DNA of 64,000 nucleotides from Pseudomonas costantinii (GTDB lineage Bacteria; Pseudomonadota; Gammaproteobacteria; Pseudomonadales; Pseudomonadaceae), in contig NZ_MDDR01000035.1 in NCBI RefSeq assembly GCF_001870435.1, positions 186,001 through 250,000 of the forward strand, written 5' to 3'. The notes beneath the pieces are model-generated. The model searched no databases, was not told the origin of the DNA, and saw nothing but the letters and a program-made list of their open reading frames with translations. The position numbers and the translations under genes are program-made. Numbering within the stretch: the stretch's first letter is position 1; every line of letters begins with the position of its first letter. This document shows positions 1-64,000 of the stretch, piece by piece.

Positions 1-65
1 CCCGCGAGAATCTCGGTGCGCACGTTTGTATTGTGTGCTTTGAGTTGAAACAGCTTTTCCAGCAT
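1..65 (-). CDS. NCS2-family purine permease, N-terminal fragment
   Basis: An open frame starts at the ATG complementary to 63-65 and runs off the left edge. It encodes MLEKLFQLKAHNTNVRTEIL and two more residues. This is the typical N-terminus of Pseudomonas NCS2 (AzgA/GhxP-like) hypoxanthine/guanine/adenine-cation symporters, whose membrane domain follows immediately with a TFLAMAY-type segment that lies outside the window. Only 21 codons are visible, so the call rests on recognition of this conserved start. Substrate cannot be judged. Confidence 0.7.
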   Translation of the reverse strand, partial: MLEKLFQLKAHNTNVRTEILA

Positions 66-287
66 GCCGGCTCCCTGTGACGCTATTTTGCGTCGTTATT
101 TGTTGACCTCTAAGTCAAAGCACAAACTGCGCCAAGCGCCTGTGGTTTCAGAGAGGATCGGAAAAAGCGGCGCATCATACCAGCAGCCGAGGCCCTGTGG
201 CGCACGGGGTTGGCTTTGTGGCGCATGGCTGTGAATCATGGCCTTGAGGCATACTGCGCCGACGTTTATTACAAGGTCATCAACAGC

Positions 288-734
288 ATGAAAAAAGCCA
301 ACGCGTGGAGTCTAGCTCTGATCGCCTGTATCAGCCTGTGGCTAGGTGCGGCACCGGCATGGGGCGCGGCTGCACCGGCCTTGAGCGAGGTGCGCGTGTT
401 CAAGGTCGAGTCGGCGCGTTGTTCTGAAACCATTCCCGAACGGGCCAGCAGCACCCAGATGTGCGAACACCGTGGGCACGTCAGGGTCTCGGTGATGGAA
501 GTCGGCCTGGGCAACAATCCGATGGGCCGCTTCGATGGCGCGGAGTTGGACGGACAGCGCACGCCGGTGTGCCAGGTCGGTAACATCAGCCAGGCCTGCA
601 ATGGGGCAGGCACGGTAATGGGGTACATCTATGTGTTTGACCTGAACGTCGAAGCCCAAGGCTGGTTCGAGTACAGCAATTCCTCGATCAACGGCCCGCA
701 AAACACCTTGAAGACGATGCTCAACATCCGTTGA
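288..734 (+). CDS. Exported DUF4879 (YolA-like) small protein
   Basis: A 148-residue protein. I chose the ATG at 288, 26 codons inside the longest frame, because it opens a clean signal peptide: Lys-Lys, then a hydrophobic core ending near AAPAWG-AAAP. The mature part (about 120 residues) begins ALSEVRVFKVESARCSE and has four cysteines (SARCSE, MCEH, PVCQ, QACN) that could form two disulphides in the periplasm or outside the cell. The family resemblance is to DUF4879 proteins, whose function I do not know. The gene ends with zero spacing against the convergent MFS gene (stop codons at 732-734 and 735-737). No terminator separates them, so the two transcripts probably overlap. Confidence 0.6.
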   Translation: MKKANAWSLALIACISLWLGAAPAWGAAAPALSEVRVFKVESARCSETIPERASSTQMCEHRGHVRVSVMEVGLGNNPMGRFDGAELDGQRTPVCQVGNISQACNGAGTVMGYIYVFDLNVEAQGWFEYSNSSINGPQNTLKTMLNIR

Positions 735-1973
735 TCAAGGCTTCGTCTCTTCCACCGGCACATGCATGCGGTCGCGGTTGGCCAAGCTCGGAAACAGCTT
801 GATCCACACCCCCGTCACCACCAGCGTACCGATCCCGCCCATGACCACGGCGGGCACGGTGCCGAACCAGTGGGCGGTGATCCCGGATTCGAATTCGCCC
901 AGTTGATTGGATGCGCCGATAAACAGGCCGTTGACTGCGCTGACCCGCCCTCGCATTTCATCCGGCGTCTCCAACTGCACGAACGAGGCACGGATCACCA
1001 TGCTGATCATGTCCGCCGCGCCGAGCACCACCAGCACCGCCAGGGAAAACCAGAACGACGTCGACAGGCCGAAAGCGATGGTCGCCACGCCGAACACGCC
1101 AACGGCGGTGAACATCACGCGGCCGACATGCCGGTCCACCGCGAACCGGGCCAACCACAATGACATCAACAGCGCGCCCACCGCCGGTGCCGAGCGCAGC
1201 AGGCCCAGGCCCCAGGCGCCGGTCAGCAGAATGTCCTTGGCGAACACCGGCAGTAACGCGGTGGCGCCGCCCAGCAACACCGCGAACAGGTCGAGGGAAA
1301 TCGCCCCGAGGATGTCCGGCCGGCTGCGGATAAAGCGGATACCGGCCAGCAGCGAATCCAGGGTGGCCTTGCCTTTATTCAACGGGGTCTGGCGGGCGGG
1401 CAGGTTGAGGGTCAGCACACAGGCAATCAGGTACAGCACCACGGTGGGGCCATACACCCACACGCTGCCAAACGCATACAGCAAACCGCCGAGGGCTGGT
1501 GCGACGATGGTCGCCAGTTGCTGGGCCGATTGCGACGAGGCCACGGCCCGCGGAAATAGCGCGGTAGGCACGATGCTCGGCAGCAGCGCCTGGGTGGTGG
1601 GCATTTCAAAGGAGCGTGCGGCGCCCAGCAGGAAGGCGAGGATAAAGATCATCTCGCGGGTCACGTTGCCGGTCAGGCCGCCGATGGCCAGGGACAGTGC
1701 GATCAGCGCCTGAACGGTCTGGCAAATGGCGGCGACCTTGCGCCGCTCATAGCGGTCGGCTACGTGCCCGGTGTGCAGCATGAACAGCACGCGCGGGATG
1801 AACTCCACCAGGCCGACCAAACCCAAGTCCAGTACGTTGCCGGTCAGTTGGTAAAGGTTCCAGCCGATAGCCACGGTGAGCATCTGGAAGCCGCTGGCGG
1901 TGAAGATCCGCGCCAGCCAGAACGCGATGAAAGGGCGGTGGTGACGCAACAGCAACGCGGGTTCACTAGGCAT
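735..1973 (-). CDS. MFS transporter (MFS_3 / EntS-like exporter)
   Basis: A 412-residue integral membrane protein with about 12 hydrophobic segments. The N-terminus (RPFIAFWLARIFTASGFQM) and the loop 2-3 motif HTGHVADRYERRKV (MFS motif A, G-x-x-x-D-R-x-x-R-R) place it in the major facilitator superfamily. The closest group I recognise is the MFS_3 branch, which includes the enterobactin exporter EntS and macrolide-efflux-like proteins. Transport is presumably proton-coupled drug or siderophore export across the inner membrane. No siderophore gene lies nearby, so the substrate is unknown. The ATG at 1971-1973 is the first good start, and its ribosome-binding site is weak. Confidence 0.8.
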   Translation of the reverse strand: MPSEPALLLRHHRPFIAFWLARIFTASGFQMLTVAIGWNLYQLTGNVLDLGLVGLVEFIPRVLFMLHTGHVADRYERRKVAAICQTVQALIALSLAIGGLTGNVTREMIFILAFLLGAARSFEMPTTQALLPSIVPTALFPRAVASSQSAQQLATIVAPALGGLLYAFGSVWVYGPTVVLYLIACVLTLNLPARQTPLNKGKATLDSLLAGIRFIRSRPDILGAISLDLFAVLLGGATALLPVFAKDILLTGAWGLGLLRSAPAVGALLMSLWLARFAVDRHVGRVMFTAVGVFGVATIAFGLSTSFWFSLAVLVVLGAADMISMVIRASFVQLETPDEMRGRVSAVNGLFIGASNQLGEFESGITAHWFGTVPAVVMGGIGTLVVTGVWIKLFPSLANRDRMHVPVEETKP

Positions 1974-2292
1974 CGGGAATTCAGGTCAGGACCGGGGGGG
2001 AACGGCGAGATTAGCATCAAGCTGTAACAAAGAGTTGCGAGAAGTCGAGTGAGGCAGCCTGTCACGCGGCAAAAGACCACACAGTTCAATCTTGAAAATG
2101 GGACTACTCTTTCACCAATGCTTGATCCAGATCAAAACCAGCCCCGGGATTGTTCTGGCGGCCGAGAGGCCTGATTCCCTACGTGGTTGGTTAAAAAAGA
2201 AACGAATTTGAATTCGCCACACTCCATATCCGTGGGGGCAGTGGGTGCAGGCTCCCAGCCAGCAGCCGGTATTACCTGACAGAGGAAGACTT
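1974..2292. other. Divergent intergenic region, MFS gene / cioA
   Basis: About 320 bases without a gene. It holds the promoters of the MFS gene (leftward) and cioAB (rightward). The clear element in it is the ANR/FNR box listed separately. An A-rich stretch lies near 2191-2215, and the Shine-Dalgarno sequence AGAGGAAG begins at 2281 in front of cioA. Confidence 0.6.
2122..2135. promoter_or_regulatory. ANR/FNR box upstream of cioAB
   Basis: TTGATCCAGATCAA is a perfect match to the TTGAT-N4-ATCAA consensus bound by the oxygen-sensing regulators FNR, ANR and DNR. It lies 158 bp before the cioA start codon. In P. aeruginosa the cyanide-insensitive oxidase operon is known to be controlled by ANR, which represses it at low oxygen. 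The same wiring is inferred here. The site could instead serve the divergent MFS gene, whose start is 149 bp away. Confidence 0.8.
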
Positions 2293-3732
2293 ATGTTCGG
2301 TTTGGAGGCGCTAGATCTCGCCCGAATTCAATTCGCGTTCACCATCTCTTTTCACATCCTGTTCCCGGCGATCACCATCGGCCTGGCCAGTTACCTCGCG
2401 GTGCTGGAAGGCTTGTGGCTCAAGACTCACAACGACACCTACCGTGACCTTTACCATTTCTGGTCGAAGATCTTTGCCGTCAACTTCGGCATGGGTGTGG
2501 TTTCCGGGTTGGTCATGGCCTACCAGTTCGGCACCAACTGGAGCCGCTTCTCGGACTTCGCCGGCGCCGTCACCGGGCCGCTTCTGACATACGAAGTGCT
2601 CACGGCGTTCTTCCTTGAGGCCGGCTTCCTTGGGGTGATGCTGTTCGGCTGGAACAAGGTAGGGCGCAAGCTGCACTTCTTCGCCACGGTAATGGTGGCC
2701 GTCGGCACGTTGATTTCCACCTTCTGGATCCTTGCCTCCAACAGTTGGATGCAGACGCCACAAGGCTTTGAAATCATTGATGGCCGCGTGATTCCTACCG
2801 ACTGGCTGGCAGTGATCTTCAACCCGTCGTTCCCCTACCGCCTGATGCACATGGCCACGGCAGCCTTTGTTGCCACCGCGTTCTTCGTCGGTTCTTCGGC
2901 GGCCTGGCACTTGCTGCGTGGCAAAGACAACCCGGCCATCCGCACCATGTTGTCGATGGCGATGTGGATGGCCCTGATTGTCGCGCCTATCCAGGCCGTG
3001 ATCGGCGACTTCCATGGCCTGAACACCCTGAAGCATCAACCGGCGAAAATTGCCGCGATTGAAGGCCACTGGGAAAACATCGGCAACGAACCGACGCCGT
3101 TGATCCTATTCGGCTGGCCCGACATGAAGGCTGAAAAAACCAAGTTTGCCGTCGAGATTCCGTATCTCGGCAGCCTGATCCTGACCCACTCCCTGGACAA
3201 ACAGGTACCGGCGCTCAAGGAGTTCCCGCCTGAGGACCGCCCCAATTCGACCATCGTGTTCTGGTCGTTCCGGGTCATGGTCGGCCTGGGCTTCCTGATG
3301 ATCTTCACCGGTCTGTTCAGCCTCTGGCTGCGCAAGGGCGACAAGATGTACACGTCCAAGCCGTTCCTGTACCTGGCGTTGTGGATGGGCCCGTCCGGCC
3401 TGATCGCGATTCTCGCCGGTTGGTTCACCACCGAAATCGGCCGCCAGCCGTGGGTGGTCTACGGGTTGATGCGCACGGCGGATGCTTCATCCGGGCATAG
3501 CCTGGTGCAGATGACGATCACCCTGGTGATGTTCGTGGTGGTGTACTTCGCGCTGTTTGGTGCAGGTTTGGGCTACATGATGCGCCTGGTACGCAAAGGT
3601 CCTCAGACCCACGAAGGCAGCGAGCCGACCCACGGTGGCCCTGGCCAGAAACGCACGCCGGCCCGTCCGTTGTCTGCCGCCGATGATGGCAGCGATGACG
3701 ACCACACCCACATCCAGCACAAGGGGCATTGA
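2293..3732 (+). CDS. cioA: Cyanide-insensitive terminal oxidase subunit I (cytochrome bd type)
   Basis: A 479-residue haem-bearing subunit of the quinol oxidase. It oxidises ubiquinol and reduces oxygen to water in the inner membrane, with little sensitivity to cyanide. I chose the ATG at 2293 over an upstream in-frame start because AGAGGAAG lies just before it and the product then begins MFGLEALDLARIQFAFTIS, the family N-terminus with the haem-ligand region SFHILFPAITIG. The conserved GRQPW motif is in WFTTEIGRQPWVVYGLMRT. The periplasmic Q-loop is short, as in the CIO subfamily, and the C-terminus is a His/Asp-rich tail. It is the first gene of cioA-cioB-DUF2474, with one base between the cioA stop and the cioB start. 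Confidence 0.96.
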   Translation: MFGLEALDLARIQFAFTISFHILFPAITIGLASYLAVLEGLWLKTHNDTYRDLYHFWSKIFAVNFGMGVVSGLVMAYQFGTNWSRFSDFAGAVTGPLLTYEVLTAFFLEAGFLGVMLFGWNKVGRKLHFFATVMVAVGTLISTFWILASNSWMQTPQGFEIIDGRVIPTDWLAVIFNPSFPYRLMHMATAAFVATAFFVGSSAAWHLLRGKDNPAIRTMLSMAMWMALIVAPIQAVIGDFHGLNTLKHQPAKIAAIEGHWENIGNEPTPLILFGWPDMKAEKTKFAVEIPYLGSLILTHSLDKQVPALKEFPPEDRPNSTIVFWSFRVMVGLGFLMIFTGLFSLWLRKGDKMYTSKPFLYLALWMGPSGLIAILAGWFTTEIGRQPWVVYGLMRTADASSGHSLVQMTITLVMFVVVYFALFGAGLGYMMRLVRKGPQTHEGSEPTHGGPGQKRTPARPLSAADDGSDDDHTHIQHKGH

Positions 3733-3733
3733 G

Positions 3734-4741
3734 ATGGGTATTGATCTTCCGCTGATCTGGGCCGTGATCATCATCTTCGGCATCATGATGTATGTGGTCA
3801 TGGACGGCTTCGACCTGGGTATCGGGATCCTCTTTCCGTTTATCCCGGGCAAAGTCGACCGTGACGTGATGATGAACACCGTCGCCCCGGTATGGGACGG
3901 CAACGAAACCTGGCTGGTACTCGGTGGCGCGGCGTTGTTTGGTGCGTTTCCGCTGGCCTATGCGGTGGTGTTGTCGGCGCTGTACCTGCCGCTGATCCTG
4001 ATGTTGATCGGGTTGATTTTTCGCGGCGTGGCCTTCGAGTTCCGGTTCAAAGCCAAGGACGACAAGCGCCACCTGTGGGACAAGGCGTTTATCGGCGGCT
4101 CTCTGGCTGCAACGTTCTTCCAGGGCGTGGCGCTTGGGGCGTTTATCGACGGTATCCCGGTGGTGAATCGTCAATTTGCCGGTGGTTCGCTGGACTGGCT
4201 GACGCCGTTCACGCTGTTCTGTGGTGTGGCCTTGGTTGTCGCATATGCTCTGTTGGGGTGCACCTGGCTGATCATGAAGACCGAAGGCAAGTTGCAGGAG
4301 CAGATGCACAACCTGGCGCGGCCGTTGGCGTTCGTGGTGTTGGCGGTGATCGGTATCGTCAGCCTGTGGACCCCGTTGGCACACCCGGAAATCGCCTCGC
4401 GCTGGTTCACCCTGCCGAACCTGTTCTGGTTCCTGCCGGTGCCGATTCTGGTGCTGGTGACCATGTACGGGCTGATCCGCGCGGTGGCACGTAATGCGCA
4501 CTACACGCCGTTCCTGCTGACGCTGGTGCTGATCTTCCTCGGCTACAGCGGTCTGGGGATCAGCCTGTGGCCGAACATCATTCCGCCGTCTGTCTCGATC
4601 TGGGACGCCGCCGCGCCGCCGCAAAGCCAGGGCTTCATGCTGGTGGGCACGCTGTTCATCATCCCGTTCATCCTGGGCTACACCTTCTGGAGCTACTACG
4701 TGTTCCGCGGCAAGGTCACCCACGAAGACGGTTATCACTAG
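3734..4741 (+). CDS. cioB: Cyanide-insensitive terminal oxidase subunit II
   Basis: A 335-residue CydB/CioB-family membrane subunit that pairs with CioA. The signature VMDGFDLGIGILFPF lies in the first transmembrane segment (around residues 19-33), followed by WDGNETWLVLGGAALF. The ATG at 3734 is one base after the cioA stop, so translation is probably coupled. The length is normal for CioB, shorter than E. coli CydB. In-frame codons upstream lie inside cioA and give no sensible extension. Confidence 0.95.
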   Translation: MGIDLPLIWAVIIIFGIMMYVVMDGFDLGIGILFPFIPGKVDRDVMMNTVAPVWDGNETWLVLGGAALFGAFPLAYAVVLSALYLPLILMLIGLIFRGVAFEFRFKAKDDKRHLWDKAFIGGSLAATFFQGVALGAFIDGIPVVNRQFAGGSLDWLTPFTLFCGVALVVAYALLGCTWLIMKTEGKLQEQMHNLARPLAFVVLAVIGIVSLWTPLAHPEIASRWFTLPNLFWFLPVPILVLVTMYGLIRAVARNAHYTPFLLTLVLIFLGYSGLGISLWPNIIPPSVSIWDAAAPPQSQGFMLVGTLFIIPFILGYTFWSYYVFRGKVTHEDGYH

Positions 4742-4753
4742 GAGGGTCGTAGC

Positions 4754-4921
4754 ATGTCCGGCAAACCTTCGTTGCACGATATCGAACAGGCCGAGAAACA
4801 GCCGTTGTGGCGGCGCCTGGGGTGGCTCGCGATGATTTGGACTGGCAGCGTGCTGGCCCTGTTTGTCGTGGCCAGCCTGATGCGCATGTTCATGAATGCG
4901 GCCGGCCTGAGCACTCACTGA
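4754..4921 (+). CDS. DUF2474 micropeptide, CydX-like third oxidase subunit
   Basis: A 55-residue peptide starting MSGKPSLHDIEQAEKQPLWR. It has a basic and polar N-terminus and a single membrane helix (GWLAMIWTGSVLALFVVASL), and ends GLSTH. Small DUF2474 proteins are found after cioB or cydB and are thought to act like CydX, stabilising the oxidase in the inner membrane. The Shine-Dalgarno GGAGGG lies at 4741-4746, directly after the cioB stop. The start is 12 bases after that stop, so the gene belongs to the operon. A strong terminator follows. Confidence 0.85.
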   Translation: MSGKPSLHDIEQAEKQPLWRRLGWLAMIWTGSVLALFVVASLMRMFMNAAGLSTH

Positions 4922-4956
4922 CATCCCAATCCGGGCCTCGCGGCCCGGCTTTCAAC

Positions 4957-4988
4957 CCTGCCTTTTGTGAGAAAGGCAGGGTTTTTTT
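4957..4988 (+). terminator. Rho-independent terminator of the cio operon
   Basis: The stem CCCTGCCTTT...AAAGGCAGGG is followed by a run of seven T at 4982-4988. A second GC-rich hairpin (CCGGGCC...GGCCCGG, 4931-4948) lies just upstream. The T run reaches the stop codon of the convergent rlmG gene. Confidence 0.85.
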
Positions 4989-6111
4989 ATTTGCGCGCTT
5001 TGAGGATCACGAACTTTGGCGTGGTAGCGACTTGCTCGACGCCACGGAACAACCGCGCCAGCTTGGTGTGATAACCCAAGTGACGGTTACCGACGATATA
5101 CAGGGCGCCACCGACGACCAGCGTTTCCCGTGCCTGCTGAAACATACGCCAGGCGAGGAAGTCGCCCACTACCTGTTGCTGGTGGAAGGGTGGATTGCAC
5201 AGCACCACATCCAGCGATTGCGGCTCCTGGCCGGCTAGGCCATCGCCGGCGCGCACCACAACATTGCGATCACCCAGCGCGGCTTGCCAGTTCTCGGCGG
5301 CCGATTGCACGGCCATGTAGGACTCGTCCACCAAGGTGTAGTGCGCATCGGGGTTTTGCAGCGCACTGGCAATTGCCAAAACACCGTTGCCGCAGCCCAG
5401 GTCCGCCACACGGGCGCTGCCCAGGTTTTTCGGCAGGTGCGGGAGGAAAGCGCGCGTACCGATGTCCAGGCCTTCGCGGCAGAACACGTTGGCATGGTTC
5501 AGCAACTCGATGGTCGGTGTGTCCACGGTGTAACGGGTGGGGTAGGGCGAAGCTGCTGTTGGGCGATCCTCAACGGTCGCGATCAGCAGCCGGGCTTTTT
5601 TGACCGCAAGCGAGGCGTGCATCGGCCCGATGTAGCGCTCAAGTAACTCGCCCGCCGCCCGTGGCAGATGCTTGACCATTGCCCCGGCAATCACTTCGGC
5701 ACCCGGCGCCAACTGCCCTTGCAGGCGGATCAACTGTTCTTCGAGTAAGGCCAGGGTTTTCGGCACACGGATCAGCACCCGATCAAAAGGCCCCGTCGGC
5801 ACCTGGCTGGCAGGAATGAAGGTCACTGCATCAAAGGCCTTGCCGTTGCGTACCAGGTTTTTCTCAAGGCCAAGGGCTGCGAGGAATGAGTCACCGCTGG
5901 ACGTCACCTGCACTTGCCCTTCAAGGCTGGCCGCCAAGGCGCCGAAGCTGTCATTGAGCACCAGCACGCGGGTTGCCGCGCCGGGCTGCTGCTCGGCCAT
6001 ATGACTGAGCAGGTACTCGTCGGCGGCGTCGAACGCTTGCAGCGGGTCATTGTGTTGCTCTGGCTGGCGGATCAGATCGAGCTGGGCGAAGGGGCTGTCG
6101 AGCAGGGGCAT
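4987..6111 (-). CDS. rlmG: 23S rRNA m2G1835 methyltransferase
   Basis: A 374-residue class I SAM-dependent methyltransferase. The C-terminal half carries the SAM-binding motif VADLGCGNGVLAI and the catalytic/target-base motif VLCNPPFHQ, the NPPF signature of guanine-N2 rRNA methyltransferases. The N-terminal half is the degenerate, duplicated methyltransferase-like domain typical of RlmG/RsmC. RlmG methylates G1835 of naked 23S rRNA. I chose the ATG complementary to 6109-6111 (MPLLDSPFAQLDLIRQPEQ) because this is where family similarity begins. A longer frame to 6219 adds 36 low-complexity residues. Confidence 0.9.
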   Translation of the reverse strand: MPLLDSPFAQLDLIRQPEQHNDPLQAFDAADEYLLSHMAEQQPGAATRVLVLNDSFGALAASLEGQVQVTSSGDSFLAALGLEKNLVRNGKAFDAVTFIPASQVPTGPFDRVLIRVPKTLALLEEQLIRLQGQLAPGAEVIAGAMVKHLPRAAGELLERYIGPMHASLAVKKARLLIATVEDRPTAASPYPTRYTVDTPTIELLNHANVFCREGLDIGTRAFLPHLPKNLGSARVADLGCGNGVLAIASALQNPDAHYTLVDESYMAVQSAAENWQAALGDRNVVVRAGDGLAGQEPQSLDVVLCNPPFHQQQVVGDFLAWRMFQQARETLVVGGALYIVGNRHLGYHTKLARLFRGVEQVATTPKFVILKARK

Positions 6112-6278
6112 GGCGGGGGAGGCTCTGGGTAATCGTTGGGTGTTCGGCAGGCGGTATAAAGCACCGGCGGAACCGTCTGAGTGAACGGCGAGGCGGCTCC
6201 GGTAGAGCTGCGTCAACACTCAGAATGGGTCGCAAATCTTACTTTTTTTTCAGCGGGAATACATGGGGTGTTTGCATG

Positions 6279-6992
6279 TCAGTCAAACAGTCCGGCTTTC
6301 GAGGCACGGAGCACTGCGGCAATCTTGCTATTGACGCCCAATTTCCTCATGGCACTGCTGACATGAAAGCCTACGGTGCGTGGTGTGATCGACATAATGC
6401 TGCCAACTTCGTCTGCTGTCTTGCCCATTGCCGACCATTTGAGAATTTGCGTTTCCCGCAGCGTTAACTTGCTGGAGGGGATGACGCAGGGCTTGTCGGC
6501 GTATTTTTGCGCGACTACCGCATGCATCGTATGGCACATCCACAACACCTGGCCGGCCTTTTCGTAAAGCTCCTCCGGGGTGACTTCGCCCTTGCTGCGC
6601 CCTAGCGTCAGCATGCTGAATACGCCCCGGAAATCGTGAACCGGCTGGGTCCAGCCCTGTTGCACACCGAATGTTTTTGCCAAATCCCACAAGTTAGGCG
6701 CGGCGCTGAAGGCTTTCTCCTCCCAGACGAAAGGAAACACATTATGTTTACAGTGAGTTACAACAGGGTCTACATCGAATAAGTGCGCTCTTTTATAGAT
6801 ATCATTCCACTCCTTGCAGTAGTTGTTGAATTGAAGCGGTTCTATCTTATTGTCAGACGATTGAGAACTCATCGTAAAAGAACAGACTTGGAAGCCGAGT
6901 TCATAGGTTTTGTTGATGACCATCTCAAAAACAGTGGCTATCTTGTCCTCACCTTCTAGTTTGGGGAGCTTTGTATTACGCCAGTTGACCAT
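6279..6992 (-). CDS. Orphan LuxR-type regulator with acyl-homoserine-lactone-binding domain
   Basis: A 237-residue transcription factor. Residues about 15-160 form the autoinducer-binding domain. All six residues that usually contact the AHL in TraR/LasR-like proteins can be placed: W62, Y66, D75, P76, W90 and G123. Residues about 172-237 form the LuxR helix-turn-helix (LTLRETQILKWSAMGKTADEVG, with TPRTVGFHVSSAMRKLGV). The start was set at the ATG complementary to 6990-6992, preceded by GGAGAG. A longer frame begins 20 codons upstream. No luxI synthase is adjacent, so it looks like a LuxR solo that senses signals made elsewhere in the genome or by neighbours. Its base composition is visibly more AT-rich than its flanks. 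Confidence 0.88.
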   Translation of the reverse strand: MVNWRNTKLPKLEGEDKIATVFEMVINKTYELGFQVCSFTMSSQSSDNKIEPLQFNNYCKEWNDIYKRAHLFDVDPVVTHCKHNVFPFVWEEKAFSAAPNLWDLAKTFGVQQGWTQPVHDFRGVFSMLTLGRSKGEVTPEELYEKAGQVLWMCHTMHAVVAQKYADKPCVIPSSKLTLRETQILKWSAMGKTADEVGSIMSITPRTVGFHVSSAMRKLGVNSKIAAVLRASKAGLFD

Positions 6993-7452
6993 CGGTAACT
7001 CTCCATAGGTTTCTCCAATATTTGGGTACGTCCTGATCTCCCAAAGCAACACGAAGTTGAGTGTAGGATATTGCCTACACGCTGAAATGAAAAAAGAGTC
7101 ATGTGTGATATGGCCTTGAATTTCTCGTTCTTGTACAGAAAATGTGTTTTTGTATAAGAAAATAATGCGGGTGAGGTATTTGTTATTTGTTTTAGTGAGT
7201 TATCAGTAATGCCAAGGTGATATTCATTAAGTGTGTAAGATCATTTGGTAATGGATTCTGAGTGTATTAATAGCCAAATAATTAGTCTGTATTTTATGTG
7301 CGAAATGTCCGTATTACGCTCTCGAAAACTGAACGCAAGGTCCCTTGACGAGGGCTCAAAAACCTTGAAGGTTGTAATGCCAGTACAAATCAACGGTGTT
7401 TGCGCGTGCGGCTTTGAGGGACACTAGGGCCCTGTGCATAACGGAGTTCCCC
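6993..7452. other. AT-rich intergenic region between the luxR solo and fpr
   Basis: About 460 bases containing the divergent promoters of the LuxR-type regulator and fpr. The middle (about 7060-7320) is markedly AT-rich compared with the core around it. I found no convincing lux box (about 20-bp dyad) by eye. A 60-codon frame at 7245-7427 has no family features and was not called. Confidence 0.5.
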
Positions 7453-8229
7453 ATGACGGCCAGTGCTGAGAAATTTACCCGCCAGACCTTGCTCGATGTG
7501 CAATCGCTGACCTCCAGCCTCTTCACCCTGCGTACCACCCGCGACCCCGGCTTTCGGTTTACCGCCGGCCAATTCGTGCGCCTGGGGGTGACCAAGGCGG
7601 ACGGCAGCACGGTGTGGCGCGCGTACTCCATCGTGTCTTCGCCGTTTGACGAGCACCTCGACTTTTTCTCCATCGTTGTTCCGGGGGGCGAGTTCACCAG
7701 TGAGCTGAGCCGCCTGCAAGTGGGGGATACGTTGATGGTGGAGCGCCAGGCCACAGGCTTCCTGACGTTGAATCGCTTTGTGGATGGGCGTGATTTGTGG
7801 CTGCTGGGCACCGGCACTGGCGTGGCCCCGTTCCTGTCGATCCTGCAGGACTTCGAAGCCTGGGAGAAATTCGAGCGCATCGTCCTGGTGTACAGCGCCC
7901 GTGAGGCCAAGGAGTTGGCGTATCAGTCGCTGATCAAAGAGTTAGGTGAACGTGAATACTTGGCTGAGTTCGCCCATAAACTCACCTACATCCCCATCGT
8001 CACCCGTGAACACCATTCGGGCGCGCTCAACGGACGCATCACCACGCTGATCGAAAATGGAGAGCTGGAGCGCGCTGCCGGCGTCGAGCTGACCCCGGAG
8101 CACTCCCGCGTACTGATTTGCGGCAACCCGCAGATGGTCGATGACACACGGCAACTGCTCAAGCAGCGCGATATGCAACTGAGCCTGAGTCGACGCCCAG
8201 GCCAAGTGGCAGTGGAAAACTACTGGTAG
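7453..8229 (+). CDS. fpr: Ferredoxin-NADP+ reductase
   Basis: A 258-residue FAD enzyme that moves electrons between NADPH and ferredoxin or flavodoxin in the cytoplasm. FAD binding is shown by WRAYSIVSSP (RxYS motif, about residue 56). The nucleotide site is LLGTGTGVAPFLSIL (about residues 115-130). The C-terminus VAVENYW ends in the aromatic residue that stacks on the flavin in bacterial class II FNRs. The ATG at 7453 gives MTASAEKFTRQTLLDVQSLT, the normal family start. In pseudomonads fpr is induced by oxidative stress. No regulator gene lies next to it here. Confidence 0.95.
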   Translation: MTASAEKFTRQTLLDVQSLTSSLFTLRTTRDPGFRFTAGQFVRLGVTKADGSTVWRAYSIVSSPFDEHLDFFSIVVPGGEFTSELSRLQVGDTLMVERQATGFLTLNRFVDGRDLWLLGTGTGVAPFLSILQDFEAWEKFERIVLVYSAREAKELAYQSLIKELGEREYLAEFAHKLTYIPIVTREHHSGALNGRITTLIENGELERAAGVELTPEHSRVLICGNPQMVDDTRQLLKQRDMQLSLSRRPGQVAVENYW

Positions 8230-8258
8230 AAAAAAGGCGCCTCATGAGGCGCCTTTCT
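8230..8258. terminator. Bidirectional terminator between fpr and mscL
   Basis: A run of A precedes GGCGCCTCATGAGGCGCC, a perfect palindrome, and TTTCTTG follows. The A run on one side and T run on the other let it serve both convergent genes. Confidence 0.85.
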
Positions 8259-8269
8259 TGATCAGCCGG

Positions 8270-8686
8270 TTAAAGCGGCTTGCTGTTCTGAGCCTTGAGC
8301 AGGTCGCGGATCTCCGAGAGCAACTCTTCCTCTTTGGTCGGCGTTGGCGGCAGGGTAGGGGCCACCGCTTCTTCACGCTTGAGGCGGTTGATCGCTTTCA
8401 CGCCCATGAAGATCGCAAACGCGACGATCACGAAGTCGATGATGCTTTGGATGAACTTGCCGTAAGCCATGACCACGGCCGGAGCTCCGCCTTGTGCCGC
8501 CTTGAGCGTCACGGCCAGGTCAGCGAAGTCCACGCCACCGATCAACAGGCCGATAGGTGGCATCACCACGTCGCCTACAAAAGAGGAAACAATTTTGCCG
8601 AAGGCGGCACCGATGATGATACCGACGGCCATGTCGACCACATTACCTTTGACCGCGAAGGCCTTGAACTCACTAAGCACGCCCAT
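8270..8686 (-). CDS. mscL: Large-conductance mechanosensitive channel
   Basis: A 138-residue membrane protein that releases solutes when membrane tension rises on osmotic downshock. The N-terminus [20 protein letters not shown] and the first pore helix [17 protein letters not shown] are the MscL signature. The second helix is around [17 protein letters not shown] (about residues 80-100), followed by the charged cytoplasmic helix ending [10 protein letters not shown]. Length is normal. Convergent with fpr and divergent from katB. Confidence 0.97.
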
Positions 8687-8973
8687 GTGTTATTCCTTGT
8701 TACAGATGAGAAGGGTGGAGGTCAGTGTAAGTCAGTCGTAGCAGGCTTGCGCGACACAACTGTTAACACTGTTGATTTTTATCGACACATTAAATCGCAA
8801 AAAGTTTGCAAAGTGCCATCAATCGCGCGCGGAATACGCGTCATTTCAGTGGCTTACCACACTATTTTCTTAATCGAGGTGGTACGGCTTTTCTATTTAT
8901 CTTCTGACTCTCGGGTCACTAGCCTCTGGCAAGCACAACTGAATGTGCACTAAAAAAACCAGAGGAAACCTCG

Positions 8974-10515
8974 ATGAAAAATCCAATGAGCCGTGGTCCG
9001 GCTCCAGCGCGATACGCGTTGGTACTGATGACCGCCAGCCTGCTTTCCCTCTCCGTACACGCCGCCAACCTGACTCGCGATAACGGCGCCGCCGTTGGCG
9101 ATAACCAGAACTCGCAAACCGCCGGCGCCAACGGTCCGGTGCTGTTGCAAGACGTGCAGCTTATTCAGAAGCTGCAACGCTTCGATCGTGAGCGTATCCC
9201 GGAGCGCGTGGTACACGCCCGTGGCACGGGTGCCCACGGCACTTTCACCGTCACCGACAACCTCAGCGACCTGACCAAAGCCAAAGTATTCGCCGCCGGT
9301 GAAGCCACTCCAGTGTTCGTGCGGTTCTCGGCTGTGGTCCACGGCAACCATTCCCCGGAAACCTTGCGTGACCCGCGCGGCTTCGCCACCAAGTTCTACA
9401 CCGCTGACGGTAACTGGGACCTGGTGGGAAACAACTTCCCAACGTTCTTTATTCGGGATGCCATAAAGTTTCCGGACATGGTCCACGCCTTTAAACCCGA
9501 CCCACGGACTAACTTGGATGATGACTCGCGTCGTTTCGACTTCTTCTCCCATGTTCCAGAGTCAACCCGTACATTGACCGAGCTGTATTCCGACTCCGGC
9601 ACCCCGGCCAGTTACCGGGAAATGGATGGCAATGGCGTACATGCCTACAAGTTGATCAACGCCAAGGGCGAAGTGCACTACGTCAAGTTCCACTGGAAGA
9701 GCCTGCAAGGCATCAAGAACCTTGATCCCAAGCAAGTTACCGAGGTGCAGGGGCGTGACTACAGCCATATGACTAACGACCTGGTCACCCATATCAACAA
9801 GGGCGACTTCCCCAAGTGGGACCTGTACGTACAGGTGCTAAAGCCTGAAGACCTGGCCAAGTTCGATTTCGACCCATTGGATGCCACGAAGATCTGGCCG
9901 AACGTGCCGGAGCGCAAAGTCGGGCAGATGGTGCTGAACCGCAACCCGGCGAATGTCTTCCAGGAAACCGAGCAAGTGGCGATGGCCCCGGCCAACCTGG
10001 TGCCGGGCATCGAGCCTTCGGAAGACCGCCTGCTGCAAGGCCGAGTGTTCTCCTACGCCGACACGCAGATGTACCGCCTGGGGCCGAATGCCCTGCAACT
10101 GCCGATCAACGCTCCTCGGGTCACCGTCAACAACGGTAACCAGGATGGCGCGATGAACTTTGGCAAAACCACCACGGGCGTGAACTACCAGCCAAGCCGC
10201 CTGTTGCCACGGGAAGAACCGCAAACCGCGCGCTACAGCCAGTCGGCGCTGGTGGGCAGCACTCAGCAGGCGAAGATCCAGCGTGAGCAGAACTTCAAGC
10301 AGGCGGGTGACCTGTACCGCTCTTTCAATAAGAAAGAACGTCAGGACTTGATCGATAACTTCGGCGGCTCCCTGGCCACTACCGATGACGAGAGCAAGCA
10401 CATCATCCTGTCGTTCCTCTACAAGGCAGACCCTGAGTACGGCACCGGCGTGACCAAGGTGGCCAAGGGCGACCTGGCTCGCGTTAAAGCGCTGGCAGAA
10501 AAACTGACCGACTGA
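8974..10515 (+). CDS. katB: Exported monofunctional haem catalase
   Basis: A 513-residue catalase that dismutates hydrogen peroxide. A signal peptide (about residues 1-30, ending SVHA-A) indicates export. The catalytic histidine lies in VVHARGTGAHGTFTVTD, the distal Asn in LVGNNFPTFFIRD, and the haem-ligand tyrosine in the signature RVFSYADTQMYRLGPN. The usual AGERGSAD segment is replaced by VVHGNHSPET, which I believe is normal in the KatB branch. ankB follows 56 bases downstream, as in P. aeruginosa, where katB-ankB are co-transcribed and peroxide-inducible through OxyR. I could not find a convincing OxyR site by eye in the 287-bp upstream region. Confidence 0.95.
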   Translation: MKNPMSRGPAPARYALVLMTASLLSLSVHAANLTRDNGAAVGDNQNSQTAGANGPVLLQDVQLIQKLQRFDRERIPERVVHARGTGAHGTFTVTDNLSDLTKAKVFAAGEATPVFVRFSAVVHGNHSPETLRDPRGFATKFYTADGNWDLVGNNFPTFFIRDAIKFPDMVHAFKPDPRTNLDDDSRRFDFFSHVPESTRTLTELYSDSGTPASYREMDGNGVHAYKLINAKGEVHYVKFHWKSLQGIKNLDPKQVTEVQGRDYSHMTNDLVTHINKGDFPKWDLYVQVLKPEDLAKFDFDPLDATKIWPNVPERKVGQMVLNRNPANVFQETEQVAMAPANLVPGIEPSEDRLLQGRVFSYADTQMYRLGPNALQLPINAPRVTVNNGNQDGAMNFGKTTTGVNYQPSRLLPREEPQTARYSQSALVGSTQQAKIQREQNFKQAGDLYRSFNKKERQDLIDNFGGSLATTDDESKHIILSFLYKADPEYGTGVTKVAKGDLARVKALAEKLTD

Positions 10516-10525
10516 CGTCTGTTCC

Positions 10526-10553
10526 GGTCGACGCTCTAAAGAGGGCGTCGACC
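10526..10553. repeat. Stem-loop between katB and ankB
   Basis: GGTCGACGC...GCGTCGACC forms a strong hairpin with a small AAAG loop and a 2-base bulge. No T run follows, so it is more likely an mRNA-stabilising or partial-termination element that lowers ankB relative to katB than a full terminator. Confidence 0.6.
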
Positions 10554-10571
10554 CCAGTTAGGAGAAAACCT

Positions 10572-11111
10572 GTGCGAGTTTCTATTGGTTTACTAATGGC
10601 CATGCTTGCCTTTGTCGCCCACGCCGAGTCCCCCGACCCGAGCGCACTCAAAGCACAATTGCAGGACTACTACTTCGATGCCGCCCGCCGTGGCGATATC
10701 GACATGCTTAATACCTTTATCGAATCCGGCTATGGCCTCAACACCCAGGACGACAAGGGTTACACCGCGCTGATCCTCGCTGCTTATCACGGCCAGGGGC
10801 CCTTCGTGGAGCGGCTGCTCAACGCGGGAGCCGACGCCTGTGTGCAGGACAAACGCGGCAACACCGCCCTGATGGGCGCGATCTTCAAGGGCGAACTGAA
10901 AATCGCCCAGCGACTGCTGGCGACCGACTGCAACCCCGACCAGCGTAACGGTGCCGGGCAAACTGCCGCCATGTACGCCGGGTTGTTCAAGCGCGTCGAA
11001 CTGCTGGATGAATTGAAAGCCAGAGGCGCCGACCTCAACGCAGAGGACCCGATCGGCAACAGCGCTTCACGATTGGCCAGCGGTGAAATCCGGACCCCGG
11101 CGCCGCGCTGA
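10572..11111 (+). CDS. ankB: Exported ankyrin-repeat protein, catalase partner
   Basis: A 179-residue protein starting at GTG (10572) behind GGAGAAAA. A signal peptide (MRVSIGLLMAMLAFVAHAES) is followed by four to five ankyrin repeats, for example DKGYTALILAAYHGQGPFVERLLNAGAD and RGNTALMGAIFKGELKIAQRLL. In P. aeruginosa AnkB is needed for full KatB activity and is thought to act in the periplasm, and the same partnership with the upstream gene is inferred. The gene ends 35 bases before radA, so read-through is possible. Confidence 0.92.
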   Translation: MRVSIGLLMAMLAFVAHAESPDPSALKAQLQDYYFDAARRGDIDMLNTFIESGYGLNTQDDKGYTALILAAYHGQGPFVERLLNAGADACVQDKRGNTALMGAIFKGELKIAQRLLATDCNPDQRNGAGQTAAMYAGLFKRVELLDELKARGADLNAEDPIGNSASRLASGEIRTPAPR

Positions 11112-11146
11112 GCTATCATCGCGGTTTTTCGGTTGGAGGTTCTCAA

Positions 11147-12514
11147 ATGGCAAAGGCCAAGCGCATGTACGGCTGCACGGAGTGCGGCGCGACCTTTCCC
11201 AAGTGGGCCGGCCAATGCACCGAGTGCGGTGCGTGGAACACCCTGACTGAAACCATGATTGAAAGCGGTGGCGCCGCGGCCCCCTCCGGCCGCGCAGGCT
11301 GGACCGGGCAACAGGCGCAGATCAAGACCCTGGCCGAAGTCAGCGTCGAAGAGATCCCGCGTTTCTCCACGGCTTCCGGCGAACTGGATCGGGTACTCGG
11401 CGGTGGCCTGGTGGACGGCTCGGTGGTGCTGATCGGTGGCGACCCCGGCATCGGTAAATCGACGATCCTGCTGCAAACCCTGTGCAGCATTGCCAGCCGC
11501 ATGCCGGCACTGTATGTCACCGGTGAAGAGTCCCAGCAACAAGTGGCCATGCGTGCCCGTCGGCTAGGCTTGCCCCAGGACCAACTGCGGGTGATGACCG
11601 AAACCTGCATCGAAAGCATCATCGCCACGGCCCGGATCGAAAAACCCAAGGTCATGGTGATCGACTCGATCCAGACGATTTTCACCGAACAATTGCAGTC
11701 GGCACCCGGTGGCGTGTCCCAGGTGCGCGAAAGTGCGGCGCTGCTGGTGCGCTATGCCAAGCAGAGCGGCACGGCGATCTTCCTGGTCGGCCACGTGACC
11801 AAAGAAGGCGCACTGGCCGGGCCACGCGTGCTGGAGCATATGGTCGACACCGTGCTGTATTTCGAAGGCGAGTCCGATGGTCGTTTGCGTTTGCTGCGAG
11901 CGGTGAAGAACCGCTTTGGCGCGGTGAACGAACTGGGCGTATTTGCCATGACTGACCGGGGGCTGAAAGAAGTCTCCAACCCGTCGGCAATTTTTCTGAC
12001 CCGCGCCCAGGAAGAAGTCCCGGGCAGTGTGGTAATGGCGACGTGGGAAGGTACTCGGCCGATGCTGGTGGAAGTCCAGGCGCTGGTGGATGACAGCCAT
12101 CTGGCCAACCCGCGCCGGGTAACCCTCGGTCTGGATCAGAACCGCTTGGCGATGCTGCTCGCGGTATTGCACCGTCACGGCGGCATTCCCACCCACGACC
12201 AGGATGTATTCCTCAACGTGGTCGGCGGGGTCAAAGTGCTGGAAACTGCATCTGACCTGGCCTTGATGGCGGCGGTGATGTCCAGCCTGCGTAATCGACC
12301 GCTGCCCCACGATTTGCTGGTGTTTGGTGAAGTCGGCCTTTCCGGTGAAGTGCGACCGGTGCCTAGCGGCCAGGAAAGACTGAAAGAAGCGGCCAAGCAC
12401 GGTTTCAAACGCGCGATCGTGCCCAAAGGTAATGCGCCGAAGGAGTCGCCGCCGGGAATACAGATTATTGGGGTGACGCGGTTGGAGCAGGCGTTGGATG
12501 CGTTGTTCGAGTAA
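11147..12514 (+). CDS. radA: DNA repair / branch-migration ATPase RadA
   Basis: A 455-residue cytoplasmic ATPase that promotes branch migration during recombinational repair. The N-terminal C4 zinc finger is CTECGATFPKWAGQCTECGAW (about residues 10-30). The RecA-like core has Walker A GGDPGIGKST (about residue 97) and the RadA-specific KNRFG motif (VKNRFGAVNELGVF, about residue 255). The C-terminus is the Lon-protease-like domain (VFLNVVGGVKV, LVFGEVGLSGEVRPV), which lacks protease activity in this family. Length and start (ATG after GGAGG) are typical. Confidence 0.97.
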   Translation: MAKAKRMYGCTECGATFPKWAGQCTECGAWNTLTETMIESGGAAAPSGRAGWTGQQAQIKTLAEVSVEEIPRFSTASGELDRVLGGGLVDGSVVLIGGDPGIGKSTILLQTLCSIASRMPALYVTGEESQQQVAMRARRLGLPQDQLRVMTETCIESIIATARIEKPKVMVIDSIQTIFTEQLQSAPGGVSQVRESAALLVRYAKQSGTAIFLVGHVTKEGALAGPRVLEHMVDTVLYFEGESDGRLRLLRAVKNRFGAVNELGVFAMTDRGLKEVSNPSAIFLTRAQEEVPGSVVMATWEGTRPMLVEVQALVDDSHLANPRRVTLGLDQNRLAMLLAVLHRHGGIPTHDQDVFLNVVGGVKVLETASDLALMAAVMSSLRNRPLPHDLLVFGEVGLSGEVRPVPSGQERLKEAAKHGFKRAIVPKGNAPKESPPGIQIIGVTRLEQALDALFE

Positions 12515-12543
12515 CCACCGATATCACGGCCTGCAGGGTTCAG

Positions 12544-12611
12544 TGTGGGAGTCGGGCTTGACCGCGATTAGGGCGTGTCAGTTAAAAATCACCAAGACAG
12601 TTGCTCCCACA
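12544..12611. repeat. Degenerate REP palindrome after radA
   Basis: Outer arms TGTGGGAG and CTCCCACA with GGGCTTG inside the left arm resemble the REP sequence seen intact at 15482-15569, but the inner parts have decayed. Likely a REP remnant. Confidence 0.5.
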
Positions 12612-12629
12612 TTGGCTCGGCGTCAATGT

Positions 12630-12998
12630 TCAAATTCCCAGCAACGCCGCCAACTCACGATGCAGTTCATCCTCATCACCCAGATTTAACTCAATCAACC
12701 GCCGCAAATGGCTGATCGAGTCCAGGTCGATGTGTTGGCACACGAAGCCCAGTTGGCCATGATCTTCGTGTGTCAGCCGGGCTTGCATCTTTATATGGGC
12801 CTTTGGGTCCAGGCGTATGTCGACGTCGAATGGCAGCGCTTTATTCCCCTTCCAGCCTTCGGGTCGTTGCACCAACAAGCCCTTCAGCGACAGATCCACC
12901 AATTGCACCGGCCACTCCCTGCCGTTTTGCCGAAGTTCGGTCTTGGCGTCAAAGGCTATCCGGCGAAAACGGCGGCGATCAGACGGTTGCTCGGTCAT
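12630..12998 (-). CDS. mapZ: PilZ-domain c-di-GMP receptor MapZ
   Basis: A 122-residue single-domain PilZ protein. The c-di-GMP-binding residues are visible: the N-terminal RRRFRR (RxxxR) and DLSLKGLLV (D-x-S-x-x-G). The C-terminal stretch CQHIDLDSISHLRRLIELNL is nearly identical to what I recall of P. aeruginosa PA4608 (MapZ). MapZ, when loaded with c-di-GMP, binds the chemotaxis methyltransferase CheR1 and alters flagellar switching. Position next to radA is also as in PAO1. It shares the neighbourhood with the diguanylate cyclase/phosphodiesterase gene morA. Confidence 0.9.
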   Translation of the reverse strand: MTEQPSDRRRFRRIAFDAKTELRQNGREWPVQLVDLSLKGLLVQRPEGWKGNKALPFDVDIRLDPKAHIKMQARLTHEDHGQLGFVCQHIDLDSISHLRRLIELNLGDEDELHRELAALLGI

Positions 12999-13172
12999 GG
13001 TGAAACCCTCTGTGGATAGGGGGATTGTAGCCCTGCGCCACTATTGGGCCGGTTTTTCTGCTTTTTTTGCCTCGTGAAGGCTCTAGACCAACGTAGGGGG
13101 GTGGCCTTTGAGGCCAACAGCGCTAAACTCGGAACGGCTGTCCTTTCTGTCCACCCTGGCTGGAATATAAAA

Positions 13173-15239
13173 ATGAAAAATAATAATAGCCTGCTACGCC
13201 ACCTACCCTGGCTGGTGCTGGCAATCGTAGGAGCGTGCGCCCTGGGCGTAGTGGCCTTGCGCCGCGGCGAGGCGATCAACGCCTTGTGGATTGTGGTCGC
13301 AGCTGTGGCCATCTACCTGGTTGCGTACCGTTACTACAGTCTGTTCATCGCAAATAATGTGATGCAGCTTGATTCACGGCGGGCCACCCCCGCAGTGCTC
13401 AATAACGACGGTCTGGACTATGTGCCGACCAACAAACACATCCTTTTCGGTCACCACTTTGCGGCGATTGCCGGTGCAGGCCCTCTGGTCGGTCCGGTAC
13501 TGGCGGCGCAAATGGGCTACCTGCCCGGCACCCTGTGGCTGATTGCCGGGGTGGTGCTGGCCGGTGCGGTGCAGGACTTCATGGTTCTGTTCCTGTCCAC
13601 TCGTCGCAATGGTCGCTCCCTGGGGGACATGGTCCGCGAAGAGATGGGCCGCATTCCCGGGACCATTGCGCTGTTTGGCTGCTTCCTGATCATGATCATC
13701 ATCCTCGCGGTGTTGGCCCTGATCGTAGTCAAAGCCTTGGCCGAGAGCCCATGGGGCATCTTTACCGTGATGGCAACCATCCCGATCGCGATGTTCATGG
13801 GCGTGTACATGCGCTACATCCGCCCGGGTCGTATCGGTGAAATTTCGATTATCGGCGTGCTGTTGCTGCTGGGTTCGATCTGGCTGGGCGGGCAAATTGC
13901 CGCTGACCCGGTCTGGGCCAAGGCCTTCTCCTTTACCGGAATCCAGATTACCTGGATGCTGATCGGCTACGGTTTTGTGGCTGCGGTACTGCCGGTGTGG
14001 CTGATCCTTGCACCGCGTGACTACCTTTCTACTTTCCTGAAAATCGGCACCATCATTGCCTTGGCAATCGGCATCCTGGTCACCATGCCAGAGCTGAAAA
14101 TGCCGGCCCTGACCCAGTTCATCGATGGCACTGGCCCGGTGTGGAAGGGCGGCCTGTTCCCGTTCCTGTTCATCACCATCGCCTGTGGCGCGGTCTCGGG
14201 TTTTCACGCGCTGATCTCCTCGGGCACCACGCCCAAGCTGCTGGATAACGAAACCAACGCGCGCTACATCGGTTACGGCGCGATGCTGATGGAGTCGTTC
14301 GTGGCGATCATGGCCATGGTTGCCGCTTCGGTGATCGAGCCTGGCGTGTATTTCGCCATGAACAGCCCGGCGGCCGTGGTCGGCGGTGATGTGGTGGCTG
14401 TGGCGCAAACCGTCAGCAGTTGGGGCTTTGCAATTACCCCGGAAGCGCTGACTGCGGTGGCCCATGACATCGGCGAAACCACCATCCTGGCGCGTGCCGG
14501 CGGTGCACCAACCCTGGCGGTGGGTATCGCGCAGATCCTGCACAGTGTGCTGCCAGGTGAAAACACCATGGCGTTCTGGTACCACTTTGCGATTCTGTTC
14601 GAAGCGTTGTTCATCCTGACGGCGGTCGACGCCGGTACCCGTGCCGGTCGCTTCATGCTGCAAGACTTGCTGGGTTCCTTTGTGCCTTCGCTCAAGCGCA
14701 CCGAGTCCTGGACTGCCAACCTGATTGCTACAGCCGGTTGTGTGGCGATGTGGGGTTACCTGTTGTACCAAGGCGTGATCGACCCACTGGGCGGTATCAA
14801 CACCTTGTGGCCGTTGTTCGGTATCTCCAACCAGATGCTGGCCGGTATCGCGCTGATGCTCGCCACGGTTGTGCTGATCAAAATGAAACGCCAACGCTAC
14901 ATCTGGGTGACCATGCTGCCGGCGGTATGGCTGCTGATTTGCACCACCACGGCGGGCTTCATCAAGCTGTTCGATGCCAACCCTGCGATCGGCTTCCTGT
15001 CGCTGGCCAAGAAGTACAGCGATGCCCTGGCCAACGGCCAGATCCTGGCACCGGCCAAGAACGTCGACCAGATGCAGCATGTGATCTGGAACGCCTACAC
15101 CAACGCAACGCTGACGGCGCTGTTCCTGTTCGTGGTATTCAGCATTCTGTTCTATGCGCTCAAGGTCGGTGTTGCCGCCTGGGGCAACAAAGAACGTACG
15201 GATAAAGAAGCCCCGTTCCAGGCCGTACCGGACGCGTAA
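13173..15239 (+). CDS. cstA: Carbon starvation protein CstA (peptide/pyruvate transporter family)
   Basis: A 688-residue inner-membrane protein with about 16-18 hydrophobic segments. Family landmarks are GHHFAAIAGAGPLVGPVLAAQMGYLPG (about residues 92-118), VQDFMVLFLSTRRNGRSLG and the CstA C-terminal segment starting SWTANLIATAGCVAMWGYLL. The family imports pyruvate or small peptides. The ATG at 13173 gives a charged short N-terminus before the first helix. The gene is followed 15 bases later by the small YbdD/YjiX-family gene, the usual pair. Confidence 0.93.
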   Translation: MKNNNSLLRHLPWLVLAIVGACALGVVALRRGEAINALWIVVAAVAIYLVAYRYYSLFIANNVMQLDSRRATPAVLNNDGLDYVPTNKHILFGHHFAAIAGAGPLVGPVLAAQMGYLPGTLWLIAGVVLAGAVQDFMVLFLSTRRNGRSLGDMVREEMGRIPGTIALFGCFLIMIIILAVLALIVVKALAESPWGIFTVMATIPIAMFMGVYMRYIRPGRIGEISIIGVLLLLGSIWLGGQIAADPVWAKAFSFTGIQITWMLIGYGFVAAVLPVWLILAPRDYLSTFLKIGTIIALAIGILVTMPELKMPALTQFIDGTGPVWKGGLFPFLFITIACGAVSGFHALISSGTTPKLLDNETNARYIGYGAMLMESFVAIMAMVAASVIEPGVYFAMNSPAAVVGGDVVAVAQTVSSWGFAITPEALTAVAHDIGETTILARAGGAPTLAVGIAQILHSVLPGENTMAFWYHFAILFEALFILTAVDAGTRAGRFMLQDLLGSFVPSLKRTESWTANLIATAGCVAMWGYLLYQGVIDPLGGINTLWPLFGISNQMLAGIALMLATVVLIKMKRQRYIWVTMLPAVWLLICTTTAGFIKLFDANPAIGFLSLAKKYSDALANGQILAPAKNVDQMQHVIWNAYTNATLTALFLFVVFSILFYALKVGVAAWGNKERTDKEAPFQAVPDA

Positions 15240-15254
15240 TCGAGGATTGCAACC

Positions 15255-15452
15255 ATGTTCAATGACATCAGTCGCCTCGGTAAATACCTCGGTCAGGCCG
15301 CGCGCCTGATGGTCGGCATGCCCGACTACGACACGTACGTCGAGCATATGCAAACCAAGCACCCGGACAAGCCGATGATGGACTACAAGACGTTCTTCCG
15401 GGAACGTCAGGAAGCCCGTTACGGCGGCAAGGGTGGGCCTAAGTGCTGCTGA
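15255..15452 (+). CDS. YbdD/YjiX family (DUF466) small protein
   Basis: A 65-residue cytoplasmic protein starting [20 protein letters not shown] and ending GGKGGPKCC. It has the family core [19 protein letters not shown]. Such proteins are encoded directly after cstA or btsT genes, and this one starts 15 bases after cstA with a GAGGA ribosome-binding site. Its role is not established. A helper of the transporter is the usual inference. Confidence 0.9.
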
Positions 15453-15481
15453 CCCGATAGTTCGGGTGGGTAGTGATTCCT

Positions 15482-15569
15482 TGTGGGAGGGGGCTTGTTC
15501 CCGATAGCGGTGTGTCAGTGACCTATAAGTGCCTGACACACCGCTATCGGGAGCAAGCCCCCTCCCACA
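15482..15569. repeat. REP/BIME inverted pair (GTGGGAGGGGGCTTG type)
   Basis: Two 37-base arms (15482-15518 and 15533-15569) are inverted copies with one mismatch, separated by 14 bases. The sequence TGTGGGAGGGGGCTTGCTCC is the well-known REP of the P. fluorescens group. It sits between the cstA operon and the GTPase gene. Confidence 0.92.
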
Positions 15570-15606
15570 TTTGTTTGTGTTCCTTCAGTTATAAGGAGAA
15601 CTGTCT

Positions 15607-16563
15607 TTGTCCTCTCCCATCCCAGTCACCATCCTCAGCGGCTTCCTCGGCGCCGGCAAAACCACCTTGCTGCGCCATCTGCTCAAGGCTGAGCACGGCC
15701 TGAAAATCGCCGTGATCGAAAACGAATTCAGTGATGCCGGTATCGACACCCAGCTGTTGGGCGAAGAACCGGTGCAAGTCATGACGCTGTCCAACGGCTG
15801 CGTCTGCTGCACCATTCACACCGACCTGACCAAGGCCCTGTACCTGCTGCTGGAGCGCCTGGACAGTGGCGTGATCGCCTTCGACCGGTTGGTGATCGAA
15901 TGCACTGGCCTGGCTGACCCGGCGCCGGTGGCCCAGACCTTTTTCATCGATGAAGAACTGCGCGAGCGCTACATTCTTGACGGCATCATCACCCTGGTGG
16001 ACGCGGCCCATGCCGAGCATCACCTGACCCAAACTATCGCCCAGGCCCAGATTGGTTTCGCCGACCGTCTGCTGGTGAGCAAGCGCGATCTGGTGGACGA
16101 GGCGACGTTTGATGCCCTCAGCCAGCGCCTTACCCGCATCAACCGTCGCGCGCCGATTCGCGTAGTCGACCATGGCAACATCGACCTGGCTGAATTGCTC
16201 GATGTGCGCGGCTTCAACCTCAACGCAGGCATGAGCCTGCGCCCGGTGAGCGCTGCGCCGTCCATCGACCGCATCGCAAGCCTGGTGCTGCGTACCGACC
16301 AGCCGCTGGATATCGACCGCCTCAGCGAGTTCATGAATGAACTGCTGGAAGACCACGGCAAGCAACTGCTGCGCTACAAGGGCGTGCTGAACATTGCCGG
16401 GGAAGACCGGCGCATGGTGTTCCAGGGCGTGCTCAAACTCTACGGCTTCGACTGGGACACTGAATGGGCCGAGGGCGAGGCGCGGGAAAGTGTGATTGTG
16501 TTTATTGCCGATGAACTGCCGGAACAGAAGATTCGCGAAGGCTTTACCCGCGTTTACCAGTGA
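15607..16563 (+). CDS. yjiA: CobW/COG0523-family GTPase (YjiA-like)
   Basis: A 318-residue P-loop GTPase of the metallochaperone-like COG0523 family. Walker A is GFLGAGKTTLLRHLL (about residues 12-26). The metal-binding motif CVCC is in NGCVCCTIHTDL (about residues 63-74). The Walker B/switch region is VIECTGLADPAPVAQTF, the base-recognition motif is SKRDL, and the C-terminal CobW-C domain contains RYKGVLNIAG and RRMVFQGV. The start is a TTG at 15607 behind AAGGAGA. Substrate metal is unknown. No Zur-type site was recognised upstream. In PAO1 a homologue also lies between cstA and glyA. Confidence 0.88.
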   Translation: MSSPIPVTILSGFLGAGKTTLLRHLLKAEHGLKIAVIENEFSDAGIDTQLLGEEPVQVMTLSNGCVCCTIHTDLTKALYLLLERLDSGVIAFDRLVIECTGLADPAPVAQTFFIDEELRERYILDGIITLVDAAHAEHHLTQTIAQAQIGFADRLLVSKRDLVDEATFDALSQRLTRINRRAPIRVVDHGNIDLAELLDVRGFNLNAGMSLRPVSAAPSIDRIASLVLRTDQPLDIDRLSEFMNELLEDHGKQLLRYKGVLNIAGEDRRMVFQGVLKLYGFDWDTEWAEGEARESVIVFIADELPEQKIREGFTRVYQ

Positions 16564-16668
16564 TCGTTCCCACGCTCTGCGTGGGAATGCAGCCTAGGAC
16601 GCTCCGCGTCCCAAAGCGTGACGCGGAGCGTCACAAGAGGCGTTCCCACGCAGAGCGTGGGAACGATC
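16562..16668. repeat. REP palindrome (GATCGTTCCCACGC type), copy 1
   Basis: Nested inverted repeats: outer arms GATCGTTCCCACGCTCTGCG and its complement ending GGGAACGATC, and inner arms GACGCTCCGCGTC and GACGCGGAGCGTC. A second copy with nearly the same sequence is at 18112-18223, so glyA lies between two copies. The first bases overlap the stop codon of the GTPase gene. Confidence 0.9.
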
Positions 16669-16689
16669 GTAAGTGTTTGCTTCAGGCAT

Positions 16690-16719
16690 AAAAAAGCCCG
16701 GCTCAAGAGCCGGGCTTTT
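16690..16719 (-). terminator. Rho-independent terminator of glyA
   Basis: AAAAAGCCCGGCTC...GAGCCGGGCTTTT. Read on the minus strand it is a GC-rich stem followed by a T run, 17 bases after the glyA stop. It could also stop transcripts from the left. Confidence 0.88.
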
Positions 16720-16736
16720 CATTCAAGCAACTGCAA

Positions 16737-17990
16737 TCAAGCGCCGTATACCGGCAGCTTTTTGCAGATGGCCTTGACCTTCTCACGTACCGCGTCGATC
16801 ACGGCTTCGTTGTTCAGGTCAGCCAGGATGTCGCAGATCCAACCGGCCAGTTCCTTGCACTCTGCTTCCTTGAAGCCACGAGTGGTCACAGCCGGGGTGC
16901 CGAAGCGCAGGCCGGAGGTGACGAACGGCGAACGTGGGTCGTTCGGCACGGAGTTCTTGTTCACGGTGATGAAGGCTTTGCCTAGGGCAGCGTCAGCATC
17001 TTTACCGGAGATGTCCTGCTTGATCAGCGACAGCAGGAACAGGTGGTTCTCAGTACCGCCGGAGACCACGTCAAAGCCGCGCTCGATGAACACACCGGCC
17101 ATGGCCTTGGCGTTTTTCACCACTTGTTGCTGGTAGGTTTTGAACTCAGGCTGCAGGGCTTCCTTGAAGCAGATCGCTTTAGCCGCGATCACGTGCTCCA
17201 GCGGGCCACCCTGGCCACCTGGGAACACAGCGGAGTTCAGCTTCTTCTCGATCTCGGCGTTGGCGCGAGCCAGGATCAGGCCGCCACGTGGACCGCGCAG
17301 GGTCTTGTGGGTAGTGGTGGTCACTACGTCAGCGAAAGGAACCGGGTTCGGGTAAACGCCGGCGGCAACCAAACCAGCTACGTGGGCCATGTCGACGAAC
17401 AGGTACGCGCCAACCTTGTCAGCGATAGCGCGGAAACGTGGGAAATCCAGGATCTGCGAGTAGGCAGAGAAACCGGCCACGATCATTTTTGGCTTGTGTT
17501 CAACAGCCAGGCGCTCGACTTCGTCGTAGTCGATCAGGCCGTTGCCATCGATACCGTACTGAACGGCGTTGTACAGCTTGCCGGAGGAGGAAACGCTGGC
17601 GCCGTGGGTCAGGTGACCGCCGTGGGCCAGGCTCATGCCCAGGATGGTGTCGCCCGCTTGCAGCAGGGCCAGGTAAACGGCGCTGTTGGCTTGGGAGCCG
17701 GCGTGTGGCTGGACGTTGGCATAATCGGCACCGAACAGTTCCTTGGCACGGTCGATGGCCAACTGCTCAACGATGTCGACGTACTCGCAACCGCCGTAGT
17801 AGCGCTTGCCTGGGTAGCCTTCGGCGTACTTGTTGGTCAGAACCGAACCTTGAGCCTCCATGACCGCAGGGCTGGTGTAGTTTTCCGAAGCGATCAGCTC
17901 AATGTGCTCTTCCTGGCGCACGGCTTCTTGCTCCATGGCGGCAAAGAGATCGGCGTCGTACTTGGCAATAGTCAAATCACGGCTGAACAT
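16737..17990 (-). CDS. glyA: Serine hydroxymethyltransferase
   Basis: A 417-residue PLP enzyme that converts serine and tetrahydrofolate to glycine and 5,10-methylene-tetrahydrofolate. The PLP lysine is in [18 protein letters not shown]. Other landmarks are [20 protein letters not shown] near the N-terminus, [11 protein letters not shown], and [17 protein letters not shown]. The start is the ATG at 17988-17990 ([16 protein letters not shown]). An in-frame ATG four codons upstream is less likely. It is flanked by two REP palindromes and ends in a strong terminator, so it is probably monocistronic. Pseudomonads often carry more than one glyA. By position this is the copy equivalent to PAO1 glyA3. 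Confidence 0.97.
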
Positions 17991-18111
17991 GGCGGTCCTC
18001 AAGGATCGGGGCAGAAAAGAAGCGCATTCTAACTCAATGGGTTTTAGATGGCATATGAAAGGACATCATGTCGCGGACAAGTGGCTTTCATCTGGGGATC
18101 AGTGGTGTGTT

Positions 18112-18223
18112 GATCGTTCCCACGCTCTGCGTGGGAATGCCACCCGGACGCTCCGCGTCTGCTCTTGAGGTTGTGACGCGGAGCGTCACGGGATGCATTC
18201 CCACGCGGAGCGTGGGAACGATC
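18112..18223. repeat. REP palindrome (GATCGTTCCCACGC type), copy 2
   Basis: Same architecture as 16562-16668: outer arms from GATCGTTCCCACGC to GCGTGGGAACGATC and inner GACGCTCCGCGTC/GACGCGGAGCGTC arms, differing mainly in the spacer between inner arms. It lies between the glyA promoter and the 3' end of morA. Confidence 0.9.
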
Positions 18224-18238
18224 CACATAAGCGGTAAA

Positions 18239-21200
18239 TCAGTCGAACATGAACAGCGCATCATTGCTGAACTGCGCTTCAAACCGATTCGCTGGCATCG
18301 GCCGCCCGAACAGGTACCCCTGAACCTCATCACACCCATGCTCACGCAGGAAGTCCAACTGCTCATGGGTTTCCACGCCTTCAGCGATCACCGCCAGGTT
18401 CAGGCTGTGGGCCATGGCGATAATGGCGCGGGCTATCTGCGCATCCTGCTCACCGGACGGCAGGCCATCGACGAAAGTGCGGTCGATTTTCAACACGTCG
18501 ATGGGGAATTGCTTGAGGTAGTTCAGTGACGAATAGCCTGTACCAAAGTCGTCGACCGCGATGCTCAGGCCGAGGTTTTTCAGGCTGGCGAGGATCTGCA
18601 TGGCTTCGTTGACTTCGCGCATCAAGATACTTTCGGTCAGCTCCAACTCCAGGCACGCCGGCGGCAGGCCAGTGTCCTTGAGGATGGTAGCGATGCGCTC
18701 ACCCAACTGGCCATCGGAGAATTGCCGCGCCGAGATGTTCACCGAGACCTTCGGCACTCGTACTTTGTTCTGGTGCCAGGTCTTGAGCTGGCGACAGGCT
18801 TCGCTGAGCACCCAATCACCTACGTCCACCACCAGCCCCAATTCTTCCAGCACCGGAATAAAATCACCCGGCGGCACCAGGCCTCGGCGCGGGTGGCGCC
18901 AGCGCAGCAGGGCTTCGGCGCCGGTCAAACGCTTGCCGTCGCCGCTGAATTGCGGCTGGTAGTACAGCACGAATTCGTTCTGGTCCAGGGCATGGCGCAA
19001 GTCGCTTTCCAGCTCCAGGCGTTCCAGGGCGCTGGCGTTCATGTCGGCCTGGTAGAACTGGAAGTTGTTCTTGCCGCGCTCCTTGGCGTGATACATCGCG
19101 GTGTCCGCGTTCTTCATCAACTGACTCAGCTCATTGCCGTCCTGCGGGCTGAGCGCGATGCCGATACTGGCGGTCACAAAGAACTCGCGGCCTTCCAGCA
19201 CAAACGGCCTCACCAGGCTGGCCAGAATCTGCTCGGCCACGTGAATCGCGCGGTTCAGCGCCATGTCACGGTTGACCCGCGGTTGCAGGAGCAGAGTGAA
19301 TTCATCGCCGCCCATGCGCGCTACGGTGTCGTCTTCGGCCACACAGCCCAGCAGGCGGGTGGCCATTTCCTTGAGCATGCGGTCGCCGGCGGCATGGCCC
19401 AGGGAGTCGTTGATCGGTTTGAAACGGTCGAGGTCGAGGAACATCAGCACCACCCACGACTTCTGTCGCTCGGCTGACTGCAGTGCCGTGTGCAGGCGGT
19501 CCTGGAACAGAGTGCGGTTAGGCAGGTGGGTCAGGGCGTCGTAATACGCCAGGCGGTGGATGCGCTGTTCGCTGGCCTTGCGTTCGCTGATATCACTGAA
19601 GAAACACACGTAGCTGGCCAAGTCGCCTTCATCGTCGAACACGGCGGTAATGCCGACCCAGGCCGGGTAATGCTCGCCATTGCGCCGCTTGAGCCAGACT
19701 TCGCCTTCCCAGGTGCTGTGCTGGTGCAACTGCTTGAGCACGTAGCGCAGGTGGGCTTCCTGTTGTTCATCGACGGTGAGCATGTTCGGCAGCTGGTCGA
19801 GCACATCGCTCACCGCATACCCGCTGACCCGGCTGAACGCCTCGTTGGCCTGCACGATATAGCCGGCCGGGTCGGTGATCAGGATCGCGGAGGTGGAGTG
19901 CTCGAAAACCGTGGCCGCCATGCGCAGGTCTTTTTCAGCGCGGCGCTGCTGGCTGATATCACGACCAACGCCAAGAATGCCTTCAAATGCGCCGTGCTCA
20001 TCCCAGACCAGCACCAGGCGCAGCTCGATCGGTACTTTACGGCCATCGGCACGCAGGCAGTCGAACAGGAATAATTGGGTTTGGACCTCATCGCGCAGCT
20101 TGTTCAACGCAGCGGGGTCACCCAGGGCGCGGCTGACCTGTTCCACCAGGCTATAAATGCCGGTCAGTTGTTGCGGGTTAGCAATGATTGACTGCCAGCC
20201 GTTCTTGAATACCCAGTCCACGTCATAACCCAACACAGTGTTGACCGACGGGCTGATGTAGTTGAGGGCCAGTTGGCTGTCGGTGGAGCAGATCACGTCG
20301 CTGATACTTTCGGCCAGCATGCGGTAGCGCTGCTCGCTGTCGCGCAAGGATTCGCTGGCTTCAATCTGATCGGTAATGTCCTTGGCCACGCCGATGATCC
20401 GTGTGACCACCGCGGTCTTGTCTCGGGCCAGGGCTTGCTCGCGGATATCAAAGCGTCGCCATTGGTTATTGCGGTGACGAAAGCGTAATTGGCACTGCAA
20501 TTGGGTCGAATAGCCGACCTGGCGTTGCTGCTGGCGTAAGTCGTGGTAATACCCCGCGTCTTCGGGGTGTAGCAGTATTTCCCAGAAGTACTCACCCATT
20601 TGCTGCAATTCGGCCTTGTTGTAGCCAAGGGTGTGGCCCAAATGGTGGTTACTGAAAATCATGCGCTGGCTGATCACGTCCTGCACATATAAGTGATCAG
20701 GGACGGTGCGTACCACGTCTGACCAGAAGCTCTCACGCTCCACCAACGACAGTTCGATCAGCTTGCGGCTGGTGATGTCGCTGATGCTGAGGATCACGGC
20801 CTTGAAGTCGGCCTGTTGTTCCGGCAGGCGCATCACCAGCCACAAGTATTGCTCGTTGCCGGCCACATCGTTGAGTTGGATTTCCAGTTCCAGCTGTTTT
20901 TGCTGGGTCAGCACCGCTTCGAGCACCTGGTAACCGATGGCCGTGGCGTTGCGCGGGTAATCATCGATCAGGCGCTCCCAGGCTTCGTCACACGACCCCA
21001 CGTTCAGCAGGCGCACGGCCACTTGGTTGACCTCGGTGATGCGCAGTTCCTTGAGCAGTTGTTGGCGCTCTTCGGGGTTGTCTTGCTGCCAGGTGTGCAG
21101 TTGCTCACGCGTCTGTATTTGCGCCTTGTCGAAGAACGCCTTCAGCTCCGACAGGTCAAGCACACACAAGGCCACGCCAGTGCCTTCAAAGATATCCTGA

Positions 21201-22090
21201 TAGCGCCGTCGGCCTTCGTGCACTTGGCGCTGACGGCGACGCATGTTCAGCAGCACAATCACCGGAATCAGCGAGAAGGCCAGGCCCAGCAAGCATTTAC
21301 CGATAAACGCCGGCAGTAATTGCTCCAGTACGGCGCTGCGGTCGAATAAGCCGCGCAATTGCCAGTCACTTTTGCTCAGGGGCGTGACCAGCACGCTTTT
21401 ATTCAACTCATCCGGTGTCAGCGCAGAGGCCCACTGCGCCGGCATGCCGCTGTCACGGCTGACCACGCGATGGTTCAGGCGATTCTCGATGGCCCACATC
21501 GGGCGCTGGCCCTGGCCGTCCTGGCGGGTGAGGTTGGCCAGGTAGTCAGGCGCCAGGCGCAGGGCCCAGTACATTCTTGAGCCGCCGCTGGGCTGGTGCA
21601 GCAACAGATAAATGAGGGTGCCGTCGTTGTTGTTGCTCAGGTAATAAGGTTGAGAGTGGCTGCGCTGGACCAGCTCTTCAAGCCAGGCGCCGTCTTGGCT
21701 GTCTTTGGCACTGTCACTGATCATTGCGCCGCTGGGGGCCAGCAGGGCAATGCTGCGCAGCTCCGGCAGCGAGCGTTGCAAGGTGCGCATCAGGGCCTGT
21801 TGCTGTTCGTCGTCGCGCGGTGGCTCGACCATCGGCAGCAGGTTCAGCGCTATTTTTGCGCTTAGAGCCATGTTCAGGCTGATCTGCTCAGCCAGGTCGG
21901 CGCTGTAGTTAATGGTGTATTGCTGCTGGTTTTTCTGGTTCTGCTGCAACTGGTCCAGCAGTTGCCAGAACAATAAGGCGAGCAGCATAAGGACAAGCGT
22001 CGCCAATGCGCCTTTGAGGGTGCCGTGCAGGGGCGCTCCCGGCGCTATATGAGCGGCGCGCAGTGGAGTTGGCGGTGTGACTTTGGACAA
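18239..22090 (-). CDS. morA: Membrane PAS-GGDEF-EAL c-di-GMP enzyme MorA
   Basis: A 1283-residue inner-membrane signalling protein. Two membrane helices (about residues 28-50 and 262-283) bracket a periplasmic sensor region. Three to four PAS/PAC domains follow (for example [20 protein letters not shown] and [23 protein letters not shown]). The GGDEF domain has an intact RMGGDEF at about residues 924-930, and the EAL domain has an intact GAEALLRW at about 1057-1064 and [10 protein letters not shown]. Both catalytic signatures are complete, so both diguanylate cyclase and phosphodiesterase activity are possible. Position next to glyA matches PAO1 PA4601 (MorA, 1415 residues), which controls flagellar timing and biofilm formation. 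This one is somewhat shorter. Confidence 0.9.
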
Positions 22091-22375
22091 ACTGTGATCC
22101 TGCGGTTTGGCTGGACTGGCGCGCGACGTGCACTATAAGCCGGACGCCCGAAGGGCGGCTAGCATGCCCTGACTTGTGGCAAAGTGCCAGCCCCGCCTGG
22201 CTGGACTGGTCAAGCGCATTCAGGTAGCTTTGCCGGTTACGCGGGGGCGTTCCAGCCCCAGACACTCAGGCTTTTTCCGCTCGCAGGCATTGATCTCCGT
22301 CAACGGCCCGCGCGGCGCATGGCCTGGCACGGGCTTCGCCCGCTTAATTCATCAGTCACTGACGCTAGGTTCACC

Positions 22376-24040
<1,665 letters not shown>

Positions 24041-24056
24041 TTCAGGTCGGTGGTTT

Positions 24057-24091
24057 GAAAAAAGCGGAGCCTTTGGGCTCCGCTTTTTTTT
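24057..24091 (+). terminator. Rho-independent terminator of ettA
   Basis: AAAAAAGCGGAGCC-TTTG-GGCTCCGCTTTTTTTT: a 9-bp GC-rich stem with a T8 tail, 17 bases after the ettA stop. Confidence 0.92.
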
Positions 24092-24214
24092 GCGCATTTT
24101 TCAGGCGGACCGAGGTGGGTTCATCTGTTGGTGCATTCCTTTGATTGGTGATCCCTTTTAAGGTGCGCAAATGATGCTTTTTTGTGATTTATTTATATCC
24201 AATGCACCATTTAA

Positions 24215-25651
<1,437 letters not shown>

Positions 25652-25677
25652 ACCGCAGATACATGCGCCAAACCCTC

Positions 25678-25791
25678 GTAGCAGCTGTCGAGCCCTAGCG
25701 AGGCTGCGTTGGGCGCGACGCAGTATTTATGTCTGACCAGGTAGCGGCGGTGCTGCTGACGTAGCCTCGCTGGCGCTCGACAACGGCTACG
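25678..25791. repeat. Imperfect palindromic repeat (TGTCGAGC/AGCGAGGCT type)
   Basis: The left arm CGTAGCAGCTGTCGAGCCCT...GCGAGGCT is matched in inverse by AGCCTCGC...GCTCGACAACGGCTACG. This resembles another intergenic repeat family common in pseudomonads. It fills the space between the convergent gdhA and Gre-like genes and overlaps the last codons of the latter. Confidence 0.65.
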
Positions 25792-26299
25792 GGGGAGGAC
25801 TCTGGCTCTCGGGCTCGATCAGCAGCACCTCGATCAACTGATCCCCGACGGGGCGCTTCCACAGCACCTCGTCGCCCACCTGGGCGCCCAGCAACGCCCG
25901 ACCAAGGGGCGAGCCCCAATTGATCAAGCTCACTGTGGCATCCGCCTGATCTTCTCCGACTAACTGAATGCGCTGCTGCCCATCTTGTTCGTTGGCGAAG
26001 GTGACCCAGCTGCCGATCTGCACCTTGTCGGTGGAGGTCGCTGGCGCTACGACTTGGGCGCTTTGCACCCGCTGGTTGAAGTAACGTAAATCCCGCTCAA
26101 GGTCGGCCTGACGCTGCTTATCCATCTGCTCACCCTTGGCGGACTCAGCGCTGTGTTCGTGTTGTAACTGCGCGACCTTGGCCTGCAACTGCACCAACCC
26201 TTGCGCGGTGAGGCGGTTGGGCTGCTCGCTGATTTGACGCTCCACTGGCTGGTCAGCCTGGGCAGCGGCATTGTCTTCATTTACAAAGGCTCGGCTCAT
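25787..26299 (-). CDS. Gre-family-like transcription factor with shortened coiled coil
   Basis: A 170-residue protein. The C-terminal half (about residues 90-165) is a GreA/GreB C-terminal FKBP-like domain: VQIGSWVTFANEQDGQQRIQLVGEDQAD, then INWGSPLGRALLGAQVGDEVLWKRPVG. The helical part before it is shorter than in GreA/GreB and lacks the tip motif GDLKENAEY with the two acidic residues that act at the RNA polymerase active centre. It may bind the secondary channel without stimulating cleavage, as Gfh1 or Rnk-like proteins do. That is inference. The start was set at ATG 26297-26299 (MSRAFVNEDNAAAQ) rather than 10 codons upstream. Confidence 0.75.
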   Translation of the reverse strand: MSRAFVNEDNAAAQADQPVERQISEQPNRLTAQGLVQLQAKVAQLQHEHSAESAKGEQMDKQRQADLERDLRYFNQRVQSAQVVAPATSTDKVQIGSWVTFANEQDGQQRIQLVGEDQADATVSLINWGSPLGRALLGAQVGDEVLWKRPVGDQLIEVLLIEPESQSPPP

Positions 26300-26369
26300 G
26301 AGGTTCTCCCTCTGTGGAGTTTGGGCCATATTCGCCGGGCTTTAGTTTCGACGGATGTCTGAAAGCGAC

Positions 26370-26726
26370 CTATTGCGAGCGATAGGCCCTGGCTGCGTCG
26401 CGGTCCTTTTCCTGCTGCCAGGCGCGTTCACGATCGTCCCAGTGATTGTCCTTGTAGTCGCGTAACTCTTCGCTCTCACGCATCGCCTTGCACTGGCGAA
26501 AACCGTCTTCCCAGCCCTCGGCGTATTCGCGGTCTTTCAGATAACGAGGAACGTTCTTGCGAAACTCCCCGGTAATCACCCCTGCCGCCTGGCGACCACT
26601 GCTGCAGCCGTCGTCAAAGCCGTCGGCAAAGGCCGGTGGATACCCCTTGGCCAGTAAATCCTGATGGGTTGATTGGCAGCCCGTCAGCCACACCACCGCA
26701 CATAGCATTACCGCATACCGCCACAT
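26370..26726 (-). CDS. Small lipoprotein of unknown function
   Basis: A 118-residue protein with a lipoprotein signal peptide: MWRYAVMLCAVVWLTGCQST, lipobox LTGC with Cys17 as the lipidated residue. The mature part has three further cysteines (DDGCSSG, RQCKAM) and a repeated Y/F-A-x-G-[WF]-x-D-G-[FC] motif (PPAFADGFDDGCSSGR and EYAEGWEDGFRQCK), followed by a charged, probably helical tail. The two GF/WxDG motifs look like an internal duplication. No functional family recognised. The protein is likely anchored in the outer membrane, since the residue after Cys is Gln rather than Asp. Confidence 0.75.
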   Translation of the reverse strand: MWRYAVMLCAVVWLTGCQSTHQDLLAKGYPPAFADGFDDGCSSGRQAAGVITGEFRKNVPRYLKDREYAEGWEDGFRQCKAMRESEELRDYKDNHWDDRERAWQQEKDRDAARAYRSQ

Positions 26727-26833
26727 TGCTAGCTCCCTGGCCGTTTCAAGGCTGATAGGGGCAAGTTTAGGTAAGGGTTTGTTGAGGGGGTGTGAAAGGG
26801 TGGTGAGAAAGGTGTTGGGTTCGCCACAGGGCT

Positions 26834-27139
26834 CTAGGTCGCCGGATGGATCGCCAGCGCCGCGTGTTCGTTCAACTCCTGCTGGATAAACGCCGCAATC
26901 ATCGCGCGATACACCTGTTCAGTGACTTCCGGGTTGGCACCCACTGTTTGAGATAACCCCCTCACTTTGGCGATCACCTGTTCAACCCGTTGCGGCGCCT
27001 TGACGCCATCCGTGTCTTTTTTGAAGCGTGCTGCCTGGGAGACGTAACGGCCACGTTCGGCCAGCAGGGTGACGATTTGCTGGTCGAGGCGGTCGATATT
27101 TTCGCGGACTTGTTCGAGGCTGGTGCAGTTAACGTCCAT
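26834..27139 (-). CDS. AroQ-class chorismate mutase-like protein
   Basis: A 101-residue all-helical protein similar to the PchB/AroQ chorismate mutase fold: VRENIDRLDQQIVTLLAERGRYVSQAARFKK, then VIAKVRGLSQTVGANPEVTEQVYRAMIAAFIQQEL. The catalytic-type residues Arg (near VREN), Lys (ARFKK) and Glu/Gln (IQQE) are in roughly the expected places. It has no signal peptide. No aromatic amino acid or siderophore gene is adjacent, so whether it acts as a mutase, an isochorismate-pyruvate lyase or something else cannot be told. Confidence 0.75.
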   Translation of the reverse strand: MDVNCTSLEQVRENIDRLDQQIVTLLAERGRYVSQAARFKKDTDGVKAPQRVEQVIAKVRGLSQTVGANPEVTEQVYRAMIAAFIQQELNEHAALAIHPAT

Positions 27140-27181
27140 GTTGATGGGGCTCCCATATTTTGGATCTTTGTTTGACTTTAG

Positions 27182-29035
27182 TTAGTAGTGGTACCACTTC
27201 ACCTCAAGCATCACTTCGTTTACCGGCGTCGATAAGTGGCTGTATTCGCGCTGCGCGCTCAGTCGCAGGCCCAGGTTGCGCGATAACTCCCACTGCTGAT
27301 TCAGGCTGATACTGCGCCGTACTTCGCCATTGGTGAAGAAATCGCCCTTGGCTTCCAAGCTCAAATTCCCCAGTGGGTTCTTCCACAGTACGCCGGTATT
27401 GAAGCCGGCAGCCGGGGAGATAGCTTCGTTGAAGTCGTTGTTGTGTTCCACGCGTACGGTGCCGAGGGCGAAGCCGAGCATGTCGTCGCTCAGCTGCCAG
27501 GTGCCTCCGGCGCCGCCGTTGACGTGGGCGACCAACGTTTCGTCATCGTGTTTGCCCGGCACGCGTTCCAGGCCGCCGGTGACTTGCCATGACCAGGGTT
27601 GCAGCAAGGCGTTGCGTGGGGTCAGAGAACGGATGGTGGCCAGGTCCAGTTGTTGCAGTTGCCAGTGATTGCCTTCGTACTGGCGCAGTTTCATTTGCAG
27701 GATTTCGATCTGCGCGCCGAGGGGGAAGCCTTCGGCGTTGTCGTTGAGGTCGTGGTAGGCCATGCGCAGGCCGTACTCGCCAAAGGTTTTGCTGCCTCGG
27801 GTGCCGACGCCGGCTTGCCAGGTGCGCGACTCGTGGCCATTTTCCGGCAGGCCGGGGCGTTCGACTTTGAGGTCGGGCGCGGGGTTCTGGTTGATGGCGC
27901 GCAGCAGTTCGAAGCTGCGTTGGGAACGTTCGGTGTCGCGTTCCAAGCCATTGGCGCGGTAGCGGCCCAGGCGGTAGGCGGCGTCGATGATCAAGGCTTG
28001 GCGATCCTTGGCGATGGCCTTGAACGCAGGAGCCTGCAATTGCTTGGCGTCGTCGCTGATCTTCAATACCCATTGCTGCTCGTCGCCGTCCAGCGGCTTG
28101 GCGCGCTCCAGCAGTTCGCGTTCGCGAGAGGGGCGGTAATCGATCTTCTCCACCAAGCCGGCGTCTTTTACCGCCTTGACCGTGTCGGTGGGGATGGCCG
28201 TCAGCGGGAATTGCTCGGTCAGGCGCAGGCTGGGACGGGCCACTTGCAGCAGTTCCAGCAGGCGGTAGGAGCAGTTTTCATCGAAGAAAAAGTAGTCGAA
28301 CTGAATCTGTTTGAGCTCCCACACATGCTCGACCATGCGCTCGGTTTCGGCCTGGGTCAGGTTCAGGCGGTATTCCCACAGGTCGCGGTTTTCGAGGCTG
28401 CGGTACTCCGAGAGTTTTTCCTGATAAGGCACCAGGGCGAACAGGCCGGGGTAACCGCCCATCAGGCCTTTCCAGGCATAGAGGATGCTGTTGTCCGAGC
28501 CTTCGATATAGGCGCCGAAGTTGATCGCATAGCTGAGCAGGGCGGTGTTGTTGCTCTGCACGTCAGCCTGGTCGATGCGCAGCAGGGTATGGCCGAACAT
28601 CGACGACGGGCTGTTGAGGTAGGCCGCCGGGAAGATCAGCACCGCACTGTGGGGCGCGACGTCCTTGAACCATTGCTTGAATTCTTTGCAGTCTACGGCG
28701 GGCACGTCGGTCAGGTGCAACTGATCCTTGAGCCAGCGCGTGCGTGCGGGGTACACACATTGGGCGTGTTGTTCACCCAGGCTGGCCGGAGCGTACAGCG
28801 CTTCAACGGTGGCCTTGAGCTCGGCGTCCGGGTGGTGGGCACCGTCGGGTGCGAGGAAAAACTTTTTATCGCTGACATAGCTGCGCCAGCCTTTGAGTTT
28901 GCCGGCTTCGTAATGGCCCAAAGATAGCCAGAACGGGTCGTTGGCCAGTTGCTGCAAACGTTGATCATCAATAGGCGGGGCCGCGTACAGCGGGGCGCAG
29001 GCAAAGAGTGCCAACCAGGCAAGGCGTTTGAGCAT
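27182..29035 (-). CDS. DUF4105 exported protein, probably outer-membrane/periplasmic
   Basis: A 617-residue protein with a signal peptide (MLKRLAWLALFACAPLYA-APP). The centre matches the DUF4105 domain: FKQWFKDVAPHSAVLIFPAAYLNSPSSMFGHTLLRI and FFFDENCSYRLLELL, with conserved His and Cys residues recalling papain-like/LRAT-type hydrolase folds. The C-terminal half (from about residue 390) has alternating polar/hydrophobic stretches and ends in an aromatic residue pattern (LEVKWYHY), as expected of an outer-membrane beta-barrel. Function unknown. A membrane-anchored hydrolase is an inference from fold motifs only. Confidence 0.75.
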   Translation of the reverse strand: MLKRLAWLALFACAPLYAAPPIDDQRLQQLANDPFWLSLGHYEAGKLKGWRSYVSDKKFFLAPDGAHHPDAELKATVEALYAPASLGEQHAQCVYPARTRWLKDQLHLTDVPAVDCKEFKQWFKDVAPHSAVLIFPAAYLNSPSSMFGHTLLRIDQADVQSNNTALLSYAINFGAYIEGSDNSILYAWKGLMGGYPGLFALVPYQEKLSEYRSLENRDLWEYRLNLTQAETERMVEHVWELKQIQFDYFFFDENCSYRLLELLQVARPSLRLTEQFPLTAIPTDTVKAVKDAGLVEKIDYRPSRERELLERAKPLDGDEQQWVLKISDDAKQLQAPAFKAIAKDRQALIIDAAYRLGRYRANGLERDTERSQRSFELLRAINQNPAPDLKVERPGLPENGHESRTWQAGVGTRGSKTFGEYGLRMAYHDLNDNAEGFPLGAQIEILQMKLRQYEGNHWQLQQLDLATIRSLTPRNALLQPWSWQVTGGLERVPGKHDDETLVAHVNGGAGGTWQLSDDMLGFALGTVRVEHNNDFNEAISPAAGFNTGVLWKNPLGNLSLEAKGDFFTNGEVRRSISLNQQWELSRNLGLRLSAQREYSHLSTPVNEVMLEVKWYHY

Positions 29036-29083
29036 AGGGGCAACTTAAGTCTGAAAAAGTGAGACCCAAAGGGGAGGCGGGCC

Positions 29084-29116
29084 CAAAAATAGAGCCCGCG
29101 CCTCGGAAGGCGCGGG
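29084..29116 (-). terminator. Terminator of the DUF3015 gene
   Basis: On the minus strand the stem GCCCGCGCCTTCC...GGCGCGGGC is followed by TCTATTTTTG. It lies just after the stop codon at 29127. Confidence 0.75.
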
Positions 29117-29126
29117 CGGGTCGAGC

Positions 29127-29615
29127 TTAAGCTTGGGTTGCGTATTTCGCCAGGCGTGCATCGCCTTTCAGAACGGCGAGGGTGTTGGTGTGTACGTCGT
29201 CAGCGGTCACGTCGGCCTTGCTGAAGATCTGCTGGAAGTGCTCGTGGGTCACGGCAGCAAAGTGCTCGCGATCTTCAGGGGCGACGCCCAGTACCACCGC
29301 GTAGGTGGTCAGCGCTTCGCCGTTGCCTTTGGCCATGTCTTCGGACAGCTCGTTCATCATGCCATTCATGGCAATCCACGATTTGCCGCCGTACGTCAGC
29401 TTGCTGTTGGTGTTACAGCCGTTGGTGCCCGAGGTCATGCCGAAGGTGGCGTTACCCGAGGTGCCGTTGGTGGTGGATGCCAGGAAGTGAGCCGGAGTGC
29501 CGCGCTGGCCGTCGAACAACATGTTGCCCCAACCGCAGTTCGGGCCACCGGGTGCTTCTGCCATTGCATTGAGGGAGACGACGGTGAAGAGAGTACCAAG
29601 AAGGATCCGTTTCAT
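29127..29615 (-). CDS. DUF3015 exported protein
   Basis: A 162-residue protein with a signal peptide (MKRILLGTLFTVVSLNAMA-EAP). The mature part has the DUF3015 features: NCGWGNMLFDGQRGTPAHFL near the start, two cysteines (GPNCGWG, TNGCNTN) and TSGNATFGMTSGTNGC. The family is widespread in pseudomonads with unknown function, probably periplasmic. The gene is followed by its own terminator and is divergent from the protease gene. Confidence 0.8.
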   Translation of the reverse strand: MKRILLGTLFTVVSLNAMAEAPGGPNCGWGNMLFDGQRGTPAHFLASTTNGTSGNATFGMTSGTNGCNTNSKLTYGGKSWIAMNGMMNELSEDMAKGNGEALTTYAVVLGVAPEDREHFAAVTHEHFQQIFSKADVTADDVHTNTLAVLKGDARLAKYATQA

Positions 29616-29882
29616 AGCTTTGTTCTCTTTGTGTGCAAACCAATAGACAAGGGGGTAGGCGCATCGCAGCGCCCTAGGGGCCAGTTATTAGTCCAACCCG
29701 CGCAGTTTGGAGTTTAGGCATGATCCAGGGGTTCCGTTATTTTTTATAAAACAATCAGCGTTATCGCGATTTTTTTGTAGGACGCATCCAGTGTCTAGGC
29801 TTTCCCACAGGTGCGCCTTGCCAGAGCGCGTAACCGGGAGCCAGAATGCCGTCATCTGCCCCGCCTGATGTAAGGAAGCCCG

Positions 29883-32321
29883 ATGCCTGATCCTGTTGCT
29901 GCCAGCTTGCGTCTAGCGCCTGAAGCGCTGACCCGCCCTTTCTCCGCTGAACAGTTCAGCTTCTCGACCACTAATGATTTGGAGCCCTTTCGCGGTGTGC
30001 TTGGCCAGGAACGTGCAGTTGAAGCGTTGCAGTTCGGCGTGGCCATGCCGCGCCCCGGTTACAACGTGTTTGTCATGGGCGAGCCCGGTACCGGCCGCTT
30101 TTCGTTCGTCAAACGCTACCTGAAGGCCGAAGGCAAACGCCTGCAGACCCCGGCTGACTGGGTCTACGTCAATAATTTCGATGAGCCTCGCGAACCGCGT
30201 GCACTGGAACTGCCTGCTGGCGGCGCAGCGGCGTTCATCAACGATATCAACGGGTTGGTCGACAACCTGGTGGCGACTTTCCCGGCCGTCTTCGAACACC
30301 CGACGTATCAACAGCGTAAAAGCGCTATCGACCGCGCCTTCAACCAGCGTTACGACAAGGCGTTGGACGTGATCGAGCGCCTGGCCCTGGAAAAGGACGT
30401 GGCGCTGTACCGCGACAGTTCCAACATCGCGTTTACCCCGATGCTCGACGGCAAGGCGCTGGACGAGGCGGAGTTCTCGCAACTGCCGGAGGTCGATCGC
30501 GAACGTTTCCACACCGATATTTCTGAGCTGGAAGAGCGCCTCAACGAAGAGCTTGCCAGCCTGCCGCAGTGGAAGCGTGAGTCCAACAACCAACTGCGTC
30601 AGTTCAACGAAGAAACCATCACCCTGGCTCTCCAGCCTTTGCTGGCACCGCTGTCGGAAAAGTACGCAGAAAACGCCGCTGTCTGCGGTTACCTGCAAGC
30701 TATGCAGGTGTACTTGCTGAAAACCGTGGTCGAGCAACTGGTGGACGACGCCAAGACCGACGCCCAAGCGCGCAAGCTGCTCGAAGAGCAGTACTGCCCG
30801 AGCCTGGTGGTGGGGCATCCGGTCAACGGCGGCGCACCGGTGGTGTTTGAACCGCACCCGACCTACGACAACCTGTTCGGCCGTATCGAATACAGCACCG
30901 ACCAAGGCGCGCTCTACACCACCTATCGCCAGTTGCGGCCGGGTGCGTTGCACCGCGCCAATGGCGGCTTCCTGATTCTCGAAGCCGAGAAAATGCTCAG
31001 TGAGCCGTTTGTGTGGGACGCGCTCAAGCGTTCCTTGCAGTCGCGCAAGCTGAAGATGGAGTCGCCGCTGGGTGAGATGGGGCGTCTGGCTACCGTGACC
31101 CTCAACCCGCAAATGATTCCGTTGCAGGTCAAGGTAATCATCATCGGTTCCCGCCAGCTGTACTACGCGTTGCAAGATGCCGATCCGGACTTCCAGGAAA
31201 TGTTCCGGGTGTTGGTGGATTTCGACGAAGACATCCCGATGGTGGACGAAAGCCTGGAGCAGTTCGCCCAGTTGCTCAAAACCCGTACTTCGGAGGAGGG
31301 CATGGCGCCGCTGACGGCGGACGCGGTAGTGCGCCTGGCTACTTACAGCGCACGGCTGGCTGAACACCAGGAGCGTTTGTCGGCGCGCATTGGCGACTTG
31401 TTCCAACTGGTCAGCGAGGCGGATTTTGTTCGTCATCTGGCGGGTGACGAGATGACCGATGCCGGCCATATCGAGCGCGCGCTCAAGGCCAAGGCCACGC
31501 GTACCGGGCGGGTGTCGGCGCGGATTCTCGACGACATGCTCGCCGGGGTCATCCTGATCGACACGGCAGGCGCTGCGGTCGGCAAGTGCAACGGGCTGAC
31601 CGTGCTGGAGGTCGGTGATTCGGCATTCGGCGTGCCGGCGCGGATTTCCGCCACGGTGTACCCGGGCGGCAGCGGTATTGTCGACATCGAGCGTGAGGTT
31701 AACCTCGGGCAGCCGATTCACTCCAAGGGCGTGATGATCCTCACCGGTTACCTGGGCAGCCGTTATGCCCAGGAATTCCCGTTGGCGATTTCGGCAAGTA
31801 TCGCGCTGGAGCAGTCCTACGGTTACGTGGACGGCGATAGCGCATCTTTGGGCGAGGCTTGCACCTTGATCTCGGCCCTGTCGAAGACGCCGCTCAAGCA
31901 GTGCTTTGCCATCACCGGCTCGATCAACCAGTTTGGTGAAGTGCAGGCGGTGGGCGGGGTCAACGAGAAGATCGAAGGCTTCTTCCGCCTATGCGAAGCG
32001 CGCGGGTTGACCGGTGAGCAGGGGGCGATCATCCCGCAAGCCAACGTCGCCACGCTGATGCTCGACGAGAAGGTGCTACAGGCTGTGCGGGCTGGGCAGT
32101 TCCACATCTATGCCGTGCGTCAGGCGGATGAGGCGTTGAGCTTGTTGGTTGGCGAGCCTGCCGGTGAGCCGGACGCCGAGGGGCAATTCCCGGAAGGCTC
32201 CGTCAATGCGCGCGTGGTAGAGCGTTTGCGCGCGATTGCCGAGATGATCAGCGAGGAGGACTTGAAGGAAGCGGAGAAGGAGCTGGCGCAGCAGGCGTTG
32301 GCTGAAGCCAAACCAAGCTGA
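29883..32321 (+). CDS. asrA: Lon-like AAA+ protease (LonB/AsrA type)
   Basis: An 812-residue cytoplasmic ATP-dependent serine protease. An N-terminal AAA+ domain is interrupted by a long helical insertion. The P-loop is GEPGTGRFS (about residues 61-69), with Arg in place of the usual Lys. The Lon-type proteolytic domain is C-terminal, with the Ser-Lys dyad in GDSASLGEACTLISALS (about residue 654) and GGVNEKIEGFF (about residue 697). It resembles P. aeruginosa PA0779 (AsrA), which is induced by aminoglycosides and heat. The start ATG follows TAAGGAAG. A sigma-32-type promoter was not obvious. Confidence 0.87.
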   Translation: MPDPVAASLRLAPEALTRPFSAEQFSFSTTNDLEPFRGVLGQERAVEALQFGVAMPRPGYNVFVMGEPGTGRFSFVKRYLKAEGKRLQTPADWVYVNNFDEPREPRALELPAGGAAAFINDINGLVDNLVATFPAVFEHPTYQQRKSAIDRAFNQRYDKALDVIERLALEKDVALYRDSSNIAFTPMLDGKALDEAEFSQLPEVDRERFHTDISELEERLNEELASLPQWKRESNNQLRQFNEETITLALQPLLAPLSEKYAENAAVCGYLQAMQVYLLKTVVEQLVDDAKTDAQARKLLEEQYCPSLVVGHPVNGGAPVVFEPHPTYDNLFGRIEYSTDQGALYTTYRQLRPGALHRANGGFLILEAEKMLSEPFVWDALKRSLQSRKLKMESPLGEMGRLATVTLNPQMIPLQVKVIIIGSRQLYYALQDADPDFQEMFRVLVDFDEDIPMVDESLEQFAQLLKTRTSEEGMAPLTADAVVRLATYSARLAEHQERLSARIGDLFQLVSEADFVRHLAGDEMTDAGHIERALKAKATRTGRVSARILDDMLAGVILIDTAGAAVGKCNGLTVLEVGDSAFGVPARISATVYPGGSGIVDIEREVNLGQPIHSKGVMILTGYLGSRYAQEFPLAISASIALEQSYGYVDGDSASLGEACTLISALSKTPLKQCFAITGSINQFGEVQAVGGVNEKIEGFFRLCEARGLTGEQGAIIPQANVATLMLDEKVLQAVRAGQFHIYAVRQADEALSLLVGEPAGEPDAEGQFPEGSVNARVVERLRAIAEMISEEDLKEAEKELAQQALAEAKPS

Positions 32322-32547
32322 CTTTTTGTGTTGAGGCAGCTTTTGTGGTGAGCGGGCTCGCCACAGAGCTGCAAGCCTGCCATAAAATTGACTCCAGCCT
32401 GAGGGGCCAACACCGTTGGTCCCTACAGCCTTGGTTTGTACGGTTTTTCTTCTATTCTCACCTCAAGGGATATCCACAGGAGTCGCAGGATAGAGACAGC
32501 CTCGCCATGCGTTGAGGTTGAACACCGAACTACCGAGGGTCGCCGCC

Positions 32548-32877
32548 ATGCCGCGCAACCTTTGCCTTACCCGCCAATGCCTGGGTCTAGTCACCCGTAT
32601 CGAATGCTCCATTCGCCCTCTCGCGGGGGATAACGGGATGTGGACCTTGTTGTTTGCCGCCGGAATGACCGGCGAACAGCCTTCCACGATCAAGTCTCAA
32701 GGCCCGTTTCATGGGCCCTTCGTGGCAGAAACCATTCTTGAATCGATTGTGGAAAGCCTGACGCTGCACGGTTACGCGCTGGCGGACGACCCGCAGATCT
32801 GGTGCCTGCACCTGCAAGCACATTTGCGACAGCTCAATGGCGGGCGGGTGCAGACGCTCAGTGATACCCACCACTGA
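32548..32877 (+). CDS. Conserved Pseudomonas hypothetical protein
   Basis: A 109-residue cytoplasmic protein, MPRNLCLTRQCLGLVTRIEC. I set the start at ATG 32548, preceded by GAGGGT, rather than the ATG 12 codons upstream. It has six cysteines or histidines near the ends but no clear metal motif, and no signal peptide or membrane segment. Codon usage matches the core genome. No family with a known function recognised. The gene is convergent with the lipoprotein gene, 3 bases apart. Confidence 0.6.
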   Translation: MPRNLCLTRQCLGLVTRIECSIRPLAGDNGMWTLLFAAGMTGEQPSTIKSQGPFHGPFVAETILESIVESLTLHGYALADDPQIWCLHLQAHLRQLNGGRVQTLSDTHH

Positions 32878-32880
32878 GCC

Positions 32881-34704
32881 TTATTTGCTTTCGGGCTTGT
32901 CCAGCTTGACCTCAAAGCCGTATTGCACGGTGTTCAGCTCAGTGCGCTGGTAGCTTTCCAGCGTGGTCGGTTGGCCGTAGAAATAATGCACGTCAAATAG
33001 CGCCGTGCCGTACTCCTCGGCGCGGTGGCTGACGCCGAGGATCTCCTTGAGGTACTTGCCGCTGGCGTCCTTGGCGTAGAAGCGCCAGCTGTCGGCGGGG
33101 AACTCTTTCTGATCGACAATCAGCGCGTTGTCCTTGAGCGACAGGCCTTTGGGCAGCTTGGCGACGTCAATCGTGGCTTTGTCGATGGTGGCCAGGAACA
33201 ACGGGACCGAGCCGACTACAAAGGCCGGGTTTTCCGGGAACAGATTGAGGTCGTAGGTGAGCGTGCCGCTTCCCGCGTTCAACTCGAAGGCTTCGGCCGG
33301 CAATTCGATGGGCTCCCCGCGTTCGCCCTTGTCGTCCGCCGTGAAGAAGGTGATAGGGGCTTCGCTGCTGTTGCGTTCGGCGCCGACCAGGTCGTCATTG
33401 AACGTGAAGGGGTGGTCAAACACGATCTTCGCGGCACTGGCGTCTTCGGTCGATTGGCTGATGGTGACGCTTTTTTTCAGCTGGTCTTCGGTCATTGATG
33501 CGTCTTTGAGCCAATTGACGGCGCTGTCGTCATACACCGTGACCGGCATCGGCAAAGCTTGTACGGTTTTCTGCAGGCTGTTCTTGTCGAAACGCAGTAC
33601 CGGCAGGTCGAGGTCTTTGCGGGTGAGGGTGGCCTTGGAAAAGTCCAGGACGTTGACCTGCAGGTTGTCGATCAAACCATTGAAATACACCTTGGCGTAA
33701 TGGCTGCTCTGTTTGTGTTCGAACGCTTTCTGCTCGTCCGTCAGTTGCTTTTCAAATGCATCTGACCAAGCTTTCTGCTTTTGCATCTCGGCCAGCTGTT
33801 TCTCGTAGAAGGCCACTTGTGCGGCATTCTCGTTGATTGAGCCTGAGCGGGTTAGAAATTGCCCGGTGCTGTCGCGTGCCTGCACCAGCAATGGGTTGGG
33901 GGATTCGTCACCGACTTCCGGCGCCAATGGAGCGCTGTTGGTCATCTCGATCTCGGCGTAATTTTTCTCAAGCAGCAGCAGGTTGAGGGTGATATTGCCC
34001 TCGGTGCGTTTGTGGCCTACGTCTTTTTTCGACAAGTCGAAGGTCAGTACCTTGCCTGGCGCGATCACTTCAACCGCGCCTTTAAGGCTGACGGGTTGTG
34101 GCTGGCTCTTGTTCTCGGTCTCGACACCCTCGATGAATGGGTAGGTGATCGTCAGGTCATCGGGGTTGGTCAGGTTGGAACTGCTCGGGCTGAGCTGTAT
34201 ACCCGGGTCGGTTTCCGACCATTCCGGTTGGAAGGGGATGACTTTGTTGTTGCTCAAGGTCACCGACTGCCATTCCAGGCCGTGTGGGAAGGGGAACTGG
34301 TCCGGGGTGTTGAAGCTGAACGGGAAGACCGGCTGCAAATCCGTCAGGTAGTCGGAGTGTGAAGCTTTGCGCAGCACGAACAGGCCATTGATGTAGGTGT
34401 CTACCAAGGCTTGGGGCGTGGGGTAGTGCGTGAGCAAGGCCAGGGTGTCTTCGCCGTATTCAGCCTCGATGGGCTTGGTAGCGAGTTTGCTCCGTGCCCG
34501 TTCCAGCAACAGCAGCGAGCCGCCAAGGTCGGCGACGGCGTCTCTGAGCTTGGGGTCTTGAATGCTGTCCAGCGATTGTTCGAACTTCGCGGTTTTCTCT
34601 TCGAGGGTAGCCTGCTTCTGCTCTTCTTTGGGGGAGCAGCCGCTGGCCATCAGCAACACCGCACACAGGCCGATAGTGGCCAAAGGGGATCGCACATCCG
34701 TCAT
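32881..34704 (-). CDS. Large lipoprotein of unknown function
   Basis: A 607-residue lipoprotein. I chose the ATG at 34702-34704 because AGGAAG lies six bases before it and the product then begins MTDVRSPLATIGLCAVLLMA, with lipobox ASGC. A coiled coil follows (EEKTAKFEQSLDSIQD), then a mostly beta-rich body with a second charged helix (YEKQLAEMQKQKAWSDAFEKQLTDEQKAFEHK, about residues 295-330). Serine follows the Cys, so sorting to the outer membrane is expected. I do not recognise a functional domain. Confidence 0.75.
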   Translation of the reverse strand: MTDVRSPLATIGLCAVLLMASGCSPKEEQKQATLEEKTAKFEQSLDSIQDPKLRDAVADLGGSLLLLERARSKLATKPIEAEYGEDTLALLTHYPTPQALVDTYINGLFVLRKASHSDYLTDLQPVFPFSFNTPDQFPFPHGLEWQSVTLSNNKVIPFQPEWSETDPGIQLSPSSSNLTNPDDLTITYPFIEGVETENKSQPQPVSLKGAVEVIAPGKVLTFDLSKKDVGHKRTEGNITLNLLLLEKNYAEIEMTNSAPLAPEVGDESPNPLLVQARDSTGQFLTRSGSINENAAQVAFYEKQLAEMQKQKAWSDAFEKQLTDEQKAFEHKQSSHYAKVYFNGLIDNLQVNVLDFSKATLTRKDLDLPVLRFDKNSLQKTVQALPMPVTVYDDSAVNWLKDASMTEDQLKKSVTISQSTEDASAAKIVFDHPFTFNDDLVGAERNSSEAPITFFTADDKGERGEPIELPAEAFELNAGSGTLTYDLNLFPENPAFVVGSVPLFLATIDKATIDVAKLPKGLSLKDNALIVDQKEFPADSWRFYAKDASGKYLKEILGVSHRAEEYGTALFDVHYFYGQPTTLESYQRTELNTVQYGFEVKLDKPESK

Positions 34705-34866
34705 CTGAATCTTCCTGTCCGACATCATCGAGCCGAGTGAATGGTCTCGACACTAGCAGAAAAAATCTCTTACAGATGCGGTCTAGGTCAGTTTTCTCAC
34801 GGTTACAGGTGTTTGTGAGTGGCTGGTATACTCGCCGCCATTTTTAGCCAAGCTGTGTGAGATCCA

Positions 34867-35355
34867 ATGGAACGCTTTATCGAAAATGCTATGTACGCCT
34901 CGCGTTGGCTGCTGGCGCCGATCTATTTCGGCTTGTCCCTGGGGTTGCTGGCGCTGGCGCTGAAATTCTTCCAGGAAGTGATTCACCTGCTGCCGAGCGT
35001 GTTCTCGATGGCCGAGTCGGAGCTGATCCTGGTGCTGCTGTCGTTGATCGACATGGCCCTGGTCGGTGGTTTGCTGGTGATGGTGATGATTTCCGGCTAC
35101 GAGAACTTCGTCTCGCAGCTGGATATCGATGAAAGCAAAGAAAAGCTCAACTGGTTGGGCACCATGGACTCTTCTTCGCTGAAGATGAAAGTGGCAGCCT
35201 CCATTGTTGCCATTTCGTCCATCCACCTGCTGCGCATCTTCATGGACGCCAAGAACGTCGATCCGCAGCATTTGATGTGGTACGTGATCATCCACATGAC
35301 CTTCGTGATCTCGGCGTTTGCCATGGGTTACCTGGACAAGCTCACCAAGCACTGA
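34867..35355 (+). CDS. YqhA / UPF0114 (TIGR00645) membrane protein
   Basis: A 162-residue inner-membrane protein with four hydrophobic helices. Start [20 protein letters not shown], middle [20 protein letters not shown] and end [13 protein letters not shown] are the family signature. Function is not established. It has its own promoter region (139 bp upstream) and is convergent with the glycosyltransferase gene. Confidence 0.92.
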
Positions 35356-35370
35356 TGCCCCGCGCCAGTC

Positions 35371-36810
35371 TTACTGCTCGACGAAGTAGTAAGGCTGGCG
35401 ACCGATCGCCATCTCTTTGATCACAGTCACCTTCTCAGCCAGTTGCTCGGTGCGGCCCAGTAGCGCCATGTTGCCAGGCTTGGCAGCGAGAAAACTGCGC
35501 AACTCAGCTTCGGTTTGCAGGATCGGCAAGTAGCCCTGCAAATAGAACACGCTGGCCCCGGCGATACGCTCGTTGGGTTGGAACAGTACCACTTCCTTGC
35601 CTTCGGTTTGATAGGCCTTGGCCTGGCTGATCACCGGTACGAAGGACTCACGTAGGTCGGCTTTTGGTGCAAACCAGAAGGCGGCTGTCATGTAACTGGC
35701 GATCAGTAGCGTGAACACACCGCTGATCACGCCTCGGTGATAACGATACAGCGCCGGTTTATGCGCTTTGAGCCACTCCAACAACACCCCTGCATATTCC
35801 GCTGCAAGTACGGCGGCAGCGGGGGTGAGTGCCATCAGGTAAACCACGCGTTTGCTGGAAGCCAGGGTCAGCAGGGTGAACTGCGCCACCAACCACACAC
35901 TGAAAAACAGGCGATAGCGGTTGCGCACCAGGCTTTTGCGGAAGTGCCACAGGCCCAGGTACACCAGAATGTTCCAAGGCAAGAACGCCTCGGGCAGTTT
36001 TGCGATGTAGTAATAGATGGGTTCGTAATGCCCGGCTTCGACAAACGAGCCGCTGAAGCGCCCGACGCTGTTGGTCCACAACACTTCGGCTACGGCCTGC
36101 ATGCCGCCGCGCTGGAACAGGAACCCCAGCCAGATCAGCAGCGGCACCAGTGCCAGCAGTGTAAACAACCCCGGCTTGAGCCAGTCACCGATGCGCAAGC
36201 GTTTATCCATCACGCTGGTGCTGACCAGGTATACAAAGATCACAATGCCCGGCATGGCCAGGCCCAGCACACCTTTGCTCAGTGTGGCGATCGCCATCCC
36301 GACGGTAAACAACGCCCAGGCCCAAGCGTTGGAGCCTTGGCGCTCGGACTCGGGGCGCATGGCTTGGTAGAACGCCAGCAGTGCCGTGGTCACGCCGAGG
36401 CTTAGCAGCGAGTCTTCGCCCACGCCTCGCACGTTGCCCCAATAACTGGCCATGGTCGCCAGGATCAGAGCCGCGCAGAAAGCCATTGTCTTCGGGCGCC
36501 CGAACTTGCGCAGCATCCCGTAAAACAACATCACGCTGAACAGCCCGGCAAACGCCGAAGCCAGGCGCACAGCCCAGGTAGTCCCACCAAACAAGCGAAT
36601 GGCCCCGGCGTCCAACCACAAGCTCAGGGGTGGTTTTTCCAGGAAGGGTTCACGAAACAGGCGCGGGATCACCCAGTCATTGTCCAGGTGCATGGCCATG
36701 GCGATCCCGGCCACACGAGCTTCGGTGGAGCCTTGCAGTTCATGGCTGCCAAGGGCGAAGAAGAACAACAAACCTGCGAGAAGGAGCAGCAGAGGAACGG
36801 GACGCGTCAT
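35371..36810 (-). CDS. ArnT-like GT-C glycosyltransferase (GT83 family)
   Basis: A 479-residue inner-membrane enzyme with about 11 membrane helices. The first periplasmic loop holds the acidic residue and motif of ArnT/PMT proteins: GSHELQGSTEARVAGIA, then WVIPRLFREPFLEKPPLSLW. Such enzymes move a sugar from undecaprenyl phosphate to lipid A, a glycan or a protein on the periplasmic side. No arn operon is nearby, so an L-Ara4N role in polymyxin resistance should not be assumed. The C-terminal soluble part (from about residue 380) is short. Confidence 0.85.
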   Translation of the reverse strand: MTRPVPLLLLLAGLLFFFALGSHELQGSTEARVAGIAMAMHLDNDWVIPRLFREPFLEKPPLSLWLDAGAIRLFGGTTWAVRLASAFAGLFSVMLFYGMLRKFGRPKTMAFCAALILATMASYWGNVRGVGEDSLLSLGVTTALLAFYQAMRPESERQGSNAWAWALFTVGMAIATLSKGVLGLAMPGIVIFVYLVSTSVMDKRLRIGDWLKPGLFTLLALVPLLIWLGFLFQRGGMQAVAEVLWTNSVGRFSGSFVEAGHYEPIYYYIAKLPEAFLPWNILVYLGLWHFRKSLVRNRYRLFFSVWLVAQFTLLTLASSKRVVYLMALTPAAAVLAAEYAGVLLEWLKAHKPALYRYHRGVISGVFTLLIASYMTAAFWFAPKADLRESFVPVISQAKAYQTEGKEVVLFQPNERIAGASVFYLQGYLPILQTEAELRSFLAAKPGNMALLGRTEQLAEKVTVIKEMAIGRQPYYFVEQ

Positions 36811-36951
36811 GGATTCTGGCTACCGGGAGTAGGGACCGGCCGGGGGATCGGTCTTGGGCAATCGGGGAGTATACGAGAGTAGTTCTTAATATTTCGTGAA
36901 TGACTGTGGAGATTTTGTAAGGCGAACCAAGTGAATAGTCGAGCCAGTGAC

Positions 36952-37977
36952 TCAGGGAGATTTCAAGCTGGGCAGTGCCGCTTTGCCTTGTTCTGTCAGG
37001 ACAGGTTCCAATTGCTCCCAGGTGAAACTCAAGTCGTTGTCGCAGCCGTCTCCGGTGGCAGGCGTCGAGAGCTGCAGGCCTTGGGTGTTGAAGCTCAGAT
37101 CGAAGGTGGAGTAGTGGGCCACGGCCGGGCAACCTTCGTCGGTGGTGGTTTGTTTGGCGAGCCACATGCTGAATTTAGCTGGCAGCTTCAAGTGACCGGA
37201 GTAGGCGTCATACCATTCTTGATGCCCTCCGAGCCAAGCCCACGGGTCAACGCTTTCACCGGTTTGCAGGTTCCAACTATGCAGACCCCAACTGATACCG
37301 CCGCGACCATAACCGGCGGTCCAGCGGTAGAACCGCACGGTGATCCACTGCGAAGACCAGTAGAACGGCTCCACCGTGATCTCACTGGTTGAGGTGCCGC
37401 CGCTTTGGTCCAAGGCATTGCGCCGCTCGCGATAGAAATCGGCCTGGCCCTCGGGGCTGACAGCCAACTGCGCGAGGTCGCGATTGATCTTCTCGATTGC
37501 CGGCCCCTCACCTTCGAGTTTCAAGATGACCTGCCCACCTTGGGTTTTCACTTGATAGGGATGTTCGCTGAAGGTCTTCTTCTCAACCGTTACGGGAGGT
37601 GGCGCCGCCTCGAGAGGGTTGTTGTAGGTGTCGCTGGCGCAACTGTCCGCATCAGCACGTTTCAGCGCCAGTACCAGGCTTTTACCCCCGAGGGTTTTGC
37701 TCCAGGTTCCCGCCAGCGTGTCACCTTGGGGTTCGTCCAACTGCCAGAAACCGGTATTGCCTTCTTCGGCCCACGGTTCGCTGGCGTTGGCTTGGGTCAG
37801 TTGGATAGGGGTGAGGATGCGCTGGTAGTAGTAACTGCCGTTGGATCCATGGGCCCCGTTGAAACAGGCCGTAATGGCGGATTTGCCCAGAGTGCCTTTC
37901 CAGACACCTGCCAGCTCGGCAGCGGAGGCGAGCAATGGCGCGCAGGCGAGGACGATGACAGCGAGGGGCTTGAGCAC
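36952..37977 (-). CDS. Secreted protein of unknown function
   Basis: A 341-residue protein starting at GTG (37975-37977) with a signal peptide MLKPLAVIVLACAPLLASA-AEL. The mature N-terminal part (GVWKGTLGKSAITACFNG...GSYYYQ) is repeated in theme by DEPQGDTLAGTWSK and looks like a small beta-barrel. The C-terminal part (about residues 190-341) is rich in Trp and Tyr, with cysteines that could pair. I recognise no catalytic motif. It is the last core-type gene before the island boundary. Confidence 0.7.
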   Translation of the reverse strand: MLKPLAVIVLACAPLLASAAELAGVWKGTLGKSAITACFNGAHGSNGSYYYQRILTPIQLTQANASEPWAEEGNTGFWQLDEPQGDTLAGTWSKTLGGKSLVLALKRADADSCASDTYNNPLEAAPPPVTVEKKTFSEHPYQVKTQGGQVILKLEGEGPAIEKINRDLAQLAVSPEGQADFYRERRNALDQSGGTSTSEITVEPFYWSSQWITVRFYRWTAGYGRGGISWGLHSWNLQTGESVDPWAWLGGHQEWYDAYSGHLKLPAKFSMWLAKQTTTDEGCPAVAHYSTFDLSFNTQGLQLSTPATGDGCDNDLSFTWEQLEPVLTEQGKAALPSLKSP

Positions 37978-38146
37978 GGGTATCGGACTTCCGGTTGTCT
38001 GATAAAGGCTGTCAGGTTAATGGGAAGTGTGGGGGGATTCCAGAGGGCGGGGCCTTGTGAGGCGACTCGCCTTTTGTCGTCTGTTATTGCGTGGGTATTT
38101 GAGGAATCCTGGTGAATGGCTGTGTCCCCCCAGAAACAACAAAACC

Positions 38147-38197
38147 CGCACTAGGCGGGTTCTGTCGATGCTTTGAATTGGTGGGCCGGGGTAATCT
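38147..38197 (-). other. Possible att site: tRNA-3'-end-like sequence plus terminator
   Basis: Read on the minus strand: GTTCAGATTACC, then CCGGCCCACCA, 16 more bases, and a hairpin AACCCGCC-TAGT-GCGGGTT followed by a T-rich stretch. A TTC-loop-like element, a CCA end and a terminator in this order is what the displaced 3' end of a tRNA gene looks like after an integrase inserts into it. The TTC-to-CCA spacing is one base off a proper tRNA, and no 5' half is present, so this is a remnant at best. I could not match it to a named tRNA. Confidence 0.35.
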
Positions 38198-38515
38198 GAA
38201 CGCGATATATAACCTATTGTTTTTAAAGCTTTATTTGTTTCTATTTTTTGATTGGAATACTCTTTGGAATACTAAGTCCATTTGCAAGGCCCTGAGGTGT
38301 GATCGGCCAGGCCGATGAGATTCCACCACATCCAAGGGGATCCGATCAAAGCAGATATCCCTTTACCGTACTTGTTATCAACGGTGTTACGACGATCTTT
38401 GGTAAGGCATCCGTGTAGGCAACTGAAGGCTCACACTATGACCAGCTCGGCCCGCTCTCATTTCCAGCACCGATGACTTTGACGGAAACGGCCAGTATCC
38501 AGAGGCCGGTCTGCG

Positions 38516-38554
38516 TACTCGTTGCCGATCAGCCATGTCGGGCGACAACGAGTA
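38516..38554. repeat. Stem-loop just downstream of the DUF3732 gene
   Basis: TACTCGTTG and CAACGAGTA are perfect 9-base inverted arms, with an inner CCGA/TCGG pair. It lies 15-53 bases after the stop of the ABC-3C ATPase gene (minus strand) and could end that operon, although no T run follows. Confidence 0.45.
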
Positions 38555-38568
38555 TCCAAATGCTGCGG

Positions 38569-40551
38569 TTAGACCCAAGTATCTGGGATGAGCCCATCAC
38601 CTTTCACGTCCCAGCTTTCAACTGAGTGGGTAAGGGGGATGTCCTTCCAGATTTCCTTGCCGGCGTGCTCAAGCACGATGATCTGAAGGTGGTTATTGGA
38701 GCGTCGGAGCCCTTCAGCTAAGACGCTGAAAATGCGTTGGGTCGCAGTGACGTCTGTTGGCCGGGTACGCTTGAGCTCCCGAATATCTTCATCAAGGCCG
38801 TTGTCGCCGCTATGGCTGCTTGGGAAATACACCTGACTGGGTTGGTCGATTACCAAGAAGCTGAAGGGTGGCAGTTCCTTGTTTTCTTCTAGGGACAGGA
38901 ATTCGTGAATCGCGAGGAAAGCTGCGATGTGGTAGCCCATCCAGTTAGCACCGCTTCCGACCTCCCACAGGTAATCCTTGCGGTTTGGTTCGCTATCGAA
39001 ACGTAGCGTCAACTCCTTCCTGTCGAGTTTGATCTGCGATCCTTCAGGTGCCTCTAGGCCCCCGAATGCATCAGCATAGTCACCGATCAACTCTCCGATC
39101 AGGTAGTCGACTCGACGCTCCTTGTCGACGCGATTTGTCAAACTCAGGGTGCGATCGAATTTTTGAATGATGCCATCCAACTCTTTCAGTCGCGCAACCA
39201 CGGTGTCATCTGCTGACGTCGAGCCTATGCGTTTTAGCAGACCGGATATGTCGCCTGCGAGGAAATAGATCTGCCCGATCACATCTTTGAGTTTTTTGTC
39301 TCGACTGAGGATCTCATTTTTCTCAGCCCTCAATTTAAAAAGCTTTTTTTCCTCTGCCGACAGATTGCGTTTTAGGGTAGACAGTCGATTGTCGACGACT
39401 GGGTTTTCTTGCAGCACTTCCGAGATCTGCGTGATCTTGTTGACCTTGACCTCAAGCTTATCGATCACCTCGGGAAGAACAGAAGTGGCGGAGCCGCATG
39501 CCACGCACTCGCCTTTTGATTGGACATTCTTCTTCAGCCAGTCCAAACCAATCACGTGAGATTGCTCTAAGCGGATCGCATCAACGAATTTTTCGCCACT
39601 CTGTTTCAGGCTGCTGTAACCGCTGATGTCGGCAGCCAAGTTTTCCACGATATCCTGCTGGGCAGCTTCTTTGGCAAGGGCAACTTCGAACGTCTCGTTA
39701 GTGTGCAGACGGTTAGGCTGAAGAAGCGTTTGTTCCAGCCGTCCTGCATTGTAAGCCTCGACAACGGATCGCAGTAACGCAATCCTGCTGTCGATGCCCG
39801 CAGGAGTTTTGGCAGGGAGCAAACCAATCTCGATGCAGCTGTTCAGCATCCGATTTACTTCGAAATTCCAGTTATTTTTTGTCCGATCGAGGAGAACAAG
39901 CTCTTTATTGAGGCTCTCTCGCTCTTTTGCTGCCTCTTCGCGGCGACGCTCAGTCATTACGTAATTCGCATTCACGATGCCAAGCGCGTAGGGCATCGCC
40001 CGAGTCAGGCGCTCTTTGTGTGTCCACGAATCGGTTTTGAAGAACAGGGTGTTCGGGTTGGCCACAATGTGCTGAGGCAAATAGTTGAAGGCGGCCATGT
40101 CCCGAAACGAGCTGCGGCTGTCGAGCTTTCCAGGTTCTTCGTCGTCAGAGTGCGGCAGATCGCTCATCCTGACCAGGCTGTTGAATTTGTCTTTGAAGGC
40201 GTTTGCATTCAAATTGCACGGCAGGATGTCGGGCAGGTCGCCTGTGAAAGGCGAGAGGTAGTAGTCACTGGACGTCTGCCTGTTGCCGGGTGTGCGTCTT
40301 GCAACAACCCAGGTTTCGTTGCGAATAGTGATTTTCAGACCGAACCACTCGACTTGGTTTCGAATGAAACCGATCGGGATCTGACATTTGCTGGAGCCGA
40401 GGGCGTAATCGATGATGTGGATGATCGACGATTTACCAGTGCCGCTCAGACCATGAATGATGTTGATCTTGCCGGGTTCGAACGTGATCTCCCTAACAGA
40501 ATTAGCTTGATTCTGGGGCCACAGCAGGACGGCATTAATTTCGAATTTCAT
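38569..40551 (-). CDS. ABC-three-component system ATPase (DUF3732)
   Basis: A 660-residue SMC/Rad50-like ABC ATPase. Walker A is GLSGTGKSS (residues 34-42). A long charged, coiled-coil middle contains GECVACG (Cys pair at about 347-350), like the Rad50 zinc hook. Walker B is FLVIDQPSQVYFP (about residues 563-575), with Gln where most ABC ATPases have the catalytic Glu. I believe this DQPSQ form is typical of DUF3732. A degenerate signature helix precedes it (SGANWMGYHIAAFLAIHEF). In ABC-3C systems, defined by comparative genomics as conflict systems, it would be the DNA- or nucleoprotein-sensing motor. It overlaps the middle-component gene by 17 bases, so the two are translationally coupled. 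Confidence 0.85.
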   Translation of the reverse strand: MKFEINAVLLWPQNQANSVREITFEPGKINIIHGLSGTGKSSIIHIIDYALGSSKCQIPIGFIRNQVEWFGLKITIRNETWVVARRTPGNRQTSSDYYLSPFTGDLPDILPCNLNANAFKDKFNSLVRMSDLPHSDDEEPGKLDSRSSFRDMAAFNYLPQHIVANPNTLFFKTDSWTHKERLTRAMPYALGIVNANYVMTERRREEAAKERESLNKELVLLDRTKNNWNFEVNRMLNSCIEIGLLPAKTPAGIDSRIALLRSVVEAYNAGRLEQTLLQPNRLHTNETFEVALAKEAAQQDIVENLAADISGYSSLKQSGEKFVDAIRLEQSHVIGLDWLKKNVQSKGECVACGSATSVLPEVIDKLEVKVNKITQISEVLQENPVVDNRLSTLKRNLSAEEKKLFKLRAEKNEILSRDKKLKDVIGQIYFLAGDISGLLKRIGSTSADDTVVARLKELDGIIQKFDRTLSLTNRVDKERRVDYLIGELIGDYADAFGGLEAPEGSQIKLDRKELTLRFDSEPNRKDYLWEVGSGANWMGYHIAAFLAIHEFLSLEENKELPPFSFLVIDQPSQVYFPSSHSGDNGLDEDIRELKRTRPTDVTATQRIFSVLAEGLRRSNNHLQIIVLEHAGKEIWKDIPLTHSVESWDVKGDGLIPDTWV

Positions 40552-41032
40552 TGGGAATTCCGAACAGCAGCTTATAGATTTGAGGGGTTGAGACGCTGGC
40601 TAGCCAGCTTGAGAGCTGCTTGGTGGTCTTAAGCATCTCAGGCGGTATCGAGGCTTTGGTGGCATTCGGCCAACGAGTCACGAGACCTGTGAACACATCA
40701 CCGTCTACGCCTGGTTTCTTCACTACCAACTTGGCTGATACCGCAAGGTTCAGTCCTTGAAACGTCGAGGCGGTGTACTCCTGAACCCGGCGCTCCAGAT
40801 CAATCTTCAGCACAGGCGAGTCTCGGAGCACGCTGTCTATGGCAGAGGCAGTGTTTCGGGATGAAAGCGCACTGCTGCTTGCCGGGTTCCAAACGATGGG
40901 GAGCACCAGCAAAAGCTTTGGAAGGTCAACAGGGTGATCTGCTGACTCGTATTCGTTTATGAAGTACGCAAGAAGGAAGCAGGCCAAGGAGGTGTTGTGG
41001 ATCAAATGACGATCCATGAAAGGCGCGCTCAT
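40535..41032 (-). CDS. ABC-three-component system middle component
   Basis: A 165-residue protein between the effector and the ATPase. The first part MDRHLIHNTSLACFLLAYFI resembles middle-component families (MC, DUF6521-like), where an early Asn-rich helix is followed by a LPKLLLVLPIVWNP strand. It has no catalytic motif. It probably bridges effector and ATPase. It overlaps the upstream effector gene by four bases (ATGA, 41029-41032) and the ATPase gene by 17. Subfamily assignment (MC3 or other) is uncertain. The call leans on gene order as well as sequence. Confidence 0.75.
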   Translation of the reverse strand: MSAPFMDRHLIHNTSLACFLLAYFINEYESADHPVDLPKLLLVLPIVWNPASSSALSSRNTASAIDSVLRDSPVLKIDLERRVQEYTASTFQGLNLAVSAKLVVKKPGVDGDVFTGLVTRWPNATKASIPPEMLKTTKQLSSWLASVSTPQIYKLLFGIPNEIRN

Positions 41033-42222
41033 TGATCACCCTCCGGGTCTTTGTGCCAGTGAATGGGGTGCTCTATGCCGTCGCCCCCATTCGCCTGGTG
41101 GTGATAGGTGCCCATAAACAGGTATCTGAATTTAGATTTGACGCGACCTATCTCCAGCTCGAAGGTGTGTGGAGTGGATGTCAGTTGGTAAACGGATAAG
41201 AAATCCTGTGCGTTGAAATCCTCTGGATCCTTATTTTCCTGTACGCACCGCGCGGCCTGGTTGGCCTTCCACTTGTCGCACAACTCCTCCTCAACCGCAC
41301 TCAAATCGCTGGGCAAAATTCTGTTTAGCCTGAGCAGGCGGGCACGTTCGGAGTATGCAGCCCAATAGTGGCCAAGCTCTTCTTGGAGAAGCTTAGGTCG
41401 CAGGTTTATGTTTTCGAGCTGTTCGATAAACGCAGGCTTAATCTCAGGGTACTCGTCTATCAGCGCTTTGAACTCAGTATCGGCCTGGGCCAACGGCTTC
41501 CAATAATCCTCTAGAAATTTTTCAATCAGCATGTGCTTCCGATTGAAAAATGGTTTTGCGGTTGTCCAGTAGGGTGTGCCTTTTTTCCAAGCTGTCTGGC
41601 ATTCGTTAAACAGCTGACCCATTAGGCCTTCATATACCAGATGCTGGCTGTCCTCCATTCCTTCTGGAAACTGCAGGGCGGCGTAAATCGCATCCTTTAG
41701 CGTCTGATCATTCATGCTGTCCGCGACATGAAAGCGCGATATCACGTATGTGAGATCGGCATCGGTATACGTCATAACCTCAGCGGCTATTTCCCCAGCC
41801 ACACCCGACATCTTGCTGGCATGATCGCGCAAAGCTTTGACCGCCGCAGCGACTGCTGAAGGTGTGTCCGCCTTTGAGAGCGTGCTGACTAGTGCTTTGT
41901 CCGGTACCGTTCGATTGGTCACAAGCACGAACTCAATAGAGTTGTACTTGCTACTGGCATCAGCCAGCTTTTTGAGCCAATTACGCAACGTATTCCAGAC
42001 GTTCTTACTGCTGTCCTGCAGGGAGTATTTTTTGCCGGTGGTTAGCTTGTTCTGCTCCCAAATAGTGGTTGTGCCGTTGGCACCCGGGATCTGCTCTTCC
42101 ACATCGTCCGCAGTTTCGATACCGAAGTACGTGCCAGGATTAGTGCTGTGAAAAATCCGGTGTAGCGCTCGCTCATATTGGTAGCCGAAACCTGCCGCGC
42201 TTGCACTCGCGTTGCTAGTCAT
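41029..42222 (-). CDS. ABC-three-component effector with nuclease-like N-terminus
   Basis: A 397-residue protein. The N-terminal about 100 residues resemble the Cap4/Mrr-like restriction-endonuclease fold: GFGYQYERAL (11-20), an acidic strand FGIETADDVEE (E36, D39, D40), and WEQNKLTTGK (E56-Q57-N58-K59, matching the QxK/ExK catalytic pattern), then SLQDSSKNVWNTLRNWLKKL. The C-terminal part (about residues 230-380) looks like the ABC-3C C-terminal domain that contacts the rest of the system. GAGAAGGAAC precedes the ATG. It is the first gene of the three-gene operon, after a 402-bp gap. The nuclease role is inferred from motif pattern. Confidence 0.75.
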   Translation of the reverse strand: MTSNASASAAGFGYQYERALHRIFHSTNPGTYFGIETADDVEEQIPGANGTTTIWEQNKLTTGKKYSLQDSSKNVWNTLRNWLKKLADASSKYNSIEFVLVTNRTVPDKALVSTLSKADTPSAVAAAVKALRDHASKMSGVAGEIAAEVMTYTDADLTYVISRFHVADSMNDQTLKDAIYAALQFPEGMEDSQHLVYEGLMGQLFNECQTAWKKGTPYWTTAKPFFNRKHMLIEKFLEDYWKPLAQADTEFKALIDEYPEIKPAFIEQLENINLRPKLLQEELGHYWAAYSERARLLRLNRILPSDLSAVEEELCDKWKANQAARCVQENKDPEDFNAQDFLSVYQLTSTPHTFELEIGRVKSKFRYLFMGTYHHQANGGDGIEHPIHWHKDPEGDQ

Positions 42223-42624
42223 CGTTCCTTCTCTTGATTTTGTTCGCTGTCAGCGAGGTCGATAACGCAGACTTTTAAGAGGATCCAATCTGCAGGGGGA
42301 GGTCAATTTACCTGTAACGATTCCAAAGAGCCACCATCTGCGTAAGGTGTTGCAAGTTTTGGCTCTCACTCTAAATTCTCTGTTGTAAACGCCACTATGA
42401 AAGGGTCGCCGTGGGCGAATACGCGCTAATGTGGTGACATCTCATCGCCTACCCAAGTCATGGAGTTGTGCCAAGTGATGCGGTTTACCTTGGAGGCAGC
42501 TGGGGATGTTTATCCGACCGATCAGATTGAGATGAACCGTTCCGCTTCGATTGAATTTGGGTTACTCCGTGAACACGAGGCGGCCAGGCCGCCACCACCT
42601 GACAGCTCTGGCGACCTACACATG
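42223..42624. other. Gap between the DrmB-like gene and the ABC-3C operon
   Basis: A 402-bp stretch, AT-richer than the core genome, that probably holds the promoter of the ABC-3C operon (minus strand). I found no clear terminator for the upstream operon and no operator palindrome by eye. A plus-strand frame at 42460-42663 runs into the DrmB-like gene antisense and is not convincing. Confidence 0.5.
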
Positions 42625-44664
42625 TTAAGGCGCGCTCCAAAAGCCTTTTGGGATGACCAATGAGGCATCTCTGTTAGCCGGCCCGCCATGGATGTATGCC
42701 CGGGACAAACCTTGGTTGAAGGTTTCGCACCCGATCTCAACTTGAACGCAGCCGCTGCAGGAGCTGCCGACGTCTGTGCATACCGGATCAAAGGCACAAT
42801 TGAAGGCGAACATGCTGGCATCATCAAACCAGCGCTGCAGATAGTGCTGGAAAAGGGTCAACAAACCGCCTGCTGTATAGTTCTGCACGGACGAGACGTA
42901 CAGAATCACTGACAAGTCCATCGGCAGCAGGTATTCCTGAATGCTCTTGGAGTCGTAGCCTGTATGACGTCTCGCCGTGAGCATCAGGGAGTGGCTGATC
43001 GAATGCAGCAAGTGAAACGGAGTACCTTCTTCCGGATGGGCTTGAGGAATGGCTTTGGAAACCAAGCCAGGATGCATCGACAGAACAGGGTACTCGCTCA
43101 GTAGGTATGCGTGGCTCTTGGATCTGTCAGTGAAAATATCGTCGCCTGGAGATGCCAGATGCGCTGAGTCGACACACCATTGCAGCACCTTGCGAGGATC
43201 GAGCCTGATCCAGAGCGCCTCGGTCTTCGCTGCCATGGCATACACTGAGGTCTTGCCTCTCATTGACTCGTCGACACGGTCAGCAAAGGCGTTGAGCACT
43301 ACCGGCGGAACCCCGTCAGTGACGGATGGACTACTTTTTTCCCTCGAATACCCAAGCGTTGCCAAGACAACGCGCAAATCGGGGATGTGAGAGATCGATT
43401 CAATGCCATAGCGCGTTTGTACGCTGCTCCACTGCGCGAGCAGAGCGTCTCGCTCCATGGGATCGGCTGTTGCCGTAATGTGCTGCTGAAACGATATGCC
43501 AGTGACGTCATGCTGAAGAAATACTGCCTCAAGCGCCCGGCGATGCTGCATCAATCCGATTAGGGTCCTTTGATCGGGAACCAGCGTATGTACCTCCTTG
43601 AAGCAACCGGCCGCGCTCGCTAGTTTGGCATCGATCTCCCCAATTTCCTTTCTTGTGGATTCCAGCATCTCTGCGATGAAGGGATTGGTTTCGGCGAGCT
43701 GAGTGCACGCTAGGACGCTTTCCTGCTTTTTAGCTCGGCTCTCCAGAAGCGCTGCCTGTTCAGCAACGTCAGCAACATTTGAGGACAGCAAATGAGTGAG
43801 TTTTTCCTCAAGCTCCCGTCCGGTTATTTTTCGAAGCAGCGCAAGTGCAACACCTTCCGCGATGTCCTGTACCCGCCCGCCATCTGGTGACTGTTCCTCT
43901 TGGAGGCACTGCAGCAATTTCGCAATGAGTTTTCCTCGTTCCTCGCTCAAAGCAATGTACTGAGTGCTCTGAGCGTAAAAGGACTCCCCGCTGGTTAGCG
44001 GTGTGCCCCGTTTGTTGATTTCTTGTTGATATCGGTCGTCGCAAGCAGGACAGGTTTCCTGGAGCGAACCTGCAAGCTTGTCGTTGGTTTCGACATCAAA
44101 AAAGGAGGAGTGAATGAACGAGCCAGTGTCTCTATAACCGATATTTTTGTTGCGCCTTGCCGAATGGTGAATATAGATTGGGCTGTCATGGCCGCACCTA
44201 TGCACAGCCACATATGGAATCTGGATCATCTCCCCAGGGCAACCTGAACGCTTGCACGAGATATAGCTTCTCCCGGCTCGGTTTTTGATCCTTGATTCGA
44301 TCTTGGCAAGCGCCTGGTCTTCGGTTAACCAGGACTCGTGAAAATCGATCACCTTGCATATCTTGCAGGTGAGCATCAGCGGCGCTGGCGTGACCGAGAT
44401 CTCGGACGGCGATTGAATCTCAAGGCGCTTCTTTTCGGCAGCTGTCATAAAAGCGGGATCGACAGCCCCACCTAACCTGACCCAGTCGTTGACGAAGTTA
44501 AGTACGGCTTCGCGCAGTTGCTCTTTGTCTACACCCTCCAGCGCTGAGCCATTGCTGAGGACACCCGCGACGCGGCCATAGGCTTGATTTCGTAATCGTG
44601 TGTAGGCGCCAGGGAGAAACGACTCCCGGAAAAGACGGCTTCGGCTTACATATTCCTTTTCCAT
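42625..44664 (-). CDS. DrmB-like DUF1998 zinc protein (DISARM-type)
   Basis: A 679-residue protein. The N-terminal third has zinc-ribbon-like cysteines: CKICKVIDFHESW (about residue 98), CKRSGCPGEM (about 136), HRCGHDSPIYIHH (about 154) and CPACDDRYQQ (about 203). A coiled coil occupies about 225-350. The C-terminus is a DUF1998 (MZB) domain: LLHSISHSLMLTARRHTGYDSKSIQEY, SSVQNYTAGGLL, and a cysteine cluster CTDVGSSCSGCVQVEIGCETFN ending LSRAYIHGG. DUF1998 next to a DrmA-type helicase is the hallmark of the DISARM core. It starts 10 bases after the helicase gene. No methyltransferase gene and no phospholipase-D gene (drmC) is in the neighbourhood. Confidence 0.8.
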   Translation of the reverse strand: MEKEYVSRSRLFRESFLPGAYTRLRNQAYGRVAGVLSNGSALEGVDKEQLREAVLNFVNDWVRLGGAVDPAFMTAAEKKRLEIQSPSEISVTPAPLMLTCKICKVIDFHESWLTEDQALAKIESRIKNRAGRSYISCKRSGCPGEMIQIPYVAVHRCGHDSPIYIHHSARRNKNIGYRDTGSFIHSSFFDVETNDKLAGSLQETCPACDDRYQQEINKRGTPLTSGESFYAQSTQYIALSEERGKLIAKLLQCLQEEQSPDGGRVQDIAEGVALALLRKITGRELEEKLTHLLSSNVADVAEQAALLESRAKKQESVLACTQLAETNPFIAEMLESTRKEIGEIDAKLASAAGCFKEVHTLVPDQRTLIGLMQHRRALEAVFLQHDVTGISFQQHITATADPMERDALLAQWSSVQTRYGIESISHIPDLRVVLATLGYSREKSSPSVTDGVPPVVLNAFADRVDESMRGKTSVYAMAAKTEALWIRLDPRKVLQWCVDSAHLASPGDDIFTDRSKSHAYLLSEYPVLSMHPGLVSKAIPQAHPEEGTPFHLLHSISHSLMLTARRHTGYDSKSIQEYLLPMDLSVILYVSSVQNYTAGGLLTLFQHYLQRWFDDASMFAFNCAFDPVCTDVGSSCSGCVQVEIGCETFNQGLSRAYIHGGPANRDASLVIPKGFWSAP

Positions 44665-44674
44665 ATTCGTATCC

Positions 44675-47600
44675 TTACCTGGCCAATGCCATTAGAACTT
44701 GGTCGGCTGAACCGTTAACCGGTTTAATCAAAATCTGATTTTCGATATCCCGAAATGAGCGGAAGGGGGCGTAACCAAAAATGTCCCCCAAAGCTTCACT
44801 CAGCGTTTGATCATTTTTGTTGCCCGGCCAGTTTTCCAGTTGGAAAAACGCGTTGTCGATACGCTCTTTCAGAGCGGCATTGAATCCTAAGATCACCCGT
44901 TGATCGAATCGAGGTTGCAGCGCTGTTGGAATGCGAAGTGAGTTGATGGCTACGTTCTTGATTTGCTCTGCGACTACCTTGCCATTGCTCTCACGCAGCA
45001 AGGAGACCAGTGGTCGAACGTAGTTCGAGATATCCGATCCCCACGGTTGTTGGCGTGCCCAGTTCAGGATGACCGATGAGAGAATCCCTGGCAGCGTGCG
45101 ATCAATGATGTTGGGTGCAAAACGGTTAATTGGAACCGAGTCGACAAGACGATCCAAGAAGGTGTGGTAGTCGCCGAAGTTCATGAAAACACCCGACTCG
45201 AACAGCTGGTGCGATGAGAGCACGCAGAACACAATCCCGGGGTGTACACGCCCGCTGCGTGCAGATGCTTGAATGTATTCAGCCGTAGATTTTGGCCACC
45301 CGGCCATGATCATGAAGTTCAGCTCAGCGATATCGACCCCGTGTGACACAACGCTGGTGGCAATGATGTGTCGGCAGGTATCGTCCGGGGATTTCGTCTC
45401 AACGTGGCGAATCGCATCGAGGATCATATCCAGACGGGTCTCTCCATCGAGCAAGCGGGCGTTGCGCTCGGCCCCCGTCTTATTGTTGACCTCTTCCATG
45501 TAGCGCATGATTTCCGTGATGTTGCGCTTGCTGTTCGCGTACACCAGATCAGTGTTCAGATTCTTCTCAACGTATTGCAGGGCATCGCTGGCCTGCGCAG
45601 CGGTGAGTCCAATCTGGGAAAGCAATGAAGCATCACCGGCGGCAAGGCGGGCTCGCCATTGATCAACCTGATCCAGAAATCTTGAGCTGATTTCAGCCAC
45701 CGCCTGCATCGCAATTCTTCCTCGGCCAATGGGAAGAATGCCAGCGAACCACCGACGAATCAGTGGCATTTCGGTTTCGCTGTCTCGCACTTTGCGGGCG
45801 TAAAAAGATTCGCCCTGATTGACTCCTGGTGCCGGAAATCTCACCGCCTGTTGCAGGTACAGGTGATGGATATGGTCTTCGAAATCTTTGATGGTTGCCG
45901 TGGCTGCCAGCACCTTAGGGGCTCGGCCTTGATGGCTGATCTGAAGATTACTCAGCAACGTCTCATAGTGGGCGTCGAAATTCCCAAGTGACTCCCTCAG
46001 CAAATGCAATTCGTCTTGCACGAGGAGTGCGAAGCCCGGATCTTTCATCGGCGCTACTGCAACTACTTTAAGCTCGCTTGTTCGGGTGTTATTGCCGCAT
46101 TGCACCGCTTCCCAAACGTCGTTTTTCAGAACCATTCGACGGTGCTCGCATGCGGTTTTTTGTGTGAAACCATGCTCGGGGCAATAGTAGCGTGCTCCAC
46201 CGAAATAGTTCACGAAGCGCTTGTTGTGGCCAATGACAGCTAGCTTATCCACGGTACCGACGAGCACCGATGGCAGGTACCGATAGCATTCCTCATCTGA
46301 TACGTAGATGCCAATTTCGCCCCGAATTCCTTCGCCGTGATTGCCTGCATCGGCTTGCACGTTCGACCAACAATCCTGGTTGCTGCACACGTGCTTGATA
46401 CGTGCTCTGGTGAGGTCTTTCTGGATGCCTATGGAGCCAACTGAACCACAGTAGGGGCAGTCACTGATGAACTGGTAGGTCTTAAGCCGATCTTCGCTTA
46501 TAGCAGGCAGGAAGCCTTTCTGAACGTTCTCGCCAAAGTTGCTGCTAATGCTGTTGGGTGTTCCTTCACCAGTGTAGTAGCCGATCGTGAACGGCCATCC
46601 GCCGAGGTCTTCACGCTGGCGGATCTTGTTCGTCTGTGCCAGCACATACGAGAGTCGTTGGAATTGCTGTACCGACAACATGCGCAGGGGAAAGCGCATC
46701 CATGCGGTTGTGCCGTGATCCCGCCCTTTGAGCCTTCCCAATAACATCGCCATGCTGATGATGCCGAGATACGCTTCCGTTTTACCGCCGCCGGTTGCAA
46801 ACCACAGTACATCTGCTGTCTCCATGCTCCCTCGCAGTTCTGCGACAGGGGCATGGCGCTCAAAGATCGAGCGTATCTGGGTCAGAATGAATCCAAGCTG
46901 AAACAGGTGCCAGCCTGTAAATTTCTTACCCTGCATTTTGATGGCGCCCGCCATGGCCTCATTCATCCACTGGAAACACTGACGCACATCGTCGTTATCT
47001 CGCAGCAGGCTTACACCATCTCGGATTCTGTTGATTTCAAATTGGAATGAATCCCTGTCTTTCATCGCAATATCGCGATCAGCCATGAGCCCTGCAGACT
47101 CTAAAGACTGGATGCGGGTCGCCCAGAGCCCTAGGTACTGCTCTTGAGCACTAAGAAAACTGTCGCAAACGATTAAGGGATCGCGCGCGAGAAGCTCATA
47201 GTCTGGAGCGTGGGTCATGCCGACATCGCCCGGGCGTGGCGCATCCACCCGCGCTTGAGCTGAAGTAGGCATCCCGTCAGTCATGAACTCATTGTGGTCG
47301 AGATGGATAACTCCGCAGCTGACCCCGTAGCCAGGCAAACCGTCATCATCTCTGTAGCGATAATCTTCAGGTTGCAAGCGGTGAGGAACTTTGTGGCTGG
47401 TTCCTGCCACCAGTTTTGCTACCAATCGAGCATCGAGCAGGTAGGGGAACTCCACGCCAAAAGCACGCGCATGCGCAGTGGTCGTCTGGTTCTCCAGAAA
47501 CAGCTCCAGCAGAAAGCGGCCTTCCATATTCGCTCCGAATGCGCTGGGAGCTGGGCGCAAGCGACCGCGTACATTGACCTCATAGCTCAGAATTTCATTT

Positions 47601-48235
47601 GGATCGGAGATGATCTGCTCGTACACCACCCGGTTCAGTCCAGGTTGATCGGCTAAAGCAGCTGCACTCCATTCAAAATTTAATCGGGCGCCTCCGTTTG
47701 GATTCAAACGACAGCGTCGCATTATCCGCGGATCGTCCAACCAGCGACGTTTTTCATTGTCTAGGGTGGCGGTTACCGTCGCTTTTGCGGATATCCACTC
47801 GTTAGGTTTTGCGGGATCAAACGCCAGCGTGATTCCAGAAAAGCAGACTGTGTAACGTTTGAACGTCACAGAGATGGTTTGGCTCTTCCGTGGATCGGTA
47901 CCATCGAGCATGATGTCGCGAGCCATGCTGCTCACGTCGGGAATGTACCGGTGAACGACGTCAAACTGGCCGTTCAGCTCGCATTCGACAAAACCTTCGC
48001 CATCTGGAGACACCAGAAGCACGATTCCTACCGAGTTAGGTGGCTGTGGCCCTGTGTAGTCCACGTCCGGTGATGGGCCAATACAACCCACCAGGCTGAG
48101 CCGGTTAGGCTCGGTGCCGTCATACAGTTTGCCTTCAGGGGGTAATACGTCTGCATCCTTGTCGCTGAGCCGCAAGCGCATTTCGCTGAGAAATGCGGCT
48201 GTCAGTCCCATCTCTTCTCGATAATTGAGCGTCAT
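44675..48235 (-). CDS. DrmA-like SF2 helicase (DISARM-type)
   Basis: An 1186-residue helicase. A long N-terminal domain (about 1-440) has no motif I know. Then come motif I FATGGGKTEAYLG (about 479), motif II VQDELHLL (DELH, about 739), motif III AATAT (about 776) and motif VI QASARSGR (about 988). An inserted zinc-binding region lies around 590-620 (CPYCGS...CSNQDCW). The GGGKTEA P-loop and C-terminal helicase block match DrmA of DISARM, thought to load on or translocate along invading DNA with DrmB. It starts nine bases after the upstream 927-residue protein gene, so it is in the same operon. Confidence 0.82.
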   Translation of the reverse strand: MTLNYREEMGLTAAFLSEMRLRLSDKDADVLPPEGKLYDGTEPNRLSLVGCIGPSPDVDYTGPQPPNSVGIVLLVSPDGEGFVECELNGQFDVVHRYIPDVSSMARDIMLDGTDPRKSQTISVTFKRYTVCFSGITLAFDPAKPNEWISAKATVTATLDNEKRRWLDDPRIMRRCRLNPNGGARLNFEWSAAALADQPGLNRVVYEQIISDPNEILSYEVNVRGRLRPAPSAFGANMEGRFLLELFLENQTTTAHARAFGVEFPYLLDARLVAKLVAGTSHKVPHRLQPEDYRYRDDDGLPGYGVSCGVIHLDHNEFMTDGMPTSAQARVDAPRPGDVGMTHAPDYELLARDPLIVCDSFLSAQEQYLGLWATRIQSLESAGLMADRDIAMKDRDSFQFEINRIRDGVSLLRDNDDVRQCFQWMNEAMAGAIKMQGKKFTGWHLFQLGFILTQIRSIFERHAPVAELRGSMETADVLWFATGGGKTEAYLGIISMAMLLGRLKGRDHGTTAWMRFPLRMLSVQQFQRLSYVLAQTNKIRQREDLGGWPFTIGYYTGEGTPNSISSNFGENVQKGFLPAISEDRLKTYQFISDCPYCGSVGSIGIQKDLTRARIKHVCSNQDCWSNVQADAGNHGEGIRGEIGIYVSDEECYRYLPSVLVGTVDKLAVIGHNKRFVNYFGGARYYCPEHGFTQKTACEHRRMVLKNDVWEAVQCGNNTRTSELKVVAVAPMKDPGFALLVQDELHLLRESLGNFDAHYETLLSNLQISHQGRAPKVLAATATIKDFEDHIHHLYLQQAVRFPAPGVNQGESFYARKVRDSETEMPLIRRWFAGILPIGRGRIAMQAVAEISSRFLDQVDQWRARLAAGDASLLSQIGLTAAQASDALQYVEKNLNTDLVYANSKRNITEIMRYMEEVNNKTGAERNARLLDGETRLDMILDAIRHVETKSPDDTCRHIIATSVVSHGVDIAELNFMIMAGWPKSTAEYIQASARSGRVHPGIVFCVLSSHQLFESGVFMNFGDYHTFLDRLVDSVPINRFAPNIIDRTLPGILSSVILNWARQQPWGSDISNYVRPLVSLLRESNGKVVAEQIKNVAINSLRIPTALQPRFDQRVILGFNAALKERIDNAFFQLENWPGNKNDQTLSEALGDIFGYAPFRSFRDIENQILIKPVNGSADQVLMALAR

Positions 48236-48244
48236 GGATCGTCC

Positions 48245-51028
48245 TTAAGATTGTGTGGTTTCCAGATGTTTACCGGCATGGTGGATCACAATAAGTTTGT
48301 CCTCATCATCCCAGTCAAAATGGATGCGTAAGGTGCGCGAGGGATCGCGTGCGTTGCCCAGGCAAAAGTGTCTGTTGATATTGGCAGGCTTGCCTTTGTA
48401 TTTGCGGTTATCGGAATACTGTCCCATCGTCACGCTGGACATCTTGGGATGAAAGTCGATGCTTTCCTGAGTGAAGTGTTCAAGGACGTCGTGCAGGCGA
48501 TCGGTCTTGTCCCGGTAATGCTCGTAAAGCTTGGTGGCCATGAGCGACAGGCACGCCCGAAACTTGGCAGTGTCCCTGTAGACCGAGTCACGCATGGACT
48601 TGAGCGCAGGGATTGTTAGATAGATTCGCTGTGGGTGCAGTGTAAGGATGCTGTTCACGACCTCCGACAACCCCTCGTCCTTCACCGCAACGGCTTGAGT
48701 AACCGGCGACCGGATCGACCTCACGGTGGCGATTTCAATCATGTCGTCAAAGGTATGGCCGTCTAATGTGAGCGTGCCAATGGTGATGGTGGTGGCGCCT
48801 TTACTTCGATCCAAAAGCGCTTTTCTAAGCTGTTTTCCAACCTGCTGATGCGCGCTGCGCACCTGCTCGATAGCATTGGAAATATAGACAGCTGCATTCT
48901 CCGGCTGATTGACGTTTGCAAGGCGCGCGAACACCAAGACGGCGGCACGATCGCGGGGGCCGTACACGTTATGTCTGTACCAGTTCCAAACGGTAGCGTC
49001 GCTTACGCTGACATTTTCCTTCTTCAGATGAACTTGCACCTGAGAGGGCTTGAAACGAGCGGATACCGCATCCACGATTAACTTCCACCGATCGGCTGCA
49101 CGAATCATCTGCTGCATGCCCTCCGATAGCGCGACCATCTCGAAAAGCTTTTCTTGAGTCGCAAGGCGTTCATCGGTGTATTTGAGCAAGATGATCAAAT
49201 CACCTTCTTCGAGCTGCTCAGCAGGAGTTGGATGGATGTCATCATTCTTGAGCACCAGAACCGGCCGTTTCCTGCTCCATGGCAATGGAGCAGGCGATTC
49301 ATCTGTCGTTATCCAGACAAGTTCCGGGCTCAGAATCTCGCCGTCTTGGACGTCTGGGATGGGTTCTACCGGCTGCTCAAGCAAAAGCTCAAGCCAGTTA
49401 TCTAGCTTCATCTCCAACGGAATAACCGCGTGATGCTTGCGAGGTGGATACTCGCTGTGGTCGGGTTCGGTGACAATCGTGAGTACAAGAGGATGAGATA
49501 GTGTTTCTCCGTCTTTGCAGCCGCTCCTTCCCCAATCAAGCTGCCAGTGCTTTAATTTGTCCCCTGCACTTGCGCTTGCCGTCCCATGTTCCAGCCACCA
49601 GCGCTGGAGCAGTCGCTGAATCTGATCGGTTTCATAGGCATAGGCGAGTACCGTCATCTTCCTGCACGGAAGGGCGAGCCAGTGCTGACGTGTTGGCCAC
49701 AGCATGCCAGTGATGATGACCTCATCAAACATGCCGTGGTGTTGCCGGTAGGCTTTTACGCCATCCATCGCCGTGAGCTGAATGTTCTCGATCCACTCAG
49801 CATGTAGTGAGTCATCCAACCAGTTCCCTAACGCCAAAACCTCGTGTTGACTGCCACACAAGACTAGCGTTTTCACCCCATCTGTGCGGGCTTGAGCCAG
49901 GCGTCGCTTTAGCCATCCAGCCTTGCCCGATACCGATTTCATCAGCAACTCGTGTACGTCAGAAATCTGCTTGATGAGGAAGCGAGATGCCATGTCAGTT
50001 TCGCCGTACTGACATGTTCCTTTTTCTGCGAGCTCCAGCCAGCGATGAAAACACCGCACAGGAAACAGGCCGGGCCGGGTGGCTGCCTGAAGCACCCCTT
50101 CAAGGCGGGCAAGAGGAACGACCAACTCGTTTAGTCCACGAAACACTTTCCCGATGATGGTCAGCCGATCCTTCAGGACGGGATCTTTAGAGCGGTCAAG
50201 CTCCCGGCGCAGGTGAAAATAACGGTTGGCGATATTTAGGAGACTGGCATTTGCTGTTTCGTCGCTGATCAGTGCTTGCTGAAAGTTCGGATCAGTGGGT
50301 GTCGTAGATTCGATCATTGCCCTGTCTGAGAGGCGCATGATCCATAGGTGAGTGCGCGTTCGATTTGTCCGCATTTTGGCGATAGCCTCGCCATCGCCCA
50401 AGGACAGCAAAACGATCCGCGGTATGTGAGCAAAGCATTCCTCCAGCGCACTATCCACTGCCCACGCGTTATCGTTACCCCCACGCGTGCCATCCACCAC
50501 GATGACAACTGGGCGGCTTCCTCGGCTGATAAGGTCAGTAAGCTCCATTAAATCAGCAGATCCATCCACCACCAGAGTTTGGGAGGTGGTAAGGGTTTTA
50601 CGCTCTTTTAGATGTGCAGGGCGTAGGACTCGTGCATGCAGGGCAGCTACTCGCGAGAGATCTTGAGAACCTTGGCGAGGCCTGGAAACGAACACGATAT
50701 CTGGGCACTGTTCAACGTTTCCGGGATTGAGCCATGGAGCACGAATGCCGCCCTGAAGCGCATCCATCCGAATGCGGTGCAGGTAAACCATTAGTCGTGT
50801 GATGCCTTCCCCGCTCAGTACCGGCAACGCGAGAGCTACTGATTGCCCGTACTTCAACGCGCGCCCCGCCACAGCGAAGCTTGCGGCCTCCCCAATATCT
50901 GGGGGCGACAGGCCAAGGTTGGCCCAGGCGTCGGAGGAGGGCTGCAGCAGCTCTGCTGCGGGCACAGCCCCCCAGCTGGCCTGCATTTGAGTGATCCACT
51001 CGGCGCGGTTTGTGATTTCCGTGGCCAT
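48245..51028 (-). CDS. Unknown 927-residue protein of the DISARM-like operon
   Basis: A 927-residue soluble protein placed just upstream of the DrmA-like gene, where drmE sits in class 2 DISARM. I cannot confirm it is DrmE. The centre shows alternating strands and acidic ends that look like one or two degenerate P-loop/helicase-type Rossmann cores (CPDIVFVSRPRQGSQDL, SRPVVIVVDGTRGGNDN, VKTLVLCGSQHEVLALGNWL, FDEVIITGMLWPTRQHWL, RKMTVLAYAYETDQIQRLLQ), without a Walker A motif. About residues 640-830 are helical with a possible HTH (VSVSDATVWNWYRHNVYGPRD). The last 60 residues end TLRIHFDWDDEDKLIVIHHA, a small separate domain. It starts two bases after the 2152-residue protein gene. Confidence 0.75.
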   Translation of the reverse strand: MATEITNRAEWITQMQASWGAVPAAELLQPSSDAWANLGLSPPDIGEAASFAVAGRALKYGQSVALALPVLSGEGITRLMVYLHRIRMDALQGGIRAPWLNPGNVEQCPDIVFVSRPRQGSQDLSRVAALHARVLRPAHLKERKTLTTSQTLVVDGSADLMELTDLISRGSRPVVIVVDGTRGGNDNAWAVDSALEECFAHIPRIVLLSLGDGEAIAKMRTNRTRTHLWIMRLSDRAMIESTTPTDPNFQQALISDETANASLLNIANRYFHLRRELDRSKDPVLKDRLTIIGKVFRGLNELVVPLARLEGVLQAATRPGLFPVRCFHRWLELAEKGTCQYGETDMASRFLIKQISDVHELLMKSVSGKAGWLKRRLAQARTDGVKTLVLCGSQHEVLALGNWLDDSLHAEWIENIQLTAMDGVKAYRQHHGMFDEVIITGMLWPTRQHWLALPCRKMTVLAYAYETDQIQRLLQRWWLEHGTASASAGDKLKHWQLDWGRSGCKDGETLSHPLVLTIVTEPDHSEYPPRKHHAVIPLEMKLDNWLELLLEQPVEPIPDVQDGEILSPELVWITTDESPAPLPWSRKRPVLVLKNDDIHPTPAEQLEEGDLIILLKYTDERLATQEKLFEMVALSEGMQQMIRAADRWKLIVDAVSARFKPSQVQVHLKKENVSVSDATVWNWYRHNVYGPRDRAAVLVFARLANVNQPENAAVYISNAIEQVRSAHQQVGKQLRKALLDRSKGATTITIGTLTLDGHTFDDMIEIATVRSIRSPVTQAVAVKDEGLSEVVNSILTLHPQRIYLTIPALKSMRDSVYRDTAKFRACLSLMATKLYEHYRDKTDRLHDVLEHFTQESIDFHPKMSSVTMGQYSDNRKYKGKPANINRHFCLGNARDPSRTLRIHFDWDDEDKLIVIHHAGKHLETTQS

Positions 51029-51030
51029 GA

Positions 51031-54000
51031 TCAGGCTTTAGCTTCTTGCACGGATTTGGCCAGCAGAGCAGCCTTGATACTTTCCGGCACCTTGTAAAAA
51101 TTCTTCTTACTCTTCACTGGAGCGATCAGGCGCAGCCTAGACAGCCAGCGAAGCGCATTTTGTGGATTAACATCGGGGAAGACGTCCATGAGTTGAAGCG
51201 CAATATCGTCCTCATCGAATTTTTCTTCCTCGCATACCGCGCTCAAAACAGGCCGAGCCCAAGGAACAGCGCCAACGCCGGCCTTGATGAGAAATTCTTC
51301 CATACTTTTAGGCTTGGCTTGCAGCAGTGACTGATAACTTTGCCCGAAGGAGCTCACTCGCAACACATCAGGTTTTTTCTTTTTGGCTTCAAACAGCCTG
51401 TCCAGCGAGAAGTACCAACCCTGACTGAAGGCTTCAAGAGTCTTGACAGACGTTGAGGTGTTCTCAAGCTCAAGTTTGTTCAGAAGATGAGCGAGCGCTG
51501 TGTTCTTCCACACATCCAGCGCCACGAACGGCTGCATCGATTCACGTCCTGCGATCAGATCGGGATGACTTTCCCACTGCCAAAGAGCTTTTGGAGTCAT
51601 GAGAAAGATGACTCGGACTCGGCAGCGCTTGGGGTTGATGTTGAGCCGGGCCTCGTGTGCTATGTCAAGCAGATCCAGCGTGTGGCTGATGGGTTGGTCA
51701 CCTGTCAGCTCCACGAACAACATGATGTGTTTGGTAAGCGCCTGGACACCCAGAATCCCTTCGTTCAGTAACTTTTTGAAATCGCCCGCGGTCTCGATAC
51801 CAGTGTCTTTTTTGTGGGCTGGAAGATAGCGCCCATACTGATTGTTATTGAGGACAGGTTCTTCTTCTCCGATCGCAGGAAGCGACTCCACCATCCACGT
51901 GGGATTCAAACCAAGTGCTTCTGACCCCGTGAGGACGCCCACTGAGTAATTGGACGATTTTGCTGCAACGGTACTTTCTTGGTTTTTCTCGCTTTTCTCT
52001 TCGCTAATTAGCAGCTTTTCATCCCGCAAAGTTAGAGGAGACGGGCGCAGGGCTTTTTCGGGATAAGCATGGGCGGAGAGTGGATCGTTTTCATTGATCG
52101 CGTCGATGGCTTCGAGGAGTTTGTCCTCTACTTGCTTCTGCGGGCCTCCTACCAAGTTCATGATGTTGGCGTTGCGCAGGGAATATTCTTTGCCGCCCTC
52201 GTTGCGGCGCATGCATTGCAGAACACCCAAACCACACAACTCATCGAGAAACGCTTCAAACAACGCGACAGTCATTGGTTCGAAAATTTCCGGAGCCCAT
52301 TCTTCGACTATCGCCTTGGCTCGGCTCGGAGAGAAACTTCGCGTGCTTTGAGAGATCAAGCTGTAGGCAATCAGTTTGTATCGCAGGTCAAGGTTGAGAG
52401 TGATGTCAAAGCGATCACAGATCAGTTGGTTGATGTGGTGATCTCGGCGAATCTGTTCGATGTCATCCGTTGTGATAACAAGGCTGCCGATCTTGTTCTG
52501 ATGGCGGGCGCTCAAAGTTTGAATGAGTTCATGGCAAACGATGTGAATCAGCCCTGGGTGGCGATTGGTTTCCACCAGGATGCGGTTCATTAGCAGCGGC
52601 GTTTCGAACTCATAACCCAGATGCCCCAATGGCTCACGAATCAGCTGAAGAGCTTCGGTCGGCGTCATGATCGACACCTGGATCGCGCTTCCGAGCTGGT
52701 GCAGCGGGTAATTGGGCGCATCAGCGAAGCGGCGTACGTTTTCTAGGCCTGCGATGATCACCTTAAAGTGGCCATTGCTGTTATTAACCAACCCACTCAG
52801 CTCGCGGAAAATCCGGAAGCCGTTGGCGGCGTCCAAGCCAAGAATCGGATCAATCTCATCGAGGCACACCATAAACGCATCCGGACTTTCCCGGCCGAAA
52901 TACTCCTGCAAGGCTGCAACCTGCCCTGCGGTATCAAGCCCGTAAGTATCCTTGATCAGCTTGCTGGCTACCGCAGAGGAGTAAATGGTTTTCCATACCT
53001 TAGTCCGGTGTTTATCCAGCTCATTGCCGGACAAGTCGGCTCGGTCAAGGTTGCCATCCATCTGGTGGAGGAAGGCGTGGGATCGTTGCTCAGGATTGTG
53101 AAACCGACGCTGAGTTTCGTTGAGCAGCGTAGTCTTGCCCAGCTGCCTGCCGCCGAAGATCATAGCTGCGCCGTTGCGCATCGTGGTCAGCATTTTTATG
53201 TCATTTTCACGACCGTAACGCATCTCAGGTGGCGCCGGTTGCATCTGATTACCCGTGTACGGGTTGTAGTACGTCCAGGGTAGGCTCAGCTGCAAAAAGG
53301 TCTTCAGGCGAGAGGTGTCTTGGACGTTCAGACCGGCCAGAACAGCAAGCAAGACCGGGTCGGCGTGGAACAGCGTATGTCGCTCGCGTTTTGAGAGGCT
53401 TGCGAGGTCATTGCGCTCGTCGTTTGATAGGTCTCTGGCCGAAATCAGGATGGTTCGGTCATGCAAAAACTGCGTGTGCTCATTTAACAGCACACGTAGC
53501 TCGGCGACTGTCCATTCGCCAGTCGCGATCAGCACGTTGATCGCCTGCTCTTCAGATTTCTGGTTGAAAAAGACGATACCCCGGCCGGTCTCCTTTCGTC
53601 GTACAGACAAAGTGAGACGGCAAAACTTGTTATGCGCAGTGAACCCTGTCTTATGGGGCATTGTGCCGTCGAATGTTGGAGTAACCGCTTCCAGCCCTAA
53701 CGCATGCAGCACATGTACAAGTTGTTCATATGTCAGCCTGTCCAGGGTTTTGAGTCGCCCACGCAAACCTATGAGGTCTTCGATTGCCCGCTTGAAATAC
53801 GCCGGGAGGGGATCGAGTGATAATCCCTCGATCTGCTGCGCTGCCAGATATCGGGCTATCTCACGTGGGTTATGATTTTCGCTCAAGGCTGTAGACAGCT
53901 TCGGTTCTGCCCTCAGGAACAGTTGCAATAGCTCGGTACCGCGTTCCGGCTGGCCCGAGAGTGGATCACCAGTCTCAAGAGAATGCTTCAGGTGTCCCAA

Positions 54001-57000
54001 CATTTCTTCAGCAACGGTGGTGTCATGAGTCGCGAGCGCACTGTTGATCTGTTCCACCCAGTTAGCCGGCACCCAATCGACGCCTCGCCCTACCAAGGCC
54101 TGGGTCATCAGCGCGTCTAGTGCCTCTTGCAGTTCTTCTCTTTTGGCCGAAAATTTAGTGACAATGCTTGATTCCAGATAGTCAAGGTTGCCATGGATCT
54201 CGCTGAGATCATCCAGAATGCGAAGGCCATTGAGCTGATCCTGGAGGTGCTCAACCTCCCCACGCAGCTGATAGTGGCGTTCATCATCAATGAGTGAAGC
54301 CACGTTCGCGTTATCCAGCAGTCCTTTCATCTTCACGCTTCGAAGATTGCATTGGTGCACCTCTTCGGAGAACAGGCGCTTGATCCCATCAAGCGTTTCA
54401 CCAGCGGACTTACCAGTTTCGTCCTGATGGTGCAGCGTCAGAAGTTGTGCATGGCGGAAATTCTTGCGTGTCAGCGCCTGCTCCGCTAGAGACAGATCGT
54501 CCATGCCTTCCTCAAGCAGCGTACTCAATAGCTCTAGCTGCTGGTTGGCATCATGGGAGTTCTGGGTTGCCAGCCACTCGGTGGGCCACGCGAGCCAGCC
54601 GCTTACGCGAGCTGTTTCCCAGTTGAGGTCATCACGACTTTCAGCGGCTCTCGCGATATCGCGAAGGATCTTCTGAACAATCTTGAGTCCGGCTAGATGC
54701 TCAAGATCATCGGTGCGTTTCAGTCGCTCACTGACGTGGGTCAGGCCATTGGCGACCATTGTCAGGAGTCTGGGGGCGAACCTGTTAAGTTCGTCGTTGC
54801 GCTGGCCCTGCGGCGGATGACGCTCGATCCAGTCGTCAGCGATCTCAACTATCTCGTCGACCGTGCGCAGGAACCAGTTGCGAGCATTGCCTTCAATTTG
54901 CGGAGCGGCAGTACTCTCGTTCATGACTTTGAGAATTTCCGCGTGCATCAAGCGGTTTTGTTCCTCCTTGTCACGGTACTTTTCTGCGAAGGCGCGCACC
55001 TCAGCAAGTGCAGATGCGTCATCCTTGGCGATACTCTCGTACGCGAGGGCAAAGTCTTCGTGTTCGAGGCATTCCTTCATGGCTTTGCGGGCCGGAGCCC
55101 AGCCTGTCAGTTTGTTCTGTATACGGTCGTGCCACTCGACAACCCGCGCAGCCAGCTTGACACGCTGCGCTTTGTCGTTGCTGCTAGGCTGCGCCCTCAG
55201 GGTATCAATATCAAAGCGCAAATTATGACTGGAGAAGGCAACGACCTCTTCGATCAGGCGGACTATTGGGCCGTCGAAGTTGGTTGCCACCGCGGACAGC
55301 AGGCGCGGCGCATTCGTCATATGGCCGCAGAACAAGGCAGGCTGGAAGGCAGCCGCGAACACGAGATAGGGAACAACCCGTCCCCCGGGGCGCCGGTAGA
55401 TCCAAGTCTCGATGATTTCTGCGGAAAGCTGACTCAAGTTTTGCTGCACTCGCGTAACGCTCGCGGCATCGCCACGCCAAACATGCGTTCCTTGATACGC
55501 TGCTTGAACCAAAGGTAAGGATAGGAGCTCCCCGATGAGCCTCATCCTTCCAGCAACCTCCAAGGTCTTGCTGGCCAGCGGCATATGCCCTTGTTTGATC
55601 CAGAGCAGTGCTATGTTTTCCACCGCAATGGCGGGAACTGCGTCCATAGTTTGGGTGCAGATATCAAAACGTTCCCGTGCCTCAGACGGGGTCTTGAGGA
55701 ACTGAGAAACATTGATCCCTTCCTCTTCCAGCCCCTCTGCGATTACTTCCGTCGGCTCATCAGGCGGTAACAGGACGTCCACGATCTCAGTTTCTTGCAC
55801 GAGCTGGATATGAGGCGCTGGCTCAACTTGGGCCTCGGGTTCAGGCTCCGGGATGTCGATAGTTGTGGCGAGGATCTGCTGTTCAGAGGCCTCAGCTTCG
55901 GCATCGTCTGCACGCACGGCTTCATCTTCAACCGGCTGTGGCTCTCCGACGATAAAGGCTAGTGTAGCTGGGTCAGTCGGCTCGTCGGCTACAAGGGCGC
56001 CATTACCAGCCTCGACTTCTATGATCCGGCCGGCCCATGCCACAAACGCGGCTTTCGCGCTTGGGTGGTAGCCTTCGGTGGCCAGTGCGATTTCGTTAAT
56101 TTCAGGTAGAGAGTCCAGCGACAGGCCTGGCGGCAGTAAAAGGTTGTACCCTTCTTGCTCCGCGTCCTGATGCTGTCTATTACCTTTAACGCGTAATTCT
56201 TCCGCCTCAGTGATGCTATTGCGCAGGTCGTTTTTTTCGCGAAAGCTCGCCTTCAAAAGTTTTTCATTGAGCACCGCTAGGTCTGCACTGGCTGAGAGGC
56301 GAATGTCTTCTGCTGTTTTCAGCCGTGTCTGCAGCTCTTCAGAAACCGCCTGCCGCTCCTCGGTGACGTCAACGAGTAGCGTCTGAGGGACATCTTCCAT
56401 CAGCCGCTTATTGAAGTAATCGAGCCACGCTGACCTGAAGACTGTAAGGAATTCTTCGTCGTCGAACTCAATCAAAGACAGGCGGCGGCCGATGCTTTCC
56501 AGTACACCGATGCATTCGCCCAATATTTTACGAATGGCCTCTTCACCTAGCGAGTACTCTTGCTTGAGACGCGGAAGATTCGCAGTGATGAGTGCTTCAA
56601 TTTGCTCGGCGTAGTGAAGGTTGCTTGCGTCGGCCTGAGCCTTCTGGGCGATTCGGAAGAGTTCGCTGTAGAGATTAAAAAGGCTCAGGGGAGACGTATC
56701 TTCCGTGTTCGAGTCAGTCTTAGCTGGGGCAGGTTCTATCTTTTGCTCCTGAGATGCATCTGCCTCCTGCGCTTTTGCTGCCCGAGCATCCTTAAGCATC
56801 TCGGTGAAGTAGCCCATCAGCTCGGGTTGCTTAGTGAGAAAGAGTCCAAAAAGTTTGTAGCCAAACGGAGTCGCGCAAGCATGGGCGCCGTTTGCGAGAG
56901 CTTGTCTTGCGTCACTGTCCAATGCTTCCCATTGCTCCAGCCGATCCAGCAGCAGGCCAACCATCCCGGCAAGTTGAGGGTAATACCAGCGGCTTTTCAT

Positions 57001-57489
57001 GAACTCTGCTGTTAGGGGAGAGGTTTTTTTGAGGCTCTGCATCCAGGTAAGCCTAGGCTCTGCCATCTCATCTAGCGCTTGGCGGTCTTCCTCGGAAAAG
57101 GCATCGAATCTCTGAGCTGCGGCCCCGGTGGGATCAAACCATGAGGCTTCTGTTTTACTCAGTACAACCATTTCCCAGCTGCGAAATGCTGGCGAGGCTT
57201 TCGATTTCTTCTTCATGACCTGTTGCGCTATGTGCAGGTCGTTAATCAAAAGAAGCATTCGACCTGTAGGGAGAGGCATATAGTCCATCAGGCGCTGCCC
57301 TTCCTTGTGTTTGGCAGCCTCTGCGCGTCGCATGGCGCGAGTCATCCCGATCATTCGGTCGAGCACGGACGGGTCACGCACGCCTGTTTCAGGATTCAGC
57401 ATGGTTTGATCGGGGAAGCCAGGCCCATCAATCACAAACTGATCTATGAGGGAGTTGTCGATCTGAGCGTCGAAAATAGAGTTAGGCAT
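51031..57489 (-). CDS. Giant P-loop NTPase (STAND/AAA-like), first gene of the DISARM-like operon
   Basis: A 2152-residue protein. Residues 1 to about 1400 are mostly helical, with several coiled coils (for example RLKTAEDIRLSASADLAVLN) and an acidic Pro-rich linker (PEPEPEAQVEPAP, about 550). The NTPase domain follows YNPYTGNQMQPAPPEMRYGR: Walker A GGRQLGKTTLL (about 1446) and Walker B FMVCLDEIDPIL (about 1537-1548). A sensor-like segment IMTPTEALQLIREPLGHLGY and a winged helix (LDELCGLGVLQC) come next, as in STAND ATPases. A last domain (about 1880-2152) contains FVELTGDQPISH and ends in a winged-helix-like segment. It probably senses a trigger and controls the helicase module. The start is ATG 57487-57489 with a weak ribosome-binding site (GGAT). 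Confidence 0.8.
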   Translation of the reverse strand: MPNSIFDAQIDNSLIDQFVIDGPGFPDQTMLNPETGVRDPSVLDRMIGMTRAMRRAEAAKHKEGQRLMDYMPLPTGRMLLLINDLHIAQQVMKKKSKASPAFRSWEMVVLSKTEASWFDPTGAAAQRFDAFSEEDRQALDEMAEPRLTWMQSLKKTSPLTAEFMKSRWYYPQLAGMVGLLLDRLEQWEALDSDARQALANGAHACATPFGYKLFGLFLTKQPELMGYFTEMLKDARAAKAQEADASQEQKIEPAPAKTDSNTEDTSPLSLFNLYSELFRIAQKAQADASNLHYAEQIEALITANLPRLKQEYSLGEEAIRKILGECIGVLESIGRRLSLIEFDDEEFLTVFRSAWLDYFNKRLMEDVPQTLLVDVTEERQAVSEELQTRLKTAEDIRLSASADLAVLNEKLLKASFREKNDLRNSITEAEELRVKGNRQHQDAEQEGYNLLLPPGLSLDSLPEINEIALATEGYHPSAKAAFVAWAGRIIEVEAGNGALVADEPTDPATLAFIVGEPQPVEDEAVRADDAEAEASEQQILATTIDIPEPEPEAQVEPAPHIQLVQETEIVDVLLPPDEPTEVIAEGLEEEGINVSQFLKTPSEARERFDICTQTMDAVPAIAVENIALLWIKQGHMPLASKTLEVAGRMRLIGELLSLPLVQAAYQGTHVWRGDAASVTRVQQNLSQLSAEIIETWIYRRPGGRVVPYLVFAAAFQPALFCGHMTNAPRLLSAVATNFDGPIVRLIEEVVAFSSHNLRFDIDTLRAQPSSNDKAQRVKLAARVVEWHDRIQNKLTGWAPARKAMKECLEHEDFALAYESIAKDDASALAEVRAFAEKYRDKEEQNRLMHAEILKVMNESTAAPQIEGNARNWFLRTVDEIVEIADDWIERHPPQGQRNDELNRFAPRLLTMVANGLTHVSERLKRTDDLEHLAGLKIVQKILRDIARAAESRDDLNWETARVSGWLAWPTEWLATQNSHDANQQLELLSTLLEEGMDDLSLAEQALTRKNFRHAQLLTLHHQDETGKSAGETLDGIKRLFSEEVHQCNLRSVKMKGLLDNANVASLIDDERHYQLRGEVEHLQDQLNGLRILDDLSEIHGNLDYLESSIVTKFSAKREELQEALDALMTQALVGRGVDWVPANWVEQINSALATHDTTVAEEMLGHLKHSLETGDPLSGQPERGTELLQLFLRAEPKLSTALSENHNPREIARYLAAQQIEGLSLDPLPAYFKRAIEDLIGLRGRLKTLDRLTYEQLVHVLHALGLEAVTPTFDGTMPHKTGFTAHNKFCRLTLSVRRKETGRGIVFFNQKSEEQAINVLIATGEWTVAELRVLLNEHTQFLHDRTILISARDLSNDERNDLASLSKRERHTLFHADPVLLAVLAGLNVQDTSRLKTFLQLSLPWTYYNPYTGNQMQPAPPEMRYGRENDIKMLTTMRNGAAMIFGGRQLGKTTLLNETQRRFHNPEQRSHAFLHQMDGNLDRADLSGNELDKHRTKVWKTIYSSAVASKLIKDTYGLDTAGQVAALQEYFGRESPDAFMVCLDEIDPILGLDAANGFRIFRELSGLVNNSNGHFKVIIAGLENVRRFADAPNYPLHQLGSAIQVSIMTPTEALQLIREPLGHLGYEFETPLLMNRILVETNRHPGLIHIVCHELIQTLSARHQNKIGSLVITTDDIEQIRRDHHINQLICDRFDITLNLDLRYKLIAYSLISQSTRSFSPSRAKAIVEEWAPEIFEPMTVALFEAFLDELCGLGVLQCMRRNEGGKEYSLRNANIMNLVGGPQKQVEDKLLEAIDAINENDPLSAHAYPEKALRPSPLTLRDEKLLISEEKSEKNQESTVAAKSSNYSVGVLTGSEALGLNPTWMVESLPAIGEEEPVLNNNQYGRYLPAHKKDTGIETAGDFKKLLNEGILGVQALTKHIMLFVELTGDQPISHTLDLLDIAHEARLNINPKRCRVRVIFLMTPKALWQWESHPDLIAGRESMQPFVALDVWKNTALAHLLNKLELENTSTSVKTLEAFSQGWYFSLDRLFEAKKKKPDVLRVSSFGQSYQSLLQAKPKSMEEFLIKAGVGAVPWARPVLSAVCEEEKFDEDDIALQLMDVFPDVNPQNALRWLSRLRLIAPVKSKKNFYKVPESIKAALLAKSVQEAKA

Positions 57490-57703
57490 CGGATATCCAT
57501 ATCGTAATAAGGGCTTAATCGTCTTTCCGAAGGCGCGTGAAACTGCGGCTTTAGAAGCGCATTGAAGGAAACTTGTAATGACTGGGCATGGCCGGAGTGG
57601 GACTCCTGGTTCTACATCGTATGGCGCAACGCTACTACATGCGAGATCGCCGAGCTAGCAGTGAGCCGGTTATTTCGTCGGCATATCCATCTCCAGTATC
57701 GAG

Positions 57704-58012
57704 TTGGATGCTGATCGAGATCGTAGGTTAGAGCAGGAGTACTGGGTTCAGGCGGATGCGGCTCGAAGTTGCAACTGCATGTCCATGGCGCAAGCGCTCG
57801 CAAGCGAGTTTGGGATATCGGTTGAAGACGGTGAGCTCTTAGCCGGATCAGAGATCACGGCCCACGAGTCGGATGATGGGTTTGTGTACAGCTACTGGAT
57901 CAATTTTGAACCGGAAGCTCAGGGTGAGCTGAGGGCCGACCTGCTTGCGCGATTCGGCTCGCTGGAGTACGACCTTCACGCAAATTTCTTCGATGATGTT
58001 GAGCCAGCTTAA
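57704..58012 (+). CDS. Small hypothetical protein, divergent from the giant NTPase gene
   Basis: Up to 102 residues if a TTG at 57704 is the start, or 77 if the in-frame ATG at 57779 (MSMAQALASEFGISVEDGEL) is used. Neither start has a clear ribosome-binding site. The product is acidic and soluble, with DGFVYSYWINFEPEAQGELR and ending HANFFDDVEPA. I do not recognise the family. Its place directly upstream of, and divergent from, the defence operon would suit a regulator or immunity protein, but nothing in the sequence shows that. Confidence 0.4.
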   Translation: MDADRDRRLEQEYWVQADAARSCNCMSMAQALASEFGISVEDGELLAGSEITAHESDDGFVYSYWINFEPEAQGELRADLLARFGSLEYDLHANFFDDVEPA

Positions 58013-58450
58013 AAGCTAGCCATTCAAATCACCTAACCAATCCAGCGCCGCGTCTCAAAAGCCGCTGATCTAGCAACACTCTCGACGCGAGCGCCTGATA
58101 GTCACTCTCCGTCAAGATGAATGATGAATAGCTGAGTGAGGTTATGTCTGGCGAGCCCTGTCGCCGCTTACCGAAAACTGACCCACCAGCCTCTACTGGG
58201 TCAGTTTTCGGTAAGCGGCAACACGATCGATTCATAATTCTGCTCAGATCCAAGTTTTCAGGCGTCGGAGCGCAAATTCAGATGTTGCTTAGTGAAAAGA
58301 CTTTCGCAAAGCTCAAAAAAAAACCTGAAGGGCTAACCCAGTTATAGGGGCGGCTCTTCAGGCGTTCTACTTATAAAATTGGTTCGTCTTGTCGTTATTC
58401 TGGCTGAAAATTTGACGATCATCCTTTCCGACAGGCGCTCCCGGCAATAA
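58013..58450. other. Gene-free stretch with IS-end-like palindrome
   Basis: About 440 bases without a convincing gene. The notable content is the 63-bp palindrome at 58160-58222. A 67-codon plus-strand frame (58144-58347) reads through the palindrome and is not credible as a gene. Confidence 0.5.
58160..58222. repeat. 63-bp palindrome resembling two fused IS ends
   Basis: The left arm begins TGTCGCCGCTTACCGAAAAC, the right arm ends TTTTCGGTAAGCGGCAACA, and arms of 26-27 bases match with one mismatch (23 perfect) around an 11-base loop (CCAGCCTCTAC). The TGT...ACA edges and CGAAAACTGACCCA motif recall terminal repeats of IS21-type elements. No transposase is present, so it looks like a minimal non-autonomous (MITE-like) element or two IS ends joined by an internal deletion. 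Confidence 0.6.
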
Positions 58451-58675
58451 TTACGTTCTGAAGTAAGTTGTCCGATCTACCTGAGCGAAGCTCCGCTGGA
58501 GAGTACTTCGCGTCCAGTTTCTGAAAGGCACGCTGGCACGTAGCTTTAGGTACTCCGCTCTGTACGCAACCAGAAAGGAACTCCCTCTGGTTTGCGAGCT
58601 TTCATCGGAGCAACCTACCAGTAGAAACAGCGGGGCGGTCAAACTGCATCTTGGGTGCAGGCTGACTCTGTGCAT
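58451..58675 (-). CDS. Possible small lipoprotein coupled to the upstream membrane protein
   Basis: A 74-residue frame whose ATG overlaps the stop of the upstream gene (TAATG at 58673-58677). The N-terminus MHRVSLHPRCSLTAPLFLLVGC fits a lipoprotein signal peptide with lipobox LVGC. The mature part is basic with no known domain. The overlap favours translational coupling. The lack of a family and the short length keep confidence low. Confidence 0.35.
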   Translation of the reverse strand: MHRVSLHPRCSLTAPLFLLVGCSDESSQTRGSSFLVAYRAEYLKLRASVPFRNWTRSTLQRSFAQVDRTTYFRT

Positions 58676-59052
58676 TAGCGCAGCACCATGGCGCAGCCGA
58701 AGAATACGCCCACACATAAGCCAAGTACTTGCGGGCCAACTGCCCAAAACACCTTGATCCAAATTAGGCTCAGGATGCCACCATTGGTGAAGACTGCATC
58801 TGGATGAGCGAATTTACGGATCGCATCACCGGCCATGGCACCCAGCCAGCCCAAAATCGCGCCGACCAGAACGGCCACGAATTTAGCAAACCAGCCTGCG
58901 CTCAAGACCATGGACGAGGTATTGAAGGTCACACTCACTATTGCCAACACCGCCGCTGCCACACCCCAGCCAATCATGGCTGGGCTGATGCTGCTTGCAC
59001 TACGGTCTTCTTCGTTGACGCTGCTCTGTGGGTTTTCGCCTTGTTGAGACAC
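58675..59052 (-). CDS. Small inner-membrane protein
   Basis: A 125-residue protein. A polar N-terminus (MSQQGENPQSSVNEEDRSAS) is followed by three hydrophobic segments: MIGWGVAAAVLAIVSVTF, WFAKFVAVLVGAILGWLGAMAGDAI and a C-terminal VFWAVGPQVLGLCVGVFFGC. No family recognised. It starts 33 bases downstream of the exported-protein gene on the same strand, with AAAGGAGA before the ATG, so the two probably form an operon. Both are typical cargo of integrative elements. Confidence 0.65.
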   Translation of the reverse strand: MSQQGENPQSSVNEEDRSASSISPAMIGWGVAAAVLAIVSVTFNTSSMVLSAGWFAKFVAVLVGAILGWLGAMAGDAIRKFAHPDAVFTNGGILSLIWIKVFWAVGPQVLGLCVGVFFGCAMVLR

Positions 59053-59085
59053 GTGATTCTCCTTTTGTGATGATTGGCAGGTGAG

Positions 59086-59538
59086 TTACCAGGCAGCCAA
59101 GCAGCTGTTGTTTTCGTCGTTCAGAGCTGGCAATGCCGCCTTAAGGTTCTCAGTGGGTAGGTTGAAGACTTTGCCTTGAGCGCTGAACTGCAACCGATTG
59201 GCGTTGCGCAAGGCCCCCCAGAACTCATGAGTGAAGATGCTGCTGCAGGCACGACAGTCTGTGTAAAACGGGTTATGGAAGGTTTTTCCATCCACGATGA
59301 GGTCAAAACCTCGTCCGTCTTCTGAGCTATACCCCCGGCCACTTACGGTGGCGCTGGCTGAGACATAGCGGTCGTCATCACTGGGGCATGCAATCACTAA
59401 TTCGTTGCCGTTACCGTCGTCGACGGCATATTCGGCGGTGCCCATCGCCCAGCCCGAGGTCCAAATATTGGTTCCGGCAGAAGCGGTATTTGCAGCCAGG
59501 CCGCTAAGCGCCACCATTAGTAGGGTTTTAGTATTCAT
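59086..59538 (-). CDS. Small exported protein of unknown function
   Basis: A 150-residue protein with a signal peptide (MNTKTLLMVALSGLAANTASA-GTN). I chose the ATG at 59536-59538 because AAGGA lies eight bases before it. Another ATG two codons upstream is too close to that site. The mature protein has four cysteines (VIACPSDDD, TDCRAC, NSCLAAW) that may pair, and a beta-rich layout with FHNPFYTDCRACSSIFTHEF. I recognise no family. It is the first gene of a two- or three-gene unit with the membrane protein downstream. Confidence 0.65.
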   Translation of the reverse strand: MNTKTLLMVALSGLAANTASAGTNIWTSGWAMGTAEYAVDDGNGNELVIACPSDDDRYVSASATVSGRGYSSEDGRGFDLIVDGKTFHNPFYTDCRACSSIFTHEFWGALRNANRLQFSAQGKVFNLPTENLKAALPALNDENNSCLAAW

Positions 59539-59674
59539 GGGCATGTTCCTTCTCAAGGAGGCTAATGTGTAGTTTTAGGATGGGTAACAACCTTTAAGGG
59601 TGATTTTCAACTTTTGATGTTCTTCATGTCAATGAGGTGATGCCCAACCATCTAGGTTGAGATGGGAGGGCAAA

Positions 59675-60019
59675 ATGGTTGAAATTGATCAGAAGCAATT
59701 GGCGGGCACAGTAGGGCGCGCCATATCTAAACAGCGGGTGCGTAGCGGACTAACCCAGGAGGCGGTTGCAGAACAGTTGGGGGTGGGGAACGAGGCGGTT
59801 TCTCGCATTGAGCGAGGGATCGTGATGCCAAATATCACTCGGCTTTTGGAGTTCGCCGACATTTTTGGCTGTGAGGCGGCTGACTTACTGAGTGAAGTGA
59901 GCCCACTGGTCGATGACCAGGCGAGTCGGATCAGTCATTTATTGGCATCTTTGAATCAGTCCGATAGACAATTGGTGGTCGAACTGGTCGAGCTTTTAGT
60001 TAATCGACTTAAAGCGTGA
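59675..60019 (+). CDS. XRE-family (Cro/CI-type) transcriptional regulator
   Basis: A 114-residue DNA-binding protein. The helix-turn-helix is ISKQRVRSGLTQEAVAEQLGVGNEAVSRIERG (about residues 17-48), followed by the usual dimer-type tail (LLEFADIFGCEAADLL) and a C-terminal helix VVELVELLVNRLKA. I chose ATG 59675 because GGGAGGG precedes it. The gene is divergent from the exported-protein gene and convergent, with zero spacing, with the zinc-ribbon gene. It probably controls genes of the mobile element. Confidence 0.88.
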   Translation: MVEIDQKQLAGTVGRAISKQRVRSGLTQEAVAEQLGVGNEAVSRIERGIVMPNITRLLEFADIFGCEAADLLSEVSPLVDDQASRISHLLASLNQSDRQLVVELVELLVNRLKA

Positions 60020-60331
60020 TCATGGGTCGACGGAATCAAAGTGGGCGCCGCAGCGTAAGCAAAAATAGGTAAAGGAGCCGAATTGATATTTGTGCATGTC
60101 CTGAATAAACCTGTTACTGGCGCTAAACGCTGAGGTGGCGCTGGCCACCGCCGTCGTCATGTTCTGCAGAAACCACGCCATAGGCTCCACTGTGTGCATG
60201 CTCTTGGTGGAAGAGGTTGTTTGCCTTTCGCGAGCGAAGCTATTTAGCACAGTAAAGAACTGAGCGATCGCCTTGGCGCTGTCTTGGCTAAGGACAGCTG
60301 AAGACTCACATATGAAGCAGTGTGGGTTCAT
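60020..60331 (-). CDS. Zinc-ribbon-like small hypothetical protein
   Basis: A 103-residue protein with a Cys pair at each end: MNPHCFICESS and YFCLRCGAHFDSV. They are probably brought together to hold one zinc ion, with a helical middle (SAKAIAQFFTVLNSFARERQ, MTTAVASATSAFSASNRFI). Its stop codon abuts that of the XRE regulator (60017-60019 / 60020-60022). Similar short zinc-ribbon proteins occur in ICE-like elements. No function known to me. Confidence 0.6.
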   Translation of the reverse strand: MNPHCFICESSAVLSQDSAKAIAQFFTVLNSFARERQTTSSTKSMHTVEPMAWFLQNMTTAVASATSAFSASNRFIQDMHKYQFGSFTYFCLRCGAHFDSVDP

Positions 60332-60385
60332 ACGAGGCCTCTATCTGAATAAGTGAATGCAGTGCTGAGCATGTCGTTATGGGTA

Positions 60386-60574
60386 TCAAACCGCCGTGCG
60401 GTAATGCGCGCGAATTTTTCTTAGAATGATGACCAACAGAACACAGCCCAACACGATGGCAAACAGTAGGGGTGGGAAGCGCAACATCAGGCAAATGGTC
60501 GTTACCACGATGCTGCTACCGGCAAGCAGGCAAATGAACGTGAACAACGTGAGGAAAAATCGAAGTACTCTCAT
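60386..60574 (-). CDS. Very small membrane protein
   Basis: A 62-residue peptide with two hydrophobic stretches: FFLTLFTFICLLAGSSIVVTTICLML and LLFAIVLGCVLLVIILRKI, ending in a basic tail RAHYRTAV. The coding potential is plausible because the hydrophobic pattern covers nearly the whole frame, but the ribosome-binding site is poorly spaced. Function unknown. Confidence 0.5.
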   Translation of the reverse strand: MRVLRFFLTLFTFICLLAGSSIVVTTICLMLRFPPLLFAIVLGCVLLVIILRKIRAHYRTAV

Positions 60575-60827
60575 AGACGTATTTCCTGTATTGGAACCTT
60601 TAAGTGGGAGTCACTGGGGGGGGGGATGTTTATTGGGTGGCGTCTAGAAAAACGGAGTTCGGCGAGTGACACGTGGACTTCTGCACCGAAAACAACATGG
60701 TCCAGAGTCCAGGTACCTACCAGGCTGCGAGCGTCTTTCCCATGTCAGGTTGTGGTAGGGCTAGCTGGTTTCCAGGTCTTGAGAGATGTCGTTTACATAG
60801 AGCTTGAATAGATGCATGCGCCAAGGC

Positions 60828-61796
60828 TCACGCCACGAGTTGCAGTGCAGCATTCAGGGCTTTCTGTTTGATCGCCGCACCTTGACCAAACCAGGCGGAA
60901 TCCATTCGATACTCCGAGTTTCGGGCTCGACGCTCGTGATCCACGTACTCCGTTACCGCGTTCAGCAATCCCCAGGCGGTACCGCGTGCGGACAATAGAT
61001 CCGCACCTCGACCTTTTCCTTCATACAGACTTTGCACTTTCTCCACCGCTCGCTTGTTGGGCAGCACTTCAGGTATTGGGTCATGGGCGCTGGTGTCACA
61101 CAGTACGTCCATAAAGAAACCTAGGGCCTCTTTGGTCTGAACTCTGCGTTCGGCGAGGATGTGCATCCGATACATGAACTCGTCCCATTGCGAGACGGCG
61201 ATACCCAGTTGCTTTTTGACAGTTCGAGGATCAAAGCGCGTGCTGTGCGGAACCTTGATGGCGTGAGTGGCGCCGTTGAGAGAAATGCTCAAGGTGTTGT
61301 TGCAAACCACCCGCACTGTGGTGGGAGTGGCGGTAGTCGCCAGTGTGCCGTCACAGGAGGTTGCTAGCAGCAGATAACCGCTGACCTGATCATTGCCCTT
61401 CAGTGTGGTCGCTTGCCCCGTTCTGGCAAGAGCCCAGAACTTGCGTCCACCTTTCAACACGCCGGCGGTTTCCAGCTCGTAGCCAGAGAACTCCGTCAGG
61501 TCTCGGTAGAACTCCAGCACTTGACGGGGTTGCACAACTTGATAGCGATTGGAGACCACTGACAACGGGGTTTTGGTGTCTGATCGATAAAGCACTTTTT
61601 GTTCCGGGAAGGTATGAATGCTGCCCAAGGGACCGGCAGCCTCGGCTTTGAAATGAACCGGGCTGTCTTGAATCTGCCAATTCATCCCCGCTTCGCGCTG
61701 CCAGACTTCTAATGGTTGTTTTTCGGTAAGGCGACTGCCCAAGCCGTGCCAAGGAGTAGCACCAACGTAAGCCATTTGTTCAATGAGGTGAGCCAT
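60828..61796 (-). CDS. DUF932 protein of mobile elements
   Basis: A 322-residue protein. The start MAHLIEQMAYVGATPWHGLG (ATG 61794-61796) is the typical DUF932 N-terminus, with PWHGLG. Later landmarks are VVSNRYQVVQPRQVLEFYRDL (about residue 83) and VRVVCNNTLSISL. DUF932 proteins are common on plasmids, ICEs and phages, where they sit among DNA-metabolism or anti-restriction genes. Their role is not firmly known. A longer frame adds 18 residues without support. Confidence 0.85.
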   Translation of the reverse strand: MAHLIEQMAYVGATPWHGLGSRLTEKQPLEVWQREAGMNWQIQDSPVHFKAEAAGPLGSIHTFPEQKVLYRSDTKTPLSVVSNRYQVVQPRQVLEFYRDLTEFSGYELETAGVLKGGRKFWALARTGQATTLKGNDQVSGYLLLATSCDGTLATTATPTTVRVVCNNTLSISLNGATHAIKVPHSTRFDPRTVKKQLGIAVSQWDEFMYRMHILAERRVQTKEALGFFMDVLCDTSAHDPIPEVLPNKRAVEKVQSLYEGKGRGADLLSARGTAWGLLNAVTEYVDHERRARNSEYRMDSAWFGQGAAIKQKALNAALQLVA

Positions 61797-61882
61797 GGGA
61801 AAGATTCCTTTGAGTGCAGGTCGGCATAAGTGCTGCACAGAGCACAGCACGATCCGGGTTTAATGTTGAGGAAAGAGGGGAT

Positions 61883-62212
61883 TTAAGTAGGCAGGTTGAA
61901 GCGATGCCCGCAGACCAAGCAGTGGTTATTTGCCAATACATGGCGATCCAGTTTTTCGCCGAGCTGGGCGCCAATGGCACAACCACCTACACCGCCACCG
62001 AGTCCGCCAAGCAGGGCGCCCGAGACTGTACCGATGGTGATGCCGAGCGGTCCGGCAAGCGCGCCGACAGTGGCGCCTATTTGGCTACCCGTGAGTACGG
62101 TACTCGCTCCTCGCGCAGCACCGCCTACGGCACCAACACTGGCCCCGATCGTCATGGCTATTCTGAGGAAAGCAATCTCTTTGGAGTTACAGCGAGGGCA
62201 CTGAAATGGCAT
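61883..62212 (-). CDS. Glycine-zipper protein with terminal zinc-ribbon cysteines
   Basis: A 109-residue protein, MPFQCPRCNSKEIAFLRIAM. The CPRC and C-terminal CLVC pairs (NNHCLVCGHRFNLPT) flank a Gly/Ala-rich membrane-like middle with repeated G-x-x-x-G motifs (GASVGAVGGAARGAS, GALLGGLGGGVGG). The layout suggests a zinc-ribbon protein with a membrane hairpin. It is often seen beside DUF932 genes on integrative elements, as here. Function unknown. Confidence 0.65.
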   Translation of the reverse strand: MPFQCPRCNSKEIAFLRIAMTIGASVGAVGGAARGASTVLTGSQIGATVGALAGPLGITIGTVSGALLGGLGGGVGGCAIGAQLGEKLDRHVLANNHCLVCGHRFNLPT

Positions 62213-62227
62213 GGTTTTGGATTCCAC

Positions 62228-62800
62228 GGTGGATGTTCAGTGTCGTGATATAGGCTTAAAAACCGTTCTAATTTTCGGGGAAGAACAGGTGTGCACCTTG
62301 TGGCGGTGCCAAAAACCGGCAGTTTTCTGTAAATGCTATACGGAGTTAGTTCCTGCTGAAAACGACTCCAGTGCTCGATGTGCAGAGTTAGTTCTTTGCT
62401 CGCCTTTGCGGCGCTTTTTGACTGCATTTTCGGCTGGAGTGGTTTGCTGGGGAAAAACTACCCGGATGCGTTATGGCATACGCACTGGCCCACATTAAGT
62501 CTTCCATCTGAAAGATCAGAACAGCCCCATAAAGCTGAGCAGTGCCTGGATGCACGAGAAGCTGCTGAGTGTCCGGGGTAGCTCAAGGCATGTCAGGGCC
62601 CAGAGACCCACGGTAAAGGTGACCTATCGTCGTTGCAAGCAGCAGGCCGGTATACGACTTCTACAGCGAAGCACTTGCTCAGCTTGAATCAGAAAATCTA
62701 TCCCGGGCTCAGGAAAAAAATACTCGTCGCTGCCGACCTTTTTGTTGGATTGAGAGAGATTTAAAGTTCGATCACTCCCAAGCCAACAGCGAGAAGGCAA
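62228..62800. other. Gene-free stretch upstream of alpA
   Basis: About 570 bases in which no frame on either strand has a convincing start, ribosome-binding site or family feature. It likely holds the promoter of the glycine-zipper gene (leftward) and of the AlpA-type gene (rightward, with GAGAAGG just before its GTG). Confidence 0.45.
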
Positions 62801-63031
62801 GTGACAAATTCAACATCTGTTCCCTACCCGAGAATTTTACGTCTCAAGCAGTTGAGCGAACGCATAGGTCTAGGCCGGTCAACGATCTATGACCGCATGG
62901 ACGCCCAGTCACCAAGGTACGACGCTACGTTTCCAAAACCGATCAAATTGGGGGCCTCGGCTATCGGCTGGATTGACTCCGAAATCACCACCTGGATTGA
63001 GCAGCGCATGTCTGCTAATGAGGCGCGCTGA
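62801..63031 (+). CDS. AlpA-family phage/island regulator
   Basis: A 76-residue MerR-like winged-helix protein: PRILRLKQLSERIGLGRSTIYDRMD, then FPKPIKLGASAIGWIDSEITTWIEQR, the AlpA pattern. AlpA proteins activate the excision integrase of P4- and CP4-57-like islands or act as excisionases. The start is a GTG at 62801 behind GAGAAGG. Its presence supports the reading of the region as an integrative element, although the integrase itself is not in the window. Confidence 0.88.
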   Translation: MTNSTSVPYPRILRLKQLSERIGLGRSTIYDRMDAQSPRYDATFPKPIKLGASAIGWIDSEITTWIEQRMSANEAR

Positions 63032-63417
63032 GTATAGAACTGGAACGTTATCAGGTGGTTGGGCTGAAAAAGCCTTAGCTATTTTATGTTGAGATCTCGC
63101 ACTAACTCTGTATATAGAATTCTTTCCTGTTTAGATTGAAAGGCCCGTTGTCGGTAGTGCTTTGGTTAGGGCTTTGTCGCGCTATTATTTCTGGTTTATA
63201 TGTTATTAGTAAATAGTAGTGTATTGGTGGTGTTCTTAATGGTGCCGTTAATAAGTAGGTGTTGTCATTCTTAATGACAACCTATGACTGTTGATGTGCA
63301 TGAGTATGTGAGTAGGAGGTATGTTTAGATAAACGAAGTGGATAGGGTTGATCAGTAACTGAGTAAGTCAGTAATTCCAATTGAGTGCCGAGTATGTGAA
63401 GAAATCAGGATGTGATT
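63032..63417. other. AT-rich gap with hairpin upstream of the YagK/YfjJ-type gene
   Basis: About 385 AT-rich bases without a gene. It contains a 21-base palindrome at 63261-63281, GTTGTCATT-CTT-AATGACAAC. The palindrome could be an operator or a hairpin in the leader of the gene that starts at 63418. Confidence 0.5.
63261..63281. repeat. Perfect 9-bp-arm palindrome
   Basis: GTTGTCATT and AATGACAAC with a 3-base loop, about 140 bases before the start of the YagK/YfjJ-type gene. It is a candidate operator for an element-encoded repressor such as the XRE protein. No second copy was seen. Confidence 0.5.
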
Positions 63418-64000
63418 ATGAGTATTGATATTGAGGAGCGCTATACGGCGCTCGTGAGTAAGATGGACGTACACATAAAAGGTGTCGGTCAGGTAGGAGC
63501 TGTAGACGCAGGATTGATCTGTACATTGAAAGACGCTTCTTTCTGTGTAGGAAGGCTAGTAAAGTCGCAAGGAGACGCATTCAGACTAACTGCAACAGAT
63601 GAGTACGGTTACGCAGGTCTTGAAAGCTACCCTTCCGGTAAATTGTTGCTCAGGTTGGTAAGGCTACACATGCCGGACGATAACCGGTTCAACGCCCTTT
63701 ATACGCTTGAGCCATATCTGGAGATGGCGATGGGTAAGGTTAAGGAGTTCGGTCTGTATCAGCTCTGCTCGTCCTGGAGGGCTACAGGGCCGGTGAGTGA
63801 AGTTGAAATGCTCATGAAGCATTTAAATGAGTGCGTGAATCAGATTCGTGAGAGTGTCAAGACCAAAGCTTTCCAGGCACGGCTCAACAGCTATCAGCGG
63901 TCGAGCAACAAAAACTACAAGGAGCTCACCGGGTACGTTGATGCTTTATTTGAGCGCTACTCCAGGCTGCTGGTGCTGAGGGTTGATCTTTCCTACTCGA
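63418..64000 (+). CDS. YagK/YfjJ-type (inovirus Gp2-like) protein, 3' end outside the window
   Basis: An open frame from ATG 63418 to the right edge, 194 codons, without a stop. It starts MSIDIEERYTALVSKMDVHI. Near the edge, YVDALFERYSRLLVLRVDLS is the N-terminal part of the YagK/YfjJ C-terminal domain. Proteins of this type occur in inoviruses and P4-like islands and are suspected of acting in replication initiation. The upstream part has few features. It fits with AlpA immediately before it. The HUH-type or other catalytic residues would lie outside the window. Confidence 0.75.
   Translation, partial: MSIDIEERYTALVSKMDVHIKGVGQVGAVDAGLICTLKDASFCVGRLVKSQGDAFRLTATDEYGYAGLESYPSGKLLLRLVRLHMPDDNRFNALYTLEPYLEMAMGKVKEFGLYQLCSSWRATGPVSEVEMLMKHLNECVNQIRESVKTKAFQARLNSYQRSSNKNYKELTGYVDALFERYSRLLVLRVDLSYS

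Follow-up and report, generated by a model that had tools for sequence, protein, structure and literature searches.

Class 2 DISARM systems consist of drmE-drmA-drmB-drmC together with drmMII. How DISARM discriminates self from non-self beyond methylation is an open question, and a DISARM derivative without a linked methylase makes it testable. In the part of the report relied on here, DrmAB of Serratia DISARM is described as gated by a trigger loop and as preferring 5'-overhang DNA, and the roles of DrmD and DrmE are left for future study (PMC9142583). The window analysed here, a stretch of 64,000 nucleotides from Pseudomonas costantinii, contains an operon that resembles class 2 in encoding DrmA, DrmB and a DrmE_C domain by adjacent genes in this order. 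It differs from class 2 in that no linked methylase was found and in that a giant ATPase gene is placed in front.

All four genes lie on the minus strand. The operon starts with the gene of the giant ATPase (2152 aa, 51031..57489, minus strand), followed by genes for a DrmE-like protein (927 aa, 48245..51028, minus strand), a DrmA-like SF2 helicase (1186 aa, 44675..48235, minus strand) and a DrmB-like zinc protein (679 aa, 42625..44664, minus strand). The open reading frames are intact and, read from the end of drmB to the end of the giant gene, separated by 10, 9 and 2 bases, exactly as in the preliminary description of this DNA. Scans for a promoter and a terminator upstream of the giant gene returned no candidates (shuffled sequences averaged 0.9 and 1.0), and a tRNA scan of the window was likewise empty. 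The operon adjoins a Lamassu-type system found by a PADLOC search of the window. It is contained in a stretch of lower GC content that extends from about 38 kb of the window onward.

The assignment of DrmA is strong (PADLOC DrmA, E = 8e-104; NCBIfam DrmA, E = 5e-106; Pfam DEAD and Helicase_C). The helicase motifs reported initially were located and are intact: FATGGGKTEA, DELH at residue 741 and QASARSGR at residue 989. DrmB matches more weakly, within the C-terminal third only (PADLOC, E = 1.8e-27, residues 422-665; NCBIfam, E = 1.6e-15), and contains CxxC motifs at residues 100, 205 and 636. Of the first label, "DrmB-type DUF1998 protein", the DrmB part is weakly supported; DUF1998 was not confirmed by Pfam, which gave no match at E ≤ 0.05. 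Both proteins are far under the NCBIfam DISARM cut-offs (DrmA 355.8 bits against an equivalog cut-off of 950; DrmB 57 bits against 240), which again sets the operon apart from class 2.

The 927-residue protein had been described as unknown. This did not hold, because it carries a DrmE-family domain above the cut-offs of both NCBIfam (NF038316, 91.5 bits, cut-off 80) and Pfam (PF24957, DrmE_C, 36.7 bits, cut-off 27; residues 589-739, 48812..49264, minus strand). A profile-profile comparison with three DrmE-type proteins gave a probability of 97.6 (E = 2.7e-12, 163 columns), and the C-terminal domain is the only part that aligns with other DrmE proteins. Among the relatives, six of seven DrmE-like proteins match NF038316 below the cut-off and none passes it (genome search); those of loci L003 and L004 pass the PF24957 cut-off. 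At least part of one gene that defines a DISARM class is thus present, and the operon order reads giant-DrmE-DrmA-DrmB. The N-terminal region (residues about 6-475, 49604..51013, minus strand) is predicted to adopt a RecQ/SF2-like fold with two RecA domains (VIA Z 13-14; model pLDDT 66.4), at an rmsd of 5.0-5.8 over 282-288 residues in some matches and of 13-18 in others. Recognisable helicase motifs were not found in this region, and GKS/T at the Walker A position is absent across nine orthologues. The last domain (residues about 787-923, 48260..48670, minus strand) is shared with HEC-07 and NsnC (PADLOC, E = 2.4e-16 and 6e-4) and recurs in plasmid proteins of Delftia, Acidovorax, Klebsiella and Pseudomonas. 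A RelE-like fold of the C-terminal domain was suspected by eye and is not claimed, as the sequence search was empty. PDB sequence searches with the whole protein and with its C-terminal domain returned no match.

The giant is a P-loop NTPase, as had been proposed: it has an intact Walker A motif (GGRQLGKT at residue 1446) and Walker B motif (LDEID at residue 1543). These belong to an ORC/Cdc6/STAND-like AAA+ core with a winged-helix-like region (residues about 1418-1800, 52090..53238, minus strand), which is the best-conserved part of the protein (39-48% per 100 residues between the window giant and the others, vs 14-35% elsewhere). The predicted fold of this core matches ORC, Cdc6, TnsC, MuB and Avs3 (model pLDDT 62.8). 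ORC and Cdc6 rank first; Avs3 follows with Z 10.8 and an rmsd of 6.3 over 217 residues on a low-confidence model. The model of the giant, which covers the part after residue 952, and that of the DrmE-like protein are of low confidence (pTM 0.31-0.34), and each fold search was dominated by one domain, so that the matches bear mainly on that domain. No effector domain was recognised on the giant. A PDB sequence search with its C-terminal 1200 residues gave no match, and no homologue was found in phages or in IMG/VR. The giant shares with Avs/STAND proteins a large size and a predicted ATPase of ORC/STAND type. This ATPase is placed about two thirds of the way from the N-terminus, whereas the Avs3 match is at 260-492 of 2028, and filing as Avs was rejected because no PADLOC family matched at E ≤ 0.01. 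The NCBIfam models gave no match at this threshold either, and the titles and abstract openings listed by literature searches contained no description of the giant. The initial statement that the arrangement had not been described as a named system is consistent with these results.

Orthologues of the giant were found at nine further loci. A gene-neighbourhood survey bore out the expectation that the genes recur as a set: six of the ten giant loci, the window and those of five further bacteria, carry the complete set in unchanged order, which is more than chance. At one of the six (L004) drmA is split by an IS element, and one of the remaining loci is wrecked by IS elements. L037 and L004 represent one plasmid and were counted once; the operon of L011 begins at a contig end. 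Neither the window operon nor that of L010 had a Megablast hit among plasmids. The sets are rare and patchily distributed: beyond matches to the ATPase region, none was found in 94 other genomes or in 368 genomes of a second survey. The scan of relatives' contigs (57 stretches, 7 relatives) undercounts relatives because it relied on two short peptide patterns that had to match exactly; one further search was run at E ≤ 1e-20, and its counts exclude weaker matches. The flanking-ORF scan covered 48 chosen ORFs of the ten loci, with 25 of 28 families listed.

Identity between the window and the five other four-gene loci (26-53% overall) is lowest for the giant (26-27%) and the DrmE-like protein (29-31%) and higher for DrmA (51-53%) and DrmB (43-44%). 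Among the other loci the gap is smaller (giant 55-75%, DrmE-like 52-70%, DrmA 69-76%, DrmB 68-76%). The lower identity of the first two proteins would fit a sensing layer that changes fast; it could also reflect weaker constraint. In a DrmA tree that included five of the six four-gene loci (the split DrmA of L004 was omitted), the giant-linked DrmAs form a single clade with a support of 100/100, nearest to DrmE-linked DrmAs with moderate support.

At three of the ten loci (L003, L013 and L014) the giant is accompanied by the DrmE-like gene without DrmAB. Full DrmA was not found elsewhere in the genomes of two of these loci, both metagenome-assembled, or on the replicon of the third; the search gave one weak partial helicase match (E = 1.5e-4). 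DrmAB may therefore not be the sole output. The giant and the DrmE-like protein might even form a complete two-gene system whose effector is possibly the HEC-07/NsnC-type domain, given that this domain is mobile; DrmAB(C) would then be only loosely attached to it. We consider this doubtful, since the tight four-gene order is kept at six loci and their DrmAs, as far as included in the tree, are one clade. Moreover, two ORFs make up the giant of L014, and both L013 and L014 are metagenome-assembled genomes, so that decay or incompleteness may account for some of the two-gene cases.

The absence of a methylase near the operon, noted initially, extends to the entire 334-kb contig C35, on which PF00145, PF01555, PF02384 and PF07669 found no methylase. 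In eight genomes (L003 and L015 were not included) none of the four families occurs within 100 kb of the operon on the same contig, three of these contigs being only 19-51 kb long. Six of the eight operon contigs have no methylase match at all, and the matches on the other two are distant (about 112 and 269 kb). The operon could still be an ordinary DISARM with its methylase encoded elsewhere, as each of the eight genomes matches at least one family and, in the window genome, contigs C7, C19, C20, C24 and C60 match PF00145. This appears improbable, because linkage was found in none of the eight and the families vary: the window genome matches PF00145 only and the Collimonas genome (L009) lacks it, so that no one family is common to them. 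A missing methylase alone is not unique, since drmE-drmA-drmB-like sets without the giant and with no methylase listed nearby occur in Haloplanus (L030) and Rubrobacter (L027); their DrmB was assigned by position, and "no methylase listed" is weak here because the PLSDB gene tables are incomplete.

The window also lacks a homologue of the PLD gene (tblastn with the L010 protein, E ≤ 0.01). As in class 2, however, a DrmC-like PLD gene is present at three of the six four-gene loci (L004, L010 and L012), so its absence from the window is a variant. The preliminary description of a DISARM-like operon without methylase or DrmC thus stands for drmA-drmB and for the failure to find a linked methylase, and DrmC absence applies to the window and not to the system. 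The operon has DrmA and drmE and lacks DrmC and an in-operon methyltransferase. Together with the unmet DrmA and DrmB cut-offs, this led us to reject filing it as DISARM.

We propose, with a probability of about one half, that this is an immune operon derived from a class-2-like DISARM, in which a giant switch licenses the DrmAB motor through a motif-less DrmE adaptor, without self-marking by a methylase. DrmAB would be the DNA-loading motor and the DrmE-like subunit an adaptor that has a helicase fold and lacks helicase motifs. As an ORC/STAND-type switch driven by ATP, the giant would recognise infection or invading DNA and license DrmAB, so that self DNA need not be marked by a linked methylase; PLD would be an optional nuclease. 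It is plausible that the giant replaces methylation as the candidate sensor. We infer that the operon is antiviral, that its proteins form a complex, that the giant serves as gate or sensor, that DrmAB acts on invader DNA and that PLD has the role given here. The proposal raises the question of what keeps DrmAB off the cell's own DNA.

A different function can be considered, as MrfAB has a role in DNA repair. DrmAB is homologous to YprA/MrfAB helicases according to the part of PMC12458937 used here, the sets are rare, and genes are lost or broken at four of ten loci. That the operon is a relic or an MrfAB-like repair operon instead of an immune one is nevertheless very unlikely, given the patchy distribution, the island position beside Lamassu and the intact motifs. 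The operon shares a YprA-type helicase core with the YprA-family systems ARMADA, Druantia and Dpd. In ARMADA, as described in the same part, a BrxHII-like helicase is accompanied by a PglX-like methylase, and a nuclease is typically fused to the C-terminus of the YprA proteins (PMC12458937). None of the three was found in the operon, and filing as ARMADA was rejected for want of a methylase or BrxHII-like gene. In Druantia, DruE has a fused DUF1998, whereas helicase and DrmB are separate genes here; the DruE match is marginal (PADLOC, E = 0.0088).

Returning to the proposed switch, members of the giant superfamily occur with DrmE-DrmA-DrmB(-PLD), with pPIWI-RE, with a sigma-70 factor followed by a PLD-SNF2 helicase, and with several unknown partners. 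Tentatively, the giant may be a shared immune control module, an ORC/STAND-like ATPase of about 2000 residues that is joined by operon or fusion to unrelated effectors and would recognise infection without DNA methylation. To our knowledge this module has not been named. Should the giant be a recognition module common to these systems, a single kind of sensor would connect DISARM-like motors with pPIWI-RE nucleases and with sigma-factor-linked helicases. Fusion to pPIWI-RE is seen in superfamily members at three loci (L038, L045 and L046), although the four window genes have no pPIWI-RE domain (Pfam). Together with a fusion to sigma-70 regions, these suggest a common module with differing effectors. 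Both kinds of fusion, that to sigma-70 being seen at one locus, were unexpected.

The four genes of the operon (42625-57489, minus strand) were confirmed in the list of open reading frames, with spacings of 2, 9 and 10 bases. They encode a giant ORC/STAND-like AAA+ ATPase (2152 aa), a DrmE-like protein (927 aa), a DrmA-like helicase (1186 aa) and a DrmB-like protein (679 aa). The DrmA motifs named in the preliminary description were found (FATGGGKTEA, DELH at 741, QASARSGR at 989), and a pattern search located CxxC pairs in DrmB at 100, 205 and 636. The contig measures 334 kb in a genome of 7.24 Mb with an estimated contamination of 9.18%. The GC content of the window is mostly 0.56-0.62 and drops to 0.49-0.56 from ~38 kb onward. 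PADLOC assigned a Lamassu-type set (LmuA-LmuC-LmuB) to 38569-42222; this Lamassu/ABC-three-component set adjoins the operon directly downstream. The lower-GC stretch, with the operon and the Lamassu-type set, fits an island.

The 927-residue protein, previously considered unknown, carries a DrmE-family domain above the cut-offs of PF24957 (36.7 bits, cut-off 27) and NF038316 (91.5 bits, cut-off 80). The PADLOC DrmE models matched it weakly (E 6e-4). When its profile was compared with that of three DrmE-type proteins encoded in operons on plasmids, the probability was 97.6 with E 2.7e-12, in an alignment of just 163 columns. Among relative loci with a giant orthologue, L003 and L004 pass the PF24957 cut-off. 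For NF038316, six of the seven relative genomes match below cut-off, and the match in the L013 genome lies in a different part of the profile. DrmE_C is uncommon across the phylum: of 398 genomes searched, only that of the window has it. In a low-confidence model (pLDDT 66.4, pTM 0.34), the N-terminus resembles a RecA-like domain pair, with RecQ-type helicases as its nearest matches (Z 13-14). The rmsd is 5.0-5.8 in some rows, which cover 282-288 residues, and 13-18 in many of the others. By alignment and pattern search, GKS/T was absent from the Walker A position in nine DrmE-like orthologues; scattered hits were GKS at 433 (L013) and 784 (L012) and DEED at 897 (L013). The last ~125 residues match PADLOC HEC-07 and NsnC, and a domain of this type also ends other plasmid proteins. 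Two IMG/VR viral contigs code for a relative of it (L050:1715-2125, L051:10001-10144).

The giant had no match in PADLOC or NCBIfam at E <= 0.01, and in Pfam only sub-threshold AAA_14/AAA_22 matches. It has a single Walker A motif (GGRQLGKT at 1446) and a single Walker B motif (LDEID at 1543). The P-loop lysine K1452 is invariant in eight aligned giants; L013 departs from the GGxxxGKT pattern. In a model of residues 953-2152 (pLDDT 62.8, pTM 0.31), the ATPase region resembles ORC/Cdc6, MuB, TnsC and Avs3 (Z about 10.8-12.9). The rmsd is 14-18 in many rows but lower for 9gjw_A (7.1 over 233 residues) and Avs3 (6.3 over 217 residues).

Giant orthologues were collected from plasmids (24 records, two with long matches, to proteins of 2190 and 2285 aa) and from a genome-contig scan (seven relatives). 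Ten giant loci were counted, the window included. The four genes recur as a set. They occur in the same order in the window, L004, L009, L010, L011 and L012, the drmA of L004 being interrupted by an element with integrase-core domains. L003, L013 and L014 have the giant and the DrmE-like gene only, the L014 giant as two ORFs. The L015 locus is disrupted, and its inserted ORFs coincide with IS21-type domains. The proposed lack of DrmC holds for the window and L011, where no phospholipase-D (PLD) match was found, and fails for L004, L010 and L012, where the gene after drmB encodes a DrmC-like PLD protein bearing an HKD-type motif (PADLOC DrmC match for L004). L009 has a short PLD match only (residues 10-56, E 7e-7) and none to the L010 PLD protein. 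The full giant is rare: outside the window, 0 of 94 and 0 of 368 genomes exceeded matches to the ATPase region. At E <= 1e-20, 3 of 398 genomes had it at full length (L010, L011 and the L004 plasmid), and one more had a pPIWI-RE fusion (L038). An E2/ThiF/JAB gene adjoins the two-gene locus of Burkholderia arboris (L003:26759-32146). In Collimonas, three ORFs close in size to those of the window's Lamassu-type set lie upstream of the giant (L009:3893-7430); the flanking-ORF set containing them has one DUF3732, one MC3 and one CTD7 domain.

Methylases were searched with PF00145, PF01555, PF02384 and PF07669 in eight genomes (window, L004, L009-L014). Each genome had at least one match. None of the four families matched the window's contig, in agreement with the missing methylase noted before. 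The only matches on operon contigs lie ~112 kb (L009, weak PF02384) and ~269 kb (L010, PF01555) away, in a search limited by short contigs (L012 19 kb, L013 51 kb, L014 28 kb; L011 giant 0.7 kb from a contig end). No methylase was among the Pfam families listed for 48 flanking ORFs (25 of 28 families in one set). Since drmE-drmA-drmB-like sets in Haloplanus (L030) and Rubrobacter (L027) have no methylase among the listed genes and no giant, a methylase-free set is probably not unique to the giant operon. Next to the L027 set, a 645-aa protein matches UPF0020 below threshold. In Streptomyces L028 and Allocoleopsis L054, by contrast, a methylase lies nearby. Three contigs of the window's genome (C19, C20, C60) share an identical PF00145 match pattern, with equal positions on C20 and C60 and the reverse orientation on C19, suggesting that ends of the assembly are repeated or duplicated.

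In a midpoint-rooted tree of 13 DrmA rows, the five giant-linked DrmAs form a single clade (100/100) on a long stem. They belong to a ten-row group (100/100) that excludes two further rows and the DrmD-linked row of class 1. Nearest are L027 and L028 (83/93), whose neighbours have DrmE_C below and above cut-off, respectively. L030, with an annotated DrmE neighbour, and L054 follow (94/94), and the sigma-linked L029 is outermost; the inner order is unsure because branches are long and letter composition is uneven in six rows. The 826-aa neighbour in L054 did not match the DrmE-like profile built here. Compared with their counterparts in the remaining four-gene loci, the window's proteins show identities of 26-27% (giant), 29-31% (DrmE-like), 51-53% (DrmA) and 43-44% (DrmB). 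Among those loci themselves, the first two proteins fall less far behind DrmA and DrmB (55-75%, 52-70%, 69-76% and 68-76%).

DISARM class definitions are used here as restated in PMC9142583 and PMC10270631. According to the former, DrmAB of Serratia is auto-inhibited and loads on 5'-overhang DNA, methylation dampens it, and the roles of DrmD and DrmE are left for future studies. No linked methylase was found, and such an enzyme cannot be the check on DrmAB here. In the most economical model, an ATP-driven state of the giant, coupled via the DrmE-like subunit, would license DrmAB; we infer gating of DrmAB by the giant. As proposed earlier, the arrangement appears unnamed: among the titles and abstract starts listed by searches of the open PMC library, none describes it. 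As far as the available text goes, the operon differs from a DISARM-like Pseudomonas arrangement with ShdA (RmuC-domain) homologues (PMC10270631) and from ARMADA, BRIGADE and TALON, whose gene content is unlike it (PMC12458937). The available part of the PADLOC 2021 main text (PMC8565338) does not mention DrmE.

A giant profile search recovered related proteins of 1927-3406 aa in other genetic contexts, a 476-aa fragment and shorter ATPases of 643-1061 aa. Matches extend well past the ATPase in Brasilonema L007 (profile 732-2148), Azospirillum L005 (758-1820), Salinibacter L008 and Thiodictyon L006; in the remaining members mainly the ATPase region matched. In Microvirga (L045:1231-11415), Bradyrhizobium (L046:2032-11334) and L038 (1841-11101), pPIWI-RE is fused to the giant ATPase in one protein of ~3100-3400 aa; in L005 the two are divided between two genes. 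The available part of the 2013 pPIWI-RE paper (PMC3702460) mentions neither 'ATPase' nor 'AAA'. On the Brasilonema plasmid (L007:10459-17328) the giant begins with sigma-70 regions 1.2, 2, 3 and 4 and is followed by a PLD-SNF2 helicase. Partner genes in L006, L008, L026 and L031 (377-895 aa) have no clear Pfam domains, and the L049 partner is a 529-aa gene. On this Agrobacterium Ti plasmid, ThiF and patatin-like genes lie beside the giant (L049:14171-17547). A sigma-70-like protein immediately precedes the DrmA-like gene in Roseomonas (L029:11293-12414) and Streptomyces fungicidicus (L026:21504-25325), and another lies near a DrmA/DUF1998/cytosine-methylase region in Burkholderia aenigmatica (L055:16049-17242).
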